A stretch of DNA of 64,000 bases from Eubacterium sp. (GTDB lineage: Bacteria > Bacillota > Clostridia > Oscillospirales > Acutalibacteraceae): contig JAFSTE010000016.1 in NCBI GenBank assembly GCA_017450645.1, forward strand, positions 1-64,000, read 5' to 3'. The notes below the pieces were generated by a model. It did no database searches, was not told the origin of the DNA, and saw only the letters and a list, made by a program, of their open reading frames with translations. Both the position numbers and the translations under genes were made by a program. Shown here one piece after another: positions 1-64,000 of this stretch. Each line of letters opens with the position of its first letter. Position 1 is the stretch's first letter.

Positions 1-300
1 GGCATATTCGGTGTTTGCAGTTTGGCTTTTTGACGGCGCAGGAACCTCCTCGGCACAGTTTTTTAGTATAACATCTGCCGAAACCGAAAAATCATTGTTT
101 TTGATTTTAACACCGTCATCCTTGTCAAGAACAAGGTCGGGAATGTACTCATTATCATAGGTGTCCACAAGAGATACAAATGATGATGTATTACTATTGA
201 ATTCAGACTGTCCTATTTCCTCGGCTAGCACCAATACACTTTGCATTAACATTGGTACTACGAATAAAAAAGCCATAACAAGACTAATGGTTCTTTTCAT
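1..300 (-). CDS. secreted protein, N-terminal part (runs off left edge)
   Basis: An open frame of 100 codons runs from an ATG at 300 to the window edge with no stop. The product begins MKRTISLVMAFLFVVPMLM and has a typical signal peptide (KR, about 17 hydrophobic residues, then VLAEE), so it is probably exported. The rest of the visible part is acidic and polar, and I recognise no domain. The upstream sequence AGAAAGAAGTG is a weak ribosome binding site. It lies 60 bp downstream of the RHS gene on the same strand and is probably co-transcribed with it. An immunity or partner role for the RHS protein is a guess from position only. The short plus-strand frame over the same bases is a shadow. 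Confidence 0.7.
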   Translation of the reverse strand, partial: MKRTISLVMAFLFVVPMLMQSVLVLAEEIGQSEFNSNTSSFVSLVDTYDNEYIPDLVLDKDDGVKIKNNDFSVSADVILKNCAEEVPAPSKSQTANTEYA

Positions 301-322
301 TTCAATCACTTCTTTCTCAAAC

Positions 323-350
323 ACCATTATGCCCCGAAGGGCATAATGGT
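323..350 (-). other. 12-bp hairpin with UUCG tetraloop between two genes
   Basis: The arms 323-334 and 339-350 are perfectly complementary over 12 bp. On the transcribed minus strand the loop reads TTCG closed by C-G, an exceptionally stable tetraloop. No T-run follows, so it is more likely an mRNA stability or processing element, or a leaky terminator, between the RHS gene and the downstream secreted protein. Confidence 0.75.
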
Positions 351-359
351 TAAATAGTT

Positions 360-3300
360 TTATTCGATAGCATATGCTACCTTATAAGGTGTATTTTGAT
401 TAATAACGGAATACGATGTCACTGATGAAGTGTTTTTGGATATTACGGAATCCATATAGTTCAATCCATAGGCAGTATCAACTGTATTGCTGTTATTGTT
501 TAAAGTGTCGTCCCAATACTCGATAACATCTGAATCAGTCGTTGTTGACAACTGTAAGCCTAAAGTATTAAGGGATGTTTCAATCTCACCGACCGATTTT
601 GCTGTTGAGCGGCTTTCGCTTAACAAATTAGAAGAACTGCTTTCGATTATCTGAGGAATAATACTGTTACTTATTACTGTACAGGGAGCATTAAAGCCGG
701 TAGCAGAAATATTGTTAATAGGGTCATTATTGCAATAGTTAAAAAGGTTTGAATTATATGCACTGCCCATATTCTCGGTTAGTGTCATTGGATCACTTGC
801 GTTCAAGAATCTGCCCCAAGAAGGACAATAGTATCTTTCTTGACCATAATACAGACCCGTTTCTTTATCGAATATATAACCGTCATATCCCTGTTCAATG
901 CTTAAGAACATACCCTCAAGATATACGCTTAAAAGTGCGGCTTTAATTATAGCTACTAGAATTTGCTCAACTACTGTGCCGCCAGCTTCCATCTGATTGA
1001 GTTCTTGAATGAATGAACCGGAATAATTCTGTGTCATATTTCCATAAGCATCATAAGAAATAGAAACGACTACCTTTTCATTAGCATCATAAATATCTGT
1101 GATATTGCCTTTTCCGTCTCTTACGAATGTGTAATTTGAGGATTCTTCCCAATCAAAGTATTCAGACCACTCATTGCTATAAGTATTGTTCTCGTTCGCA
1201 ATAACACTAGCGCCAACAAGATTGCCATCGCTGTATATCAATTTGACAACTTTGTCCCAATTAAGAACGTAATCTTCTGGGTCCCCACTTTCAGCGCCGT
1301 AGTATCTGGTGCGATAACCCTCCATCACATCACCGTTCCAAACATATTCGATGATTGATTTTGGAATAACACGTTCGTCACCATCATACATAATTTTTGA
1401 TGTTCTTCTTCCGTCGCCATCATAAGTATATTCGTAATAACGGTCACCGTCATCAAACGAAGTGAGCAAATTACCATTCCAAGTCATTGTTCCTGTTACG
1501 TTAGAATTGTTAATAGTATTTGCACTATAATTAATCGGATTTCCTGAAAGGTCATATGAAATTGCATTATTCCTAAAACTTGTTAAAAAGTCGGTCACAC
1601 CGCTATTAGAATATGAATAATTTGTGGCGGTTCCGTTGTTTGGAAGAGTTACGGTAATTGAATCATCATTATAATTATAGGAATAATTGCTAGAGCTTAT
1701 TGAATACTTCGTCTTTGACTTTAGGTTTCCACCTGCATCATATGCATATTTAATCGCAATATTATTTATTAAATCTAATTCAAGCGATATCTCGCCGCCG
1801 TTATCATACTGGTAGTAATATGCTAAATTGCCTTCATTGTACGAATATGAGGCGGGGTTGCTTCCTGATGCAGTAACATTACTGGAATACTTCCTGAACA
1901 CAGAAGTAATTCGTCCAACATCGTCATATTTATAGTTCCATTCTCTCGTCATGCGAGTGTTACCATAATTCGAGCCGATATTGTTTCTCTTGCTAATATT
2001 AACTGAATAATTGTTAACAAGAGAAGTTTCTCTACCGCTTTGACCAGACACATAACCTGTGCCTGTCGACATACGATAATGGGTAGAACGATTCAAATTC
2101 CCTTTATTTGTAATTTGACTTGAGACTATCCTTTCTAATGAATCTGTAGAAGTTTGAACATCAACATTGGGTCCCAGCAACGAAGCTGAGAACGACTCAG
2201 TAAATGTTTTAATATTATTGCTTGTAGAATTTGAACTTGAATAATTAAATGAATCATTAAACAAATATACCTTGCTTCCCGTGTTTGAATAGATTGTTTC
2301 ATTGTTTTTTGAAATTACACAACCATTACTATTATATGTAGTGACAGTATTTGCTACATGATCAATGATTCTTGAAACTTTATTTGCTTCGTCATATTCG
2401 TATTCATATTCAAATGTTTGGTTATCGTTCCCGGTTTCCCCGTTATCATAAACAACCGAGGTTATTTTATCACCATCGTATTCATAAGTAATTGTTCCGC
2501 CGTTTCCAAATTCGACAACACCAATTTGGTCATTATCATATTCATATGAAACAGAATAAAATGTTTCTTCTTCATTGTTCTCGGTTTCTGATACCTTAAT
2601 ATTTACAATCTGGTTTTTATTATTATATTCATAATCATATGTGTAACCGTTGTGAGTAATTGATTTAATTAAATCATCATCATATGAATAAGTGGTTTGC
2701 TGATTCGTAGGATTAGCTTCATTAAGATTTGTAATTGCTTGTTGAACGGCTACCAATGCCCCAATGCCACTATAAGTGTATTGGGTGTTGTTCGAAGAAT
2801 TACTGTTTTTACCTTTACTCTCTAACAAACCATTAGTATCATTATAATTGTAATATGTTTTTTTACCTTCATCATCGATTAATTCGATATAGTTTGAATC
2901 ATCGTATGAATAATCCTTGCCTAACCAGTTACTTTCAACATCACCAACTTTTACAATAGAAGCAATTGTTCCATTATTTTCATTTGGCACAGTTTCGTAT
3001 GCAGATATAAGCGTTCCATCTGAAACAGCAATATTATTTGTATCTGTTGCTTTATATACTGATACATCGTCAAAATAGCAATACTCATTTAAACCGCAAC
3101 AGTTTAATGAAATCTTAATTGATGTTGTATTCGGAACTGAAACGACAAATTTGCAAGACTGCCAATTATCAGTTTGAGTATAATCGAAAACATATTTACC
3201 TAAAACAGTTGTTCCGTTTAAGACAGTTATGGAATAAAACCTATCATCTTTAAATGGTAATGTTTGAGTGCAAATCGCATTGCAGGACACAACATACTTA

Positions 3301-5378
3301 GTGTTTCTGCTTACAGTAACATTTCTTGTAGTTGAGATTTCATCATAAAGAGACCTCATTTTAAGAGCGTTATTTGTCAGTGAACCCGGTGCATTGGAAA
3401 TACTTGCATCCGATGTGTTGGTGCTACTCGGAATAGTCCATCCACTAGTACCTGATTCAAAGTCACCATTACTCACCAGATTTGTGCTGTTTTCATCTAT
3501 TGGCAAAAGACTTTCAACAGTTCCATCTGAATAATCGAGATAATACTCTTGTCCGTTATAATCCTTACAATAAAGCAACTCTGCATTTGCATCATATTTT
3601 ACGATTTTTTCGGTATTATCAGTGTTATTCTGAAGTGAACGTTTTAATGGGCTGTTCAACGGAGAATTAACAGAAATAGACTTTGCTGTGTTACCATGAT
3701 TTTTCAATGTAAAACCGGAAATCAAATTTGAACTGGATGTATAATTGTAGTATGACAGAGACAATTCTTTGAGTTCAACTGTCATTTCTGTATCTTCATA
3801 TGATTTTACAAGAGACAGTCTTCCATTGTTGTCGTACTGATATACAACCGTATAGTCATCAGGGTATTCTACAGATGACAAACGACCATTATTGTCGTAT
3901 GAATAGTTAATTACAACTGGTTCATTGTTAATGGTAACGGCAGAATAAGTGGAATTATTGTTAAGGTAACTAACACTTATGCTTTCAAGCATATCAGAAT
4001 TATCATAATTAAATGAAAATTTTCTGTTGGAGCCATCAAAGACCTCATTAAGAATGCCGTTTGTATATGAAATCTGAATGGTATTTCCATACTTATCTTC
4101 AATTTCATTTACATAACCCTTACCATCATAAGTTTCAAATGAGTAAGTGTAATCATCTTTATCTGACGTAATTGTAATATTGGCGAAATCTGTTGGATTA
4201 TTTCCCTTTGTCAAAAGAAAAGTATGTCCAGAATTATCATATCCTTTATATGAAGAAGAGGTCTCATAAACAAAGTAAATATAGTTTCCCTCACAGTTTT
4301 TCCAGTAATATTCATTGCTTCCTGAAGAATACTGAAGAGTACTATAATAATTAATTCTTGTATTTACTCCATCCGCTTCATATTCATCAATGGCGGATTG
4401 ATTAATGATGGTTTGAACATTAGCAGGTTCAAGCTCATCAAATATACTTAGGTCATTTCTTACGATGACAGGGTTACAAGAATAATCGTTTAAGTATAGA
4501 GTTCCTGCTCTTCCAAGGTCTACTGACTCAGATTCAAATTTACCGTCAATTTCACCGAGTTCACGATACAAAATGTTAAGAGTCATACTATTAACATCAA
4601 TATTAGTGTTGCTATATGAAGGAACAAAAGCAAGACCAGTATTTGCATATATTCCTAGTGAAGTGTTTCTCATATAGGAAGTTATATCAAAGTTCCAACT
4701 GCTGTCGCTGCCTACAAAATCTGTATCAAGAATAACATTGTTGTAATATTGAAGCTCGACATTTTCAACACTAATTAAATCATTTATCAGTCTGTAAATC
4801 TCCAGTTTGTTGGTGTTATTTGCGGTTGATACTGTCCCGGTATTGATAGTTAATGTTGAATTAGAAATAAAAACAGATTTGTCCGTATTAATTGTAGGTT
4901 TGGCATAGATACAACTCCTTATACCATTCTGTGTTACACCAAGTCCGGCTATTTTTTTAGGCGAATAATTGCCATTACTTAATAGAATAAGACCTTCCTG
5001 ATCGCTTAATCTTGTTGGCTCATCTAATTCTCTGCGTTCAGCGAGTTCTGATACAAGTGCACTGGCATCTTGCGCATTTTCAACAGATGATTCATCAACT
5101 TCATCAATATCCTCCCAAGTTCCATTGACTTCTTCATGAATAGGAACTGCTGCGGACACCTGATAAAAATAACCATCTGATGTTAAAAAGGTTTTAGAAC
5201 TCTCTGTTCGCTTGCTTTCAATTTCGCATTCGATTTCAATCTCTTTTTCATCCAAAACAGTAACAGAATCAGATGAGGATTCTTTGCTGTCGTTGGCATA
5301 TGTCCCAATGGGAATAATTGTCGTTACCATCACAACAGCCATGAACAAAGAAATCATTTTAAATAATTTGTTTTTCAT
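360..5378 (-). CDS. secreted RHS/YD-repeat protein
   Basis: A 1672-residue exported protein. ATG 5378 is chosen because AAAGGAGAA sits at the right distance; a TTG 18 bp upstream lies in front of that site. Residues 1-35 form a signal peptide ending near TYA. Residues about 165-245 resemble the DNRLRE domain that often precedes RHS repeats. Residues about 640-770 look like a CBM_4_9-type jelly roll (starting SNGDFESGTSGW, ending YFDDVSVY). The rest is tandem YD repeats such as YEYDNDQIG and YSYDNNGRLSS, ending in an RHS core near residue 1510 (ETGLYYGQERYY). Known RHS proteins form a shell around a variable C-terminal toxin. Here about 100 low-complexity, Ser/Asn/Thr-rich residues follow the core and match no toxin I know. 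It lies in the mobile island next to the agr locus, which may control it. Confidence 0.88.
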   Translation of the reverse strand: MKNKLFKMISLFMAVVMVTTIIPIGTYANDSKESSSDSVTVLDEKEIEIECEIESKRTESSKTFLTSDGYFYQVSAAVPIHEEVNGTWEDIDEVDESSVENAQDASALVSELAERRELDEPTRLSDQEGLILLSNGNYSPKKIAGLGVTQNGIRSCIYAKPTINTDKSVFISNSTLTINTGTVSTANNTNKLEIYRLINDLISVENVELQYYNNVILDTDFVGSDSSWNFDITSYMRNTSLGIYANTGLAFVPSYSNTNIDVNSMTLNILYRELGEIDGKFESESVDLGRAGTLYLNDYSCNPVIVRNDLSIFDELEPANVQTIINQSAIDEYEADGVNTRINYYSTLQYSSGSNEYYWKNCEGNYIYFVYETSSSYKGYDNSGHTFLLTKGNNPTDFANITITSDKDDYTYSFETYDGKGYVNEIEDKYGNTIQISYTNGILNEVFDGSNRKFSFNYDNSDMLESISVSYLNNNSTYSAVTINNEPVVINYSYDNNGRLSSVEYPDDYTVVYQYDNNGRLSLVKSYEDTEMTVELKELSLSYYNYTSSSNLISGFTLKNHGNTAKSISVNSPLNSPLKRSLQNNTDNTEKIVKYDANAELLYCKDYNGQEYYLDYSDGTVESLLPIDENSTNLVSNGDFESGTSGWTIPSSTNTSDASISNAPGSLTNNALKMRSLYDEISTTRNVTVSRNTKYVVSCNAICTQTLPFKDDRFYSITVLNGTTVLGKYVFDYTQTDNWQSCKFVVSVPNTTSIKISLNCCGLNEYCYFDDVSVYKATDTNNIAVSDGTLISAYETVPNENNGTIASIVKVGDVESNWLGKDYSYDDSNYIELIDDEGKKTYYNYNDTNGLLESKGKNSNSSNNTQYTYSGIGALVAVQQAITNLNEANPTNQQTTYSYDDDLIKSITHNGYTYDYEYNNKNQIVNIKVSETENNEEETFYSVSYEYDNDQIGVVEFGNGGTITYEYDGDKITSVVYDNGETGNDNQTFEYEYEYDEANKVSRIIDHVANTVTTYNSNGCVISKNNETIYSNTGSKVYLFNDSFNYSSSNSTSNNIKTFTESFSASLLGPNVDVQTSTDSLERIVSSQITNKGNLNRSTHYRMSTGTGYVSGQSGRETSLVNNYSVNISKRNNIGSNYGNTRMTREWNYKYDDVGRITSVFRKYSSNVTASGSNPASYSYNEGNLAYYYQYDNGGEISLELDLINNIAIKYAYDAGGNLKSKTKYSISSSNYSYNYNDDSITVTLPNNGTATNYSYSNSGVTDFLTSFRNNAISYDLSGNPINYSANTINNSNVTGTMTWNGNLLTSFDDGDRYYEYTYDGDGRRTSKIMYDGDERVIPKSIIEYVWNGDVMEGYRTRYYGAESGDPEDYVLNWDKVVKLIYSDGNLVGASVIANENNTYSNEWSEYFDWEESSNYTFVRDGKGNITDIYDANEKVVVSISYDAYGNMTQNYSGSFIQELNQMEAGGTVVEQILVAIIKAALLSVYLEGMFLSIEQGYDGYIFDKETGLYYGQERYYCPSWGRFLNASDPMTLTENMGSAYNSNLFNYCNNDPINNISATGFNAPCTVISNSIIPQIIESSSSNLLSESRSTAKSVGEIETSLNTLGLQLSTTTDSDVIEYWDDTLNNNSNTVDTAYGLNYMDSVISKNTSSVTSYSVINQNTPYKVAYAIE

Positions 5379-5546
5379 TTTTGTTCTCCTTTTCAAATCT
5401 TTTCATGTTGGATATTATGTTGGTTAAATAATATTTTATCCCCTCCAAGACTATCTTTTTTCATTGTCAGAACAACCTTAATATAATTTCATTTTAAATT
5501 AAATAGTTTATTCAAAAGTGTATTGGTTTTAGTTCCAAAATGCACA

Positions 5547-5573
5547 AAAGGCACAGGAAAGCCCTGTGCCTTT
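5547..5573 (-). terminator. terminator after the agr kinase gene
   Basis: An 11-bp perfect stem (5547-5557 with 5563-5573) and a 5-nt loop, followed in the minus direction by TTTTGTG. It ends the regulator-kinase transcript before the RHS gene. The 5379-5546 leader holds no convincing sigma-A promoter that I could find, so the RHS gene may need an activator or read-through. Confidence 0.7.
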
Positions 5574-5588
5574 AATCATTTTAATAGT

Positions 5589-6884
5589 TTATTTGTTTGC
5601 TACAGTAAATATAATTGATACTAAGAATTCTTTTTTATCTGATTTGTATTCCCATTCTATATCACCTGAATACTTTTTGACAGCTTTTGTTATGCTTTTA
5701 AATCCATATCCATGAATGCTCTTTTCTTTTTTTGTTGTAAGTAATACATTTTTTTGTGAAACAGGAGGTGTATAGCAAGAATTTAGTAAATCAATAAGCA
5801 TAATATTTTCGACTTGATTTATACTTAAAGATATGTATTTATTATTACACAACTTTGCAGCTTCAATCGCATTATCTAAAAGGTTGTTGAAAATTACTGT
5901 TAAATCGTTATCTGAAATAAAATTCAAATTGGATTTATGAATGTTTTTTTCAAAAGATATATTGCTTTGGTTACATAAAAAGTCATATTTATTAATTATT
6001 AAATCAAGAAGTCGGTTTGAAGTTTTTCCTATTTGATTTGCTTCATCAATATCTTTAACCAGTGATTTTATGTAATTGCGTGCATCATTTGCATTGTCAT
6101 ACAAATCATATAAATTTGCAAGGTGCTTTTTTGTATCATGAACAAACATTTGCAGTTCATTGTTTTGATGTTCTAATAAATCAAAATATGTTTTATCAAG
6201 CTCTTGCTGCTGATGTAAAGATTTTAACTCGAACAATTCTTTCTCATTCTTTGCATATTTTTGCTGTAATAAGCAAGTTAGTATTACTGAAAAAGTAAAA
6301 ATTATTATACTAATAGACATTATCAATTTTGTCTTATCACTTAAATTGTAATCATGAGAAATCATGGTGAATAATGTTAAAACAATTAATAACGAAATAG
6401 GATATAACAAATAAGTTAGATTTGCTCTTTCACCAGAATTGTGTTTATTTATTATGTTCCCAATAATTATTAGTATTATATACATAAAAGACTTACTAAA
6501 AACAATTAACAAAACATAACCAAGCGTATTTTCTATAAACTCATATGTATCAGTTTGAAAAACAATTGCTAATAGATTTACAGTACTTAATTCTGTTATT
6601 GTAACAAGGCTCGTGATTAATACTGAATATATTACTGAGAATTTAATGCTTTGCTTATACAAAAAGTAAGAAAACAAAAAATGAAAAACAACCATAACAA
6701 GTGTATTAACAACTATATTATAGTTAAAGGCGAGATTAAAAAAACACATTATCAAATAACTAGTAAACATTACAGTTAATCGTTTATAGTATTTTTTATC
6801 AAGACTTGTTATATTTTCATAAAAAGAAAAGCATACTATACACTCAATTGTTTGGAGCAATACATTAAACAAATAAGAAACCAT
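5589..6884 (-). CDS. AgrC-like quorum-sensing sensor histidine kinase
   Basis: A 431-residue membrane histidine kinase of the AgrC/GHKL (HPK10) class. The first ~210 residues contain about six hydrophobic segments, the usual peptide-sensing domain. The H-box is HDTKKHL near residue 245. The GHKL ATPase domain has NNLLDNAIEAAK (N box) and HGYGFKSI (G box). It should sense the peptide made by the divergent agrDB pair and phosphorylate the regulator encoded just upstream. The start codon follows the regulator's stop directly, with AGGAGAA inside the regulator's end, which indicates translational coupling. Confidence 0.92.
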   Translation of the reverse strand: MVSYLFNVLLQTIECIVCFSFYENITSLDKKYYKRLTVMFTSYLIMCFFNLAFNYNIVVNTLVMVVFHFLFSYFLYKQSIKFSVIYSVLITSLVTITELSTVNLLAIVFQTDTYEFIENTLGYVLLIVFSKSFMYIILIIIGNIINKHNSGERANLTYLLYPISLLIVLTLFTMISHDYNLSDKTKLIMSISIIIFTFSVILTCLLQQKYAKNEKELFELKSLHQQQELDKTYFDLLEHQNNELQMFVHDTKKHLANLYDLYDNANDARNYIKSLVKDIDEANQIGKTSNRLLDLIINKYDFLCNQSNISFEKNIHKSNLNFISDNDLTVIFNNLLDNAIEAAKLCNNKYISLSINQVENIMLIDLLNSCYTPPVSQKNVLLTTKKEKSIHGYGFKSITKAVKKYSGDIEWEYKSDKKEFLVSIIFTVANK

Positions 6885-7592
6885 CTATTTTCTCCTCTTT
6901 AAATACTGATAGAACACCTTTCTAAATTGTGCTTGTTTTCTATACGAAATTGGAACAAAACTTCCGTCTGTTAACTTTACTTGATCTCTTTGATACTCAC
7001 TAACATAATCCATATTTAATATATAACTTTTATGAACTCGTGAAAAACTTGTATGTGTTAAGTCTTTTTCCCATTCATCAATAAGTTTTGATGAATAATA
7101 AGTTTTTGTAATTGTTACAATTTTCGTTTTGTGGTTTAAGGTCTCTATATAAATAATCTTGTTTGATTTTAATCTAATAATTTTATTTTCATCTTTTAAA
7201 TAGAATTTGACAATATCTTCATTAATCAACTCAATTGCCTTATCTAATCCGCTATAAAATCTTGAATAATCAAGCGGTTTTTGTAAAAAGCGTAATGCAA
7301 ATAAATCTGCCGCGTCGTCGATATATTTCTCATAAGAAGTGATAAAGAATATTATTATATTTTTATTATTATTTTTAAGCTTTTTGGCAATATCCAAACC
7401 AGTAATACTTCCTATTTCAATATCCAAAAAAGCGATATTATAGGTGGTATTTGAGTTTATTGCATCTTCGGCCGAATTGAAGCAGTCATAAGAATAAGTT
7501 ATATTGTGTTCTTTGCAGTATTTTACTAAATATTGCGATATTTCATTGATACAGCTATACTCATCATCACAAATCAAAGCATTAATAGTCAA
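6885..7592 (-). CDS. AgrA-like LytTR response regulator
   Basis: A 235-residue regulator with an N-terminal receiver domain (LICDDE acidic pocket, AFLDIEI phospho-acceptor Asp, ITSYE, LQKPLD conserved Lys) and a C-terminal LytTR DNA-binding domain (IETLNHK, SRVHKSYILN). Family members bind paired repeats at agr-type promoters. I chose the TTG at 7592 because GGTGGTGA sits 5 nt upstream. An ATG at 7607 is possible but has no ribosome binding site. It forms an operon with the kinase, with no intergenic gap. Confidence 0.9.
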   Translation of the reverse strand: MTINALICDDEYSCINEISQYLVKYCKEHNITYSYDCFNSAEDAINSNTTYNIAFLDIEIGSITGLDIAKKLKNNNKNIIIFFITSYEKYIDDAADLFALRFLQKPLDYSRFYSGLDKAIELINEDIVKFYLKDENKIIRLKSNKIIYIETLNHKTKIVTITKTYYSSKLIDEWEKDLTHTSFSRVHKSYILNMDYVSEYQRDQVKLTDGSFVPISYRKQAQFRKVFYQYLKRRK

Positions 7593-7674
7593 AGAATTCA
7601 CCACCATAAAAAAACTCAAAGCATAGTAGCCTTGAGTTTAAATATAACATATAACAATTCATATTTCAAATATT

Positions 7675-8001
7675 TCATAAGTTTTTGCTGTCAAAGTAAG
7701 ACAAAAGTAATGTGTATAGTGTTTGTTGTTCTTTTGAATTTAGTTCTCTAACCAGATCAATAATATTATCATCAACACGTTCTTTTATTGCACCTGACAA
7801 GAGTTGACAAGGACAAATATCTAAAACATTACAAATATTTATTAACGCCGAATAAGACAGATTATTTTTCCCGCATTCAAGATTTGAGATTTCTGTTACT
7901 GAAAGATTAATTCTCTCACTAAGTTCTGATTGGGTGATTCCTTCTTTTTTTCGAAACATAGAGAGTCTGTTGCCTATTATTTCATTGTTACTAATTCTCA
8001 T
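7675..8001 (-). CDS. XRE-family HTH regulator
   Basis: A 108-residue protein with a lambda-Cro/XRE helix-turn-helix at residues ~8-65 (RLSMFRKKEGITQSELSERI, NLECGK) and a short charged tail that may dimerise. It is transcribed away from agrD and in the same direction as the regulator-kinase pair, 82 bp upstream of it. It probably controls the shared 226-bp intergenic region, but the sequence shows no clear operator. Confidence 0.88.
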   Translation of the reverse strand: MRISNNEIIGNRLSMFRKKEGITQSELSERINLSVTEISNLECGKNNLSYSALINICNVLDICPCQLLSGAIKERVDDNIIDLVRELNSKEQQTLYTLLLSYFDSKNL

Positions 8002-8227
8002 GTATTCTCATCACCTCATAACAATTCTATCATTAAAAAGAGCCCAATGGAATATAATGGGATTTCAAAACATAAAACCAAATTTGAAATTATTTTAAAT
8101 TCTTTTTTGTTTTTTTAAAGGTGATTTAAAATTTAAACATTTTGGATGATTATTAACTAATCTTTTATCAATTGACTTGAATACTAATAATAAAAGAATT
8201 ATAACTAACTCGAAAGGAGGTATAAGT
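8002..8227. promoter_or_regulatory. divergent control region of the agr locus
   Basis: A very AT-rich stretch between the XRE gene and agrD. A perfect AAAGGAGG (8213-8220) lies 7 nt before the agrD ATG. TTGACT (8172-8177) has no good -10 at 17 nt; TATAAC (8200-8205) is at 22 nt. This overlong spacer would fit an activator-dependent promoter. I could not identify a convincing pair of LytTR repeats by eye. Confidence 0.4.
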
Positions 8228-8371
8228 ATGTCTAAAAAGATTTTTGAAAAAGCAATAAACTTTATTAATTTCTCGGTAAAGGTCGATGCTAATTCAACAA
8301 ATACAACAGTTGCATTTCAACCTAAATTGCCAAAGCAGTATAAAAAATTTAAAAAGAACAATGATAAATAA
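8228..8371 (+). CDS. agrD: AgrD-like autoinducer propeptide without cysteine
   Basis: A 47-residue peptide directly upstream of and overlapping agrB, with a perfect ribosome binding site. It has the AgrD architecture: a basic amphipathic N-terminal helix (KKIFEKAINFINF), a short polar core, and a charged tail with prolines (QPKLPKQYKKFKK) of the kind AgrB needs for cleavage. It contains no cysteine, whereas AgrD peptides normally supply a Cys for the thiolactone. The core is NSTNTTVAF. A five-residue ring like that of staphylococcal AIPs would run from Thr26 to Phe30, closed as a lactone through Thr or Ser. The class is seen from context and layout; the ring position is inference. Confidence 0.8.
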   Translation: MSKKIFEKAINFINFSVKVDANSTNTTVAFQPKLPKQYKKFKKNNDK

Positions 8372-8942
8372 ACTTTCTGCACATCTGGCAAGAACAATTG
8401 TTAATCAAAACAAAATAAACCCTGATGACTTGGAATTATATCACTACGGACTTTTTATTATTATTTCAGAGTCATTTTTAGCACTCTACTGTTTACTAAT
8501 TGGAATTGCACTACATATCATTATTCAGAGCATTGTTTTTTATTTCACTTTCTTCATTCTGCATAGATTTGCTGGAGGTTTTCACGCTAAAACGGAAATG
8601 CATTGTCAAATTATAACACTATCTTCATTTTTGTTTAGCATGATTGGGATAAAGCACTCTGATTACTTTGATATAAATGTTTTCATAATATCTTTTTCTA
8701 TATGTTGTATTCTTTTGTTAATGTTTGCCCCTGCTGATACTCCTCAAAAGAAACTCAATGTTCTTGAGAAAAAAAGATTTAAAGTACTAACGTTTTTAGT
8801 ATTAGTATTCTTCTTATCTACTCTTATTATACTTATTAAGTGCCATGTCAATAAAACTATAATAAGTTCAATGATTTTTGCAATCTTACTTGAAACAATT
8901 TCAGTTTTATTTGGAAGAATATTGAATTACAAATTATTATAG
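8361..8942 (+). CDS. agrB: AgrB-type membrane peptide protease/cyclase
   Basis: A 193-residue polytopic membrane protein. The start is ATG 8361, overlapping agrD by 11 bp, which implies coupled translation; longer upstream readings run inside agrD and lack a binding site. The AgrB signature RFAGGFHAKTEMHC is present. His75 and Cys82 have the same 7-residue spacing as the catalytic His77/Cys84 of the S. aureus enzyme. AgrB removes the propeptide tail and forms the thiolactone or lactone ring. The substrate should be the overlapping agrD product. Confidence 0.95.
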   Translation: MINKLSAHLARTIVNQNKINPDDLELYHYGLFIIISESFLALYCLLIGIALHIIIQSIVFYFTFFILHRFAGGFHAKTEMHCQIITLSSFLFSMIGIKHSDYFDINVFIISFSICCILLLMFAPADTPQKKLNVLEKKRFKVLTFLVLVFFLSTLIILIKCHVNKTIISSMIFAILLETISVLFGRILNYKLL

Positions 8943-8943
8943 A

Positions 8944-9279
8944 ATGGAATTTGGCGATTGTTTAAAAGCGCTTAGATTAAAAAACGATCTTACTTTACGA
9001 GATTTATCAAAATTGGTCAGCCTTGGTTATCCATATCTTTCAGATATTGAAAACAATAAAAAACCTGCTCCAAACGATAGATCCTTGCTATGTATTGCGT
9101 CAGCTCTAAGCCTAAATAAATCAGAGCAGATGGATTTTTTTGATAGTGCAGCAAAATCCAAGTCTAAAAAAGATAACGACTTTCATTTACCGGCAGATAT
9201 AAGTTTTTATATTATAAACAATAAAGATGAGATAGCAAATATTAGAAAAAAGATTTTGTTAAATTCCAGCGAAAAATAG
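8944..9279 (+). CDS. XRE-family HTH regulator after agrB
   Basis: A 111-residue protein with an XRE helix-turn-helix at residues ~3-60 (LRLKNDLTLRDLSKLV, YLSDIENNKK) and a Lys-rich C-terminal half of unknown function. The start lies 1 nt after the agrB stop, so it is the third gene of the agrDB transcript. It may tune the locus or the element's transfer genes, but the target is not visible. A strong terminator follows. Confidence 0.88.
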   Translation: MEFGDCLKALRLKNDLTLRDLSKLVSLGYPYLSDIENNKKPAPNDRSLLCIASALSLNKSEQMDFFDSAAKSKSKKDNDFHLPADISFYIINNKDEIANIRKKILLNSSEK

Positions 9280-9286
9280 TTTAAGG

Positions 9287-9314
9287 AAATATATCCCTGT
9301 TTTGGGATATATTT
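9287..9314 (+). terminator. terminator of agrDB-XRE
   Basis: An 11-bp perfect stem (9287-9297 with 9304-9314), a 6-nt loop and a following T-rich tract, right after the XRE stop. Confidence 0.85.
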
Positions 9315-9353
9315 TTCAACAATTATGTTCACAACCAGAGAACAAAACTATAC

Positions 9354-9533
9354 ATGATAACACTATCAAAAACCAATTCACATAATACAAAGAAAATTCA
9401 TTGTCCTATTTGTGGTGCAAGACTTTGTGATGTGGAATCTACTGAAAACATCAGTTATATGTCGAATAATAGAATAGGTATAGTACTAAAATGCTATAAA
9501 TGTAAAAACAAGTTTTCAATTAACACTTATTAA
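9354..9533 (+). CDS. small double-CxxC zinc-ribbon protein
   Basis: A 59-residue frame with CPIC near residue 17 and CYKC near residue 48, the spacing of a zinc ribbon. Peptides of this kind (CP.CG.R..D...CxKCK) are common in Firmicutes integrative elements, where their role is unknown. The ribosome binding site is weak, so expression is uncertain, but the paired cysteines and clean frame argue for a real gene. Confidence 0.6.
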   Translation: MITLSKTNSHNTKKIHCPICGARLCDVESTENISYMSNNRIGIVLKCYKCKNKFSINTY

Positions 9534-9560
9534 ATTATATGTACAGCGCATCATCATAAG

Positions 9561-9594
9561 ATAGGAGCCTGACGATTTTTCGTCAGGCTCCTAT
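9561..9594. terminator. 15-bp hairpin, possible bidirectional terminator
   Basis: The perfect arms 9561-9575 and 9580-9594 enclose a TTTT loop. It sits between the zinc-ribbon frame and the leader of the sigma-like gene. It lacks a long T-tract, so it may be a weak terminator or an RNA-stability element. Confidence 0.6.
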
Positions 9595-9668
9595 TTCGTT
9601 GTCCTGCGAAATTTGTAGAAAGGGCAACAATGTTTGAGTTTTGGCTACCGTACATAGCTAAATATCCG

Positions 9669-9720
9669 TAATCTCCGAATTTTGAATAAACAACCAAAAT
9701 TCAAAATTCAAAGGAGATTA
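9669..9720 (+). promoter_or_regulatory. hairpin that buries the ribosome binding site of the sigma-like gene
   Basis: An 8-bp arm (9669-9676 with 9713-9720) and an 11-bp arm (9677-9687 with 9699-9709) are separated by a 3-nt bulge and closed by an 11-nt A-rich loop. The AAGGAG of the gene starting at 9724 lies in the outer arm. Translation should be low unless the hairpin opens. Confidence 0.75.
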
Positions 9721-9723
9721 CAA

Positions 9724-10119
9724 ATGATATATGAATACATAACTGTTTCTGGTACGGAACAAATTGAAATAAGTGATGAATGGGGCGAGGTCCTAAAGGA
9801 ACTTGACCGAAAGGAGCGAAACAACGAACATAAAGAAACTCGGCGTCATTCAACGCTTAATAATGGCATTGATGATTATGAATGGCTTGCGGTTGATGAT
9901 CTAAATATAGAAGCCTTGCTCGGTAAAAAAGAAATAAGCAATGTTGAAAGATTACATTCTGCATTTAATTACTTATCGGATTCTCAAAAAGCTTTACTTA
10001 AAGACCTCTATGTTAATGGTCTAACTGAGGTGCAAGTTGCTCAAAAAGAAGGCGTTACCCAGCAGGCAATTTCGTGTCGCTTAAGAAGAATATTCAAAAA
10101 AATTAAAAAATATTTCTAA
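9724..10119 (+). CDS. sigma-70 region 4-type protein of an integrative element
   Basis: A 131-residue protein whose C-terminal ~55 residues form a sigma-70 region 4 helix-turn-helix (LSDSQKALLKDLYVNG, EVQVAQKEGVTQQAIS). The N-terminal half is acidic, without a visible region 2, so it is probably not a full sigma factor. Similar short proteins occur in Tn916-type elements upstream of xis/int. The start at ATG 9724 has AAGGAG at the right distance; a longer frame has no binding site. That binding site is inside the hairpin described separately. Confidence 0.82.
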   Translation: MIYEYITVSGTEQIEISDEWGEVLKELDRKERNNEHKETRRHSTLNNGIDDYEWLAVDDLNIEALLGKKEISNVERLHSAFNYLSDSQKALLKDLYVNGLTEVQVAQKEGVTQQAISCRLRRIFKKIKKYF

Positions 10120-10620
10120 AAGTGGCTTGTATTTTCCGTTTTTCGTGGCTTCAAGTGAAGGGGTTGTTTTCCATCCTCTTCACGAACCTTGAAAAGTGAA
10201 TACCCATTCGTCAGTAACATCAATTCCAATGTTCTCTGAAAAAGGACAAGCCACTTTATGTGCCACGCCAAGACCTCTCCTTGAGAGCGAGCGATAAAGA
10301 CACATATATGTATAAGCCCGCAGCTTATATGGCGATGACAGTTGGAAGGATAATGGTACTCCCGTAAGGACAATGAACGATGACGGTTTATTCCATACGG
10401 CTCGGAGAGAACCTCGGAGGGGTGAAATTCCCGTGGAGCAGATTAGCACTCTGCCTGCTGACGACTTCCCAAGTGATATTCACTTGCACAAGGGGTGTCG
10501 AGGACAAATGTTGTGCGTATCCGTTTGTTAGTTTCATTTTAGAAATAGTCTGAGATTAACAGACGATATTACATAGCACTCATTTGTTCCGAATGGGTAT
10601 TTGCACTTTCAAATAATACG
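10119..10620 (+). ncRNA. candidate large structured non-coding RNA or leader
   Basis: About 500 nt with no credible gene. Visible pairings are a 12-bp long-range stem (10119-10130 with 10246-10257) enclosing a 9-bp stem (10155-10163 with 10175-10183). Further hairpins lie at 10275-10287, 10311-10329 (7-bp stem, 5-nt loop), 10438-10454 and 10462-10500. The last is a nested CGAC/GTCG, CCC/GGG and CAAGTGA/TCACTTG stack. The sequence is also richer in G+C than its neighbours. It begins within the end of the sigma-like gene and stops just before the MazF gene, so it could be a long 5' leader or a free RNA. I do not recognise it as RNase P, tmRNA, or a group I or II intron core. Two minus-strand frames over it look like shadows. 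Confidence 0.55.
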
Positions 10621-10630
10621 GAGGTGTAAA

Positions 10631-11176
10631 ATGGAAAATCAGAATTTAATCAAACGAGGCAGTATTTTTTACTATGACTTGGGTGCAACAACGGGTTCCG
10701 TTCAAAGCGGAACAAGACCTATTATGATTGTTCAGAACGACACAGGCAATTTTTATAGCCCGACATTAATAGTTGTACCGATTACAAGCGTACCTAAAAA
10801 ATTCTATATGCCTACCCATGTTTATATCGGAAAACAGTTTGGATTAACGGAAGATTCTATGCTTCTTGCCGAACAATTAACAACAATCAGTAAAGACAGC
10901 TTGCGAGGTTTCGTAGGAATGGCTACAAGGGACTTTATGAGGCAGGTTGACCGTGCGTTAGCGATAAGTATAGGACTAACCCGAAAAAGTCGTAAAAAGA
11001 CCTTTGAAGCGTGTCTGTGCCCTACTTGCCTGAGTAACTTCTTTGAAACACACAACTATATCATCCGCAGAATTGATAAATTTCAAACCGAAAAAGATGT
11101 TTGCACATATTGTCAGCAACGAATGGGATATGATTACAGAATAATTGATAGAAAGGAAAGAAAAAACAATGATTGA
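10631..11176 (+). CDS. MazF/PemK-family protein with C-terminal zinc ribbon
   Basis: A 181-residue protein. Residues 1-125 fit the MazF/PemK fold (RGSIFYYDLG, GTRPIMIVQND, LAEQLTTISK), ribosome-independent mRNA endonucleases in type II toxin-antitoxin pairs. Residues 130-161 add two CxxC pairs (C130/C133 and C158/C161), a probable zinc ribbon not found in MazF itself. No MazE-like antitoxin is adjacent, so it may be an orphan or a regulator of the element. ATG 10631 follows CGGAGGTG. Its end overlaps the next HTH gene by 8 bp. Confidence 0.85.
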   Translation: MENQNLIKRGSIFYYDLGATTGSVQSGTRPIMIVQNDTGNFYSPTLIVVPITSVPKKFYMPTHVYIGKQFGLTEDSMLLAEQLTTISKDSLRGFVGMATRDFMRQVDRALAISIGLTRKSRKKTFEACLCPTCLSNFFETHNYIIRRIDKFQTEKDVCTYCQQRMGYDYRIIDRKERKNND

Positions 11177-11369
11177 AAAACAGGTTTATACAGTAAATGA
11201 CATTACTGTTTTGTTAGGTATTGGAAAAACAAAAGCCTACGAATTAGTTAAATCAAATTGCTTTAGAACACTGAAGGTTGGGGGACAAATTGTAGTACCC
11301 AAAAGAAGCTTTGATTTATGGCTGAACGGTGCAGATGAAGAAACTCCTTCTGTCGAATATGCGAATTGA
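11169..11369 (+). CDS. excisionase-like HTH protein 1
   Basis: A 66-residue winged-HTH of the excisionase/MerR-like class (VNDITVLLGIGKTKAYELV, then GGQIVVPKRSF). The start overlaps the MazF stop (ATGATTGA), so translation is coupled. It is clearly paralogous to the protein at 11846-12085 (shared LGIG.TKAYELV, FRTLKVGGQIV and KRSFDLWLNG). Such proteins bend DNA at attachment sites or repress element promoters; which of the four HTH proteins is the true Xis cannot be told from sequence. Confidence 0.8.
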   Translation: MIEKQVYTVNDITVLLGIGKTKAYELVKSNCFRTLKVGGQIVVPKRSFDLWLNGADEETPSVEYAN

Positions 11370-11399
11370 AAAATCGCATAATTAACAAATTAGCTACAA

Positions 11400-11430
11400 T
11401 CCCTTATCATTACATCAAAATGATAAGGGA
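11400..11430 (+). promoter_or_regulatory. hairpin overlapping a ribosome binding site
   Basis: A 10-bp perfect stem (11400-11409 with 11421-11430) and an 11-nt loop. The right arm ends in AAGGGA and the binding site AAGGGAGG continues out of it, 9 bases before the ATG at 11439. It is similar in size and loop length to the hairpin at 9669-9720. Confidence 0.7.
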
Positions 11431-11438
11431 GGTTGCTT

Positions 11439-11828
11439 ATGAACAAGAAAAGCATGAAAGTCAAAGAAATGGCAGATATGCTGGGACTCAAAAAAACAGA
11501 TTCCTATTATCTGCTGCACAAAGGTTGGTTTGAGGTTGTTACCATTCAAGGCAAAATGCGAATTATGGTTGATAGTTTTGAAAAGTGGTACAACAGTCAG
11601 ACGGCTTACAAAAAGGTAAACGGACCGCCGCCGTCTAATATCGAGTATTACACATTAAGGGATATTAGCGAAATAACGGGAAAATCGGTTGGTCGCATTT
11701 GGGAACGAGTCAGTAAAGGACAGATTCCCGCCGTACATACGCAAAAGGGATACAGAGTCAAAAAAGATGATTTTGAGAAATGGTATGCCGAATACAAGGA
11801 AACTTGGATGTATAAATATTATGGATAA
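11439..11828 (+). CDS. tandem excisionase-like HTH protein
   Basis: A 129-residue protein with two copies of the small winged-HTH fold. Residues ~5-50 (VKEMADMLGLKKTDSYYLL, ending VDSFEKWY) and ~70-120 (LRDISEITGKSVGRIWERV, ending KDDFEKWY) have the same plan. It belongs to the group of four consecutive xis-like genes before the integrase. It may act as a fused dimer on adjacent half-sites; that is inference. Confidence 0.8.
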   Translation: MNKKSMKVKEMADMLGLKKTDSYYLLHKGWFEVVTIQGKMRIMVDSFEKWYNSQTAYKKVNGPPPSNIEYYTLRDISEITGKSVGRIWERVSKGQIPAVHTQKGYRVKKDDFEKWYAEYKETWMYKYYG

Positions 11829-11845
11829 CTAAAGGAGAAATACAA

Positions 11846-12085
11846 ATGGCTTCAAAAATAGAAAGACAAGTGTATTCTGTGAATGAAATAATGATTATGT
11901 TAGGAATTGGTCGCACCAAAGCATACGAATTAGTTAATGCAAATTATTTCAGAACATTAAAAGTCGGTGGACAAATAGTAATTCCTAAAAGAAGTTTTGA
12001 TTTATGGTTAAATGGTCCTATTGAGGAAATCTTTAATATAATTGATGAGGAGGATTCAAATGAAAACGATGTACTCAGTTCCTGA
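11846..12085 (+). CDS. excisionase-like HTH protein 2
   Basis: A 79-residue close paralogue of the protein at 11169-11369, sharing nearly all of the HTH and wing. The tail is longer and acidic. It has a good AAGGAG site. Its last 26 bp overlap the start of the next HTH gene, so the two are translated together. Confidence 0.82.
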   Translation: MASKIERQVYSVNEIMIMLGIGRTKAYELVNANYFRTLKVGGQIVIPKRSFDLWLNGPIEEIFNIIDEEDSNENDVLSS

Positions 12086-12227
12086 AATCACGAAGATTTT
12101 AGGTGTATCAAAAAATGCAGTATATGCTCTTATTAAAAATAATTGCTTTAAGAGTTACAGAACTGCACATGGATATTTGATACCAATATCCAGCTTTGAG
12201 AGTTGGTTATATGAAGGGAAGGTGTAA
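12060..12227 (+). CDS. excisionase-like HTH protein 3
   Basis: A 55-residue single winged-HTH (YSVPEITKILGVSKNAVYAL, wing YLIPISSF). ATG 12060 follows GAGGAGG; an upstream ATG has no binding site. It sits 2 nt before the integrase start, the position normally held by Xis, and is therefore the best Xis candidate. Confidence 0.8.
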   Translation: MKTMYSVPEITKILGVSKNAVYALIKNNCFKSYRTAHGYLIPISSFESWLYEGKV

Positions 12228-12229
12228 TA

Positions 12230-13588
12230 ATGGCTTCAATAGTAACCCGAAAAAATAAGTACTCCGTTGTTTATTCATACACCGATGCTTCCGGTGCAAA
12301 GAAGCAGAAATGGGAAACCTATGATAAACTTTCGGATGCAAAAAAGAGAAAAACAGAGATTGAATATCAGCAGAACAATAACACTTTTGTAATTCCGACA
12401 TCTGATACTTTATCTGATTTAATGGAAGAATACTTCAAAATTTATGGTGCAACAAAGTGGTCAATGACAACCCACGAACATAATGTTGCTTTATATAACA
12501 ATTATATTAAGCCGTTGATCGGACACATTAAGATTACGAATATTACCACCAGAGCGATGAACAATTTCTATCAGGAATTGTTAGTAACTGAAGCGGTTTC
12601 AACAAACTGTCGCAGGGCTCGCACGGAATTTGTAACTACTCATACGGTTGTTAAAATCCATAAACTCTTACATAGCGTATTTGAACAGGCTTGCAAGTGG
12701 GATATGCTTCAGAAAAACCCTTGTGAAAATGCAACCGTTCCAAAAGCAGCTTGCGAAGAGCGTGAGATATGGGATATGGATACTATTCACAAGGCACTTG
12801 ATGTTTGTGATGATGATATGCTTAAACTTGCAATCTCATTGGCGTTTGCTTGCTGCCTTCGCTTAGGCGAGTTGCTTGGCTTAACTTGGGACTGCATAGA
12901 TGTATCTGAAACAAGCATTGAAAACGGCACAGCGCACATCTTTGTCAACAAGGAATTACAGAGAGTTAATCGCTCATCTATGGACTTCTTATCAGATAAA
13001 GATGTAATGCTGAAATTTCCGGCTGTGCTTAAATGCACAAACACGGTATTGCTGTTAAAAACTCCAAAAACGAAAACCTCTGTCCGCAAAGTGTTCTTAC
13101 CAAAAACGGTAGCATATATGCTTCGTGAACGCTATGACGAGGTGCAGGAGATAAAAGAATTGTTCGGCGATGAATTTCAAGACTTCAATCTCGTATTCTG
13201 CAACACAAGCGGCAGACCTATTCAACATTGCGTTATAAATCGGGCTTTCTCAAAGCTCATTAGTGATAATAACCTTCCGAAAGTTGTCTTTCACAGTTTA
13301 AGACACTCCTCAGTAACATACAAATTAAAACTGAATGGCGGCGATATTAAATCCGTTCAGGGCGATTCAGGACACGCTCAAGCGTCAATGGTTACAGACC
13401 GATATTCACACATTTTGGACGATGACAGGATGCTGAACGCTCAAAGAATGGAAAAGGCATTTTACAGCCCGACAGATGCTGCTCCATCGGTTCCGAGTTT
13501 AACAGAGGAAAACGCTGAACTGATTAAAAAACTTTTGGAAAACCCACAGATGTTAGAGTTGGTTAAAACCTTAACCAGTTCTAACTGA
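12230..13588 (+). CDS. int: tyrosine-type site-specific integrase
   Basis: A 452-residue tyrosine recombinase. It has an AP2-like arm-binding N-terminus (~1-65), a core-binding SAM-like domain (~65-170) and a catalytic domain with all the usual residues: Arg211 (CLRLGELLGL), His355/Arg358 (HSLRH), His382 (GHAQ) and nucleophile Tyr392 (DRYSH). It catalyses insertion and excision of the island. It lies ~320 bp from the tRNA-Arg fragment, the expected place for attR. Confidence 0.96.
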   Translation: MASIVTRKNKYSVVYSYTDASGAKKQKWETYDKLSDAKKRKTEIEYQQNNNTFVIPTSDTLSDLMEEYFKIYGATKWSMTTHEHNVALYNNYIKPLIGHIKITNITTRAMNNFYQELLVTEAVSTNCRRARTEFVTTHTVVKIHKLLHSVFEQACKWDMLQKNPCENATVPKAACEEREIWDMDTIHKALDVCDDDMLKLAISLAFACCLRLGELLGLTWDCIDVSETSIENGTAHIFVNKELQRVNRSSMDFLSDKDVMLKFPAVLKCTNTVLLLKTPKTKTSVRKVFLPKTVAYMLRERYDEVQEIKELFGDEFQDFNLVFCNTSGRPIQHCVINRAFSKLISDNNLPKVVFHSLRHSSVTYKLKLNGGDIKSVQGDSGHAQASMVTDRYSHILDDDRMLNAQRMEKAFYSPTDAAPSVPSLTEENAELIKKLLENPQMLELVKTLTSSN

Positions 13589-13593
13589 TACAT

Positions 13594-13639
13594 AAAAGTA
13601 CACACCCTTTAAGAGTTTGTGAAAAAGGTGTGTACTTTT
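13594..13639 (+). terminator. terminator after the integrase gene
   Basis: A 13-bp perfect stem (13594-13606 with 13627-13639) with a 20-nt loop, starting 6 nt after the integrase stop and followed by CCTTTT. Confidence 0.8.
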
Positions 13640-13649
13640 CCTTTTGTTT

Positions 13650-13686
13650 GTGATACAATTCAAATGACGAATCAAAGTGATACAAT
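13650..13686. repeat. direct repeats GTGATACAAT, possible integrase arm sites
   Basis: Two perfect 10-bp copies at 13650-13659 and 13677-13686, 27 bp apart, between the integrase and the tRNA fragment. Arm-type sites of tyrosine integrases are often short direct repeats at such a place. Confidence 0.45.
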
Positions 13687-13903
13687 GTGATGTTATATGA
13701 TAAAAACACAGTATCAAATTGAACTTTGTTAATGTCCCCGAATATTAAAGGTTGCTAAAAACCTGCTAATTGGAACATATAAAACAGTTTGAAAACATCT
13801 GATGATTATTAGCAAAATAATGGATTCGCTCACAGGTAAAAAACCGTGAAAAACAGTGCTTTTTGAGGCTTTTTACTGCCGAAAAAATTGTTGCTGAGCC
13901 TTG

Positions 13904-13948
13904 CTCCTAAGCGGTAGGCCGTTGGTTCGAATCCAATCGTGGGTGCCA
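13904..13948 (+). other. attachment site (attR): 3' part of tRNA-Arg(CCU)
   Basis: The sequence contains the anticodon loop (CTCCTAA), the 3' anticodon stem (GCGGT), a full T arm (GTTGG-TTCGAAT-CCAAT), the 3' acceptor strand and encoded CCA (13946-13948). The 5' anticodon strand ACCGC, the D arm and the 5' acceptor strand are absent upstream. This is the fragment left where an element inserts into a tRNA gene. The intact copy should lie at the other end of the element, left of this window. Confidence 0.85.
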
Positions 13949-13988
13949 ATATTAAAAGCCATCCTTTGGGGATGGCTTTTAATATTGG
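13946..13988. terminator. 19-bp hairpin behind the tRNA fragment
   Basis: The perfect arms 13946-13964 and 13970-13988 enclose a 5-nt loop. It starts at the CCA of the tRNA fragment. The right arm carries CTTTT and the structure is the original tRNA-Arg terminator. Confidence 0.8.
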
Positions 13989-14299
13989 ACATAAGCTTAG
14001 ACCGCGCAAAAAGCAGCGAAGCGAAATTTTGCGCGGAGAGGAGAAACATATGAAGTGATTGTTAGTATTTTGCTTGCAAAATGCTTTAATCACGGAATAT
14101 GTTTGGACGAGTGGGTGCCAAAAACGACACGGTTAAAGGGTGGGCAACTAAGGGATTTAACAGATTTTGAAATGCTCTTTTCCGCTATAACGGCTTCAAA
14201 ACAAGGGTTAAGGCAATGCCGCGTCGTTTTTTAATATTGGTGAATACTTTTAATTGTTTTGTGCAAAATAATACTACTAATAATAAAGGTGGTAAAATT
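13989..14299. other. non-coding stretch with two large hairpins
   Basis: There is no credible gene. A 10-bp stem (14002-14011 with 14027-14036) is followed by a 61-nt extended imperfect hairpin at 14044-14104 (8, 6 and 6 bp segments). GTGGGTGCCAA at 14111-14121 repeats the last bases of the tRNA-Arg fragment (13940-13950 region). No clear promoter is visible for the gene at 14300. Confidence 0.5.
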
Positions 14300-14749
14300 A
14301 TGCAGGAATATGCAGGACGCGACGGCGACACCGTAAAGCTCCTGAGGGAGTGCGACGCGGGTATTAAAATGGGCGTTGACTCAATCGACGATGTGGTTGA
14401 CCGCGTGGAGGACGCAAACTTTAAAAAACTGCTCCAGCAGTGTAAGCTAAAGCACCAAGAGCTCGGTATGGAGGTAGGTCAGCTTCTCGGTTTACACGAG
14501 GACGACGGCAAAAACCCGAACCCGATGGCTAAGAGTATGAGCCGAATTAAAACCGGCGCAAAAATGCTCGCCGACAACAGCGACGCGACCATAGCCGACC
14601 TTATGACCGACGGCTGCAATATGGGCGTAAAGTCGCTTAGCAGGTACTTTAACCAGTACAAAAGTGCCGACGAAAAGTCGCGCGACATCTGCGAAAGGCT
14701 CGTTAACCTTGAGCTTCAGCTCACAAACGACATCAGAAAATATCTTTAG
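14300..14749 (+). CDS. ferritin-like four-helix protein, function unknown
   Basis: A 149-residue, almost entirely helical protein. Its length and helix pattern, with acidic and His positions in the first two helices (DSIDDVVDRVED, CKLKHQELGMEVG), resemble the DUF2383-like ferritin-type bundles. I cannot assign metal ligands with confidence. ATG 14300 follows AAAGGTGG; a longer reading begins in non-coding sequence. It is the first chromosomal gene right of the island and is transcribed alone, with its own terminator. Confidence 0.7.
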   Translation: MQEYAGRDGDTVKLLRECDAGIKMGVDSIDDVVDRVEDANFKKLLQQCKLKHQELGMEVGQLLGLHEDDGKNPNPMAKSMSRIKTGAKMLADNSDATIADLMTDGCNMGVKSLSRYFNQYKSADEKSRDICERLVNLELQLTNDIRKYL

Positions 14750-14755
14750 CAGAAG

Positions 14756-14789
14756 CGGGAGGATTTAATCCTTCCGTTTTTTTATTTTT
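14756..14789 (+). terminator. terminator with T-tract
   Basis: An 8-bp stem of CGGGAGGA and TCCTTCCG (one G-U pair) followed by seven T, directly behind the 14300 gene. Confidence 0.85.
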
Positions 14790-14792
14790 TTG

Positions 14793-14821
14793 TTGAAAAA
14801 TTTTCAATCTTTATATATAAT
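14793..14821 (+). promoter_or_regulatory. sigma-A promoter of ddh
   Basis: TTGAAA (14793-14798), a 17-nt spacer and TATAAT (14816-14821), 31 nt upstream of the ddh start. Confidence 0.85.
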
Positions 14822-14852
14822 AGTAATGTTAATATTTCTAAGGAGGATTATT

Positions 14853-15830
14853 ATGAGTATTAAAATTGGTATTTTAGGCTACGGCAACCTTGGCAGAGGC
14901 GTTGAGGCTGCGGTAAAAATGAACGACGATATGGAGCTTGTTGCGGTATATACAAGAAGAGCTCCCGAAACTCTTAAAATCAACAGCGACGCTGCGGTAA
15001 AGAGCGTTGCAGAGCTTGAAAAGGGCAACGAGGATATCGATGTGCTTGTCATTTGCGGCGGCAGCGCAACCGACCTCCCCGAAATGACACCTAAGTTTGC
15101 AAAGCTTTATAATGTTATCGACTCGTTTGACACGCACGCAAAGATTCCGGAGCATTTCGCTAATGTTGACGCGGCTGCAAAGGCTGCGGGCAAAATCGGA
15201 ATTATCTCGAGCGGATGGGACCCGGGTATGTTCTCGCTCAACAGACTGTACGCGAGCGCTGTTTTGCCGAACGGCAAGGACTACACCTTCTGGGGCAAGG
15301 GCGTAAGCCAGGGCCACTCGGACGCTGTTAGAAGAATTGACGGCGTTATCGACTGCCGCCAGTACACAATCCCCGTACCCGCTGCACTCGATAAGGTAAG
15401 AAGCGGCGCTGACCCGGAGCTTACCACTCGTGAGAAGCACACAAGAGAGTGCTTTGTTGTTGCCGAGGACGGCGCAGACCTTGCAAGGATTGAAAACGAG
15501 ATTAAAACTATGCCAAACTATTTTGCGGATTACGACACCACTGTTCACTTTATCTCTGCTGACGAGATGGCGCGCGACCACAGCGGACTTCCGCACGGTG
15601 GCTCGGTAATCTATTCGGGCACCACAAGCGAGGGCACAAAGCACGTTATCGAATACAGCCTTAAGCTTGATTCCAACCCCGAGTTCACAGGCTCGGTAAT
15701 TATCGCATACGCTCGCGCTGCGTACAGAATGAATAACGAGGGCATGACCGGCGCAAAGACAGTATTTGACATCGCACCCGCATACCTCAGCGCAAAATCA
15801 GGCGACGAGCTCAGAGCGCATTTCCTGTAA
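14853..15830 (+). CDS. ddh: meso-diaminopimelate D-dehydrogenase
   Basis: A 325-residue NADP-dependent oxidoreductase that makes meso-diaminopimelate directly from tetrahydrodipicolinate and ammonia, the one-step route to lysine and peptidoglycan cross-links. The Rossmann motif is GILGYGNLGRG at residues 5-15. VYTRR (NADP phosphate site), CGGSATDLP, SGWDPGMFSLNR and GKGVSQGHSDA are family hallmarks. The length matches the family. ATG 14853 follows AAGGAGG. It is monocistronic, between its own promoter and a terminator. Confidence 0.96.
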   Translation: MSIKIGILGYGNLGRGVEAAVKMNDDMELVAVYTRRAPETLKINSDAAVKSVAELEKGNEDIDVLVICGGSATDLPEMTPKFAKLYNVIDSFDTHAKIPEHFANVDAAAKAAGKIGIISSGWDPGMFSLNRLYASAVLPNGKDYTFWGKGVSQGHSDAVRRIDGVIDCRQYTIPVPAALDKVRSGADPELTTREKHTRECFVVAEDGADLARIENEIKTMPNYFADYDTTVHFISADEMARDHSGLPHGGSVIYSGTTSEGTKHVIEYSLKLDSNPEFTGSVIIAYARAAYRMNNEGMTGAKTVFDIAPAYLSAKSGDELRAHFL

Positions 15831-15895
15831 GCTATGAGCCGAGAGCTGTGAGCTATGAGCTTATGGTTACTCGCTTCGCTCAAACAATAAATTAA
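15831..15895. repeat. intergenic repeat, 'agctatgagc / cgcttcgctc' family
   Basis: Short iterated units (GCTATGAGC, GAGCTGTGAGC) followed by TTACTCGCTTCGCTCAAACAAT. Related copies lie at 33087-33150 and 47763-47822 in the opposite orientation, with partial matches near 41050-41205. It has no coding capacity. Confidence 0.65.
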
Positions 15896-15928
15896 CACCG
15901 CAACTCAACCGAGTTGCGGTGTGTTTTT
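15896..15928 (+). terminator. terminator of ddh
   Basis: An 11-bp perfect stem (15896-15906 with 15911-15921), AACC loop, then a run of seven T that reaches the stop of the convergent aldolase gene. Confidence 0.9.
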
Positions 15929-16906
15929 TTAGACATTATCAAGCAGGGATTTGTAGAATTCGCTGTAGTCGTTTCTGCCTTCGGTGGTGAACGCCATCGC
16001 CGGGCGCGGGTGGCAGTTTAACTGACCGGTGAACATATACTGCAAATCGAAGCCCCAGGTTACGCCGCTTTCTCTAAGCGGAATCATATAGTTTTCGAGG
16101 AAAACGAGGTGGCTGTAAAGATTATACTTAGGGTTCTTAAGGAAGCCGAGAAGCAGCTCGGTCGCGCAGTTTCCGGCGCCTCTGCCCATACCCATAGCCG
16201 TAGCGTCGAGGTACGAAAAGCCGTACGACAGCGTTTCGATAGTGTTGGCAAACGCCAGATTCTGGTTATTGTGCGCGTGGAAGCCGACCTTTTTGCCCGC
16301 TTTTTCGGCAAATGCTGAATACTTAGCGGCAAGCTCGCCCGCGTTTTCGGGAAACAGCGAGCCGTAGCTGTCAACAAGGTAGATTACGTCAACGCTCGAC
16401 TCACAAAGCTGGGTAAGCGCGTCGTCAACCTGCTCGGTATTCGCCGTAGAAATAGCCATAATATTACAGGTCGTTTCGTAGCCGAGAGAGTGAAAATGTT
16501 CAATCATATCAACGGCTGCGGGAATCTGGTGAATATAGCACGCAACGCGCACCATATCAATAACGCTCTCGGACTTGGGGATAAAATCGGTCTTATAATC
16601 GCATCTGCCGACATCCGCCATAACGGCAATCTTAAGGTCGCTGATGTTCTCGCCGACAATCGCCCTGATGTCCGCCTCGTCACAGAATTTCCACTTTCCG
16701 TGCTCCTTAGGGTCGAACATATTTTTGCTCGCCCTGTAGCCAAACTCCATATAGTCAACGCCGCTGCGGATATTAGTTTTATAAAGCTCGGTCACGAACT
16801 CGTCCGAAAATGCAAAATTATTGCAAAGTCCGCCGTCTCTTATAGTCGCGTCCACGACCTTAACATCGTCCCTGACGGACATTAAATTACCTTTACGCTG
16901 TGGCAT
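15929..16906 (-). CDS. DRE-TIM metallolyase (aldolase) family protein
   Basis: A 325-residue TIM-barrel enzyme of the DRE-TIM superfamily (HMG-CoA lyase, isopropylmalate synthase, 4-hydroxy-2-oxovalerate aldolase). DATIRDGG near residue 20 is the DRE-type motif. HAHNNQNLA near residue 205 supplies metal-binding histidines, and GMGRGAGN is the usual C-terminal glycine motif. It is too short to be a full synthase with a regulatory domain, so an aldolase or lyase is likely; the substrate is not evident. ATG 16906 has AGGAG upstream. It converges with ddh and has its own perfect promoter. Confidence 0.85.
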   Translation of the reverse strand: MPQRKGNLMSVRDDVKVVDATIRDGGLCNNFAFSDEFVTELYKTNIRSGVDYMEFGYRASKNMFDPKEHGKWKFCDEADIRAIVGENISDLKIAVMADVGRCDYKTDFIPKSESVIDMVRVACYIHQIPAAVDMIEHFHSLGYETTCNIMAISTANTEQVDDALTQLCESSVDVIYLVDSYGSLFPENAGELAAKYSAFAEKAGKKVGFHAHNNQNLAFANTIETLSYGFSYLDATAMGMGRGAGNCATELLLGFLKNPKYNLYSHLVFLENYMIPLRESGVTWGFDLQYMFTGQLNCHPRPAMAFTTEGRNDYSEFYKSLLDNV

Positions 16907-16953
16907 AATAATCTCCTCACTTTATCGCTTTAAAGTTTTTAAGTGCAAAAGTG

Positions 16954-16982
16954 ATTATAGCACTATCATTGTTATTTGTCAA
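16954..16982 (-). promoter_or_regulatory. perfect sigma-A promoter of the aldolase gene
   Basis: On the minus strand: TTGACA (16982-16977), 17 nt, TATAAT (16959-16954). Both boxes match consensus exactly. Confidence 0.92.
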
Positions 16983-17002
16983 TATTTTTTTGCAATAAAT
17001 AA

Positions 17003-17020
17003 GGGGCTGAAATCAGCCCC
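17003..17020 (-). terminator. secA terminator
   Basis: A GGGGCTGA/TCAGCCCC stem followed on the minus strand by TTATTTATT and then a T-rich tract, 22 bp behind the secA stop. Confidence 0.8.
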
Positions 17021-17042
17021 CTATATTTTATTACATTATATA

Positions 17043-19814
17043 TTAGTCCTCAATCGGCTCGTCAATCGGAGTCGTGCAGCCGGGAGCGCCGTGGCACTTC
17101 TTATACTTCTTGCCGCTTCCGCATGGGCATGGGTCGTTAGGACCAATCTTCTTTTCCTTACGGACAGTAACCTGCTTAGCGTTAGAGTCGGTCTCGCTTG
17201 ACGAGGTTGAGGTAACTCTTGCAACAGCCCTTCTCTGAACATCTGCCTTATGGCGAGGCATAAGGGTAAGCATCATCTTAGCCGTATCCTCACGAATCAT
17301 AGCGGTCATTTCCTCGAACATATCGTAGGATTCCATACGGTAAGCAACTACCGGGTCACGCTGAGCGTAAGAACGAAGGTGGATACCTCTCTTGAGGTCC
17401 TCCATAGCGTCGATGTGGTCCATCCAGTAGGTATCAACATTTCTGAGGAGAATCATTCTCTCGAACTCGCCGAACATATCGTCGCCGAGGATAATCTTTT
17501 TCTCCTCAAGTCTTGCTCTGCCGCGCTCCTGAAGAAGCTCGGTAACATCAACGGGATTAAGCTCCTCAACGTCCTTAAAGTCGTCGTCGTCACAGATAAG
17601 CCATGACTTATACTTTTCGCGGAGACCCTCGACATTCCAGTCGTCCTTAGTTTCGCCCGAAAGGTAGTTGTTAACGTTCTCCTCGATGTTCTGGTCGAGC
17701 ATCTTAAGGATAGTATCTGTAAGGTCAAGTCCGTCAAGCACCTGGTCACGCTGAGTGTAGATAAGCTCACGCATACGGTTCATAACGTCGTCGTACTGAA
17801 GCGTATTCTTACGGATACCGAAGTTCCTGCCCTCAACCTTCTTCTGTGAAGATTCAACAGTCTTGGTGATAAACTTGGATTCGATAGGCATATTCTCGTC
17901 GTCGGTGAGCTTAGCCATCATAAGCTGCATTCTGTCGCCGCCGAACAGACGCATAAGGTCGTCCTCACAAGAGAGGAAGAACTGGCTTGCGCCCGGGTCG
18001 CCCTGACGACCTGAACGTCCGCGCAGCTGGTTGTCGATACGGCGAGCGTCGTGACGCTCTGTACCAAGGATGAACAGACCGCCTGCTTCGCGTACCTTGT
18101 CAGCTTCTTCTTTGATTTCTTCTTTATACTGAGCCTCAAGCTCGATAAATGTCTGTCTTGCCTTGAGGATGTCCTCGTCGTCAGTCTCGGCAAAGCCTGT
18201 AGCCTCGTCAATCTGCTCGTTGGTGAACTTCATCTTCTTCATCTGAGCCTTTGCGAGGAACTCTGCGTTACCGCCGAGCATAATATCGGTACCACGACCA
18301 GCCATGTTTGTAGCGATGGTTACAGCGCCGTACTTACCGGCCTGAGCGATGATAGCAGCTTCTCTTTCGTGGTTCTTAGCGTTGAGGACGTTGTGCTCAA
18401 TACCCTCTTTTTTAAGAAGCTTTGAGAGATGCTCACTCTTTTCGATGCTGATTGTACCAACGAGAACGGGCTGACCCTTTTCGTGGCACTCTTTAATCTG
18501 ATTGATAACGTTGTGATGCTTGCCGTTTTCGGTCTGGAAGATAACATCCGGCTTGTCCTCACGGATAAGCGGCTTGTTAGTCGGAATCTCAACAACGTCG
18601 AGCTTATAGATTTCGTCAAACTCGGGAGCCTCGGTAACAGCAGTACCGGTCATACCCGAAAGCTTTTTGTAAAGACGGAAGTAGTTCTGGAAGGTAATTG
18701 TTGCAAGTGTCTTGCTCTCGTGCTCAACCTTTACGCCCTCTTTAGCTTCGAGAGCCTGGTGAAGTCCCTCGTTATATCTACGTCCTTCCATAATACGACC
18801 GGTGAACTCGTCAACGATTTTAACCTGACCGTCTTTTACAACGTAGTCGATATCGCGTGTCATAACACCGTGAGCCTTGATAGCCTGGTCGATGTGGTGA
18901 CGAAGGGTTGTGTTTTCGATAGAGGTGAGGTCGTCAACTGCAAAGAACTTTTCAGCCTTTTCCTGACCGCTCTTAAGAAGGGTTGCGGTCTTAGCCTTTT
19001 CGTCTACGATGTAGTCGCCGTCGTAATTATCTTCGATATCCTCTTTGTCGTCGGTCTTTGCAACCTTGACCATCTTAAGAGTCTTTGCAAATACGTTAGC
19101 CTGACGGTAGAGGTCTGTTGACTGGTCGCCCTTACCGCTGATGATAAGAGGAGTACGCGCCTCATCAATAAGGATGGAGTCAACCTCGTCGACGATAGCG
19201 AAAACGTGGCCTCTCTGTACCTTCTGCTCTTTATACTGAACCATATTGTCACGCAGATAGTCAAAGCCCATCTCGTTATTTGTACCGTAAGTAATGTCGC
19301 AGTTATATGCTTCCTGACGCTGAGCGTTGTTCTTTTCGTGAACGATAAGACCAACTGTAAGACCGAGGAAACGGTAAACCTTACCCATCCACTCGGAGTC
19401 ACGCTTTGCAAGGTAGTCGTTAACGGTTACGATGTGAACGCCATCGCCGGTAAGTGCGTTAAGATATGCGGGAAGGGTAGCAACAAGTGTTTTACCTTCA
19501 CCTGTTTTCATCTCGGCAATTCTGCCCTGATGTAAAACGATACCGCCGACAAGCTGTACGTCAAAGTGACGAAGTCCGATTACACGGTCCGCAGCCTCGC
19601 GGCATACGGCAAACGCATCGGGGAGAATGTCGTCAAGAGTTTCGCCCTGTGCAAGTCTGTCCTTAAGCAGATTAGTCTGGGAAGCGAGCTCCTTGTCGTC
19701 CATCTCGGCATACTTGTCGCCAAGCTCGTTAATCTTAGCCACTGTTTTGCTGAGCTTTTTAACCTCTTTTTTAGAGTAGTCGCCGAAAATAGCGGTTACA
19801 AATTTGTTAGCCAT
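17043..19814 (-). CDS. secA: protein translocase ATPase SecA
   Basis: A 923-residue SecA, the motor that pushes unfolded preproteins through SecYEG. Walker A is MKTGEGKTL near residue 105, and [13 protein letters not shown] gives the DEAD-type Walker [28 protein letters not shown] and [10 protein letters not shown] are the C-terminal helicase motifs. The C-terminus is the zinc-binding SecB/ribosome contact motif [14 protein letters not shown]. Length and all motifs are normal. ATG 19814 follows GAGGTGA. It is a single gene with a strong promoter. Confidence 0.98.
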
Positions 19815-19879
19815 TTATTTTCACCTCATTAGGAAATTTACTTTTTGCGCTTTAGTTTGGCATTTGCGCACATATAGGC

Positions 19880-19908
19880 ATTTTAACACAAATCGCAAAC
19901 GATGTCAA
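19880..19908 (-). promoter_or_regulatory. sigma-A promoter of secA
   Basis: On the minus strand: TTGACA (19908-19903), 17 nt, TAAAAT (19885-19880), 66 nt before the secA start. Confidence 0.85.
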
Positions 19909-19937
19909 TTATATATTTTATTATACTTAAATATATA

Positions 19938-20543
19938 TTATACCTCAAAAACCTTCTTAATTGCCGAGAGCGCTCCGCCGGAAACCGCGTCCTCCGCGTT
20001 CTCGTCAAAAGTCAGCACAAGGTTGCCCTTGCTGCCGTTTGTCACCGTAAGCGTAGCCTCGATAGGCTCCTCTTTCATCTGCGCTTGTTTAATCTTTTCA
20101 ACAAGGGGCGCAAGGTTGCTGTTTAAAAAGTCGTCGTCCTTTACAAGACTGAGAAGCTGCATACTGCTGTAGCTGTTTTTTAAGTCGTATGCAAAATTGG
20201 ACGCTTCCATATACAAATCCTTGTTTTTCGCAGCGATAGTAACGGTTTTGTTAGCCGCATCAATGCTCTTAATCTCTATTTCAAGGCTTTCAAACATAGC
20301 CTGTCCGAGCTCTGTAAACTGAGCTTTTTGCTTAGCGTAGGGCAAAATAAAATTAAGCGTAGGCGAGTCAACATACTTTTCGAGCGTTTTTGTGTCGAAC
20401 TCCTTAAGCGCGGTTTCGACCGTTTCGACCGCCGCTTTTATATTCTCCTCGTTAATCTCAACCTTTTTTGCACAGCCGTTAAGGGTAAGAATTGCCGAAA
20501 AAACGAGCATAATAACCAAACAAATGCTAATAATTCTCTTCAT
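19938..20543 (-). CDS. lipoprotein of unknown function
   Basis: A 201-residue lipoprotein with a signal peptide and lipobox (LTLNGC, Cys near residue 25). The mature part is alternating helix and strand, without cysteines, and resembles small DUF5105-like Clostridial lipoproteins, but I do not recognise a specific family. It ends 30 bp before the secA promoter and has AAGGAG before its ATG. The 20544-20759 gap upstream holds divergent promoter sequence only. Confidence 0.75.
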   Translation of the reverse strand: MKRIISICLVIMLVFSAILTLNGCAKKVEINEENIKAAVETVETALKEFDTKTLEKYVDSPTLNFILPYAKQKAQFTELGQAMFESLEIEIKSIDAANKTVTIAAKNKDLYMEASNFAYDLKNSYSSMQLLSLVKDDDFLNSNLAPLVEKIKQAQMKEEPIEATLTVTNGSKGNLVLTFDENAEDAVSGGALSAIKKVFEV

Positions 20544-20654
20544 AAATTTGCTCCTTTAACCAAATTCACCAAAAAGGTATTGCAATGATGTTATAAATAT
20601 TATATATTCTACTGCGCGTTAAATCAATATTAATATTTTATTTTAATAAAAAAA

Positions 20655-20683
20655 TTGCTTTTTTCAAAGTTATATGGTATAAT
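20655..20683 (+). promoter_or_regulatory. promoter of the sugar transferase gene
   Basis: TTGCTT (20655-20660), 17 nt, TATAAT (20678-20683). The -35 box is weak and the -10 box perfect. Confidence 0.65.
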
Positions 20684-20759
20684 CAAGCGGATTAGACCAC
20701 TTTATATAGTAATACTCCGCCGTTATACGGCATAATATAGTGATATTCAGGGAAGAAAT

Positions 20760-21377
20760 ATGAAAGATTTGCTTCACAAATATTTCGGCGCGACCAAGTG
20801 GAAACGACTTTTCGACTTAGTTGCATCGTTTATAGCATTAATTATACTGTCGCCGCTGTTTCTGGTGATATGCGCAATACTGTTTTTCACGCCCGACTGC
20901 AAGATATTCTTTACGCACGAACGCAGGGGCAGGCGCGGAAGGCCGTTTAAGATTTACAAGTTCCAGACTATGAAAAACTCGGCGCCTAACTGCGCTACCT
21001 GCGATTTGGAAAATCCCGAGGAGTATATTACCAACATCGGCAAGTTCCTGCGCAAGACGAGTCTTGACGAGCTGCCGCAGCTATGGAACATCCTTAAGGG
21101 CGATATGAGCTTTGTAGGTCCGCGACCGCTTATTTCAAGCGAGCTTCGGGCGCACAGACTCAGACTCGAATACGGAGTTTACCGCTACAGACCGGGACTC
21201 ACCGGCTGGGCACAGATAAACGGACGCGACGATATTTCGCTTATGAAAAAGATGAAGTACGATAAGGAATACTGCGACAACTGGAGCCTAATGCTCGACA
21301 TTAAGATTATGGTGCGCTCGGTAGGCACCGTAATAAGGCAGGAGGGCTTCCACGAAGGCAAGTTCCATAGGCGCTAA
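20760..21377 (+). CDS. undecaprenyl-phosphate sugar-1-phosphate transferase
   Basis: A 205-residue bacterial sugar transferase (WcaJ/EpsL/PglC class). It has one membrane hairpin at residues ~18-42 ([20 protein letters not shown]). The catalytic part shows [39 protein letters not shown] and [14 protein letters not shown]. It loads the first sugar phosphate on the lipid carrier for a cell-surface glycan or protein glycosylation. The short form lacks the large N-terminal domain of WbaP. No other glycan genes are adjacent, so the product is unknown. Confidence 0.92.
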
Positions 21378-21383
21378 AATTGC

Positions 21384-21572
21384 CCGAGCGAAGCGAGAAA
21401 CTGATTTGGCGCCCCTGCTAAGGGGAGCTGGTGCGAAGCGCCTGAGGGGTGGTCAATGCCTACTAAGAGGTGTTGAAAATATGATTGCTTTTTACAAATT
21501 GCTGTTAATTAAGCGACCATCCCTCCACCGCAAGCGGTCCCCCTCCCTTTGGCAAGGGAGGCAATAAGGTTA
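21384..21572. repeat. palindromic intergenic element, copy 1
   Basis: About 190 bp filling the gap before the beta-galactosidase gene. The left half (GGCGCCCCTGCTAAGGGGAG, hairpin GGTGC-GAA-GCGCC, GAGGGGTGGTC) mirrors the right half (GACCATCCCTCC, CCGCAAGCGG, CCCTTTGGCAAGGGAGGC). A second copy is at 38827-39060. The organisation is MITE-like, with inverted ends and no coding capacity. Confidence 0.8.
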
Positions 21573-21573
21573 A

Positions 21574-24645
<3,072 letters not shown>

Positions 24646-24664
24646 CAAATAATGTATATTTGTC

Positions 24665-24693
24665 TTGACAATCGCATATTTAAGTATTATATT
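24665..24693 (+). promoter_or_regulatory. promoter of the radical SAM gene
   Basis: TTGACA (24665-24670), 17 nt, TATATT (24688-24693), 52 nt before the ATG. Confidence 0.8.
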
Positions 24694-24744
24694 TTGACTT
24701 AAACGATACATTATAATTGATTGTTATGATGAGAGGAAGAAATT

Positions 24745-26169
24745 ATGGGTATTAAAGAATCTGCGACAAGCTTTGCCGTTAAAAACGCGGTAAAATATGC
24801 GCGCAAGGATTTTAACAAAAATGCACCTAAAATCCTCAGCCTGCTCGAAATGGCTGATGTTAAAAAGGTTAACCGTTCTACCTATGCAGGTCTGCACAAG
24901 GTGCTCGACAACCCCGATAATAACTGGATGCGTTTTGCTAAGAGCGTAATTTGTGACACCGACGAAAAGGTGCTCGAAAAGATGATTCCGCCGATTATGA
25001 ATGTAGCTATCAACAGCTACGAAGTAAGGATGGAAAACATCGCAAAGCACGGCTGTAATGTTCCGTGGGCTATCCTTATGGACCCGACCGCTGCCTGCAA
25101 CCTTAAATGTACGGGCTGCTGGGCTGCCGAGTACGGCCACACGAGCTCTCTTTCGTACGACGACCTTGCAAGGATTATAAGAGAGGCTAAGGAGCTCGGA
25201 ACATATATGTTCCTTTACACCGGCGGCGAGCCTACAATGCGTAAGGACGACCTTATGCGCCTTTGTAAAGAGAATCCGGACTGTATCTTTATGAGCTTTA
25301 CTAACGGCACTCTTATCGACGACGAGCTTGCAGACAGGATTGCCGATTGCGGTAACTTCTTCCCCGCTTTCTCTATCGAGGGCTACGAGGAGGAAAACGA
25401 TTTCCGCCGCGGCGAAGGCACATTTAAAAAATGTACCGCAGCTATGCAGAGGCTTAAGGACAGAGGCGTTCCGTTCGGCGCTTCGCTCTGCTACACAAGC
25501 AAAAATACAGATGTTCTTTCATCTGACGAATACATCGACTGGCTTATTGATAAGGGCGTTAAATTCGCGTGGTTCTTTACATATATGCCGACAGGTCACG
25601 GCGCGGTTAAAGAATTAATGGTTTCTCCCGACCAGAGAGCGCTTATGTTCAAAAAGATGCGCGAGTGGCGTGAGACGAAACCGATTTTCGCGCTCGACTT
25701 CTGGAACGACGGCGAGTATGTTCAGGGCTGTATCGCAGGCGGAAGGCATTACTTCCACATCAACTCTAACGGCGACTGCGAGCCATGTGCGTTCGTTCAC
25801 TACTCAAATGTGAACATTAAGGAATGCTCGGTGCTCGACGCGCTTAAGAGCCCGCTGTTTATGGCTTATAAGAATAATCAGCCGTTCTCTAACAATATGC
25901 TTCGTCCCTGCCCCGTACTTGACAACCCCGGCGCTATCAGCAAGATGGTTGCCGAAACGGGCGCATACTCCACCGAAATGCAGCACCCCGAAAGCGCAAA
26001 CGAATTGTTTGATAAAACTATCGACGCTGCAAAGGCGTGGAAGGTTAAGGCTGACGAGCTGTTCGACCGTGATGCGTACATAGCAAACCATGTTAAGGAT
26101 GAAAATATGTACAATTACGAAAAGGACGACAGCGAACGCGACTTCTCTGAATTTGAAAAAACAGAGTAA
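24745..26169 (+). CDS. radical SAM protein with SPASM-like C-terminus
   Basis: A 474-residue radical SAM enzyme. The cluster motif CNLKCTGC gives Cys118, Cys122 and Cys125. YTGGEP is the SAM-binding motif. The C-terminal part has further cysteines (CIAGG, CEPCAF, CPVL), as in SPASM/twitch domains that hold auxiliary Fe-S clusters. About 110 residues precede the radical SAM core, longer than in peptide-modifying enzymes. No precursor peptide or obvious substrate gene is nearby, and I cannot name the reaction. Confidence 0.88.
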   Translation: MGIKESATSFAVKNAVKYARKDFNKNAPKILSLLEMADVKKVNRSTYAGLHKVLDNPDNNWMRFAKSVICDTDEKVLEKMIPPIMNVAINSYEVRMENIAKHGCNVPWAILMDPTAACNLKCTGCWAAEYGHTSSLSYDDLARIIREAKELGTYMFLYTGGEPTMRKDDLMRLCKENPDCIFMSFTNGTLIDDELADRIADCGNFFPAFSIEGYEEENDFRRGEGTFKKCTAAMQRLKDRGVPFGASLCYTSKNTDVLSSDEYIDWLIDKGVKFAWFFTYMPTGHGAVKELMVSPDQRALMFKKMREWRETKPIFALDFWNDGEYVQGCIAGGRHYFHINSNGDCEPCAFVHYSNVNIKECSVLDALKSPLFMAYKNNQPFSNNMLRPCPVLDNPGAISKMVAETGAYSTEMQHPESANELFDKTIDAAKAWKVKADELFDRDAYIANHVKDENMYNYEKDDSERDFSEFEKTE

Positions 26170-26184
26170 TTAACTTAATACCTG

Positions 26185-26213
26185 AAGGGGCATATCACGA
26201 AGATATGCCCCTT
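26185..26213 (+). terminator. hairpin between radical SAM gene and pth
   Basis: A 12-bp perfect stem (26185-26196 with 26202-26213) with a 5-nt loop but no T-tract. It is a weak terminator or processing site. Confidence 0.6.
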
Positions 26214-26239
26214 AAAGACATATTATAAGGAGAAAAACT

Positions 26240-26830
26240 ATGTTCTTCAGACGAGGTAAAATAGAATACATTATCGCAGGGCTCGGCAACCCCGGCAGCA
26301 AGTACGCCAAAACGCGTCACAACGCGGGATTTATGGCGGTTGACTATATGGCAAAGGACAAGGGCTTTCAGTTTAAAAAGGCTAAGTTTCAGTCGCTGAT
26401 TGCCGATGAATTTATCGGCGGCAAGCGCTGTCTTATTATGAAGCCGCAGACTATGATGAACCTGTCGGGCGAAGCGATTATAGAAGCCGCGAACTATTAT
26501 AATATCGACGATGAAAACATAATAATAATATATGACGATGTAAGTCTTGATGTGGGCGCGCTAAGGTGCAGAAGAAAAGGCAGCGCAGGCGGTCACAACG
26601 GTATCAAGAGCATTATTTCGTGCTTAGGAAGCGAAAATTTTCCGCGCGTAAAAATCGGCGTGGGCAAAAAGCCGAACGCAAACTACGATATGGTTAAGTG
26701 GGTGCTCGGTGAAATCCCCTCCGACAAGGCGGACGACTATAACAAGGCGGTGTGCGAAGCCGCCAAGGCTGCCGAGGAAATCGTTTCAAACGGTATCGAC
26801 AGCGCTATGAACAAATACAATAACGGATAA
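26240..26830 (+). CDS. pth: peptidyl-tRNA hydrolase
   Basis: A 196-residue bacterial Pth, which frees tRNA from prematurely dropped peptidyl-tRNA. GLGNPGSKYAKTRHNAGF contains the catalytic His. KPQTMMNLSG, IYDDVSLDVG and KGSAGGHNGIKSI are diagnostic. The first ~10 residues (MFFRRGKIEY) are a short extension. ATG 26240 follows AAGGAG. It ends 4 nt before mfd, a classical pth-mfd pair. Confidence 0.97.
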   Translation: MFFRRGKIEYIIAGLGNPGSKYAKTRHNAGFMAVDYMAKDKGFQFKKAKFQSLIADEFIGGKRCLIMKPQTMMNLSGEAIIEAANYYNIDDENIIIIYDDVSLDVGALRCRRKGSAGGHNGIKSIISCLGSENFPRVKIGVGKKPNANYDMVKWVLGEIPSDKADDYNKAVCEAAKAAEEIVSNGIDSAMNKYNNG

Positions 26831-26834
26831 AGAT

Positions 26835-29800
26835 ATGTCGTGTTTTTCAAGCATTTTTAAAAAGAGCGAGGAGTTTTGTGCACTTTTTGACTGCGTTAAC
26901 GCCAGGAAGCTGCCCGCGGGCGCGATAGGGCTTGCGGACATCAACAAGGTGCACGCGGTTCACTCTCTTTGTGCCGAAACAAATCAAAAAGCGTTTATAA
27001 TCACCCCCGATGAAGCGAGCGCGGTAAGGTTTTACGAGGACCTGTCGCAGTTTCAGAAGGGTGTTTTGTTGTACCCGAAACGCGAATTTACCTTCCTGAA
27101 CGTCGAGGGTATCAGCCGCGAATTCGAGCAGATAAGGCTCGGCGTGCTGTCGAGAATTATAAAGGGCAGCTACACCGCCGTTGTAATGAGCGCGCAGGCT
27201 GCGGTACAGTTTACAATGCCGCCCACTGCGCTTAAAGAGCGCACCTTTACTATAAAAACGGGCGACGAAATTGATGTTGACGCGGTAGTTGACAGCCTTG
27301 TAAAAGCGGGCTACACGCGATTTGACCAGGTTGACGGAACGAGCCAGTTTGCGCTGCGCGGCGGACTTATAGATATCTTCCCGCCGGGCGCTGACGAGCC
27401 CGTAAGAATTGAGCTTTGGGGCAGCACCGTTGACTCTATCACGCATTTTGACATCTCTACCCAAAGGCGTAATAAAATGGTAGAGGAGATTGAAATTATC
27501 CCCTCAACCGAGGTGCTGTTTGAAAATAAAGAAAAACAGGCAAAGGCTATCGACGCGCTCGCAGCCACGCTTAAGGGCAAGGCGATTAAGGCGCGCGAGA
27601 AGCTCTACGACGACTCCGAAAAGCTAAAGCAGGGCATCAACTTAAGGTGTAACGACAAGTACCTGCCGCTTGCGTACGACTCAAACGGAATTTTTGACTA
27701 CCTTGAGGGTATGCTGTTTGTGTGCGAGAGCGCAAGGGTTAAAGAAAAGCTGGGCGCTGCGCAAAAGCTGTTTGACGAGGAGTTAAAATGGCTTATCGGC
27801 GAGGGCGCTCTCTGTAAGGGCATAGATAAATTTATGCTAAGCTTTGACGAGCTTTGCCAAAGATATGAAAACAGCGGCGCGATTTACCTCGACTCGCTCC
27901 CGCGCGGCAGCTTCGACACGCCGATAAAGCACCTTGCAACCTTTAAGTGCCAGAGCCTGAGCGTTTGGACGGGCACATTAAGCCAGCTTAAAGACGAGCT
28001 GTTCCCGCTGCTTAAAACGGGATACGCCGTAGTGATTATGGCGGGCACCTCGCGCGCGGGCAAGGCGCTCGCGTACGACATTACCGAAATGGGCTACGAC
28101 GCAACATATTTTGAAAAACGCCCAAAGGAATTTACCAGGGGCGCGGTAAGCGTTATCGGCGGAAGCATTTCGGCGGGATTTCAGCTGAGCTTTGCCAAGT
28201 TCGCGCTGATGACACTCGCCAAAACAAATCAGGGCAAAAAGAAGCACAAGCGCTTTTCCTCTAAGGACGCGGTGCGCTCGCTCGACGAGCTGACGGTGGG
28301 CGATTACATCGTTCACAACGTTCATGGTATCGGCGTTTTCGAGGGAATACAAACGCTTGACCTTAAAGGACTTAGAAAGGATTATATTAAGATTAGCTAC
28401 GCCAAGGGCGACGCACTTTATGTGCCCGTAACGCAACTTGATTTGGTATCTAAATACATCGGACCGACCGACAACGCAAAGGTTAAAATCAACCGACTCG
28501 GCTCGGGCGACTGGAAAAAAATCAAGCACCGCGTGCGTGAGAGCGTGCGCGATATGGCAAAAGAGCTTATCGCCCTTTACGCAAAGCGAATTTCCACCAA
28601 GGGCTACGCGTTCACCGAGGACACCGACCTTCAGCGCGACTTTGAGCTGCGATTTGAATACGAGGAAACCGAGGACCAGCTGCGCTGCGCGGACGAAATC
28701 AAGGGCGATATGGAAAAGGACGCGCCGATGGACAGACTGCTTTGCGGCGATGTCGGCTTCGGTAAAACCGAGGTGGCGCTAAGGGCGTGCTTTAAGTGTA
28801 TCGGCGACAACAAGCAGTGCGCTATACTTGTGCCGACGACGGTGCTTGCTATGCAGCACTACCAGACCGCGCTAAAGCGAATGGAAGCGTACCCCGTACG
28901 AATAGAAATGCTCTCGCGTTTCGTGTCCCCCACTAAGCAAAAACAGATTTTAGAGGACCTGGCTGACGGCAAGGTCGACCTTATAATCGGAACGCACCGC
29001 ATAATCAGTAAGGATATAAGCTTTAAGGATTTAGGGCTGCTGATTGTCGACGAGGAGCAGCGTTTCGGCGTAGCGCAAAAGGAAAAAATTAAAGAAAAAT
29101 TCCCGCGCGTCGATGTGCTTACGCTGTCTGCAACGCCCATACCGCGTACTCTTAATATGGCGATGAGCGGCATACGCGATATGTCGCTGCTCGAGGAGGC
29201 TCCGGGCGACCGCGTGCCCGTACAGACCTATGTAATGGAATACGATTTTGATGTGCTGTGCGAAGCTATGGAAAAGGAGCTTGCGCGCGCAGGTCAATGC
29301 TACTATCTGCACAACAATATCGACACCATCGACCACACCGCTATGCAGATTAAAAAGGCTATCCCCCACGCTAACATAGGCGTAGCGCACGGCAGGATGA
29401 CCGAGGAACAGCTAAGCGGTGTATGGGAGAAGCTCATCAAGGGCGAGATTGACATCCTCGTTTGCACCACTATTATTGAAACGGGCGTGGATGTCGCGAA
29501 TGTAAACACGCTGATTATAGAAAATGCGGACAGAATGGGGCTCGCGCAGCTTCACCAAATACGCGGACGCGTAGGAAGGTCGTCGCGCAGAGGTTATGCG
29601 TACTTCACTTTTGTTCGCGGCAGGGAGCTTAGCGAAATCGCGACCAAGCGACTCGAAGCTATCAGAGAGTACACCGAGTTCGGCTCGGGCTTTAAGATTG
29701 CTATGCGCGACCTCGAAATCCGCGGCGCGGGTTCGCTCCTTGGTAACAAGCAGCACGGTCATATGGAGGCTGTCGGCTACGATATGTACCTTAAGCTGCT

Positions 29801-30281
29801 CGAGGAAGCGGTTGCCGAGGAAAAGGGCGAGCGCAAGGAGGACGAAACCGAAAAGGATTGTCTTATCGACCTGCCCGTAAACGCGAACATCCCCGAGGAT
29901 TATATCACCTCTACGCCCGTGCGGCTCGAGATGTACAAAGCGATTGCTACCATTAAATCCGACAGCGACGCTAACGATATTTACGACGAGCTAACCGACC
30001 GTTTTGGCGTGCCGCCCGAGCCTGTTTACGGGCTTGTGGAAATCGCGCTTATGCGTAACACCGCGCTTGAACTCGGCATAACCGAGATTAAACAAAATGT
30101 GTCTACGGTTGAATTTTATGTTGAGGATGTAAAGATGGAATACCTCGTTGCGCTTAACGAAAAAATGCGCCAGCGCGCGACCTTTACGGCGTCCAAAAGA
30201 CCGTATATCTCAATCAAAACCGCAGGCGAAACGCCGATTGAAACGGTGCGCAACACATTAAATATTCTGCAAAATGCATAA
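26835..30281 (+). CDS. mfd: transcription-repair coupling factor Mfd
   Basis: A 1148-residue SF2 translocase that removes RNA polymerase stalled at DNA lesions and recruits UvrA. Visible domains are a UvrB-like N-terminus (~1-350), the RNA polymerase-interacting CarD-like domain (VGDYIVHNVHGIGVFEG, ~485) and the RecG-like motor. The motor has Walker A GDVGFGKTEVA, VDEEQRFG (DEEQ box), SATPIPRTL and IRGRVGRSSRRGYAY. A C-terminal TRCF domain follows. The length is normal. Confidence 0.97.
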   Translation: MSCFSSIFKKSEEFCALFDCVNARKLPAGAIGLADINKVHAVHSLCAETNQKAFIITPDEASAVRFYEDLSQFQKGVLLYPKREFTFLNVEGISREFEQIRLGVLSRIIKGSYTAVVMSAQAAVQFTMPPTALKERTFTIKTGDEIDVDAVVDSLVKAGYTRFDQVDGTSQFALRGGLIDIFPPGADEPVRIELWGSTVDSITHFDISTQRRNKMVEEIEIIPSTEVLFENKEKQAKAIDALAATLKGKAIKAREKLYDDSEKLKQGINLRCNDKYLPLAYDSNGIFDYLEGMLFVCESARVKEKLGAAQKLFDEELKWLIGEGALCKGIDKFMLSFDELCQRYENSGAIYLDSLPRGSFDTPIKHLATFKCQSLSVWTGTLSQLKDELFPLLKTGYAVVIMAGTSRAGKALAYDITEMGYDATYFEKRPKEFTRGAVSVIGGSISAGFQLSFAKFALMTLAKTNQGKKKHKRFSSKDAVRSLDELTVGDYIVHNVHGIGVFEGIQTLDLKGLRKDYIKISYAKGDALYVPVTQLDLVSKYIGPTDNAKVKINRLGSGDWKKIKHRVRESVRDMAKELIALYAKRISTKGYAFTEDTDLQRDFELRFEYEETEDQLRCADEIKGDMEKDAPMDRLLCGDVGFGKTEVALRACFKCIGDNKQCAILVPTTVLAMQHYQTALKRMEAYPVRIEMLSRFVSPTKQKQILEDLADGKVDLIIGTHRIISKDISFKDLGLLIVDEEQRFGVAQKEKIKEKFPRVDVLTLSATPIPRTLNMAMSGIRDMSLLEEAPGDRVPVQTYVMEYDFDVLCEAMEKELARAGQCYYLHNNIDTIDHTAMQIKKAIPHANIGVAHGRMTEEQLSGVWEKLIKGEIDILVCTTIIETGVDVANVNTLIIENADRMGLAQLHQIRGRVGRSSRRGYAYFTFVRGRELSEIATKRLEAIREYTEFGSGFKIAMRDLEIRGAGSLLGNKQHGHMEAVGYDMYLKLLEEAVAEEKGERKEDETEKDCLIDLPVNANIPEDYITSTPVRLEMYKAIATIKSDSDANDIYDELTDRFGVPPEPVYGLVEIALMRNTALELGITEIKQNVSTVEFYVEDVKMEYLVALNEKMRQRATFTASKRPYISIKTAGETPIETVRNTLNILQNA

Positions 30282-30285
30282 AAAC

Positions 30286-30319
30286 GAACACCTCGGTGCA
30301 TACTGTTACCGAGGTGTTC
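30286..30319 (+). promoter_or_regulatory. 12-bp hairpin holding the ribosome binding site of the M23 gene
   Basis: The perfect arms 30286-30297 and 30308-30319 have a 10-nt loop. The right arm contains GAGGTG, the binding site for ATG 30322. There is no T-run after it, so it is not a standard mfd terminator. It should hold down translation of the peptidase gene. Confidence 0.7.
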
Positions 30320-30321
30320 TT

Positions 30322-31032
30322 ATGTCTAAATCAAAATCTAACGAAAACAAAAATATCAAAGCGCTGTTTTCGGTTGTATGCCTTTGCATAATTTCGCTCG
30401 GGCTCATTGTGTACTATTCAACCGCTACAAGCAGCAGCAAAAAGGCGGAAAATCAGGTCGCTCAGCAGACCACGCTTAAAGCCGCAACCGAGGTGCAAAA
30501 CCCCGTAACAATCCCCGACACTACAAAGGCGCAGACCACAGCACAAAGCAGCACAAAACCCGCAAAAAAAGAAAAAACCACCGAGCCCGCAACTATGGAG
30601 CAGGGCGAAAACAACACGCCCTACAAAAGCTATTACAAATACCCGCTGACCGACGCTGTGCAAAACGGCTACAGCGAGGAGCTTGTGTACAGCAATACCA
30701 TGGCGGACTGGCGCGCACACCCTGCGATTGACTTTAAGGGCAGCGAGGGCGACAAGGTCGTTGCGATAAACGACGGGCTTGTAATTGATGTAATTAAGGA
30801 TAATATGCTCGGTCAGGTCGTTGTAATCGACCACGGCGGCAAGCTCGTTGCAAGGTACTGCGGACTAAAAAGCGTTAATGTTAAAAAGGGCAGTTATGTG
30901 AATATCGGTAACAAAATCGGCTCGCTCGGTGATGTTCCGTTTGAGGGCGCGGAGGATACCCACCTTCACTTTGAAACCCTGCTCGACGGCAAGAGCGTAA
31001 ACCCGCTCGAGGTTATGGGTAAGCTTGAATAA
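30322..31032 (+). CDS. membrane-anchored M23 (LytM/SpoIIQ-like) peptidase
   Basis: A 236-residue protein with an N-terminal membrane anchor (residues ~15-35), a Thr/Lys/Ala-rich linker, and a LytM/M23 domain at ~125-236. Zinc ligands are intact: HPAIDF (His and Asp) and HLHFE. The pattern HPAIDF followed by DNMLGQVVVIDHG resembles SpoIIQ, the forespore protein of the SpoIIQ-SpoIIIAH channel. A general cell-wall endopeptidase is equally possible. ATG 30322 is chosen over an upstream ATG because GAGGTG precedes it. Confidence 0.85.
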   Translation: MSKSKSNENKNIKALFSVVCLCIISLGLIVYYSTATSSSKKAENQVAQQTTLKAATEVQNPVTIPDTTKAQTTAQSSTKPAKKEKTTEPATMEQGENNTPYKSYYKYPLTDAVQNGYSEELVYSNTMADWRAHPAIDFKGSEGDKVVAINDGLVIDVIKDNMLGQVVVIDHGGKLVARYCGLKSVNVKKGSYVNIGNKIGSLGDVPFEGAEDTHLHFETLLDGKSVNPLEVMGKLE

Positions 31033-31037
31033 AAAAG

Positions 31038-31058
31038 TAACGACCGTACAGGTCGTTA
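31038..31058. terminator. bidirectional terminator
   Basis: TAACGACC (31038-31045), a 5-nt loop and GGTCGTTA (31051-31058), with TTCTTTT on the plus side and A-tract on the other. It separates the convergent M23 and small membrane-protein genes. Confidence 0.8.
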
Positions 31059-31361
31059 TTCTTTTAGGTCTATATATTTTGCGATTATAAAGCCGAGCGC
31101 TTTGCAGAACAGGGCGAACAAAAACGAGATTACAAACGCCGCCGCAAAGCCTTTTACCGCGGTGTCAAGGCTCTGATTTAAAAAGCCGAAGGAACTCAGC
31201 AGCCGCCCCTTTTGGTACTGATAAACCCAGAACGCGGTGTTAAATGTAAACGGAAACAAAAAGCTAAGTAGCCTCAGCGCAAAGCTTTCTCTGTTTTTAT
31301 ATGAGTACGCGGCGAATAGTCCGCCGAGCGTGTTACCGATAAACAGTATTAAGTAACGCAA
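31056..31361 (-). CDS. small membrane protein, unknown
   Basis: A 101-residue protein with about three hydrophobic segments (LILFIGNTLGGLFAAYS, LRLLSFLFPFTFNTAFWVY, GFAAAFVISFLFALFCKALG). TTG 31361 is the start, with GAGGGTGA upstream. I recognise no family. It is transcribed alone towards the M23 gene. Confidence 0.65.
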   Translation of the reverse strand: MRYLILFIGNTLGGLFAAYSYKNRESFALRLLSFLFPFTFNTAFWVYQYQKGRLLSSFGFLNQSLDTAVKGFAAAFVISFLFALFCKALGFIIAKYIDLKE

Positions 31362-31418
31362 GCTATCACCCTCTTGTACTTATCTTATCATTATGTACCT
31401 GCCGCGTCAACATATGCC

Positions 31419-31447
31419 TTGCAAATACGGTAAAAATATTTTATACT
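31419..31447 (+). promoter_or_regulatory. promoter of the EEP-family gene
   Basis: TTGCAA (31419-31424), 17 nt, TATACT (31442-31447). Confidence 0.7.
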
Positions 31448-31465
31448 CTATTTGAGGTGTTTAAT

Positions 31466-32374
31466 ATGAAAAAGAAGATAGGGAAAATACTTTTATCCTT
31501 ACTAAGCATTTTACTATGTATAATACTCTTTTTTGGCATAAGCAATATTTTTTATCTCGGCCATTACAAAAAGAGTCGGGAAACCTTTGACATTTCGCAG
31601 GTTGCAAAGGGTGACGAAATTACAGTTATGAGCGCTAATGTCCGCACCTGGAGCCCGACGGATACCTTTAAAAAAAGCTGGCTCTACCGCGCGGATTTGG
31701 TAATTAAAAATGTTAAGAGCGCCGAGCCTGACATCATAGGCTTTCAGGAGGTTACCAAGCACCACTACGCCTACCTTTGCGACTCGCTAAAGGGGTACGA
31801 CAATATCCTTACCTACCGCGACAACAGTGCGCTGTCCGAGGGATGCCCGATATTCTACAGCAGCGAGCGATTCGGGCTAAAGGACAAGGGCTCGTTCTGG
31901 CTCAGCGAAACGCCAGAAAAAATGAGCAAGGACTGGGGCGCGGCGTGCTACCGCATATGCTCGTACGCTATACTTAAGGACAAGCAAAGCGGCAAGGAGC
32001 TTGTTGTGTTTAACACGCACCTTGACCATGTCAGCGACGAAGCGCGGATTAACGGAATTAATGTCGTGCTCGAAAAAATTAAGCAGTTCGGCAACCTTCC
32101 GAGCATAATTATGGGCGACTTTAACGCCGACGAGAGCAGCTCGACCTACAAGGCGGCGACCGAAAACTTCCTCGACGCCAAGTATCAGACAGATAACACT
32201 ATGAAGGGCGCTACATATCAGGCGTTCGGAAAGCAGCTCGACAGAGAAAATATCGACTATTTTATGATTTCAAAAACGGGTATTAAAGTCAGCGAATACA
32301 AAATTATCGACAAGACCTACGACGGCGTTTACCCGAGCGACCACTTCCCTATTGAAATAAAAATCAAATTATAA
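31466..32374 (+). CDS. endonuclease/exonuclease/phosphatase family protein, membrane-anchored
   Basis: A 302-residue protein with one N-terminal membrane segment (residues ~8-28) and an EEP metal-phosphodiesterase domain. Family motifs are SANVRTW (Asn), GFQEV (metal Glu), NTHLDH (catalytic His), GDFNAD (Asp/Asn) and SDHFPI (final Asp-His). The fold covers DNases, sphingomyelinases and phosphoinositide phosphatases; the outward-facing anchor suggests an extracellular substrate. ATG 31466 follows GAGGTG; a GTG three codons earlier lies inside that site. Confidence 0.88.
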   Translation: MKKKIGKILLSLLSILLCIILFFGISNIFYLGHYKKSRETFDISQVAKGDEITVMSANVRTWSPTDTFKKSWLYRADLVIKNVKSAEPDIIGFQEVTKHHYAYLCDSLKGYDNILTYRDNSALSEGCPIFYSSERFGLKDKGSFWLSETPEKMSKDWGAACYRICSYAILKDKQSGKELVVFNTHLDHVSDEARINGINVVLEKIKQFGNLPSIIMGDFNADESSSTYKAATENFLDAKYQTDNTMKGATYQAFGKQLDRENIDYFMISKTGIKVSEYKIIDKTYDGVYPSDHFPIEIKIKL

Positions 32375-32412
32375 TATAATATAAAAAAACTATTTCCGGA
32401 GCGTAAAGCACT

Positions 32413-33081
32413 ATGAGCGAATTTAAAGTAATTGAGATTAAAAAATCCGTTTTTGAAAACAACGACCGCGAGGCGGACAAGCTAAGGGCTGAACTAAAGG
32501 GCAAAAAGACCTTTTTGCTAAACCTGATGTCCTCGCCCGGCAGCGGAAAAACAACGACCTTAAAACAAACTATTTCGCGCCTTAAGGACGAGTACAAAAT
32601 GGGCGTAATGGAAGCGGACATCGACTCGGATGTCGACGCAAGAACTATCGCGGATACGGGCGTGCAGTCCATTCAGCTGCACACCGGCGGTATGTGCCAC
32701 CTCGACGCGGGTATGACTAAGCAGGGGCTTGACAATATCGACGAAGACGAGTTCGACTTTATCGTGCTTGAAAATGTCGGCAACCTCGTTTGCCCCGCTG
32801 AATTCGACACCGGCGCGAGCAAAAACGCTATGATTTTATCCGTCCCCGAGGGCGACGACAAGCCGCTTAAATACCCGCTGATGTTCACGATAAGCGACGT
32901 TGTACTGATTAACAAAATCGACACCAAGAGCGTGTTTGACTTTGACGACGACGCAGTGGTAGAGCGCATTAAAAAGCTCAATCCGAACGCTGAAATATTC
33001 TTTATCTCCGCCAAAACCGGCGAGGGCATCGACGCATGGTGCGACTGGCTCAGGAGGCAGATAAACGCCTGGAACGCCTAG
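32413..33081 (+). CDS. hypB: HypB-family nickel-insertion GTPase
   Basis: A 222-residue SIMIBI GTPase. The P-loop is SSPGSGKTTT near residue 41. EADIDSDVDA, GGMCHLDAGM (metal-binding Cys-His) and INKIDTKS (guanine specificity) match HypB, which loads nickel into [NiFe] hydrogenase with HypA. The N-terminal nickel-binding CxxCGC and His-rich stretches are absent. No hypA, hypC-F or hydrogenase gene is nearby, so it may serve another nickel enzyme or depend on distant genes. Confidence 0.92.
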   Translation: MSEFKVIEIKKSVFENNDREADKLRAELKGKKTFLLNLMSSPGSGKTTTLKQTISRLKDEYKMGVMEADIDSDVDARTIADTGVQSIQLHTGGMCHLDAGMTKQGLDNIDEDEFDFIVLENVGNLVCPAEFDTGASKNAMILSVPEGDDKPLKYPLMFTISDVVLINKIDTKSVFDFDDDAVVERIKKLNPNAEIFFISAKTGEGIDAWCDWLRRQINAWNA

Positions 33082-33086
33082 AATTG

Positions 33087-33150
33087 TCAATTATCAATTA
33101 TTGTTTGAGCGAAGCGAGTAACCTCAGGCTCATAGCTCTAAGCTCATAGC
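33087..33150. repeat. intergenic repeat, 'gagcgaagcgag / agctcatagct' family
   Basis: TTGTCAATTATCAATTATTG, then GAGCGAAGCGAGTAACCTCAGG and iterated CTCATAGCT units. It is the inverse of the copy at 15831-15895 and very close to 47763-47822. Confidence 0.7.
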
Positions 33151-33156
33151 TAAAAT

Positions 33157-33186
33157 AAAAAGTGCTCCCGTTGGGAGCGCTTTTTA
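33157..33186. terminator. bidirectional terminator between hypB and hpt
   Basis: AAAAAGTGCTCCC and GGGAGCGCTTTTT with a GTT loop (one G-U pair), with T-runs on both strands. Confidence 0.88.
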
Positions 33187-33729
33187 TTCATATATTTCTC
33201 TTTTGAGTGAGCCGATGTACGGCAGGTTGCGGTACTGCTGGTCATAGTCAAGACCGTAGCCGACAACAAATTCGTCGGGCACATCGCAGCCCACATAATC
33301 GGGAGCGAGGTCAACAACTCGGCGTGCAGGCTTGTCAAGCAGGGTGCAGATTGAAATAGAATTTGCGTTCCTTGCCTGCAGCATATTGCTGACATATTGC
33401 AGCGTTCTGCCCGAGTCGAGAATGTCCTCGATTAAAAGCACGTCGTAACCCTCGAGGTCGATGTCGATATCCTTTACAATCTTAACAGAGCCGGAAGAGC
33501 GCGTTGAGCTGCCGTAGCTTGAAACCGCAAGGAAGTCGAGCTTAAGCGGCAGGTCGATATGCCTTGTAAGGTCGGTCATAAAGTAAATCGAGCCTTTGAG
33601 AATGCCTACAACAAGCAGATTTTTATCCTTATAATCCTTGGTAATCTGCGCACCGAGGCGGGCGTTAATCTCCCTTAAGTCAGCCTCGGATACGAGTACC
33701 TCCTGAATATCGTTATTTAAGCTTTTCAT
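33184..33729 (-). CDS. hpt: hypoxanthine phosphoribosyltransferase
   Basis: A 181-residue purine phosphoribosyltransferase converting hypoxanthine and guanine with PRPP to IMP and GMP. The PRPP loop is VLLIEDILDSGRTL near residue 98, and KGSIYFMTDL and LDFLAVSSYGSST are family motifs. The start lies 1 nt behind the stop of the permease gene, so it is the last gene of the nucleoside-uptake operon. That placement ties import to salvage. Confidence 0.96.
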   Translation of the reverse strand: MKSLNNDIQEVLVSEADLREINARLGAQITKDYKDKNLLVVGILKGSIYFMTDLTRHIDLPLKLDFLAVSSYGSSTRSSGSVKIVKDIDIDLEGYDVLLIEDILDSGRTLQYVSNMLQARNANSISICTLLDKPARRVVDLAPDYVGCDVPDEFVVGYGLDYDQQYRNLPYIGSLKREIYE

Positions 33730-33730
33730 A

Positions 33731-34732
33731 TCAACGCTCCTCTCTGAAGTAGGACAAGCCGAGTGACGCGGGTGGCTGATTTTCCTTCTTTTTACGCGCG
33801 GATACTATGATAAGCACGATAATTGTAACAATGTACGGAAGCATTTTGAACAGCTCGAGCTGGCGCAGCGTTGTGCCGGGCACGAACAGATAAACAATGT
33901 AAAGTCCGCCGAACACGATGGACGCGAATATACCGAGATTCGGACGCCAGATTGCAAAGATAACAAGCGCGATTGCAAGCCATCCTCTGTCGCCGAAGCC
34001 GTCGTTTGACCAAACGCCGTTAGCGTAGTCCATAACATAATACAGTCCGCCGAGTCCCGCGATAACAGAGCCGACGCAGGTTGAAACATACTTGTACTTA
34101 GTAACGTTGATGCCCGCAGCGTCCGCGGTGGCAGGGTTTTCGCCGACTGCACGAAGGTGGAGTCCGCCCCTTGTTCTGTTAAGATAAAAACCGCAGATAA
34201 CAGCGATAATTATAGCTGCATACGCAAGGAAGCCGTACGACAAGAACAGCTTGCCGAAAACGCCGAGCTTAGCCGCAAACGGCAGCTTAGCTGCGTAGAA
34301 GGCGCTTGTTCTCGTAAGGATTACCGACGGAACATCAGCCTTAACGAGCTTAATGAGCTGACCGCCGAAGAAGTTACCGAAGCCTACGCCGAAGGTTGTC
34401 AGCGCAAGACCCGTTACATTTTGGTTAGCCCTGAGCGTAACTGTTAAAAAGCAGTACAGCATACCTGCAAGCAGCGAGCCGATAATTGTGCAAAGAAGCG
34501 GAATTATAATTGCAAGAAATGCGTTAAGCGGCTGGTCCGCAGGGATTTTACTTTCGTAAATAAACGCGCCGATTACGCCGCTCATACCGCCGATATACAT
34601 AATACCGGGGATACCGAGGTTAAGGTTGCCCGACTTTTCGGTCATAATCTCGCCCGTTGCGCCGTACAAAATCGGGATGCCCTGCATTACGGCGCGGGGG
34701 AAAATTGATGCTAATGTGCTTAAAAATGCCAT
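33731..34732 (-). CDS. nupQ: nucleoside ABC transporter permease (NupQ/YufQ type)
   Basis: A 333-residue polytopic permease of the BPD_transp_2 class that works with BMP-family binding proteins. It begins with the characteristic ATPILYGATGE-like stretch (IPILYGATGEIMTEKSGNLN) and has the permease-ATPase contact region LRAVGENPATADAAGIN. With the 34734 gene it should form a heterodimeric channel for purine or other nucleosides. It lies 1 nt behind that gene. Confidence 0.92.
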   Translation of the reverse strand: MAFLSTLASIFPRAVMQGIPILYGATGEIMTEKSGNLNLGIPGIMYIGGMSGVIGAFIYESKIPADQPLNAFLAIIIPLLCTIIGSLLAGMLYCFLTVTLRANQNVTGLALTTFGVGFGNFFGGQLIKLVKADVPSVILTRTSAFYAAKLPFAAKLGVFGKLFLSYGFLAYAAIIIAVICGFYLNRTRGGLHLRAVGENPATADAAGINVTKYKYVSTCVGSVIAGLGGLYYVMDYANGVWSNDGFGDRGWLAIALVIFAIWRPNLGIFASIVFGGLYIVYLFVPGTTLRQLELFKMLPYIVTIIVLIIVSARKKKENQPPASLGLSYFREER

Positions 34733-34733
34733 A

Positions 34734-35843
34734 TTACTTTTCCTCCTTGCCGTGTTTATTAAACTTAACTTCGTAATTTACAAAGAATTCGCAGCCGATA
34801 ATGAAGAACAGGATTATACCGGTAAGAATATCGGAAAAGGACTTGTCCAATCCGAAATCGGTAGAAATCTGGTTTGCGCCAAGCTGCAAAAACGCAAGCA
34901 AAAACGAGGTAAGTATCATAACTATGGGGTTAAACTTTGCAAGCCACGATACCATAATTGCGGTAAAGCCGCGTCCGCCCGCCGTTTCGGTTGTGATTGT
35001 GTGGCTTGTGCCGCCTACAAGCAGCAGACCCGCGATACCGCACATAGCGCCCGAAAGCAGCATTGTTCTTATAATAACCTTTTTAACGTTAAGACCTATA
35101 TAACGCGCGGTGTTTTGTGATTCACCCACAACCGTAATCTCGTAACCGTGCTTGCTGTACTTTAAGTAAACATACATAAATATTGTAAGCGCAAATACTA
35201 TAAGCACGTTAAGCAGATATTTTTGGTTTGCAATAACGGGGAACCAGCCCGCCTGCGTGTCGGCATTGATAATACCGATTGTACCCGAGCCTTTTGGATT
35301 TTCCCAAACACGGGTAAAATATGCTACAAGCTGAATACCTACATAGTTCATCATAAGTGTAAACAGCGTTTCGTTTGTGTCAAGGGTAGCCTTAAACACT
35401 GCGGGGATAACCGCCCAGATTGCGCCCGCAAGCACGCTTGCAACAATCATTGTTATAATAAGCAGTCCGCTTGGCAGCTTGTTGCCGAAAAGTATCATAC
35501 ACGCTGCCGACGCAAGGCCGCCTACAAGCACCTGACCCTCGGCTCCGATATTCCAAAATCGCATTTTAAACGCGGGGGTTACGGCAAGCGATACGCAAAG
35601 CAGCATAGCAATCTCCTGCAACAGGTTCCACACACGCCTTGACGAGCCAAACGCGCCGTCAAGCATTGTTGCATACACCTTAATCGGGTTTTCGCCGCTT
35701 AGCGCCATGGTTACGATAGCGCAAACAATAAGCGCCGCTACAACCGAGCCGATACGGATAAGCGTTGAGTTAAGCACAGGCATTGACTCGCGCTTAGCGA
35801 TATGAAACAGCGGTTCGCGCTTTTCTTTAACCTTATTACTCAT
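34734..35843 (-). CDS. nupP: nucleoside ABC transporter permease (NupP/YufP type)
   Basis: A 369-residue polytopic permease. The motif FWNIGAEGQVLVGGLAS and the contact loop TVVGESQNTARYIGLNV are typical of the partner permease of BMP-type importers. The N-terminal ~20 residues are cytoplasmic and basic. It overlaps the ATPase gene by 8 bp, which implies coupled translation. Confidence 0.92.
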   Translation of the reverse strand: MSNKVKEKREPLFHIAKRESMPVLNSTLIRIGSVVAALIVCAIVTMALSGENPIKVYATMLDGAFGSSRRVWNLLQEIAMLLCVSLAVTPAFKMRFWNIGAEGQVLVGGLASAACMILFGNKLPSGLLIITMIVASVLAGAIWAVIPAVFKATLDTNETLFTLMMNYVGIQLVAYFTRVWENPKGSGTIGIINADTQAGWFPVIANQKYLLNVLIVFALTIFMYVYLKYSKHGYEITVVGESQNTARYIGLNVKKVIIRTMLLSGAMCGIAGLLLVGGTSHTITTETAGGRGFTAIMVSWLAKFNPIVMILTSFLLAFLQLGANQISTDFGLDKSFSDILTGIILFFIIGCEFFVNYEVKFNKHGKEEK

Positions 35844-37386
35844 CCTCAGCGTCCCCCTTTCCGTTAACGGTTTTTGTCATAAGAAGTCCGAGCTCGTCCT
35901 TCTTAGCGCTCTTACCGTCTACAATACCTGTTACGTTGCCCGAATTTATAACCATAATCCTGTCGCAAAGGGCGATAAGCACGTCCAAATCCTCGCCTAC
36001 GAAGATAATGGATACGCCCTCCTCCTTTTGCTTGTTAAGCAGGTTATAAATCATATATGAGGAGTTGATGTCAAGACCTCTTACCGGGTAAGCAACCATA
36101 AGAACACGCGGCTCAAGCGCGATTTCGCGGCCTACAAGCACCTTTTGAACGTTACCGCCCGAAAGACGGCGAACGGGTGTGTTAGTGCCGGGGGTTACTA
36201 CCTCAAGCTCCTCGATAATATCCTCTGCGAGCTTCTTGGGCTTTTTTCTGTCAAGGAATTCGCCCTTGCCGCTTTTGTAAGAACGAAGCATCATATTGTC
36301 GGTGATGTCCATATTACCTACAAGACCCATACCGAGTCTGTCCTCGGGTACAAACGACATCGCCACGCCGAGCTTGCGGATTTCACGCGGGGATTTGCCT
36401 ACAAGCTGCTGCTCAACCTCGTCAGAGTCGGTAAACAGAATGCTTGAGCCTTTTTCGCACCGCTGAAGACCTGCGATTGATTCGAGCAGCTCCTTTTGAC
36501 CTGAGCCCGAAATACCCGCAACGCCTAAAATCTCGCCGCTGTTAACGGTAAAGTTGATGTCGTTAAGCGCGTTTGAGCCGTCGCGGTTTTTAACGTTAAG
36601 CCTTTTAACAACAAGGCGCGGCTCCGGGTTTTTGGGGTCTTTTCTTTCTATATTAAGGTCAACCTTTTCGCCCACCATCATTTCGGTAAGCGACGCTTCG
36701 GTTGCGTCCTTGGTCAATACCGTACCTACGTTTTCGCCCTTTCTGAGCGTAGTAACGCGGTCGGAGATTTCGAGCACCTCGTGAAGCTTATGTGTGATTA
36801 TGATAATTGACTTATTATCCGCCTTCATATTGCGGAGAACGTCAAATAATTTACTTGTTTCCTGTGGGGTGAGTACAGCGGTCGGCTCGTCGAGAATAAG
36901 TATGTCCGCACCCCTGTAAAGCACCTTGATAATTTCTACAGTCTGCTTTTCCGAAACAGACATTTCGTAAATCTTTTTGTCTAAATCTAAGATAAAACCG
37001 TACTGGTCAATAATTTTTTTGATATCCTGCTTGGCTTTTTTAAGGTTAAACTTTTTACCGTCGTCAATACCAAGCACAATGTTTTCTGCGGCAGAAAAAA
37101 TGTCTACAAGTTTAAAATGCTGATGTATCATACCGACCCTGTATTTAAAAGCGTCTCTGGGCGAGCTTATAACAGCCTCTTTGCCGTCAACAAAAATCTT
37201 GCCCTCGTCGGGGAAATAAATACCCGATACCATATTCATAAGGGTGGTTTTGCCGCTTCCGTTTTCGCCGAGAATTGCTAAAATTTCGCCCTTATATACT
37301 TTTAAATCAACATTTTTGTTTGCTACAACTTTTGTTCCGAAGGCTTTGGTAATTCCTTTTAATTCGAGTGCAACCTTTTCGCTCAT
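35836..37386 (-). CDS. nupO: nucleoside ABC transporter ATP-binding protein (NupO/YufO type)
   Basis: A 516-residue protein with two fused ABC domains. Domain 1 is intact: GENGSGKTTL (Walker A), VSEKQTVEIIK (signature) and LILDEPTAVLT (Walker B). Domain 2 has GISGSGQKELL and LSGGNVQKV, but its Walker B reads LMVAYPVRGLD instead of DEP-type, the degenerate form typical of this family. It powers the two downstream permeases. It lies 90 bp behind the binding-protein gene. Confidence 0.95.
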   Translation of the reverse strand: MSEKVALELKGITKAFGTKVVANKNVDLKVYKGEILAILGENGSGKTTLMNMVSGIYFPDEGKIFVDGKEAVISSPRDAFKYRVGMIHQHFKLVDIFSAAENIVLGIDDGKKFNLKKAKQDIKKIIDQYGFILDLDKKIYEMSVSEKQTVEIIKVLYRGADILILDEPTAVLTPQETSKLFDVLRNMKADNKSIIIITHKLHEVLEISDRVTTLRKGENVGTVLTKDATEASLTEMMVGEKVDLNIERKDPKNPEPRLVVKRLNVKNRDGSNALNDINFTVNSGEILGVAGISGSGQKELLESIAGLQRCEKGSSILFTDSDEVEQQLVGKSPREIRKLGVAMSFVPEDRLGMGLVGNMDITDNMMLRSYKSGKGEFLDRKKPKKLAEDIIEELEVVTPGTNTPVRRLSGGNVQKVLVGREIALEPRVLMVAYPVRGLDINSSYMIYNLLNKQKEEGVSIIFVGEDLDVLIALCDRIMVINSGNVTGIVDGKSAKKDELGLLMTKTVNGKGDAEDE

Positions 37387-37476
37387 AATTACCTCCGATT
37401 AATAGTAAGTCACTTTAGTAAGTTAAGCCGCGGCCGCAAAAGCGACCACGGCGTTTAATATGTGCTTAAAATAAGC

Positions 37477-38748
37477 TTAGAATGCAGTATTAAGAAGTGT
37501 AATACCGTCGATGTTAATATCAAAGTATGGAGCTGAACGGAACTTAGACTCCTGGAATTCGCCGTCCTTAACAACCTCTGTGTCGCCGGCAAACTCAGCG
37601 TCTGTATCAACGTCAGCCTGATAGCCTGTAAGAACGCCCTTATCATCTACAGTAGCCTTAGCGTTGATGTTCTTTTTAGCGTCAACCGTTACTGTGAATG
37701 CAGAGGTGTCGAATACCTTGATTGAACCGTCCTCAAGACCCTTCTTAACTTCGTCAAGCTTAGCCTGAGTGTCCTTAGCAGCAGCCTTTTCGTTAACCTC
37801 TGTAAGCTCTACAGAGCCTGTAGCGATAGTGCCTGTCCAGTCAGCGTCGATAGCCTCGCCCTTCTGAACCTGACCAACCATATACTCGAAGTAAGGAGCC
37901 CAGTTGATTCTTGAAGATACGATAAATGTGTTAGGACAAGCGGAAACTGTTGAACCGTTGTAAGAAACGTCGGGGATACCTGCCTTTTCGCAAGCGGTAG
38001 GAGCACCCATTGAGTCAGCGTGCTGAGAGATAAGGTCTGCACCGCCGTCGATAAGAGCCTGAGCTGCTTCCTTCTCAGCAGTCTCGTCATACCATGAGCC
38101 TGTGAACTGAACGTCCATGATTACATCAGGACATACGCTCTTAGCGCCAAGATAGAATGAGGTGTAACCGCTGATAACCTCAGCATATGTGTACGCACCA
38201 ACATAACCCATCTTCGGAACGTCGCCCTTGAGCTTGCCTGCTTCCTTAATCTCGTTGAGCTTGAGACCTGCAGCAACACCTGCAAGATATCTGCCCTCGT
38301 AGATAGAAGCGAAAGCGTTGTGGAAGTTAGCAAGTTTCTCTGTGTGAGCCTTTGTACCTGTTGCGTGGCAGAACTCTACATCAGGGAACTCCTTAGCAGC
38401 CTGAATGAGGAAGTCCTCGTGGCTGAAAGAGTCAGCGAATACGATGTTGCAGCCCTGGTCAACAAGGTCAGCAGCAGCTTCGTAGCACTCGTTTGTCTCA
38501 GGAACGTTTGTCTTGAGAACATACTCAACGCCGAGCTTTTCACAAGCTTCCTTAGCGCCGTTGATGAAGTTAAGGTCATAAGTTGAGTTCTCGTCGTGTA
38601 AGAAGATGAAACCAACCTTAACAGCCTTAGCGTCAGCAGCCTTTTCTGTTTCGCCGTTGTCAGCAGTCTTTGAGCAAGCAGCGAATACGCCGATTACAGC
38701 AAGAATAACTGCACAGATAACAGCAAGAATTTTCTTTGAAATTTTCAT
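37477..38748 (-). CDS. BMP-family nucleoside-binding lipoprotein
   Basis: A 423-residue BMP/Med-family lipoprotein. The signal peptide ends at FAAC (lipid-attached Cys). Mature motifs are VGFIFLHDENSTYDLNFINGA, ADSFSHEDFL, GRYLAGVAAG, GYVGAYTYAEVISGY and ISQHADSMGA. These proteins bind purine nucleosides at the cell surface and feed the ABC importer encoded downstream. ATG 38748 follows GGAGGGAAAG; a TTG five codons earlier lies within that site. Confidence 0.93.
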   Translation of the reverse strand: MKISKKILAVICAVILAVIGVFAACSKTADNGETEKAADAKAVKVGFIFLHDENSTYDLNFINGAKEACEKLGVEYVLKTNVPETNECYEAAADLVDQGCNIVFADSFSHEDFLIQAAKEFPDVEFCHATGTKAHTEKLANFHNAFASIYEGRYLAGVAAGLKLNEIKEAGKLKGDVPKMGYVGAYTYAEVISGYTSFYLGAKSVCPDVIMDVQFTGSWYDETAEKEAAQALIDGGADLISQHADSMGAPTACEKAGIPDVSYNGSTVSACPNTFIVSSRINWAPYFEYMVGQVQKGEAIDADWTGTIATGSVELTEVNEKAAAKDTQAKLDEVKKGLEDGSIKVFDTSAFTVTVDAKKNINAKATVDDKGVLTGYQADVDTDAEFAGDTEVVKDGEFQESKFRSAPYFDINIDGITLLNTAF

Positions 38749-38798
38749 TCTCTTTCCCTCCAAAAAATTTTTTGTTTTTTGTTTATGGATTAGTTTAT

Positions 38799-38827
38799 AT
38801 TATAACGCTTGCGCGGTTATAATTGAA
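38799..38827 (-). promoter_or_regulatory. promoter of the nucleoside operon
   Basis: On the minus strand: TTCAAT (38827-38822), 17 nt, TATAAT (38804-38799). The -35 box is poor. I found no purine riboswitch in the leader. Confidence 0.55.
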
Positions 38828-39060
38828 TGAGCAAAGCGAGATACTTATTTGGCGCCCCTGTTAAGGGGAGATTCCCCACAGTGTGGGGAAATGTCACCGC
38901 AGGTGACAAAAGGGACGGCTCCTGTAGGAGCTGTCACGAAGTGACTGAGGGGTGGTCAACGCCTACTAAAAAGTGTTGCTTAAAGACTACTTAAAACTAC
39001 ACGACCATCCCTCCACCGCAAGCGGTCCCCCTCCCTTTAGCAAGGGAGGCAATAAGGATT
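38827..39060. repeat. palindromic intergenic element, copy 2
   Basis: Related to 21384-21572 over both ends, including GGCGCCCCTG.TAAGGGGAG, GAGGGGTGGTCAA.GCCTACTAA, GACCATCCCTCCACCGC and CAAGGGAGGCAATAAGG. It carries an extra ~45 bp insert (CCCCACAGTGTGGGG and neighbours). The hairpin GTCAC-GAA-GTGAC replaces GGTGC-GAA-GCGCC of copy 1, so both arms changed together. Confidence 0.8.
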
Positions 39061-39068
39061 AGTTGTAT

Positions 39069-39647
39069 TCAATTCCTGAACACAACCTCTCCGGTTTCGT
39101 GGTTCATACTCTCTACTATTGCAAGGCTTTCTACTCTTATGCCCTGCTCTCTCAGCGCGTCGCCGCCGTGCTGATAACCCTTTTCGATTACCGTGCCGCA
39201 GCCCACAAGCTCAGCACCGCTGTCCTCAACGAGCTTAATAAGTCCCTTAAGCGCGTTACCGATAGCGAGAAAGTCGTCAACAATAAGCACCTTGTCGCCC
39301 TTGCCGAGAAAACGCTTACTTACCATAATATTATAGGTAGTACCGTGAGTAAAGGATTCGACCGGCGTTGTGTAAACATCGCCCGCGATATTCTTAGTTT
39401 TTGTTTTTTTAGCAAAAACAAGAGGGCAGTCAAGTTCCTGAGCCACAACGGTACCAATCGCAATACCGCTCGCCTCAATAGTTAAAACCTTGTTAATGCC
39501 CTCGTTTTTATATAATCTATGAAATTCTTTACCTATTTCGCGCATAAAGGCGCAATCTATCTGATGGTTCAAAAAGCAGTCAACCTTAAGGATGTTGCCC
39601 TCGTATACTTCACCCTCGTTTAAAATCTTTTGTTTGAGGAGTTCCAT
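39069..39647 (-). CDS. xpt: xanthine phosphoribosyltransferase
   Basis: A 192-residue Xpt, converting xanthine with PRPP to XMP. VLTIEASGIAIGTVVA, FAKKTKTKN and the PRPP loop VLIVDDFLAIGNAL are diagnostic. It faces the same way as the nucleoside operon but is separated from it by a repeat element. B. subtilis xpt has a guanine riboswitch; none is recognisable here, where the upstream 39666-39940 is an inverted-repeat element. Confidence 0.95.
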   Translation of the reverse strand: MELLKQKILNEGEVYEGNILKVDCFLNHQIDCAFMREIGKEFHRLYKNEGINKVLTIEASGIAIGTVVAQELDCPLVFAKKTKTKNIAGDVYTTPVESFTHGTTYNIMVSKRFLGKGDKVLIVDDFLAIGNALKGLIKLVEDSGAELVGCGTVIEKGYQHGGDALREQGIRVESLAIVESMNHETGEVVFRN

Positions 39648-39665
39648 ATGTTCTCACCACCAACT

Positions 39666-39940
39666 AGGCGCCAACCGATGAATCCAAAACGGTTTTCATT
39701 GGCTGATTTGCCCTAATATATTGTTAAAAATACTCGGAATACGCAAGTATTCCTGCGTTTTTTATCGCATCTAAGACCAAATCAGCCTAATGAAAACTGC
39801 GCAGCACTTAAAATGCAGTTAATTAAGATGAAATTTAGTGTCTTGAGATTGCAGCTTGGCTGACGCCAAGCAAAATCGAAAACGCTAAAGTTCGCTTTAG
39901 TAACGCATTTTAAGCGGTTCGGATTCGTCGGCTGGCGCCT
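39666..39940. mobile_element. 275-bp inverted-repeat element (MITE-like)
   Basis: The ends are inverted copies: AGGCGCCAACCGATGAATCC at 39666-39685 against AGGCGCCAGCCGACGAATCC read from 39940 backwards (18 of 20 identical). A second nested inverted pair is GTTTTCATTGGCTGATTTG (39693 region) with CAAATCAGCCTAATGAAAAC (39776 region). Smaller hairpins are GAATAC-GTATTC, GCTTGGC-TGAC-GCCAAGC and CTAAAG-TTCG-CTTTAG. There is no coding frame. It occupies most of the 520-bp gap upstream of xpt. Confidence 0.7.
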
Positions 39941-40110
39941 CTTACGCTAATATAATAAATTAAAAGACTACTAATTTCAACAATTTTTTGATATTGACAC
40001 CGTTTTTTAATCTTTTTCAGTCCTTTAGACAATAAACCCCATTTTACGCCCCCGTTTTTAGAGCAAAATGTCAAAAGTTTTCGGCTCAAACAGTAACAAA
40101 AATTATTTTC

Positions 40111-40139
40111 TTGACAATATTAATGTAATAATATAAAAT
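40111..40139 (+). promoter_or_regulatory. promoter of the solute-binding protein gene
   Basis: TTGACA (40111-40116), 17 nt, TAAAAT (40134-40139). Confidence 0.75.
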
Positions 40140-40169
40140 TAAAGTAGTATCCGTTAAGGGGGATTACTT

Positions 40170-41015
40170 ATGAAAAAAATATTTTCGGTTATACTTTGTG
40201 TTGCGTTAGTGGCTGCGATTTTTGCAGGCTGCTCCGGCAATAAGAAAGAAAAATATTCGGACGAAACGCTTATTATCGGCTACACCGAAGAGATGGAGCC
40301 TATGCTTAAGCTTAACGAAAACGGTAAGCCCGCGGGCTTTAGCGTTGATTTATGGAAGGCTATTTTTGACGGCGTTAAGGGCGACTGCAAAAGATACAGA
40401 TTCGAGAAGGTTGAAGAGGGCTACGAGCTTGAAAAGGACGGCGGCTTCTTCGACAGCAAGGATAAGGAATACAGCGCAGGTCTGCTTATGGGTCCCGTAA
40501 CTATGAATAAGGGCACATTTAACAAGGACTACTCCTTTACCGACCCGATAATCACTAACAGGATTATCGCGCTCACTACTAAAAACAGCGACAGAAACGG
40601 TTTTACCGAGCTTAAGGACGCAAGGGTTGTTGCGGTCAGCGACATCGCCAAGGAGGAGCTTGACTCTCACAGCTCAATCGCAAAGGTGTGCAAGAGCATC
40701 ACTCAGGAAAACGATATCGACAAGGCGCTTGCGCTTCTTGACAGCGGCAAGGCGGATGTTGTTGTAACCGACGAGTTCAGCTTTATGCCTACCGGCAAGG
40801 AGAAGGACTATAAGATTTTTGAGCAAGAGCTTGATAGAATCGACTATGTTATCGCGTGCGCTAAGTACAGCGGCTGGAAGGATTCGATTAACCAGGCGAT
40901 TTACGAGCTTAAGAACGAGGAGTACGGCAAGGGCGACGAGTTTACACCGATAGTAGAAAAGTATTTCGGCTACAACGCGTCACAGTTTAATTACGAACCG
41001 GCTAAAACAAAATAG
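40170..41015 (+). CDS. solute-binding lipoprotein, SBP_bac_3-like
   Basis: A 281-residue lipoprotein. The lipobox is FAGC near residue 21. The mature part follows the amino-acid-binding family 3 fold: LIIGYTEEMEPML, NGKPAGFSVDLWKAIF, FTDPIITNRIIAL and DSGKADVVVTDEF. It probably captures an amino acid or similar polar solute. No permease or ATPase is adjacent and a terminator follows, so its transporter must be encoded elsewhere or it serves as a sensor. Confidence 0.88.
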   Translation: MKKIFSVILCVALVAAIFAGCSGNKKEKYSDETLIIGYTEEMEPMLKLNENGKPAGFSVDLWKAIFDGVKGDCKRYRFEKVEEGYELEKDGGFFDSKDKEYSAGLLMGPVTMNKGTFNKDYSFTDPIITNRIIALTTKNSDRNGFTELKDARVVAVSDIAKEELDSHSSIAKVCKSITQENDIDKALALLDSGKADVVVTDEFSFMPTGKEKDYKIFEQELDRIDYVIACAKYSGWKDSINQAIYELKNEEYGKGDEFTPIVEKYFGYNASQFNYEPAKTK

Positions 41016-41018
41016 TTT

Positions 41019-41046
41019 AAAGCTCACCTGTACGGTGAGCTTTTTT
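41019..41046 (+). terminator. terminator of the solute-binding protein gene
   Basis: AAAGCTCACC, TGTAC loop, GGTGAGC and six T. Confidence 0.9.
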
Positions 41047-41049
41047 AAT

Positions 41050-41205
41050 GCAGAATTGAGAATTGAGAATGGAGAATTGCGGTTACTAGCTGCGCTCTAA
41101 CAACAAACGCGTTCAAAACTTGTTCCCCCCCCCTCATCAGTCTGCTGCGCAGACAGCTTCCCCCCGAGGGGAAGCCGATAGTGTTACTCGCTGCGCTCGA
41201 ACAAT
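41050..41205. repeat. mixed intergenic repeats
   Basis: GAATTGAGAATTGAGAATGGAGAATT (7-bp-phased units), GGTTACTAGCTGCGCTC, then a half copy of the palindromic element at 41127-41178 (CCCCTCATCAGTCTGC-GCAGACAGCTTCCCC) and TTACTCGCTGCGCTCGAACAAT. All are relatives of repeats elsewhere in the window. Confidence 0.6.
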
Positions 41206-41209
41206 GTTA

Positions 41210-41238
41210 TTGACATCTTAATTAAATAGTATTAAAAT
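41210..41238 (+). promoter_or_regulatory. promoter of ilvA-ridA
   Basis: TTGACA (41210-41215), 17 nt, TAAAAT (41233-41238), 31 nt before the ATG. Confidence 0.85.
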
Positions 41239-41268
41239 AAATAAGATATTTAAAAAGAGGTGAGGGAT

Positions 41269-42468
41269 ATGCTTACGCTCGACAGAGTTTATAAGGCTTC
41301 GCGAGTGCTTGGTGAGGTAGTGCGCGAAACGGATATGATTGCTGCGCCAAAGCTTTATAACGGCGCAAACATCTATCTTAAAACAGAGAATTTACAGGTT
41401 ACGGGTTCGTTTAAAATCCGTGGCTCTTACTTTAAAATCAGTCAGCTGTCCGACGAGGAAAAGGCAAACGGCGTTATCGCCTGCTCGGCGGGTAACCACG
41501 CGCAGGGCGTTGCGCTTGCGGCTACAAAAAACGGCATTAAGTCGCTTATCTGTCTGCCCGACGGCGCACCCATCAGCAAGGTTGAAGCCACCAAAAAGTA
41601 CGGTGCCGAAATCTGTATGGTAAAGGGCGTTTACGACGACGCGTACAATAAGGCACTTGAGCTGAGGGACGAAAAGGGCTACAGCTTTATCCACCCGTTT
41701 AACGACCCCGATGTTATAGCAGGCCAGGGCACAATCGGACTCGAGATACTAAATCAGCTTCCCGACGCGGATGTGGTAGTTGTACCCGTTGGCGGCGGCG
41801 GACTTATCGCGGGCGTTGCCTACACGATTAAGCAGCTTAAGCCCACCTGCAAGGTTTACGGCGTGCAGGCTTTCGGCGCACCGTCAATGCAGGAGAGTAT
41901 CGACTGCGACGAAATTAAAACGCTCAAGGGCGTTAACACGATTGCCGACGGTATCGCGGTTAAGACGCCGGGCGACCTTACATATGAGCTTTGTAAGCAA
42001 TATGTTGACGGCATTGTAACCGTTACCGACGACGAGATTGCGCTTGCAATTTTAACGCTGCTTGAACAGCAAAAGCTTATCGCCGAGGGCGCGGGCGCTG
42101 TACCCGTTGCGGCGATTATGAACGGCAAAATCCCGAACATCGACGGCAAAAATGTATGCTGTCTTGTGTCGGGCGGTAATATTGATGTTACTATCCTTTC
42201 GCGCGTTATCGAGCGCGGTCTTAAGATGGGCGGCAGAACCGCGGACATAGTTATCGCACTGTCTGACAAGCCGGGTCAGCTTGCGGGAGTAAGCAAGATT
42301 ATTTCGGACCAGGGGGCTAACGTTGTAAGCGTTAATTACGACTCGACCGACCTTGATATGAACATCACCGACTGCTACCTGAAAATCGGCGTAGAAACCA
42401 GAAACTTTGAGCATATTGTTTCGGTTAAAAAGGCGCTGCTTGATGCGGGCTTCCAGGTATGCGAATAA
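41269..42468 (+). CDS. ilvA: threonine ammonia-lyase
   Basis: A 399-residue PLP enzyme deaminating threonine to 2-oxobutanoate. PLP lysine is Lys49 in TGSFKIRGS; SAGNHAQGVA and VPVGGGGLIAG bind cofactor and phosphate. A C-terminal ACT domain (~325-399, IALSDKPGQLAGVSKIIS) points to amino-acid control. The single ACT domain and length fit the 400-residue class used both in isoleucine synthesis and threonine breakdown. ATG 41269 is chosen; a GTG three codons earlier is inside the GAGGTGAGG binding site. Confidence 0.94.
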   Translation: MLTLDRVYKASRVLGEVVRETDMIAAPKLYNGANIYLKTENLQVTGSFKIRGSYFKISQLSDEEKANGVIACSAGNHAQGVALAATKNGIKSLICLPDGAPISKVEATKKYGAEICMVKGVYDDAYNKALELRDEKGYSFIHPFNDPDVIAGQGTIGLEILNQLPDADVVVVPVGGGGLIAGVAYTIKQLKPTCKVYGVQAFGAPSMQESIDCDEIKTLKGVNTIADGIAVKTPGDLTYELCKQYVDGIVTVTDDEIALAILTLLEQQKLIAEGAGAVPVAAIMNGKIPNIDGKNVCCLVSGGNIDVTILSRVIERGLKMGGRTADIVIALSDKPGQLAGVSKIISDQGANVVSVNYDSTDLDMNITDCYLKIGVETRNFEHIVSVKKALLDAGFQVCE

Positions 42469-42501
42469 CTAAGAACTATTAATTATTTTGGAGGAAAGAT
42501 A

Positions 42502-42873
42502 ATGGAATATATTGCTACTAATAATGCTCCGGGCGCTATCGGTCCTTACTCCCAGGCAGTTAAGGCTAACGGTATGCTCTTTACTTCGGGTCAGATTGCA
42601 ATTAACCCGAAAACTAATAATGTTGACGCAAAAACTATAGAGGAGCAGACCGAGCAGGTGTGCAAAAACCTTTGCGCTGTTGTTGAAGCGGCGGGCACAA
42701 GTATGGAAAAGGTTGTTAAGACGGTGTGCTTTCTCGCCGATATTAACGACTTTGCGGCGTTTAACGAGGTGTACGGAAAGTACTTCGTTTCTAAGCCGGC
42801 GCGCTCGTGCGTAGCAGTTAAGGATTTACCTAAGGGCGTACTTTGCGAGGTTGAGCTTATCGCAGAATTATAA
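42502..42873 (+). CDS. ridA: RidA-family enamine/imine deaminase
   Basis: A 123-residue YjgF/RidA protein. It hydrolyses the reactive 2-aminocrotonate and 2-aminoacrylate that PLP dehydratases such as the upstream threonine ammonia-lyase release. The catalytic arginine is in ARSCVAVKDLPKG, and GAIGPYSQAVKA and LFTSGQIAI are family signatures. It lies 33 bp behind ilvA with GGAGGAAAG, clearly one operon. Confidence 0.96.
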   Translation: MEYIATNNAPGAIGPYSQAVKANGMLFTSGQIAINPKTNNVDAKTIEEQTEQVCKNLCAVVEAAGTSMEKVVKTVCFLADINDFAAFNEVYGKYFVSKPARSCVAVKDLPKGVLCEVELIAEL

Positions 42874-42891
42874 CTAAACAACAATTTGTAG

Positions 42892-42920
42892 GGGCGGATA
42901 TCATCCGCCCGCTATTTTTT
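42892..42920 (+). terminator. terminator of ilvA-ridA
   Basis: GGGCGGAT-ATC-ATCCGCCC (42892-42910) followed by GCTATTTTTT. Confidence 0.88.
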
Positions 42921-42930
42921 TACATAGATA

Positions 42931-42958
42931 TTGTATTTTTGACTTTTTGTGATATAAT
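42931..42958 (+). promoter_or_regulatory. probable promoter of rlmB
   Basis: TTGTAT (42931-42936), 16 nt, TATAAT (42953-42958). Confidence 0.6.
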
Positions 42959-43037
42959 TAGAATGGAATAATTTAAGCGTCAATTAACCAAGGTCATAAG
43001 GCTTTGGCCGGTCGGCGCATATGCAGGAGATAAGGCT

Positions 43038-43796
43038 TTGAAAAACGACAGAAACGAAAACCTTAACGACAATCTTATTATAGGGCGCAACGCCGTTATG
43101 GAGCTGCTGAAAAGCGGACGCGAGGTTGAAAACGTGCTTGTTGCTAAGGGCGAGCTTGAAGGCTCGGTTAAACGCATTATTGCGCTTTGCAAGGAAAGGG
43201 GCATCGTTGTAAAGACCGTTGACCGCAGAAAGCTCGACGCGCTTAGCGCGGGCGCAAACCACCAGGGCGTGGCGGCTAATGTGCCGCAGCACGAATACTC
43301 GAGCGTTGAGGATATACTCAAATACGCTGACGAGAAGGGCGAAGCGCCGTTTATTATCATATGCGACGAGATTGAGGACAGCCACAACCTCGGTGCGATT
43401 ATCCGCACCGCCGAGGCTTGCGGAGCGCACGGCGTTATTATTCCTAAACGCCGCGGCGTCGGGCTTAACTTTGTGGTTGCGAAAACCTCCTGCGGCGCGC
43501 TTGAATATATGCGCGTAGCGCGCGTTAATAATCTTGCCGACACTATTGAAAAGCTGAAAAAAGAAAATATCTGGGTTTACTGCGCGGATATGGACGGACA
43601 GCGATGGGATAAAACCGATTTCGGCGGCGGCGCGGCGCTCGTTGTAGGCAGCGAGGGCAAGGGCGTCGGCAGGCTGATAAAAGAAAAATGCGATGTTACG
43701 GTAAGCCTTCCCATGCTCGGTAAGGTGAACTCGCTTAACGCGTCCGTTGCGGCGGGAATACTTATGTACGAAATAGCAAGACAACGACTGAACTAA
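43038..43796 (+). CDS. rlmB: 23S rRNA Gm2251-type 2'-O-methyltransferase (TrmH/SpoU family)
   Basis: A 252-residue SPOUT methyltransferase. The N-terminal substrate-binding domain starts IIGRNAVMELLKSGREVENV. The knotted catalytic domain has EDSHNLGAIIRTAEA (motif 1), VVGSEGKGV (motif 2) and LPMLGKVNSLNASVA (motif 3). TTG 43038 is the start, with CAGGAGAT upstream. The family methylates a ribose in 23S rRNA (or tRNA); RlmB is the best match but related TrmH paralogues cannot be excluded. Confidence 0.9.
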   Translation: MKNDRNENLNDNLIIGRNAVMELLKSGREVENVLVAKGELEGSVKRIIALCKERGIVVKTVDRRKLDALSAGANHQGVAANVPQHEYSSVEDILKYADEKGEAPFIIICDEIEDSHNLGAIIRTAEACGAHGVIIPKRRGVGLNFVVAKTSCGALEYMRVARVNNLADTIEKLKKENIWVYCADMDGQRWDKTDFGGGAALVVGSEGKGVGRLIKEKCDVTVSLPMLGKVNSLNASVAAGILMYEIARQRLN

Positions 43797-43807
43797 GGAG
43801 TTCTTTA

Positions 43808-46237
43808 ATGAGCGGAAACCTATCATTAGATGAAATTATAAAAAGAGCCGAGGAGATTAAGCGCGAGACCGAGCGACAGCTCGAAGCGGCGGAGAAAAAC
43901 CTTGACGAAAAGTCAAAAAATGTCGAACAAGAGGTTGTAGTCGACGAAAAAGAGGTCGCCGAGAGAATAGCGAAGGTCTACGAAAAGCTCGACAGCGAGG
44001 ACGAGGACATAAAGGAATATGTACCCGCTAAAAAAGCGCCGAGCAAATTTATAAAGGCTCAGAAAATTGAAGAGGACGAGGACGACGAGGATATAAAAAT
44101 CGTTACCGAGGTAGAGCCTGCGGCGGACGACAAAACAAATGTTGTTCCGCTAATAGGCAAAAAGAAGTTTAAGCTAAACGACAACTCCGACGAAAAAACA
44201 AAGCAGGTGATGTTCGTTTCAAGCTCCGACAAGCCCGAGGACGAAAACGATTTACAGGAAATCCCTACGATTTTTGCAAAGGAACATATCTACGACGGCT
44301 ACGACACGCCCGACAGCGACGAAGTATCGCCGTACGATGAGATAGGCGTACAGATGACCTTTGAGGGCTTCGACGACAAGATTGAAAGCGTACCCAGAAT
44401 TGACGAGGAGGTCGCGGAGCAGATTCTGCTCGAGCGCCGTCAGGAAAAGGTCGGCAAGTTCAGGCTGTTCGGCCCCGACGAAACCGACGCGGAGCTCGGC
44501 GAAAACAAAGAGGTCAAAGAGGACTATATGAAGGCGAGCGACAAAAGTAAGTTCTTCGCAAGCCTTAAGTCTAAGCGTGCGGCGCTTAAGCTAAAGATGA
44601 TTGCTACGGCGGTGCTCGCGGTGCCGATGCTGCTTATAACGGTTTTCAGAAACAGTGCGTACTTCCCCGTTTCGCTAAGCTCGCACGGCGGCTACTTTAC
44701 CTGCGCTATTATTCTTTATATACTGCTGCTCGCGGTTAACTATAATGTAATCGTTCACGGCTTTAACATTAAACACCGACTAAATTACGACTTCCCCATC
44801 GCGCTGGTGAGCATACTAATATTTATCCACACTATAGTTTCGGCGTTTTACAACAGCCTTTGGATAGATAACGGCGTGCTTCTTATACTTACGGGCGCGT
44901 TCGGGCTGTTTATGTCGCAGCTCGGCAAGAGCCGTATGATGACGAGGATTATAGATAACTTTAAGTTTATAACCGACACCGAGGAAAAATACACCGTAGA
45001 AAATATAACTAACGCGGTTGACGCAGAGATTATAAGCCGCGGACTGCTCGACGACGAGGAGGAGCCGCTTATCAAAACGAGCGTAAAATGCGACTTCCCG
45101 ACTAATTTTATGGAGATTTCGTGCAAGCGCGAGGAAGCGTCAAGGATAGCTAAGCTGATATTCCCGCTGTCGTTTTTGCTTTCGCTCGTGCTTCTGATTA
45201 CGCTGGGCATACTCGACAACTTCAACACCGCGATTAATATGTCGCTGTGCTCGCTCGCAATTACGCTTCCCTGCTGCGTGCTGTATCTCGGCAACACAAT
45301 GCTTTGTGATGTTTCTGCAAATCTCGACGAATACGGCTCGCGCGTATGCGGCTACGAGGGCGCGTTTATGGCTCAGGGCGCTAACGCAATGGTTATGGAA
45401 GCCGCGGATTTATTCAGCAAAAACTCCTGCGAAATGCACGGTATTAAAACCTTTGGCGGCACGCAGGTTGACCAGGCGATTATTCAGGCGGCGGCTGTTA
45501 TGACGCAGACAAAAAGCCCGCTCGCAAAGGTATTCGACAGCGTAATTATAGGTAAGCAGTCAATACTGCCGCCCGTTGAGGGTATTACCTACGAGGATAA
45601 AATGGGTACTTCGGCTTGGATTTATAAGCGCAAGGTGCTTGTCGGCAACAGAGACCTGCTGCTGCGCCACGGCGTAAATGTACCTAAAGAAAGCTTCGAG
45701 CGCAAGTACACAATTAAGGGCAGAAAGGCGCTTTACCTCGCGATAAACGGCAACATCGCCGCGATGTTCGTAGTAAGCTACAGCGCCGACCCCAAGCTTA
45801 AGCGAGAGCTTAGAAAGCTCGAAAAAAGCGGCATAACTATTATCGTTAAGAGCTGCGACCCGTATATTAACGAAAAGAGTATTACAAAGCTCTTTAACCT
45901 GCCCGAAGGGTTTATAAGGGTTATGAACTACTCGTCCGCAAGGGTGTACGACAAGTATTCAAATATGAATGTTGAAAAGTCGCCCGCGTATGTCGTTCAT
46001 AACGGCTCGGCGCTCGGCTTCGTTTCGGCGATGCGCTCGGCGCAGATAATCGTAAGCACGAGAAAGCTAATCGGATTTTTAACCTGCTTCGGCTCGGCAA
46101 TCGGCTTTGCTACCGTAACGCTGCTGTCCGTACTCGAAGCGTACCAGAGCATAACGGCGCTTAACATAATAATATTCCAGGCGATATGGAACTTCTTTAT
46201 CCTGTTAATCGTTAAAATCAGGGGGCTGTCGCTGTGA
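43808..46237 (+). CDS. degenerate P-type ATPase-like membrane protein
   Basis: An 809-residue protein. Residues 1-260 are acidic and low-complexity, with a coiled-coil start (IIKRAEEIKRETERQLEAAE). About eight membrane segments follow in the order of a P-type pump. The cytoplasmic part after the central helices aligns in plan with P and N domains: the phosphorylation site DKTGT is replaced by DLFSKNSC with Ser537 where Asp belongs. It also has N-domain-like GTSAWIYKRKVLVGNRDLL, ALYLAINGNIAAMFVVSYSAD, and SGITIIVKSCDPYINEKSI in place of the TGD region. The GDGxNDxP hinge motif is not visible. It therefore should not be able to pump by the usual phosphoenzyme cycle. It overlaps a thioredoxin gene by 4 bp and follows rlmB by 11 bp. 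Confidence 0.8.
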   Translation: MSGNLSLDEIIKRAEEIKRETERQLEAAEKNLDEKSKNVEQEVVVDEKEVAERIAKVYEKLDSEDEDIKEYVPAKKAPSKFIKAQKIEEDEDDEDIKIVTEVEPAADDKTNVVPLIGKKKFKLNDNSDEKTKQVMFVSSSDKPEDENDLQEIPTIFAKEHIYDGYDTPDSDEVSPYDEIGVQMTFEGFDDKIESVPRIDEEVAEQILLERRQEKVGKFRLFGPDETDAELGENKEVKEDYMKASDKSKFFASLKSKRAALKLKMIATAVLAVPMLLITVFRNSAYFPVSLSSHGGYFTCAIILYILLLAVNYNVIVHGFNIKHRLNYDFPIALVSILIFIHTIVSAFYNSLWIDNGVLLILTGAFGLFMSQLGKSRMMTRIIDNFKFITDTEEKYTVENITNAVDAEIISRGLLDDEEEPLIKTSVKCDFPTNFMEISCKREEASRIAKLIFPLSFLLSLVLLITLGILDNFNTAINMSLCSLAITLPCCVLYLGNTMLCDVSANLDEYGSRVCGYEGAFMAQGANAMVMEAADLFSKNSCEMHGIKTFGGTQVDQAIIQAAAVMTQTKSPLAKVFDSVIIGKQSILPPVEGITYEDKMGTSAWIYKRKVLVGNRDLLLRHGVNVPKESFERKYTIKGRKALYLAINGNIAAMFVVSYSADPKLKRELRKLEKSGITIIVKSCDPYINEKSITKLFNLPEGFIRVMNYSSARVYDKYSNMNVEKSPAYVVHNGSALGFVSAMRSAQIIVSTRKLIGFLTCFGSAIGFATVTLLSVLEAYQSITALNIIIFQAIWNFFILLIVKIRGLSL

Positions 46238-46527
46238 TTAAAAATGTAAACGCCGCCGGGCTTAAAGAGGCGGTTAAGGGCACGGCGCTTGTGGATTTTT
46301 ACACCGAAAGCTGCGGCGAATGTAAGGCGCTCGCCGAGGTGCTTAATGAAATCGAAGGCGACCTGAAGCTCGATGTGCTGCAATTTAACTGCGCCGAGGA
46401 TATGGAACTCACCGCCGAGCTTGGCATAATGAGTGTACCGACCCTCGCGCTGTTTAAAGGCGGCAAAGAAAAATCCCGTCTAATCGGCATCCGCGAAAAA
46501 GACGAGATAATTAATATGTTAAAATAA
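46234..46527 (+). CDS. thioredoxin-family protein
   Basis: A 97-residue thioredoxin fold with active site CGEC near residue 27 (FYTESCGECKAL) and cis-Pro in SVPTLALF. The GTG start overlaps the stop of the pseudo-P-type ATPase (GTGA), so the two proteins are made together. CGEC is unusual compared with CGPC. The protein has no signal peptide and acts in the cytoplasm. Confidence 0.92.
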   Translation: MIKNVNAAGLKEAVKGTALVDFYTESCGECKALAEVLNEIEGDLKLDVLQFNCAEDMELTAELGIMSVPTLALFKGGKEKSRLIGIREKDEIINMLK

Positions 46528-46544
46528 AATAATATATTATATAG

Positions 46545-46578
46545 GCCACCGTAAACTAAAATGTCTGCGGTGGCTTTT
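46545..46578 (+). terminator. terminator of the rlmB-thioredoxin unit
   Basis: GCCACCG (46545-46551) and CGGTGGC (46568-46574) followed by TTTTATT. Confidence 0.75.
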
Positions 46579-46581
46579 ATT

Positions 46582-46672
46582 AATGGAAAATTGAGAGTTG
46601 AGAATGGAAAATTAATGGAGGGCTCCGCCCTCACCCGATTATAGCGGGCGATTCGCGAATTGCCCCTACAAA
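46582..46672. repeat. intergenic repeats
   Basis: GGAAAATTGAGAGTTGAGAATGGAAAATT repeats the 7-bp-phased units at 41050. It is followed by GAGGGCTCCGCCCTC (palindrome) and CGGGCGATTCGCGAATTGCCC. No gene. Confidence 0.55.
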
Positions 46673-46673
46673 C

Positions 46674-46709
46674 AAAAAAGCAGGCTTCTGAGGAAATCCC
46701 CGGAAGCCT
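46674..46709 (-). terminator. terminator of the 46717 lipoprotein gene
   Basis: Minus strand: AGGCTTC (46709-46703) pairs with GAAGCCT (46888-complement at 46688-46682), followed by GCTTTTTT. Confidence 0.8.
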
Positions 46710-46716
46710 TATGTTT

Positions 46717-47727
46717 TTAATTCGTTTGTATCCATTCTATTTCGGTATATCCATTGTCTGAAATAATTTTGTTCCAATCTGAGGACGAAATAGTCTCTGC
46801 CTGTTCAAAATCTGTATCGTCGCTGCTGAATATGGTTACCCATTCGCTGAATCCATCTCCGTCAGCCGTTCCAGATTGAACATCAATGCGTGTAGGAAAT
46901 TCCTGACCCGACATACAGAAAGGTCCGTCGCTGACGCGATAAACTTTTTCTGAATAGTTGTCCCCCTGGTAATAGCATCTGAAAATATAACATATTGCTT
47001 TGGGGTCATCATCAAATTCAAGAAGATATCCACCGAAACTTTCTAAAAATTCGCCATTTTCATCGTAATCAACAACATTGTAATATGTCACTCTCGGATT
47101 TGATACGCCCTGCAAATCTGATTGATTTTGCAGGAGCTTTTCACCGTAATCTACAATATAACCGTTAATTGAAGCGCCTGTATTTCCAATAGTAACATCG
47201 GCATAAACATATATATCGTCACCGATTTGTGCAAAAGCGTTGTTCAGGTTTTCTCTGCTTTTAACATCAACCTTATAAAAATAACGAGTTTTGTTTTTAG
47301 AATTGTTTTCTACGTTTTTTTGTACAAAACGAAGGGATACAGCAGACTCGCCGTCCTTAATTAAATTAAAAACTTCTTTTTCCAGATATTCAGCAAGTTT
47401 ATCTTCAACCTCGTCGTTTAAATCAGGGTTTAAATCTGTTTTTGCAATACGACGGTTGTCAACATACATTTTATAAGTAGATTCCGAATCAACAAGTGTT
47501 CCGTGGGCTTCGTTTGGATTTGCATAATAAGATAAGTAGAACATATAATTTTTATATGTTAATATATCTTGAACAAAATTTAATTTTCTAAGGCTTTGCT
47601 TTGTAGTGGTTTCAACTTTGGTTTTAACCTTGGTGTTTGTATCTTTATCACTCTTTGCAGAAGTACAGGCAGAAAAACAAACTATGCACAAACAAACACT
47701 AATTAAAATTGCTATTATCCTTTTCAT
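46717..47727 (-). CDS. lipoprotein of unknown function
   Basis: A 336-residue lipoprotein with signal peptide and lipobox FSAC (Cys near residue 21), followed by a Lys/Thr-rich linker and a mostly beta-predicted mature domain. I recognise no family or catalytic motif. ATG 47727 follows GGAGGAAAA. Its terminator is on one side and a repeat on the other, so it is a single-gene unit. Confidence 0.75.
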   Translation of the reverse strand: MKRIIAILISVCLCIVCFSACTSAKSDKDTNTKVKTKVETTTKQSLRKLNFVQDILTYKNYMFYLSYYANPNEAHGTLVDSESTYKMYVDNRRIAKTDLNPDLNDEVEDKLAEYLEKEVFNLIKDGESAVSLRFVQKNVENNSKNKTRYFYKVDVKSRENLNNAFAQIGDDIYVYADVTIGNTGASINGYIVDYGEKLLQNQSDLQGVSNPRVTYYNVVDYDENGEFLESFGGYLLEFDDDPKAICYIFRCYYQGDNYSEKVYRVSDGPFCMSGQEFPTRIDVQSGTADGDGFSEWVTIFSSDDTDFEQAETISSSDWNKIISDNGYTEIEWIQTN

Positions 47728-47762
47728 TTTTCCTCCAAAAATGCGGTTTTACAAATCATATT

Positions 47763-47822
47763 ATTGTCCGAGCGAAGCGAGTAACCTCAAGCTCACATCT
47801 TGTAGCTCATAGCTTGTGGCTA
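47763..47822. repeat. intergenic repeat, 'gagcgaagcgag' family
   Basis: GAGCGAAGCGAGTAACCTCAAG then CTCACATCTTGTAGCTCATAGCTTGTGGCT. Very close to 33087-33150. Confidence 0.7.
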
Positions 47823-47855
47823 AAAACAGCAGCACCCTGCAAGGTGCTGCTTTGT
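47823..47855 (-). terminator. terminator of the surface-protein operon
   Basis: GCAGCACC (47829-47836) with GGTGCTGC (47843-47850) and a T-rich minus-strand tail GTTTTTA, 3 bp from the stop of the LRR gene. Confidence 0.82.
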
Positions 47856-47857
47856 TT

Positions 47858-49219
47858 TTAGTAATTAGTTTTTAGGAACGCCAAGTCGCGGCCGTTTATT
47901 ATTCCGTCGTGGTTTACATCAACCGCGTCCTGATAATTTTCGTCGCCCTCGCGTGCGCCCACAAGGTCGTTAAAGGTGTACGCCCAAACGGTGCCGCACT
48001 CGTTATCGCAGCCTACAACTACGATATTATCCTGGAAGGTAACGATTACGCGGTGGTGGTCGTCGCGCCATTTAGCGTAAACATCCATATCGCCCTGTAC
48101 ATTATCAAGGCTTTCGCTCCAGCCGTCAAACGCCTTACACTGCGGAATATCCAAATCCCCGGGAGCCTGAACAGAGTCGCCCCGGCTTACAACGGATTTA
48201 GAAAGCAGCGTAGTTTTTGCCGCGTTAGTGTAAAATCTTACAAGATAGAAATCCCTTATAACATTAATATTAACCGACATAAGCTCGGCGTCTTCAATAC
48301 CGACATAGTAATGATATGTAATGCCGTCAAGCATTGTTTCGATATCGTCGGTAGTAAAGCTGCCCCTCTGGTAGCCGAGGATAGTCATAGTTTCCTCGCC
48401 GACAGTGGTAATTTTGTCGATAGAGGTGGATTTAATGTTGCCCTCGTTTGAGAACGAAACGGGTACGAATACCGCATTATTCTCAGCAAGCGCGGTAGCC
48501 TCAATCGTCTGGTTACCGATACGCGAGTCCGTAACATTAGTAAGGCTTGTGTTAGCCGAGAGGTCGAGCTCTTTAATATGGTTATGGCTGCAGTAGAAGG
48601 TGGTAAGCGCCGTATTATTAGAAACATCTATGGTAGTAAGATTATTCTGATGAACGCGCAAATCCACAAGATTTCTGTTAGCGACAACATTAATGCTGCT
48701 GATATTATTTGCGTAACAGAAGAAATACTGAAGCGCGGTGTTATTAGTAACATTAATCGAGGTAAGCTCGTTATCCTGGCAATAAAGCCTTTGAAGTTGG
48801 GTGTTACTGTTAACATTAAGCGTTTCAAGGTTATTACCGTAGCAGTCAAGCCAGGTGAGCTTAGTGAGCTTAGACACATCAAGCGAGTTAAGACCGATAC
48901 CGCCTATTCTGAGCGTCCTTAGGTTAGTAAAATACTCTATACCCTTAAGGTCGGTAATCTTAGCGTCGTCGCCAAGCTCTGCAAGATAACCTGCAACCGA
49001 AAACAGCGTTACGCCCGCAGCCTCGTCGTCCGAGAGATAACCGTCGTTATCTTCGTCGCACACATCCTTAACAATGTATCTGAAATTAGCGTCCGGGAAG
49101 TTGACTGCGTTAATAGCAACCGGAGCCGCCCAGGCGATAACTCCCGCAGCAACGCTCACTGCAACAAGCGTTGCAGCAAGCAGAAGGGATATCAGCTTTT
49201 TATTCTTTTTTGCTTTCAT
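47858..49219 (-). CDS. secreted LRR protein with InlB-type repeat and half dockerin
   Basis: A 453-residue exported protein with a signal peptide (cleavage near AWA). An EF-hand-like loop (CDEDNDGYLSDDEAAG) lies near residue 55. Leucine-rich repeats of the type LTWLDCYGNNLETLNVNSN span ~85-235, and an internalin-B-type (flg_new) repeat near residue 370 ends with GDMDVYAKW. The C-terminus holds one dockerin-type calcium loop (VDVNHDGIINGRDL). A functional dockerin has two such loops; only one is present. It is the second gene of an operon with the giant Ig-like protein, 11 bp apart. Confidence 0.88.
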   Translation of the reverse strand: MKAKKNKKLISLLLAATLVAVSVAAGVIAWAAPVAINAVNFPDANFRYIVKDVCDEDNDGYLSDDEAAGVTLFSVAGYLAELGDDAKITDLKGIEYFTNLRTLRIGGIGLNSLDVSKLTKLTWLDCYGNNLETLNVNSNTQLQRLYCQDNELTSINVTNNTALQYFFCYANNISSINVVANRNLVDLRVHQNNLTTIDVSNNTALTTFYCSHNHIKELDLSANTSLTNVTDSRIGNQTIEATALAENNAVFVPVSFSNEGNIKSTSIDKITTVGEETMTILGYQRGSFTTDDIETMLDGITYHYYVGIEDAELMSVNINVIRDFYLVRFYTNAAKTTLLSKSVVSRGDSVQAPGDLDIPQCKAFDGWSESLDNVQGDMDVYAKWRDDHHRVIVTFQDNIVVVGCDNECGTVWAYTFNDLVGAREGDENYQDAVDVNHDGIINGRDLAFLKTNY

Positions 49220-49230
49220 AATATCCCTCC

Positions 49231-52200
49231 TTATGTTGCGATAGTAATTGTAATTGATTTAGTAACGGTTGTGTTGTCGTTGTTTGTAATCGTACAGGTT
49301 GCGGTAGCTGTGCTCGAGGGACGAAGCTTTCCTCTCGTTGTAAGAGTTACAAGACCGCTATCGCTGATTTTCATATAATTGCTTGTCAGGCTCCATTCAA
49401 CGCTCTTCGGTGCATCGGCGTTAGCAGGAGTCGGCGTGTAACCGAGCTGTAAACCTTCAAAGTTCGAGTAACCCGTACCGTATCCCGACTTTGTTATCTC
49501 GCCGCTCGGTACGGCTGTGCCGTCAACGGTGATGGTAAAGTCGGTGATATTTATAATCTGGTTAACAAGCGTGATGTTGTAGGTCTTAACAACCTCGTCG
49601 TCATAATCGGTAACCGCCGTAAACTTAACCGTCATAGTTGCGGTTGTAGCCGTCTTGGTAACGGTTGTGGTGTTGCCGCTCGTCTTAACGGTTGCGCCCT
49701 TTACATTCTCGAAGCTCAGGCTTGAGGACTTAATCATCGCGCCTTCGTTCATTGTATATGCAATAGTCGTCTTACCGTCGATTGTTTCATAGGTTCCGCC
49801 CGAAGCAATTTCTTTATCGCCTACCGTAATAGTCGGGTCGGGTGCGATAAACTCGTGCTCTTCAAGAGCGGTCATAGCTTCGTTAAGGTCGAAGCAGGCA
49901 GCGTCAACCTCAGCCTGAGTAGCAAACGCGTTATCAAGCACTGCTTGCGCCGCTTCGCGCTTAGCCTTAAACGCCATACCCTGAGTATATGCGTAGTCCT
50001 TATAATTAATCTGTTCTGCAATAATCACTGCCGCTGCAAGCGCCGTTGTGTCGCAGGTTGTATACGCTCTTATCGTTGCGGTGTGTCCGCCGTCGTCGGA
50101 GGTTGCGGTAATCGTGCACTCGCCGTTGCCGACAAAGGTAACTACGCCGTTATTGTTAACCGTTGCGATACTCTCGTTAGAGGACTTGTATGAGCAGGTC
50201 GATACATACGAGCTCGATACAATTGCGTCGCCGACATTGAGCTTAGGCTGAAGCGCTACGCTTGTATTCGGTGCGCCGTAAACCAGCTCTTCGTCGAAGG
50301 AAATACCGTTAACCGGATACCTCGTAAACGAAACATTTACGCTCGTTGTATAGGTCGAGCCGTCAAACGCCGTTACCCTTACGGTAATCTTACTTGCCTT
50401 AGCGCCGGATACGGTATTTGAAACCATACCGTCGTTTGCAAGTACAGCCGAGTTTGACGAAATCCACTCAATCGATTCGATAAGCGCGTTAGAAGGCTGG
50501 ATGTTAAGGTCAAATTCGATTGACGCGCCGGTAAGCGTTGTCGCAGTCTTGCGGACATAACCCGGGTTCGGTGTAGTTACGCCGTTTTGTCCGTCCTTAA
50601 CGGTAAGCGTTACAGAGGTCGGGAGGATGTACTCAACAAGACCTTCGTAAGCTGCGTTAAGCTCTGCAAGATAAGCGTTAACCTCGGTCTGCGAAGCCTT
50701 ACCCTCTCTTACAACCGCGTCGCTCTCGTCGCACGCTGCGCTGAGCACGCCGAGACTCTCTTCCGTATAATGAAGCTCTGCGTCAGCCGCGTTAACGATT
50801 GCTCTGTATTGTTCAACCTTGTCAGCAAGAATCTGGAAGTTCGTAAGAACCTCAACCTGTACGGTTGCCTTCTTACCGCCGTCAAAGGTCTGAGCAGTAA
50901 CTGTAGCCATACCGGTATCAACGAAGTGAAGCACGCCGTTATTTACGGTTACAACATTTTCGTCGCTCGATGTCCAGATTATCTCGGTAACATCCGGTGT
51001 ACCGCTCGCGGAAGCAACATTTGCGTTAACCGTATAGTCGTTATCCGTAGCATACTTAGTAATGCTCGAGCTCGAAAGCGTAAGTCCCGAAACGGTCTTA
51101 TCCGCCATTACCACATTAACCGAACGCTTAACCGTTCTTCCGTAAAGGTCGGTAGCCGTAATAGTTACGGTTATCTTACCTGCCGAGGTCTTTTCGGTAG
51201 GAGTAAGGGTAATCTGTGTACCCGAAATACTGCTATCCATCTTTGTTGCACCCGATACAGACCACGAAAGCGTCTTGTACGAGGTGTTTGCCGGAACTGC
51301 GGCAGCGTTAAGAATAATATAGTTGTTATAGTTTGCGTCAGCGTATCCGCTGGAAATATTAACCGAAAGCGAGTCGCCCGAAACTGTACCGCTTGTGACC
51401 ATAGAAGGCTTAACGATTGGCGGGTCCTTCCAAGCCTGGAAGGTAATGTTAAAGCTGTCGAGGTCAACGAACGGATGAAGCGCAAGCGCAGCGCCCGCCT
51501 GTTCAAGAGCGGTTGCAAAGGAGTCAATCTCATCCTGGTCGAGCGTCATATCGGTCATAGCTTCCTCAGCCTCGTTATAGGCTTTCTTGAACGCCTGGCC
51601 GTATTCGTACTCGTAGTCCATATAGTCGACATCCGCGTATTGCTCAAGTGCAGCTCTTAGCTGGCTTCTGTCGCCCTCGGTAGAAGCTACGCACTCTGCG
51701 GACTTACCGCCGTCGTAGGATACTACGCGGATAATTGTTGAGCCTGCACCGACGAAGGATACAAGTCCGTTTTCGTCAACGGTTGCAATGCTTTCGTCGT
51801 CGCTCTCCCAGTAATAATCCTGGATAGAAGCTTTATTGATATGCAGAAGTGAAGTTCCGTCGGGCTGTACCGTACAGTTAAGCTGATAGGTTGTGCCCTT
51901 GCTTCCGTAGATATTGTTCTCGGAGAGCTGCATACCCGTTACGGGTGAGTAAGCAAAGGATACCCATACATAGTCCGAGAACGACCTGCCGAAGTGGTCG
52001 GTAACGGTACAGGTAATTCTGCCGTAGCAGGACTTGTTAGCAGTGGGCTTAGCCTTACCCTCGCTGTCTACCGAGATATCGCTCGTCGAGGATACCCAGT
52101 CAACCGTAGCGTAGGAAGCGTTGTTCGGATAAAGTCTTACATTAAGGTCAAGCTCAGCGTTCTTATAGCTGAGACCTTCCGAAAGCAGGCTTAAGTCGTA

Positions 52201-55200
52201 CTGATAGAAGTCCGAGGTAGCGCTTCCGTCAAGATAGAGCTCAACGCCCTGCAGGTCAACATACTTTTTAAGTCCGTTATATGCCGCTTCAAGAGTAGCA
52301 TACATCGCGTCAACCTGATTTTGCGAGTAGCCCTCGTGTTTTGAAACCATAGCCTCAGCCTGAGATTTAGCTGCGGTGTAGGTATCCCATGTGTCGGGAT
52401 AGTATGACGATTCCTTAAGGTTAAGATCGTTATACTGAGTAATAAGGTTCTGAAGTGCGTCGTAGTTTGTAACAACATTAACCGCGCACTCTGCGGTAAA
52501 GCCGCCGTCGACGGATGTACAGGTGATTACGCAGTCGCCGCCGCGCAGGAAGTGAACCGTACCGTCGCCGTCAACCGTCGCAATTTCGTCGTCGCTGGTC
52601 TCCCACAATACGCTGTTACACGAAGCGCTCGAGATACCCGTAGGCGAAACGGTCGCAACAAGCTTCTGACTCTCGCCGACCTTGCCGCCGTAAATCTGGT
52701 TGGTGTCGAGCGAAAGACCCGTCGCCCTTGTTCTTGCAAACGAGATGTACGCCTTATCAACAATCGTTCTGCCACTGTAATCCTCTACGATGCAGGTAAT
52801 TATTGCCGAGCAAGCGCTGTTAGAGGTAGGTGTGCAGACGCCGTTAGAGTCAACAGAGATTGCGCTCGTGGACGAAGTCCAGTTAATACTGCTGTACATA
52901 GCAGCCTTAGGATTAATCTTATAGTCAAAGTCGTAGGAATACTTAGTGTAGTTAGTAGTAGTGCCTACATCTACTGTAACATGCTTGTTGCCGATATCGG
53001 CGCCGTTGGTACCTACGATATCAACCTCGTTAACGCCTACAAATCCGCCGAGCTTAAAGAACGCCGAAAGCAGATTTTGCGCAGCTGTATCAACAGTCGC
53101 CTGAGAAGCCATTTCCTCGTCGTAATATACTGTATAAGCGAGGTCAAGCTGCTTCATATATTTTTTGTAAAGGTCCTTGTTTTCGCTCGTTCTGAGTATA
53201 ACCGTATCCTCGCAGAGCTCGATAACCTTTTTAAGATATGTTTTGTCGGGTCTTACGATAACCCTTGCAGTGCCGGTAATACCGCCGTCAGCGGATACGC
53301 AGTAAAGCGTTGCCTCGCCGACATCGTGCGCGGTTACAATACCGTCGCGGTTGTCGTTAGTATCGGTCTTTACGGTAAAGATAGCCTCGTCGCCCGAATA
53401 CCAGTTACATTTATAGCACGCGTAAGCGGTCGTGGTCCAGCTGCCTTCAAGGCCTACCGTATGAGTTACGCCCTTAGTTTCGCCCTTGTCGAGAATAATC
53501 GTCTGCTGGTCGATAGTGTTAGAAGTAACATAGTTTCTTGTAACGCAGACCGTAATAACATTCGACTTAATCTTTCCGTCGTTTGAAACAGCGTAAATGT
53601 TAAAGGTGTCCGCAACCTCGTGACCTGCTTTTTGCTTAACCGAAATGCTGTGAGTATCGTCGCTCGTTTCGGTATTATAATAGCCGTTATCAACAACCCA
53701 GTTAAGGTGCTGGTCGGTAGCGTCCGACGGATAAACGGTAGCAGAAAGATTAGCACCGTTGCCCGCGTAAGCTTCCATAACATTCTTTTTAATCGTTACA
53801 TACTGGTAATCAACGCCGTTGATTGTAATAGTGTTGTTACGGTTAATATCGCCGTTCGAGGTACCGCCCGTAACATTAATTCGGATATTTTCAACCGGGA
53901 TACCCGTTCTTACCTCTTTAGTTGCGATATAATTAGAGATTTCGTAGAAGCTGCCGTTTGCAAGCTCGTAGCCCGTATAAGCCATACAAGCTATAGTGCA
54001 GTAGCCGCCGCCCACCGTTTCGTAGTGGCCGTTAGAATAAATCTTACCTATGCCGTCGGTAACGGGCGTGCCTTCGTCCGCCCAGGAATAAATCGGCTCG
54101 CCGTTTTCGTTCTCGCCGGTTTTCATACCCCATTTAATATACAGGTTTTCGGCGTTGGCAACACGGCTCGGATAAATCGAGTAGGAATAATCCTCCTGCC
54201 CGTCTATCTCTACAATATCGTCGCCGACAATATCAATATGCGAAATATATCGTCCCGTTTTACCCGTTACGGTAACGGTAACCGTCTTACTTACATTGTT
54301 TGCGGCGGAGGTCGCCGTAATCTCTGCCGTCTGGCTCGAAAGCTGACCCAGCGCACCGCCCGAGTCAAGACCCTTGATAACGCCCGTCTGCGGGTCAACG
54401 CTCGCAATTTCGGGATGCGAGGAGCTCCAGGTGATGTCGCTCTTGTCGCCCGCCTCAGGCTCAACATCTATAATCGAAAGCTGGATTTCGCTGCCCTCTC
54501 TTACAGTTGCAACGCCGTCGATTTTAAAGTTGGTAATCGGCTGACCCTGAACAACCTCAAAGGTAATAGAGTCGTTATACGCCATCTGCAATACGATATT
54601 TGCGATAATCTCAACAGCCGTAGCGGTAAGCTGAACGGGGTCTGCAGCGTCGCCCGCGATGTCCTTAATAGCAAACGCCGCGTCAAGCAGACCGGTAAGC
54701 ACCGTTCTGTTCATATCAACGCCCATATAGTCGATAAGAACGCCCGCTATCTCGGAGGTGTCAAGCGTGCCCGTATTATCAAGCGCATATACATAGTTAA
54801 CCATCTTAAGTATAGCCTCGATAACCTCCTCAGAGTCGGGAGAAACAAGAATAGTTGCCTTACCCGTATTCTTAAAGGTTACAAGACCGCTGTCGTTAAC
54901 AGTAGCAACAACCTTGCCCTGCGAGAAAATCGAGGACGATTTAACCGAATATACAACGCCGAACTGAAGTCTTTGCGGAGTTGTAATAGCGTGGAGCTGA
55001 ACAGTGTTGCCCTTAGCCTGAGTTGTATTGATAGTAGATTTATTTGTAATATGTGTACCGTTCGGAAGGAAATTAGCGTACCACTCCTCACATCTTGTAA
55101 CGGTGATGTCGATGTGGTCCTCGGCAAGAAGCTTACCGTCAGACGAAAACAGCTGACAGTAAACAGGTGTATTAACCTTGTCAAGATATTCTCTCAGCGA

Positions 55201-55764
55201 GTCAACGAGCTGACCCTTGTAGGATTCCGCATAATCCGCAAGGGCAGAGCTTGAGCCTAAAGCGGCCACCATAATCTCAACAATAGCGTCCGAGTCGAGC
55301 GAGTCAAGGTTTACATAGTCGTTAAAGAACGCCTTTTCAAATACCGTACCCATCGTGCTGCCTATAATCGGGATAGGCTTAACCTCGTTATCAATCCACG
55401 ACTGAATAACGGCACCCTTTGACGAGTCAAACGCCTTTACCTTACCCGTCTGGTCCGTATCAACGAGTACCGGGTTTTCGCTGTACCACTTGATGTACGA
55501 GTTGTCGGGAGCCTGACAGTCAATGAGCTGATAGGTGTACTGTACCGTCTTACCCTCGGGTATGTACTCGATATGCTCGGTCTGGCTCTCCTCGTCATCG
55601 TAGGTCGGCACCATTGTGTTAGAATCCTTGTAAAAGATTTCTAGTTCATAAGCTTCAATTACGCCGTCGCCTGCAAGCGCGGTAAACGCAGGAAGCATAC
55701 CGCTCACAGCGAGCAGTATCGACAGCACAATGCTTATCCATTTTTTACCGATTAGTCTTTTCAT
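49231..55764 (-). CDS. giant secreted Ig-like (BIG2) / FIVAR repeat protein
   Basis: A 2177-residue surface protein. ATG 55764 follows GGAGGAAAA; an upstream ATG lacks a binding site. After a signal peptide (~1-33) comes a unique N-terminal region, then BIG2-type Ig domains with hallmark WSSSHPEIASVD, WETSDDEIATVDGDG and WESDDESIATVDENG. Five FIVAR-like helical modules (ALxxLxxxY...SQxxVDAxxxxLExAxxxL) lie near residues 890, 1150, 1413, 1693 and 1955, each preceded by two Ig-like domains. This makes a ~265-residue super-repeat. BIG2 and FIVAR modules are known in adhesins and carbohydrate-binding surface proteins. There is no LPXTG or S-layer motif at the C-terminus, so anchoring is unclear. 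Confidence 0.9.
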   Translation of the reverse strand: MKRLIGKKWISIVLSILLAVSGMLPAFTALAGDGVIEAYELEIFYKDSNTMVPTYDDEESQTEHIEYIPEGKTVQYTYQLIDCQAPDNSYIKWYSENPVLVDTDQTGKVKAFDSSKGAVIQSWIDNEVKPIPIIGSTMGTVFEKAFFNDYVNLDSLDSDAIVEIMVAALGSSSALADYAESYKGQLVDSLREYLDKVNTPVYCQLFSSDGKLLAEDHIDITVTRCEEWYANFLPNGTHITNKSTINTTQAKGNTVQLHAITTPQRLQFGVVYSVKSSSIFSQGKVVATVNDSGLVTFKNTGKATILVSPDSEEVIEAILKMVNYVYALDNTGTLDTSEIAGVLIDYMGVDMNRTVLTGLLDAAFAIKDIAGDAADPVQLTATAVEIIANIVLQMAYNDSITFEVVQGQPITNFKIDGVATVREGSEIQLSIIDVEPEAGDKSDITWSSSHPEIASVDPQTGVIKGLDSGGALGQLSSQTAEITATSAANNVSKTVTVTVTGKTGRYISHIDIVGDDIVEIDGQEDYSYSIYPSRVANAENLYIKWGMKTGENENGEPIYSWADEGTPVTDGIGKIYSNGHYETVGGGYCTIACMAYTGYELANGSFYEISNYIATKEVRTGIPVENIRINVTGGTSNGDINRNNTITINGVDYQYVTIKKNVMEAYAGNGANLSATVYPSDATDQHLNWVVDNGYYNTETSDDTHSISVKQKAGHEVADTFNIYAVSNDGKIKSNVITVCVTRNYVTSNTIDQQTIILDKGETKGVTHTVGLEGSWTTTAYACYKCNWYSGDEAIFTVKTDTNDNRDGIVTAHDVGEATLYCVSADGGITGTARVIVRPDKTYLKKVIELCEDTVILRTSENKDLYKKYMKQLDLAYTVYYDEEMASQATVDTAAQNLLSAFFKLGGFVGVNEVDIVGTNGADIGNKHVTVDVGTTTNYTKYSYDFDYKINPKAAMYSSINWTSSTSAISVDSNGVCTPTSNSACSAIITCIVEDYSGRTIVDKAYISFARTRATGLSLDTNQIYGGKVGESQKLVATVSPTGISSASCNSVLWETSDDEIATVDGDGTVHFLRGGDCVITCTSVDGGFTAECAVNVVTNYDALQNLITQYNDLNLKESSYYPDTWDTYTAAKSQAEAMVSKHEGYSQNQVDAMYATLEAAYNGLKKYVDLQGVELYLDGSATSDFYQYDLSLLSEGLSYKNAELDLNVRLYPNNASYATVDWVSSTSDISVDSEGKAKPTANKSCYGRITCTVTDHFGRSFSDYVWVSFAYSPVTGMQLSENNIYGSKGTTYQLNCTVQPDGTSLLHINKASIQDYYWESDDESIATVDENGLVSFVGAGSTIIRVVSYDGGKSAECVASTEGDRSQLRAALEQYADVDYMDYEYEYGQAFKKAYNEAEEAMTDMTLDQDEIDSFATALEQAGAALALHPFVDLDSFNITFQAWKDPPIVKPSMVTSGTVSGDSLSVNISSGYADANYNNYIILNAAAVPANTSYKTLSWSVSGATKMDSSISGTQITLTPTEKTSAGKITVTITATDLYGRTVKRSVNVVMADKTVSGLTLSSSSITKYATDNDYTVNANVASASGTPDVTEIIWTSSDENVVTVNNGVLHFVDTGMATVTAQTFDGGKKATVQVEVLTNFQILADKVEQYRAIVNAADAELHYTEESLGVLSAACDESDAVVREGKASQTEVNAYLAELNAAYEGLVEYILPTSVTLTVKDGQNGVTTPNPGYVRKTATTLTGASIEFDLNIQPSNALIESIEWISSNSAVLANDGMVSNTVSGAKASKITVRVTAFDGSTYTTSVNVSFTRYPVNGISFDEELVYGAPNTSVALQPKLNVGDAIVSSSYVSTCSYKSSNESIATVNNNGVVTFVGNGECTITATSDDGGHTATIRAYTTCDTTALAAAVIIAEQINYKDYAYTQGMAFKAKREAAQAVLDNAFATQAEVDAACFDLNEAMTALEEHEFIAPDPTITVGDKEIASGGTYETIDGKTTIAYTMNEGAMIKSSSLSFENVKGATVKTSGNTTTVTKTATTATMTVKFTAVTDYDDEVVKTYNITLVNQIINITDFTITVDGTAVPSGEITKSGYGTGYSNFEGLQLGYTPTPANADAPKSVEWSLTSNYMKISDSGLVTLTTRGKLRPSSTATATCTITNNDNTTVTKSITITIAT

Positions 55765-55855
55765 TTTTTCCTCCGAATCTGCCATATAGGGTTTGCTCTT
55801 TAAAAATAAAGATTAAATAATTAAAAATTATTAGTAAAGATACTTTTACAATTTT

Positions 55856-55884
55856 ATTATATACCTTTAAATGTCGGCGGTCAA
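55856..55884 (-). promoter_or_regulatory. promoter of the Ig/FIVAR-LRR operon
   Basis: On the minus strand: TTGACC (55884-55879), 17 nt, TATAAT (55861-55856). The rest of the 55765-56099 gap is AT-rich sequence with the divergent promoter described next and nothing else that I can see. Confidence 0.85.
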
Positions 55885-56041
55885 GAAGCGAAAAAGCCGA
55901 ATTATTGTAAATTGTTACAAAATTTTGAACAAATCCTTGTTTACCATTTACAAATTTTGGACATTTTTGCGTGTCTGTAAGGGCTTATTAGACTGAACCT
56001 ACGGTGGATGTTTATTTTTAGTTTATATTTCATTCATTCTA

Positions 56042-56071
56042 TTGATTTTAGACCCGTGTTTGCAGTATTAT
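56042..56071 (+). promoter_or_regulatory. possible promoter of the XRE-membrane gene
   Basis: TTGATT (56042-56047), 18 nt, TATTAT (56066-56071), 28 nt before the ATG. Confidence 0.5.
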
Positions 56072-56099
56072 TTAGGTGATAAATCACGAGGTGATGCTA

Positions 56100-57197
56100 A
56101 TGGATAATTATGAATTTGCAAAACGCATCTACGAATTGCGAAGCGAAAAAGGCATATCTCAAAAGGAGCTCGGGGATATGCTGTCGGTTTCTAACAAAGC
56201 TGTCAGCAAGTGGGAAAACGGCGAATCAATGCCCAAAACCACAACGCTTATCAAGCTTGCAGAGATTTTTGACCTTGATATAAACGAGCTTATGGGAGCG
56301 CCCGCCAAAAACGAGGATGCTGTCACCGATGAGCTGAAAATTAACGAGGCGGAGCTTACGCAGCTCAAGGCAGAAAACGCTGCCCTGCGCTCGCGCATAG
56401 TTAAAACGGATAAAAAGAAAAAATTTAATACCATTATTGCAATACTGTTATGTGCTCTGGCAGTTTGCGGGGCAGGATTTTTTGCCTTTTTTGCAGACAG
56501 CGCACCGCAGGCGGACAACAAGAGCGTTGCAGACGCTGGTAAGGACGGCACAAAAATTGTGTTTAGCGGCAAAACCTTTATTCCCGCCACCAAAATGGAT
56601 AAAGAGCTGTATGGCAATTACGGCTTTGATGACACTAAGTATGCAAACTATTTTGACAAAAGCGGCAAGCAAACCAAGGTGTTGGTAAAATGCTCGTCTT
56701 ATTCGCGCTTTGTTGGGCTTAGCGTCGGCAAAAAAACATATTTGTATTCGCAAAAAGACAGCCGCACAGACATTACCATCGCTAATATAAGCGACCTTCA
56801 CCTTGAATACGGCAAATCCGTTGCGCACGCAAAGGGCGCAGATTATCGCCCCGATTACGAAAGAGGAATACGGCTGTTCAATATAACCGACCGCTATTAT
56901 TCGGACTACGACAGCGAAAGTATGAAGCTTATAACGGCGTTCTGCGACTTTTACAGCAGCAAAAAGCCTGTTGATGAAAAAGACAGAATTACCGAATTTT
57001 ACCTCGGTAACGACGCTATCAAGGTTAGCGTTAAGTTTAAAGACGCCGGCAAAAACCGTGTTTTTGAAGAGGAGCTTGAGCTTGGCGAATTTTTCTTTGA
57101 CAAAGAGATGAATATGTATTTTTACGACTACACGACCGCGAAATCATACAAGGTCGGAGAGGAGTTGAAAAAGCTTGTCTATATCGAAAACCAGTAA
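56100..57197 (+). CDS. membrane-bound XRE-family regulator
   Basis: A 365-residue protein. Residues 1-65 are an XRE HTH (IYELRSEKGISQKELGDML, NKAVSKWENGESMP), followed by a short coiled coil (~75-105), one membrane segment (~110-132) and a ~230-residue outer domain of unknown family. The layout suggests a one-component transmembrane regulator that reads an envelope signal. ATG 56100 follows GAGGTGATG. Its 3' end overlaps the next gene by 23 bp, so the pair is co-expressed and probably acts together. Confidence 0.88.
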   Translation: MDNYEFAKRIYELRSEKGISQKELGDMLSVSNKAVSKWENGESMPKTTTLIKLAEIFDLDINELMGAPAKNEDAVTDELKINEAELTQLKAENAALRSRIVKTDKKKKFNTIIAILLCALAVCGAGFFAFFADSAPQADNKSVADAGKDGTKIVFSGKTFIPATKMDKELYGNYGFDDTKYANYFDKSGKQTKVLVKCSSYSRFVGLSVGKKTYLYSQKDSRTDITIANISDLHLEYGKSVAHAKGADYRPDYERGIRLFNITDRYYSDYDSESMKLITAFCDFYSSKKPVDEKDRITEFYLGNDAIKVSVKFKDAGKNRVFEEELELGEFFFDKEMNMYFYDYTTAKSYKVGEELKKLVYIENQ

Positions 57198-59742
57198 TAT
57201 CGACGCTTTGATAGCGCAGCAGGAGGAAATCCTGAAAAGCATAAAGCAGGAGGCAAAGGCACTTGACAAGGAAAGCCTTGCCGCCGAAAACGAGAAGCTC
57301 AGCGCTGCGCTTGAAAGCGAAATTGAAAAAAATAAAGCTCTTGCAGACAGCGAGGCAAGCCTCAAAAAAGAGCTTGATTACACCAAAAGCGCGCTGTTTA
57401 ACAAAATGGCGGACGAAAAGCTTGCAGCTTTCTCTCGCGTGCAAAAGCGCATTGACGCTGCGTATTACAACGCAAACGACGCTACCGCAAACAAGCTTTA
57501 CACCTATGAGCTGAACTGCATCAGCAGCATCAACGCAACACAAAAGGCTATCGAAAATTACGGTGCTGATGAATACAAGGATATATCGAAAAAGCTGTAT
57601 GAGCTAAGGCGCGAGCTTGACGAAAAGCACCGCAAAATCGAGGAATATCGCCGCACGCAGATTAATGCGGCACAGCAGCACAACAACCAAATAGGCGCAG
57701 TGCTGCGCGACGAGCCGCTTACCGAAATCGAAAAACGTTCTGCCGACGGCAGCAAAAGCCTTGAATCCTTCGTCGGTCTTAACCTGCTGTCAAAGCTCGG
57801 CATACTGCTGCTGCTTGTGGGCATTGTAATGCTTGGCAGATTTGCCTACACGCATATGAGCGACGTGCTTAAAGGCGTACTGATTTACCTGCTCGGCGGC
57901 GTGCTAATCGGCGCGGGCGAGCTGTTCCATAAAAAGGAAAAAACCGTGTTTTCAAACGCTCTGATAAGCGGCGGCGTGTCCGTTTTGTACGCGGCTACAG
58001 CCACCTGCTACTTTGCGTTTAACCTGTTTGACGCGCGCATAACCTTTATTGCGTGCATAATTGTAACCGCCTTTTCCATATTCATATCAAATCAGATAAA
58101 AAGCTGGATTGTGTGCGCGTTTGCAACAGTGGGCGGATACCTTCCGCTTGTTGCAGCGTTTATGATAAGCTACGGCAAGGCGGCGTCGGACATCACGTTC
58201 CTGCCCGCAGCGTCAGTGTATTTCATTTTGCTTAGCGTAGTTGTTTTAATCCTTACGCGCAACAAAAAGTGGTATGCCTCACAGTACATCGGCTACGCGT
58301 TTCAGATTGCGGCAGTGGGCGGCGTTGCGCGCTGCGCATGGGCTGTAAAAGACCTACCGGGCTACGGCTACGCGCTTCCGCTTGCGGCGGGCTTTGCAGC
58401 GGCTTCATACATTGTTTATCTGATGATGCCCGCTTCAAAAATCATCAAAAAAACAGAGCTTGACGTGTTTGACACTGTGCTGCTCGGCATAAACACCTTA
58501 AGCGGCGCAACCTCCTGTGCGGTAACGCTTTTTAACTGCTTTGCAGATGCGCAAAACGGCAACAGAGCAGTAGGTTTTTGCTTTGTGCTTTTTGCGGTTA
58601 TTTACGCACTGCTCAGCACCGCTGCCACCAGGCGCGAAGGCAAGGGTGCGTCCCCCGCAAGTGCAATACTTTACACAAGCGTGCTAATCTTTTCAATGCT
58701 TGTTGTGCCTTTCCTTTTTGGCTGGAAGTATGCGGGCGCTGCCTGGGTTATCGAGGGCGCGGCGCTTGCAATAATCAGCATAAAAAAGCGCCTTATCATA
58801 CCCGAAATCGCAGGGCTTGTGTGTATGGTTCTGTCGCTGTTTCCGTTCTATTTCTCAGGTGCGGAATACTATAACGGCAGCCCCTATTCGGCGCTTGCAA
58901 TTATTACATATTGTATAATGATTGTGTGCTTCTGGGCATACACGGTAACAGGTCTTTCAAGCGCAAGGGAGCGCCTTGAATACTATGCGGTGTTTGAAAT
59001 CATTTCCTCTGCCGCAACCTTTGCGTACCTTGTTTATTTGTGGAAAGCATTTTGCGCTTCACCGCGAATCATCTATTTTTCAGACTTCACGGACACCTGT
59101 GTTTATGCGGTTTTCATCCTGATTATCGCACTTGCGCTAAGGGACGGAATACTCAAAAACAAAATCTCAATCGTGCTGTCTGACATTGTGGGAATTTGCC
59201 TGCCGCTTTACACCGTTGTTGCGATTGATATTGTGTATAAATACAGCGACATCACCAATTATCTCGGCGAAAATGTAAAGATAAAATGGTTTGCGATAAT
59301 CAATTTGATTTTACTATTTGTAATCAACATTTCGGTTGCGCTGTTCTTTTCAAACACGCTGTCCCGCGTGATAAAAGAGACCGAAGCGCCCGTGTGGATT
59401 TACACCGCGGCAATCTCCGTGCTGGCGCTTGCGGCAATTACGGGCATACTTATGGCGCAGTTCGGCGTGAAGTTTAGCAGCGTTATTATCAGCGGCATTT
59501 ACATTCTGGTTGCGTGCCTGCTTATCTTTATCGGATTTAAAAAGAGGTTTTCGGTTGTACGCTCGGGCGGACTGGTGCTCATCCTCGCGGCATTTGCAAA
59601 GCTGTGCTTTGCAGACACAAGAGGGCTTGACTCTGCGTGGAAAATCGCGTCCTACTTCGCCTTTGGCGGCATACTGATACTGATTTCATTTTTCTATCAG
59701 CGCTTCACAAAACAGCTTGAAGCAAAATCAAACGGGCAGTAA
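57175..59742 (+). CDS. DUF2339-like polytopic membrane protein
   Basis: An 855-residue protein. The N-terminal ~190 residues are coiled coil (KSIKQEAKALDKESLAAENE), followed by about twenty hydrophobic segments, as in DUF2339 proteins. FVGLNLLSKLGILLLLVGIV near residue 200 and FLFGWKYAGAAWVIEGAAL are typical. TTG 57175 is the start, with GGAGAGGAG upstream inside the previous gene. The function of the family is unknown; the link to the membrane-bound XRE regulator suggests an envelope-related process. Confidence 0.87.
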   Translation: MSISKTSNIDALIAQQEEILKSIKQEAKALDKESLAAENEKLSAALESEIEKNKALADSEASLKKELDYTKSALFNKMADEKLAAFSRVQKRIDAAYYNANDATANKLYTYELNCISSINATQKAIENYGADEYKDISKKLYELRRELDEKHRKIEEYRRTQINAAQQHNNQIGAVLRDEPLTEIEKRSADGSKSLESFVGLNLLSKLGILLLLVGIVMLGRFAYTHMSDVLKGVLIYLLGGVLIGAGELFHKKEKTVFSNALISGGVSVLYAATATCYFAFNLFDARITFIACIIVTAFSIFISNQIKSWIVCAFATVGGYLPLVAAFMISYGKAASDITFLPAASVYFILLSVVVLILTRNKKWYASQYIGYAFQIAAVGGVARCAWAVKDLPGYGYALPLAAGFAAASYIVYLMMPASKIIKKTELDVFDTVLLGINTLSGATSCAVTLFNCFADAQNGNRAVGFCFVLFAVIYALLSTAATRREGKGASPASAILYTSVLIFSMLVVPFLFGWKYAGAAWVIEGAALAIISIKKRLIIPEIAGLVCMVLSLFPFYFSGAEYYNGSPYSALAIITYCIMIVCFWAYTVTGLSSARERLEYYAVFEIISSAATFAYLVYLWKAFCASPRIIYFSDFTDTCVYAVFILIIALALRDGILKNKISIVLSDIVGICLPLYTVVAIDIVYKYSDITNYLGENVKIKWFAIINLILLFVINISVALFFSNTLSRVIKETEAPVWIYTAAISVLALAAITGILMAQFGVKFSSVIISGIYILVACLLIFIGFKKRFSVVRSGGLVLILAAFAKLCFADTRGLDSAWKIASYFAFGGILILISFFYQRFTKQLEAKSNGQ

Positions 59743-59760
59743 GCTGCCCCAACATCGCAA

Positions 59761-59797
59761 CAAACCGCTTCACTTTTGGGTGAGGCGGTTTGCTTTT
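59761..59797 (+). terminator. terminator of the DUF2339-like gene
   Basis: CAAACCGC..TCAC pairs with GTGAGGCGGTTTG, then CTTTTTTG. Confidence 0.85.
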
Positions 59798-59839
59798 TTG
59801 ACACAAATGTTAACAATGTATAAATAATTCGTTATTTGG

Positions 59840-59868
59840 TTGATTTTACTGCTCATTTGTTCTATTAT
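59840..59868 (+). promoter_or_regulatory. promoter of the 59889 gene
   Basis: TTGATT (59840-59845), 17 nt, TATTAT (59863-59868). A second possible set, TTGACA (59798-59803) with TAAATA (59821-59826), lies upstream. Confidence 0.6.
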
Positions 59869-59888
59869 GTAAAATGAGGGGGAGTTTT

Positions 59889-60368
59889 ATGGATTACGAT
59901 GCTAAGACTATATTCCAGACAGCATTAAAGATGACATTTATCATCTTAATTTCAAATCTTGTAACTTATGTAATTTCGCTTTCCGCGGTGCACAGCTCAC
60001 TTAAAGAATGGATGATTGTGTTTATCTGCGGAATAATGTACTGCGTCCTGCTGTACGCGCTTGAAAGACTGTTTAAGGTGTATGTGGGACGGCTGTTTAT
60101 CATTATCGCGATTGTTCTGGCGGCATTTTTGTTCGCTTCGTCATTTCTTACGATACTCTTTGAGGTTGAGGAGTCGGTATTCGTTGACTGGTACACGCGA
60201 TTCTTCTACTTCCCGCATATCTGCAGCAGATTAATGCTCAAGCTGCTTGATTTAAAGCATAATATTCCCGGCGCTGTAATCTTTTCGCTTGCAAGCGCAA
60301 CCGCGCCGTTTTTGGTTATGGCGATAAGCAGCGTCCGCCACGGCTACCGTGACTACGAAGAAGATTAA
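59889..60368 (+). CDS. small polytopic membrane protein, unknown
   Basis: A 159-residue protein with about four membrane segments (FIILISNLVTYVISLSAVH, WMIVFICGIMYCVLLYAL, LFIIIAIVLAAFLFASSFL, AVIFSLASATAPFLVMAIS) and an acidic tail. I recognise no family. ATG 59889 follows GAGGGGGAG; an earlier start five codons upstream is less well placed. It converges with the BspA-type gene. Confidence 0.75.
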   Translation: MDYDAKTIFQTALKMTFIILISNLVTYVISLSAVHSSLKEWMIVFICGIMYCVLLYALERLFKVYVGRLFIIIAIVLAAFLFASSFLTILFEVEESVFVDWYTRFFYFPHICSRLMLKLLDLKHNIPGAVIFSLASATAPFLVMAISSVRHGYRDYEED

Positions 60369-60421
60369 ACACTTTTAACTTTGACCTAATCACTTTGGCC
60401 TTAATTCTTTGGCCTTTAAAT

Positions 60422-60453
60422 AACAAAACGCTCCCGATTGGGAGCGTTTTGTT
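60422..60453. terminator. bidirectional terminator
   Basis: A 14-bp perfect stem (60422-60435 with 60440-60453) with GATT loop between convergent genes, overlapping the stop of the LRR gene by two bases. Confidence 0.85.
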
Positions 60454-62716
60454 ATTTTACTTTAACCGTAACCGTAACGGTTTTTGTTTTGGACAAATAG
60501 GTTTTTGTGCCCGCTGCCTTAACTTTTATTTTAAGCTTGTAGGTTCCTTTTTTAAGACCCTTTTTAACGGTAATCTTGCCTGCCTTGCTAACCTTAAAAT
60601 ACTTTTTAAAGCTCTTTTTGCCCTTCTTTGCAGAGGTAAGCGAGTACGTTACCTTGCCCTTTGCGTTTTTAACGGTAATAGCGTTTTTGCGCTTTATGGT
60701 CTGCGACTTCTTTTTAAGCTTTTTATACTTAACGGTTTTTGTTTTACCCTTTGCAGTAAGGGTGTTTTTCTTTTTATTAAACGTCTTTGTGTATTTTCTG
60801 CCGCAGCCGTCGCAGGTGTATGTTTTTGTATAGGTTTTGGTTGTTGTTTTGGTTATCTTACTCGTGTAGTGCCTGTGCAGCTTTTTCCACTTGCGGTTTG
60901 TGTTGTGGATTATTATTGGTACAACCTCGTTGTTGCAGCAGGCGGTTATTGTAAAGTTGTCGCTTGCTCCGCTAAACGCCATATCACCAAGCGAGGTAAC
61001 GCCGTCGGGGATGTAAATGCTCTTTAAGCTCGTGCAGTTGTAAAACGCATAATCACCTATAGTTGTAACGCCTTCGGGAATGGTTACACTTTCAAGATTT
61101 GTGCATCCCATAAACATCCCCATATCAACGGTGGTAAAATGGCTTGGAATGGTAAAGCTCTTAAGGCTTGTGCATCCGTCGAAAGCGCCTATGCCAAAGC
61201 TTGATAAGCCCTTGCAGCCCGTTACACTTTCAAGGCTGGTGCATCCGCTAAAGGCAAATGAAATCATTGTTGTTACGTTGCTTGGTATATGTATTGTTTT
61301 TAAGCTTGTGCATTTATTAAACACATTCGGACCAATCGTTGTAACGCCGCTGCCGATTTCAAAGTTTGTTATACCCGAGCACTTGCTGAATGCGTGAGAA
61401 TCAATACTTGTTACGTTATCGGGAATTACAACGCTTGTAAGGAGCTCGCATTTTTCAAATGCAAACTGACCTATGCTTAGAACGCCGCTGCCTATTGTTA
61501 AGCTTGTTGCGCCTGAACAAGCATCAAAGCAACCAAGCGGAATGCTTTGAACACTGTCGGGGATAACAATGTCTGTCCATCCCTCGCAGCCAAAGAAGGC
61601 ATAATCGCCCAACGTGGTTACGGTGTTCGGCAGCTCAATGCTTTCAAGCTTTGCACAGCCATAAAATGCAAGGTCGCTGATAGCGGTTACACCGTCGGGT
61701 ACGGTGTAGCTTGTGTCCGTTTTGCCCACAGCGTATTTAACCAATACAGTTTTATCTTTGCTGTAAAGCACGTTGTCATCTGCGGTAAAGCTTTCGTTAT
61801 TCTCGCTTACGGTTATCTCTCTTAAATACTCACAGCGCTGAAATGCGTCTTCGCCGATTTTTGCAACGCCGCTGCCGATTGATAACGTACGCATCAGGCA
61901 TTTACGCAGTGAATATGCGCCAATGCTTGTTACGCCATCCTCAATATATGTGTGAAGCACTTTGTCATAATGAAATGTCGAAATCGGGCTGCCGTTGTCT
62001 GCGGTGTCGTAATCATACATATCGCCGATACCGCTGATATACAAATTGTTGTTGCCTACAACATAGGCAACGTTTTCGCCGCAAAAGCCTGATTCTGACC
62101 GCGGGTGGATTGTTGCCTTTTTATTTGGGTCGGTTGAGGTAAAAATGTCGTTGCCCGTTGCGTGAATGCTAACGCTGTCCCAGCTGCTTTCTGTGCCGGT
62201 AAAATATACATCTTTAAGTTTGTTACAGCTTGCAAATGCGGAATTGCCTATGCTTGCCAAGCCTGCTTGCAGGGTAATACGCTCTAAGTTGCCGCAGTGA
62301 TAAAAGGTGGAGTCAAAAATATCCACAATGTTATTGGGAATTACAACGCTTTTAAGCGCATAGCAGTTAGAAAACGCAGCCTCGCCAATGCTCTCAACAC
62401 TTTCGGGGATTGAAACAACAGCAATTTTTGCACAAAGGTGAAACGCGTGTGCGCCGATACCCTTAACGCCGCTTTCAATCTTAACCGACTTAATATTCAG
62501 ATTTTGATAAAACGGGGATTTGTTTGATGAGGCGTCATAGTCGTTCATAGCGCCTGTACCGCTGATAACAAGCTCACCTGTTGACTCGTCAAACGTGTAG
62601 CTTACGTTAACGCCGCAGGTACCGCTTGCGTCCAATGCGCTTGCCGAAAACGGCAGTGCGCAAAGCGCCGTGACCACCATAACTAATGATAAAATAAGCG
62701 ACAGTGATTTTTTCAT
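60452..62716 (-). CDS. secreted BspA-type leucine-rich repeat protein
   Basis: A 754-residue exported protein with a signal peptide (~1-27, ending SASA). More than fifteen BspA/LRR_5 units such as CTSLKSIYIPDGVTSLGDMA fill residues ~30-590. A CDGCGRKY zinc-knuckle-like motif follows. The last ~130 residues are very Lys-rich (KKLKKKSQTIKRKNAITVK) and form Ig-like strands, possibly cell-wall binding. BspA repeats are known in adhesins of oral and gut bacteria. ATG 62716 follows AAGGAG. Confidence 0.9.
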   Translation of the reverse strand: MKKSLSLILSLVMVVTALCALPFSASALDASGTCGVNVSYTFDESTGELVISGTGAMNDYDASSNKSPFYQNLNIKSVKIESGVKGIGAHAFHLCAKIAVVSIPESVESIGEAAFSNCYALKSVVIPNNIVDIFDSTFYHCGNLERITLQAGLASIGNSAFASCNKLKDVYFTGTESSWDSVSIHATGNDIFTSTDPNKKATIHPRSESGFCGENVAYVVGNNNLYISGIGDMYDYDTADNGSPISTFHYDKVLHTYIEDGVTSIGAYSLRKCLMRTLSIGSGVAKIGEDAFQRCEYLREITVSENNESFTADDNVLYSKDKTVLVKYAVGKTDTSYTVPDGVTAISDLAFYGCAKLESIELPNTVTTLGDYAFFGCEGWTDIVIPDSVQSIPLGCFDACSGATSLTIGSGVLSIGQFAFEKCELLTSVVIPDNVTSIDSHAFSKCSGITNFEIGSGVTTIGPNVFNKCTSLKTIHIPSNVTTMISFAFSGCTSLESVTGCKGLSSFGIGAFDGCTSLKSFTIPSHFTTVDMGMFMGCTNLESVTIPEGVTTIGDYAFYNCTSLKSIYIPDGVTSLGDMAFSGASDNFTITACCNNEVVPIIIHNTNRKWKKLHRHYTSKITKTTTKTYTKTYTCDGCGRKYTKTFNKKKNTLTAKGKTKTVKYKKLKKKSQTIKRKNAITVKNAKGKVTYSLTSAKKGKKSFKKYFKVSKAGKITVKKGLKKGTYKLKIKVKAAGTKTYLSKTKTVTVTVKVK

Positions 62717-62765
62717 AAATTGCTCCTTTTTAATTAATGATGTTTATAGTCGTATTTACAATACA

Positions 62766-62794
62766 ATAGTATCATTTTGTATATAATTAGTCAA
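62766..62794 (-). promoter_or_regulatory. promoter of the BspA-type gene
   Basis: On the minus strand: TTGACT (62794-62789), 17 nt, TACTAT (62771-62766). Confidence 0.75.
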
Positions 62795-62795
62795 G

Positions 62796-62828
62796 AAAAA
62801 CAGAGCTGCCTCGTTTAAGACAGCCCTG
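62796..62828 (-). terminator. terminator of the PAS-domain gene
   Basis: On the minus strand: a 10-bp stem (62828-62819 with 62810-62801, two G-U pairs), an 8-nt loop and five T. Confidence 0.8.
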
Positions 62829-62830
62829 TA

Positions 62831-64000
62831 TTATATATCAAACGTTTCTTCGCTTTTCAGCTGGGTTACATCCATAAGCGAGCCTATGGTTACCTTTCGT
62901 CCGTTTTCGCGCTCGACTATACGGCGTCTGTCGGAGACGATAATGTGGCGTCCGCTCTTTGTTCGTATAGTGTAAATCGCCTTTGCGACATTAGAATCCT
63001 TAGACGAAGTTATCAGCGAGTGGCGCGCAACCGGAACCTCGCGCTCGAGCATAAGATTAGTTAAATCCCCGCCGAAATCCTCGAAAAGCTCGGTGCGTGA
63101 AAAGCCGATAAACTTCATAAAATCGCTTGATACAACATCGAGTATAAACGGCGCGTCAAAATCGGCGGTAAACAGCGCGCCGGGCAGGTTTTTGAACACT
63201 CTTATGAGCAAATCGCGCTCCTCGTCAGCGTCCTCCTCGGCGCGTTTAACCGCGTTGATATCCGAAAAAATCGCGTGAAAAATCGGACTTCCGTCGGTGT
63301 CATAGCGGTGAAATCCCGCAAGGAATTTGCACCACACATATTCGTCCTTATGGGTAATAACCCTTATTTCCATATCTATAGGTTTTTTAGTCGCGAGCGC
63401 CTTGCCGACAGCCTGAAAAACCTCGCTTTTGTCGCCGTTATAAATAAGGTCGTCGAGCTTGTGAAGATGCTCTTTATACAGCTTTTTCTGCGTGCCGAAA
63501 AGCCTGCAGCAAGCCTCGTTAAGATACAGCGCCTCGAACTCCATATCGCTCGTTACCTTAAACAGACACACGCCCGCGTTTACAAGGTCGATAAGGGCGT
63601 TCATTTCGTCCGCGCGCGTCTTTAGCGCCTGGCTCATTTTTTGCGAACGGCTGACATCAACAAGCGTTAATCGGCACAAAGTTGTACCTTTAATATTACT
63701 GCCTGTACAATAAACATAAATATTTTTGCCGTTTTTATCCTCTATGTAAAAATCCAGATAAACATACGGAGAGTCTTTTTTGTTAAGCACGCGCCTTACA
63801 TTCTCTCTGTTTTTCGGATTAATTATATCGTTTAAATATAGCTTTCCCTGCTTGATTTTTGAGGGGTGCACCCCCGTAAACTCGGAAAAATGGTTGTCGC
63901 AGCTGACGACCTTAAGGTTATCGGCTTTGTCAACCTCGCAGTTCATAAACTCAACTTCAAAGTCCGAATTGTCAAAATCGCCCGTTTTTGTCGCCTTCTT
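62831..64000 (-). CDS. multi-PAS-domain protein, C-terminal part (runs off right edge)
   Basis: An open frame of 389 codons reaching the window edge. The first Met at 63946 is internal, since the frame continues upstream in a PAS fold. Three PAS domains are visible: ~1-105 (NHFSEFTGVHPSKI...DVSRS), ~115-240 (NAGVCLFKVTSDMEFEALYLN...DINAVKRAE) and ~250-385 (PGALFTADFDAPFILDVVS...LMDVTQL). PAS domains sense ligands, light or redox state. No GGDEF, EAL, kinase or HTH output domain follows, so any output must be at the missing N-terminus or in a partner. Confidence 0.8.
   Translation of the reverse strand, partial: KKATKTGDFDNSDFEVEFMNCEVDKADNLKVVSCDNHFSEFTGVHPSKIKQGKLYLNDIINPKNRENVRRVLNKKDSPYVYLDFYIEDKNGKNIYVYCTGSNIKGTTLCRLTLVDVSRSQKMSQALKTRADEMNALIDLVNAGVCLFKVTSDMEFEALYLNEACCRLFGTQKKLYKEHLHKLDDLIYNGDKSEVFQAVGKALATKKPIDMEIRVITHKDEYVWCKFLAGFHRYDTDGSPIFHAIFSDINAVKRAEEDADEERDLLIRVFKNLPGALFTADFDAPFILDVVSSDFMKFIGFSRTELFEDFGGDLTNLMLEREVPVARHSLITSSKDSNVAKAIYTIRTKSGRHIIVSDRRRIVERENGRKVTIGSLMDVTQLKSEETFDI

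Follow-up and report, generated by a model that had tools for sequence, protein, structure and literature searches.

It was concluded that the window, that is, the whole analysed DNA stretch of 64,000 nucleotides, carries a complete agr-type locus. Based on sequence comparison, we proposed that it is a working quorum-sensing locus, the signal of which is predicted to be a five-residue threonine lactone (TTVAF); the probability of this reading was estimated at about 0.7. The features of the locus are given below, where the counterparts are those of the six Thr-type relatives described later.

5589..6884, minus strand: agrC, membrane sensor kinase with a GHKL ATPase (PF14501, E 4.7e-23)
6885..7607, minus strand: agrA, LytTR response regulator (PF04397, PF00072); counterparts in six of six relatives
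7675..8001, minus strand: XRE repressor-like gene adjoining the divergent promoter of agrD (PF01381); in six of six relatives, 38-75% identical
8213..8220, plus strand: strong Shine-Dalgarno sequence of agrD, aaaggagg
8228..8371, plus strand: agrD, ATG start, 47-residue pro-peptide without Cys; inferred limits of leader 1-21, core NSTNTTVAF and tail QPKLPKQYKKFKKNNDK
8303..8317, plus strand: predicted ring Thr26-Thr27-Val28-Ala29-Phe30, from gapless core alignments
8303-8305, plus strand: Thr26 codon ACA, in the column of the ring Cys
8318..8332, plus strand: QPKLP, P-x-x-P region right after the predicted cut between Phe30 and Gln31
8361..8942, plus strand: agrB, membrane cysteine protease/cyclase (PF04647, E 3.1e-31, 108.6 bits against a cut-off of 23)
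8583-8585 and 8604-8606, plus strand: His75 and Cys82, the AgrB dyad, both invariant in the clade
8944..9279, plus strand: second XRE-like gene, after agrB (PF01381); among the six relatives only in L059 and L060

The cysteine-free pro-peptide and its locus

The translated agrD product was 47 residues long (MSKKIFEKAINFINFSVKVDANSTNTTVAFQPKLPKQYKKFKKNNDK) and contained no Cys, as had been reported in the first-pass annotation. The AgrB described there, with His75 and Cys82, was confirmed as well and matched PF04647. Encoded beside agrB, the pro-peptide was composed of a leader, a core and a P-x-x-P tail, as in agr-type systems. Neither Cys, as in thiolactone AIPs, nor Ser, as in serine-lactone AIPs, was found at the ring position; it was occupied by Thr in all seven members of the clade.

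The assignment of this position was investigated with a profile built from 39 Cys-only AgrDs of related loci, from which the Ser and Thr types were excluded and the window was absent. Run against the window, divided into 1262 six-frame pieces, the profile recovered the agrD frame with an E of 2e-11, and the next best piece reached an E of 1.9. The alignment was gapless, and the ring-Cys column fell on Thr26. The window AgrD belongs to the same precursor family as TIGR04223, the curated NCBIfam AgrD model, but scored 13.4 bits, under the 19-bit cut-off, which was passed by both clade relatives tried (L003, 22.4 bits; L031, 26.8 bits). A thiolactone was called impossible in the first-pass annotation; this AgrD has no Cys and carries Thr26 in the ring-Cys column. 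The possibility raised there of a second small frame with a normal Cys core beside agrB was not borne out: a pattern search of both strands of 5401-10600 returned no Cys-core frame. Further, the organism's own genome (2.08 Mb, 87% complete) yielded neither a second AgrD at E<=10 nor a second AgrB at E<=0.001.

The ATG of agrB at 8361 was located inside the 3' end of agrD, the overlap being 11 nt, and the ggaggt motif before agrD was kept in seven aligned intergenic regions. Both agrC and agrA were full-length, with the Pfam domains of a sensor kinase and a LytTR regulator present. Counterparts of agrC, 45-52% identical, were found in five of the six Thr-type loci; the available stretch of the sixth, L106, stopped short of the gene. 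The layout, in which agrA (often with an XRE gene) is divergent from agrD-agrB, was common to many Cys-type relatives, hence the Thr type represents one variant of a local agr family. AgrB was modelled with high confidence (mean pLDDT 94.1) as a mostly helical protein. However, the model says little on specificity, since no solved relative was recovered: the search by sequence gave nothing credible (two designed proteins at E 0.04), and that by fold gave no match at E<=0.001.

Threonine-type relatives and the AgrB tree

AgrB was searched in 80 genomes of the genus and 398 genomes of the family, giving matches in 19 and 28 of them, respectively, and the AgrB alignment of the clade was searched in the genera of two relatives (matches in 12 of 39 and 3 of 22 genomes). 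In GTDB species contigs, 34 loci were obtained with the AgrB alignment. Five of these, L056-L060 (JAFLSA010000042.1, JAMPEQ010000003.1, CANRIZ010000013.1, CANQXE010000018.1 and JAGAJB010000040.1), encoded AgrBs identical to Thr-type ones already found; two of their isolate names contained Lapin, French for rabbit, and one a water deer cecum. In viral contigs the same alignment detected two loci at 24-26% identity without a readable AgrD core, and single-sequence AgrB scans of genome contigs and viral contigs confirmed nothing. A Thr-type AgrD profile, run against 394 genomes of the order, matched 12 of them at 13 places in total; three of these places had Thr, all already known, and ten had Cys or Ser. 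Plasmid and phage records gave no match, save one weak unannotated phage match.

The AgrDs of the relatives were read from small frames at the start of agrB. Their cores aligned gaplessly, most Cys-type relatives having the form ANST-[TS]-C-xxx-[FY]-QPK and some carrying Ser for Cys. The Thr-type set consisted of the window and six relatives, with the following residues at positions 25-30: NTTVAF (window), STLSVF (L003), STMMAY (L004), STGAAY (L005), STFLSF (L031), STLAAF (L032) and NTTMAF (L106). The six relatives span three genera of the family, and their AgrBs were only 43-49% identical to that of the window, so the Thr trait is probably old. Thr26 was invariant in all seven clade members found, while positions 27 and 28 each showed five residues and position 29 three; position 25 was Ser, directly before Thr26, in five members and Asn in the window and L106. 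Since the Thr26 codons (ACA, ACG and ACT) differ silently, it is the residue that has been kept and not the DNA. The alignments established that Thr26 is homologous to the ring Cys and that Thr is conserved across a clade with an intact AgrB dyad.

Across a 14-sequence AgrD alignment, Q31, P32, K33 and P35 were invariant. Ser23 and Thr24 were invariant too, but the alignment includes Cys-type peptides, and their conservation is therefore no argument for a role in the ring. Asn25 as the counterpart of the ring Cys, as in C. difficile, was considered at first and dropped, the Cys of the relatives standing in the Thr26 column. The first-pass annotation had asked whether the ring position of related peptides is always Thr or Ser; this held for Thr in the clade of the window, while elsewhere the column contained Cys, Ser or Thr.

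The AgrB tree was built from 65 AgrBs with a readable AgrD core, 35 of 100 distinct AgrBs being left out. The linked AgrDs comprised 43 Cys, 12 Ser and 9 Thr types and one without a nucleophile, which is no unbiased frequency because resemblance to the window AgrB or AgrD had brought these loci into the set. By eye, five labels were changed, to Cys for L013, L052, L065 and L077 and to Ser for L086; L048, with Tyr, received the label none, and L099 was counted as Ser although Cys comes directly after. The seven Thr-type AgrBs formed one clade (support 100/95), the likely sister of which was L116 (ATTFMY; support 90/72, long branch). A second origin of Thr was found in Coprococcus catus VPIC661 (L068, NSTLLCH/EPSAP), located in a five-row clade (97/92) with four Cys-type rows from Lachnospiraceae and other records. 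In the AgrD of this locus (L068:7840-8004), for which a ring of TLLCH or shorter is predicted, the Thr that aligns with the ring Cys is followed by a ring Cys of its own, three residues on. On this tree, Ser required nine changes. A quick tree of 124 AgrBs, with 60 class-wide sequences added and L048 omitted, contained 90 Cys, 24 Ser and 10 Thr types, with three origins of Thr and 15 changes for Ser. Cys82 was present in 124 of 124 AgrBs from Cys-, Ser- and Thr-type loci; His75 was as well, but this residue had served in anchoring the frames.

In the class, TIGR04223 matched 113 of 391 genomes, and 90 of the 113 were read, one locus each. After correction by eye, this Clostridia sample contained 67 Cys, 20 Ser and 3 Thr types (L213, L219 and L239). 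The script alone had given 62 Cys, 25 without and 3 not found, and a re-reading gave 65 Cys of 89, with L230 not found and a wrong frame for L260. An adjoining AgrB was detected for L219 and none beside L213 or L239; the other Thr cases with an adjoining AgrB were thus L116, L068 and L219. Oxygen nucleophiles are common in Clostridia, and Thr is rare but recurring. AgrB residues that track the oxygen nucleophile were sought among the top-ranked columns (at most 12) in four usable independent pairs, too few to yield a residue signature.

Several loci showed additional features. Tandem agrD-like frames were present in L048 and L049, the upstream one with a Cys core and the agrB-adjacent copy without (Tyr in L048); the latter is perhaps a decoy or a decaying copy. 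L058 carried two receptors at one locus, since besides the usual divergent agrC a second one, about 50% identical to the window AgrC, was located directly after agrB (L058:8728-10017, plus strand). Two TGCAGTT copies 21 bp apart were found in the intergenic region before agrD of L057, a pair presumably resembling the LytTR (AgrA) direct repeat.

Predicted chemistry of ring closure

We inferred the cleavage site, the ester bond, the leader cut, the sensing and the output as follows. The AgrD tail (QPKLP...) would be held by AgrB, and Cys82, aided by His75, would cut between Phe30 and Gln31 with formation of a thioester. The hydroxyl of Thr26, replacing the Cys thiol, would then attack the thioester to give TTVAF, a ring of five residues closed by an ester. 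Removal of the N-terminal leader would follow, probably by a cut near Ala21-Asn22, resulting in something like NSTN-[TTVAF], and this step might involve a CPBP-type protease like MroQ. One protein of PF02517, which we take to be the CPBP-type protease family of MroQ, was found in the genome, and nothing connects it to the AgrD peptide. A role of MroQ in the removal of the AgrD leader is described in the available text of PMC10885120. The exported peptide would be sensed by the divergently encoded AgrC and the signal relayed to AgrA, the pair presumably turning on agrDB and neighbouring genes. The computed [M+H]+ of cyclic NSTNTTVAF is 936.4421, and the other computed cyclic values are 520.2766 (TTVAF ring), 634.3195, 735.3672, 822.3992 and 1007.4792; each corresponding linear form would be heavier by 18.01 Da.

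The ring residue of the E. faecalis GBAP is Ser, which fits the Table 1 legend of its source; this ring is four residues larger than the one predicted here, and fsrD is located inside fsrB. GBAP is a lactone AIP, as the signal of the window is predicted to be, and is produced by an AgrB relative (FsrB/FsrD; PMC3673130). This and the following comparisons refer to excerpts of the cited sources. Lactone AIPs of S. intermedius and of E. faecalis have been described (PMC3673130). The first-pass annotation was correct that serine lactones are known in staphylococci, but they are not limited to them, as C. thermocellum and E. faecalis show (PMC5322536, PMC3673130). With the serine-lactone AIP of S. 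intermedius/pseudintermedius the predicted signal shares a hydroxyl in place of the thiol and an ester ring (PMC3673130, PMC10482373), although the residue there is Ser, perhaps acquired via a point mutation, whereas the window belongs to an old Thr clade. The AgrD-type pentapeptide R5T0 of C. thermocellum is a clostridial five-residue lactone AIP, as is predicted for the signal of the window; its Ser25-Phe29 lactone was confirmed by LC-MS/MS. Its nucleophile is Ser, and its authors found no adjoining agr operon or AgrB candidate, according to the portion of the paper available (PMC5322536). A threonine-closed AIP, considered new in the first-pass annotation, is new in the sense that none was found among the matches listed in the open-access literature searched, of which excerpts were available; subscription papers were mostly outside this scope.

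The S. aureus system resembles that of the window in the His/Cys dyad of AgrB, the leader-core-tail order of AgrD and the AgrC/AgrA pair; in it AgrD is cleaved by the Cys and His of AgrB, with formation of an acyl-thioester on which the Cys of AgrD acts as the nucleophile (PMC10482373, PMC4979651). Unlike the Cys-closed thiolactone of S. aureus, the ring of the window is predicted to be closed by Thr, and agrCA is divergent and accompanied by XRE genes.

The threonine lactone is favoured by Thr26 aligning with the ring Cys without gaps and by its retention in all seven peptides of a well-supported clade with AgrBs 43-49% identical to that of the window, while positions 27 and 28 vary. It is also favoured by the silent differences between the Thr codons and by the finding that Ser has taken over from Cys in the ring repeatedly (12 of 65 linked AgrDs; 20 of 90 in the Clostridia sample), together with the other Thr cases. 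The presence of Cys82 in every AgrB compared, the full-length agrC and agrA and the oxygen-ester precedent point in the same direction, as does a lactone analogue in Listeria that retained its agonist activity (PMC11297923). Counting against it are the hydroxyl of Thr, a weaker and more crowded nucleophile than the Cys thiol, the window AgrD score under the TIGR04223 cut-off, and Ser25 in five of the seven peptides. Moreover, AgrB1 and AgrB2 of S. aureus were unable to process a Ser AgrD, and neither AgrC1 nor AgrC2 was activated by S. aureus AIPs in lactone form, as far as the excerpts of PMC10482373 go; the exchange of nucleophiles does not, therefore, come automatically.

Closure by another hydroxyl, with a different ring size, was considered unlikely. 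The candidates are Ser25, which adjoins Thr26 in the five relatives, and Thr24 or Thr27 in the window; in the Clostridia sample, as judged by eye, the ring residue mostly lies one residue further upstream of QP, and the Ser-type relatives L037 and L044 have two candidate Ser in a row. However, Asn occupies position 25 of the window and L106, position 27 varies, Ser23 and Thr24 are also conserved in Cys-type peptides, and in the surrounding AgrB clade every one of the 28 Cys-type rows, L013 included, has its Cys in the Thr26 column. A nearby Ser or Thr, which the first-pass annotation had allowed for, therefore fares worse than Thr26 with the ring TTVAF, its first suggestion, which the alignment of the relatives supports.

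A linear signal would result if AgrB cut after Phe30 and the thioester were resolved by water instead of Thr26. This is possible, if improbable. AgrD offers no thiol, and hydrolysis would be the default if Thr attacked poorly, but such a route has no need for a Thr fixed at the ring column amid varying neighbours. In the available part of PMC5322536, the linear C. thermocellum control had no effect on growth, whereas the cyclic peptide had one.

The lactone may also be an intermediate that, after trimming to Thr26, undergoes an O-to-N acyl shift to a homodetic cyclopeptide, an outcome with little probability. Enzyme-primed cyclopeptides are reportedly the topic of one paper on clostridia, known by its title, which speaks for such a product. 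A Listeria P2 lactone analogue rearranged in this manner (48% after 22 h), and a lactone analogue in Listeria kept agonist activity but was hydrolysed or rearranged, according to excerpts of PMC11297923. The whole conserved NSTN/NSTS stretch would have to be removed, however. The mass of the cyclopeptide equals that of the ring-only lactone, and mass alone cannot separate the two.

Decay of agrD, leaving a locus that no longer signals, was considered very improbable: degenerate AgrD copies exist, as in L048, where a copy with Tyr in the ring position accompanies one of the Cys type, but a deep clade has preserved Thr26, QPK.P and NFS.K..ANST. The dyad of AgrB is intact, neither AgrC nor AgrA is truncated, and no replacement AgrD was found in the 87% complete genome.

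Possible mobile context and meaning of the threonine class

Two further features flank the locus of the predicted threonine lactone.

360..5396, minus strand: RHS/YD-repeat protein of 1678 residues, after agrC (PF05593, E 3.5e-8, 34.1 bits)
12230..13588, plus strand: tyrosine integrase (PF00589, E 1.7e-19)

The 1678-residue RHS-repeat protein looks secreted, and its position makes it possible, as a guess, that it is the output of the agr system. A giant protein was found at the same place in L059 (up to 4899) and L060 (up to 4978), both running off the available stretch. RHS repeats scored 57.5 bits in L059 and 17.8 bits, under the cut-off of 22, in L060. Compared with the protein of the window, that of L060 matched at 24% over 1749 columns and that of L059 aligned over 94 columns only. 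No giant protein follows agrC in L056-L058.

Beyond agrB, a tyrosine integrase was present in the window and L059 and a serine recombinase in L060, which suggests mobile copies; a PemK-like gene was also found there in the window and L059. Inspection of L057 and L058 by eye revealed no recombinase, and L056 stops about 1 kb past agrB. Positions 9682-13588 of the window contained a Sigma-70 region-4-like protein, a PemK/MazF-type toxin, two HTH genes and the tyrosine integrase. A mobile element probably terminates in this segment, and its opposite end may lie beyond the contig start, the contig beginning at window base 1. The two HTH genes, of which the one scanned was HTH_17, share a 177-nt direct repeat (75%), the one family of direct repeats in 1-16000. 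No tRNA gene was found in the window.

Further, a broader reading was formulated, which we hold tentatively and regard as rather doubtful. Throughout Clostridia, the place of the ring nucleophile would be interchangeable between Cys, Ser and Thr, and the Thr class would be an old, separate depsipeptide dialect, unreadable to thiolactone receptors and carried in some members on mobile elements, with a giant secreted RHS-repeat protein under its control. If the signal is indeed a threonine lactone, AIPs have a further ester chemistry. Thiolactone AIPs are reportedly trapped by native chemical ligation, and such thiolactone-dependent methods would be expected to miss Thr-type AIPs. Cys-, Ser- and Thr-type AgrB/AgrD pairs, all of which are present in the genus of the window, would be natural sets of enzymes for asking which features enable AgrB to use a hydroxyl. 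This question arises from the inability of S. aureus AgrB to process a Ser AgrD.
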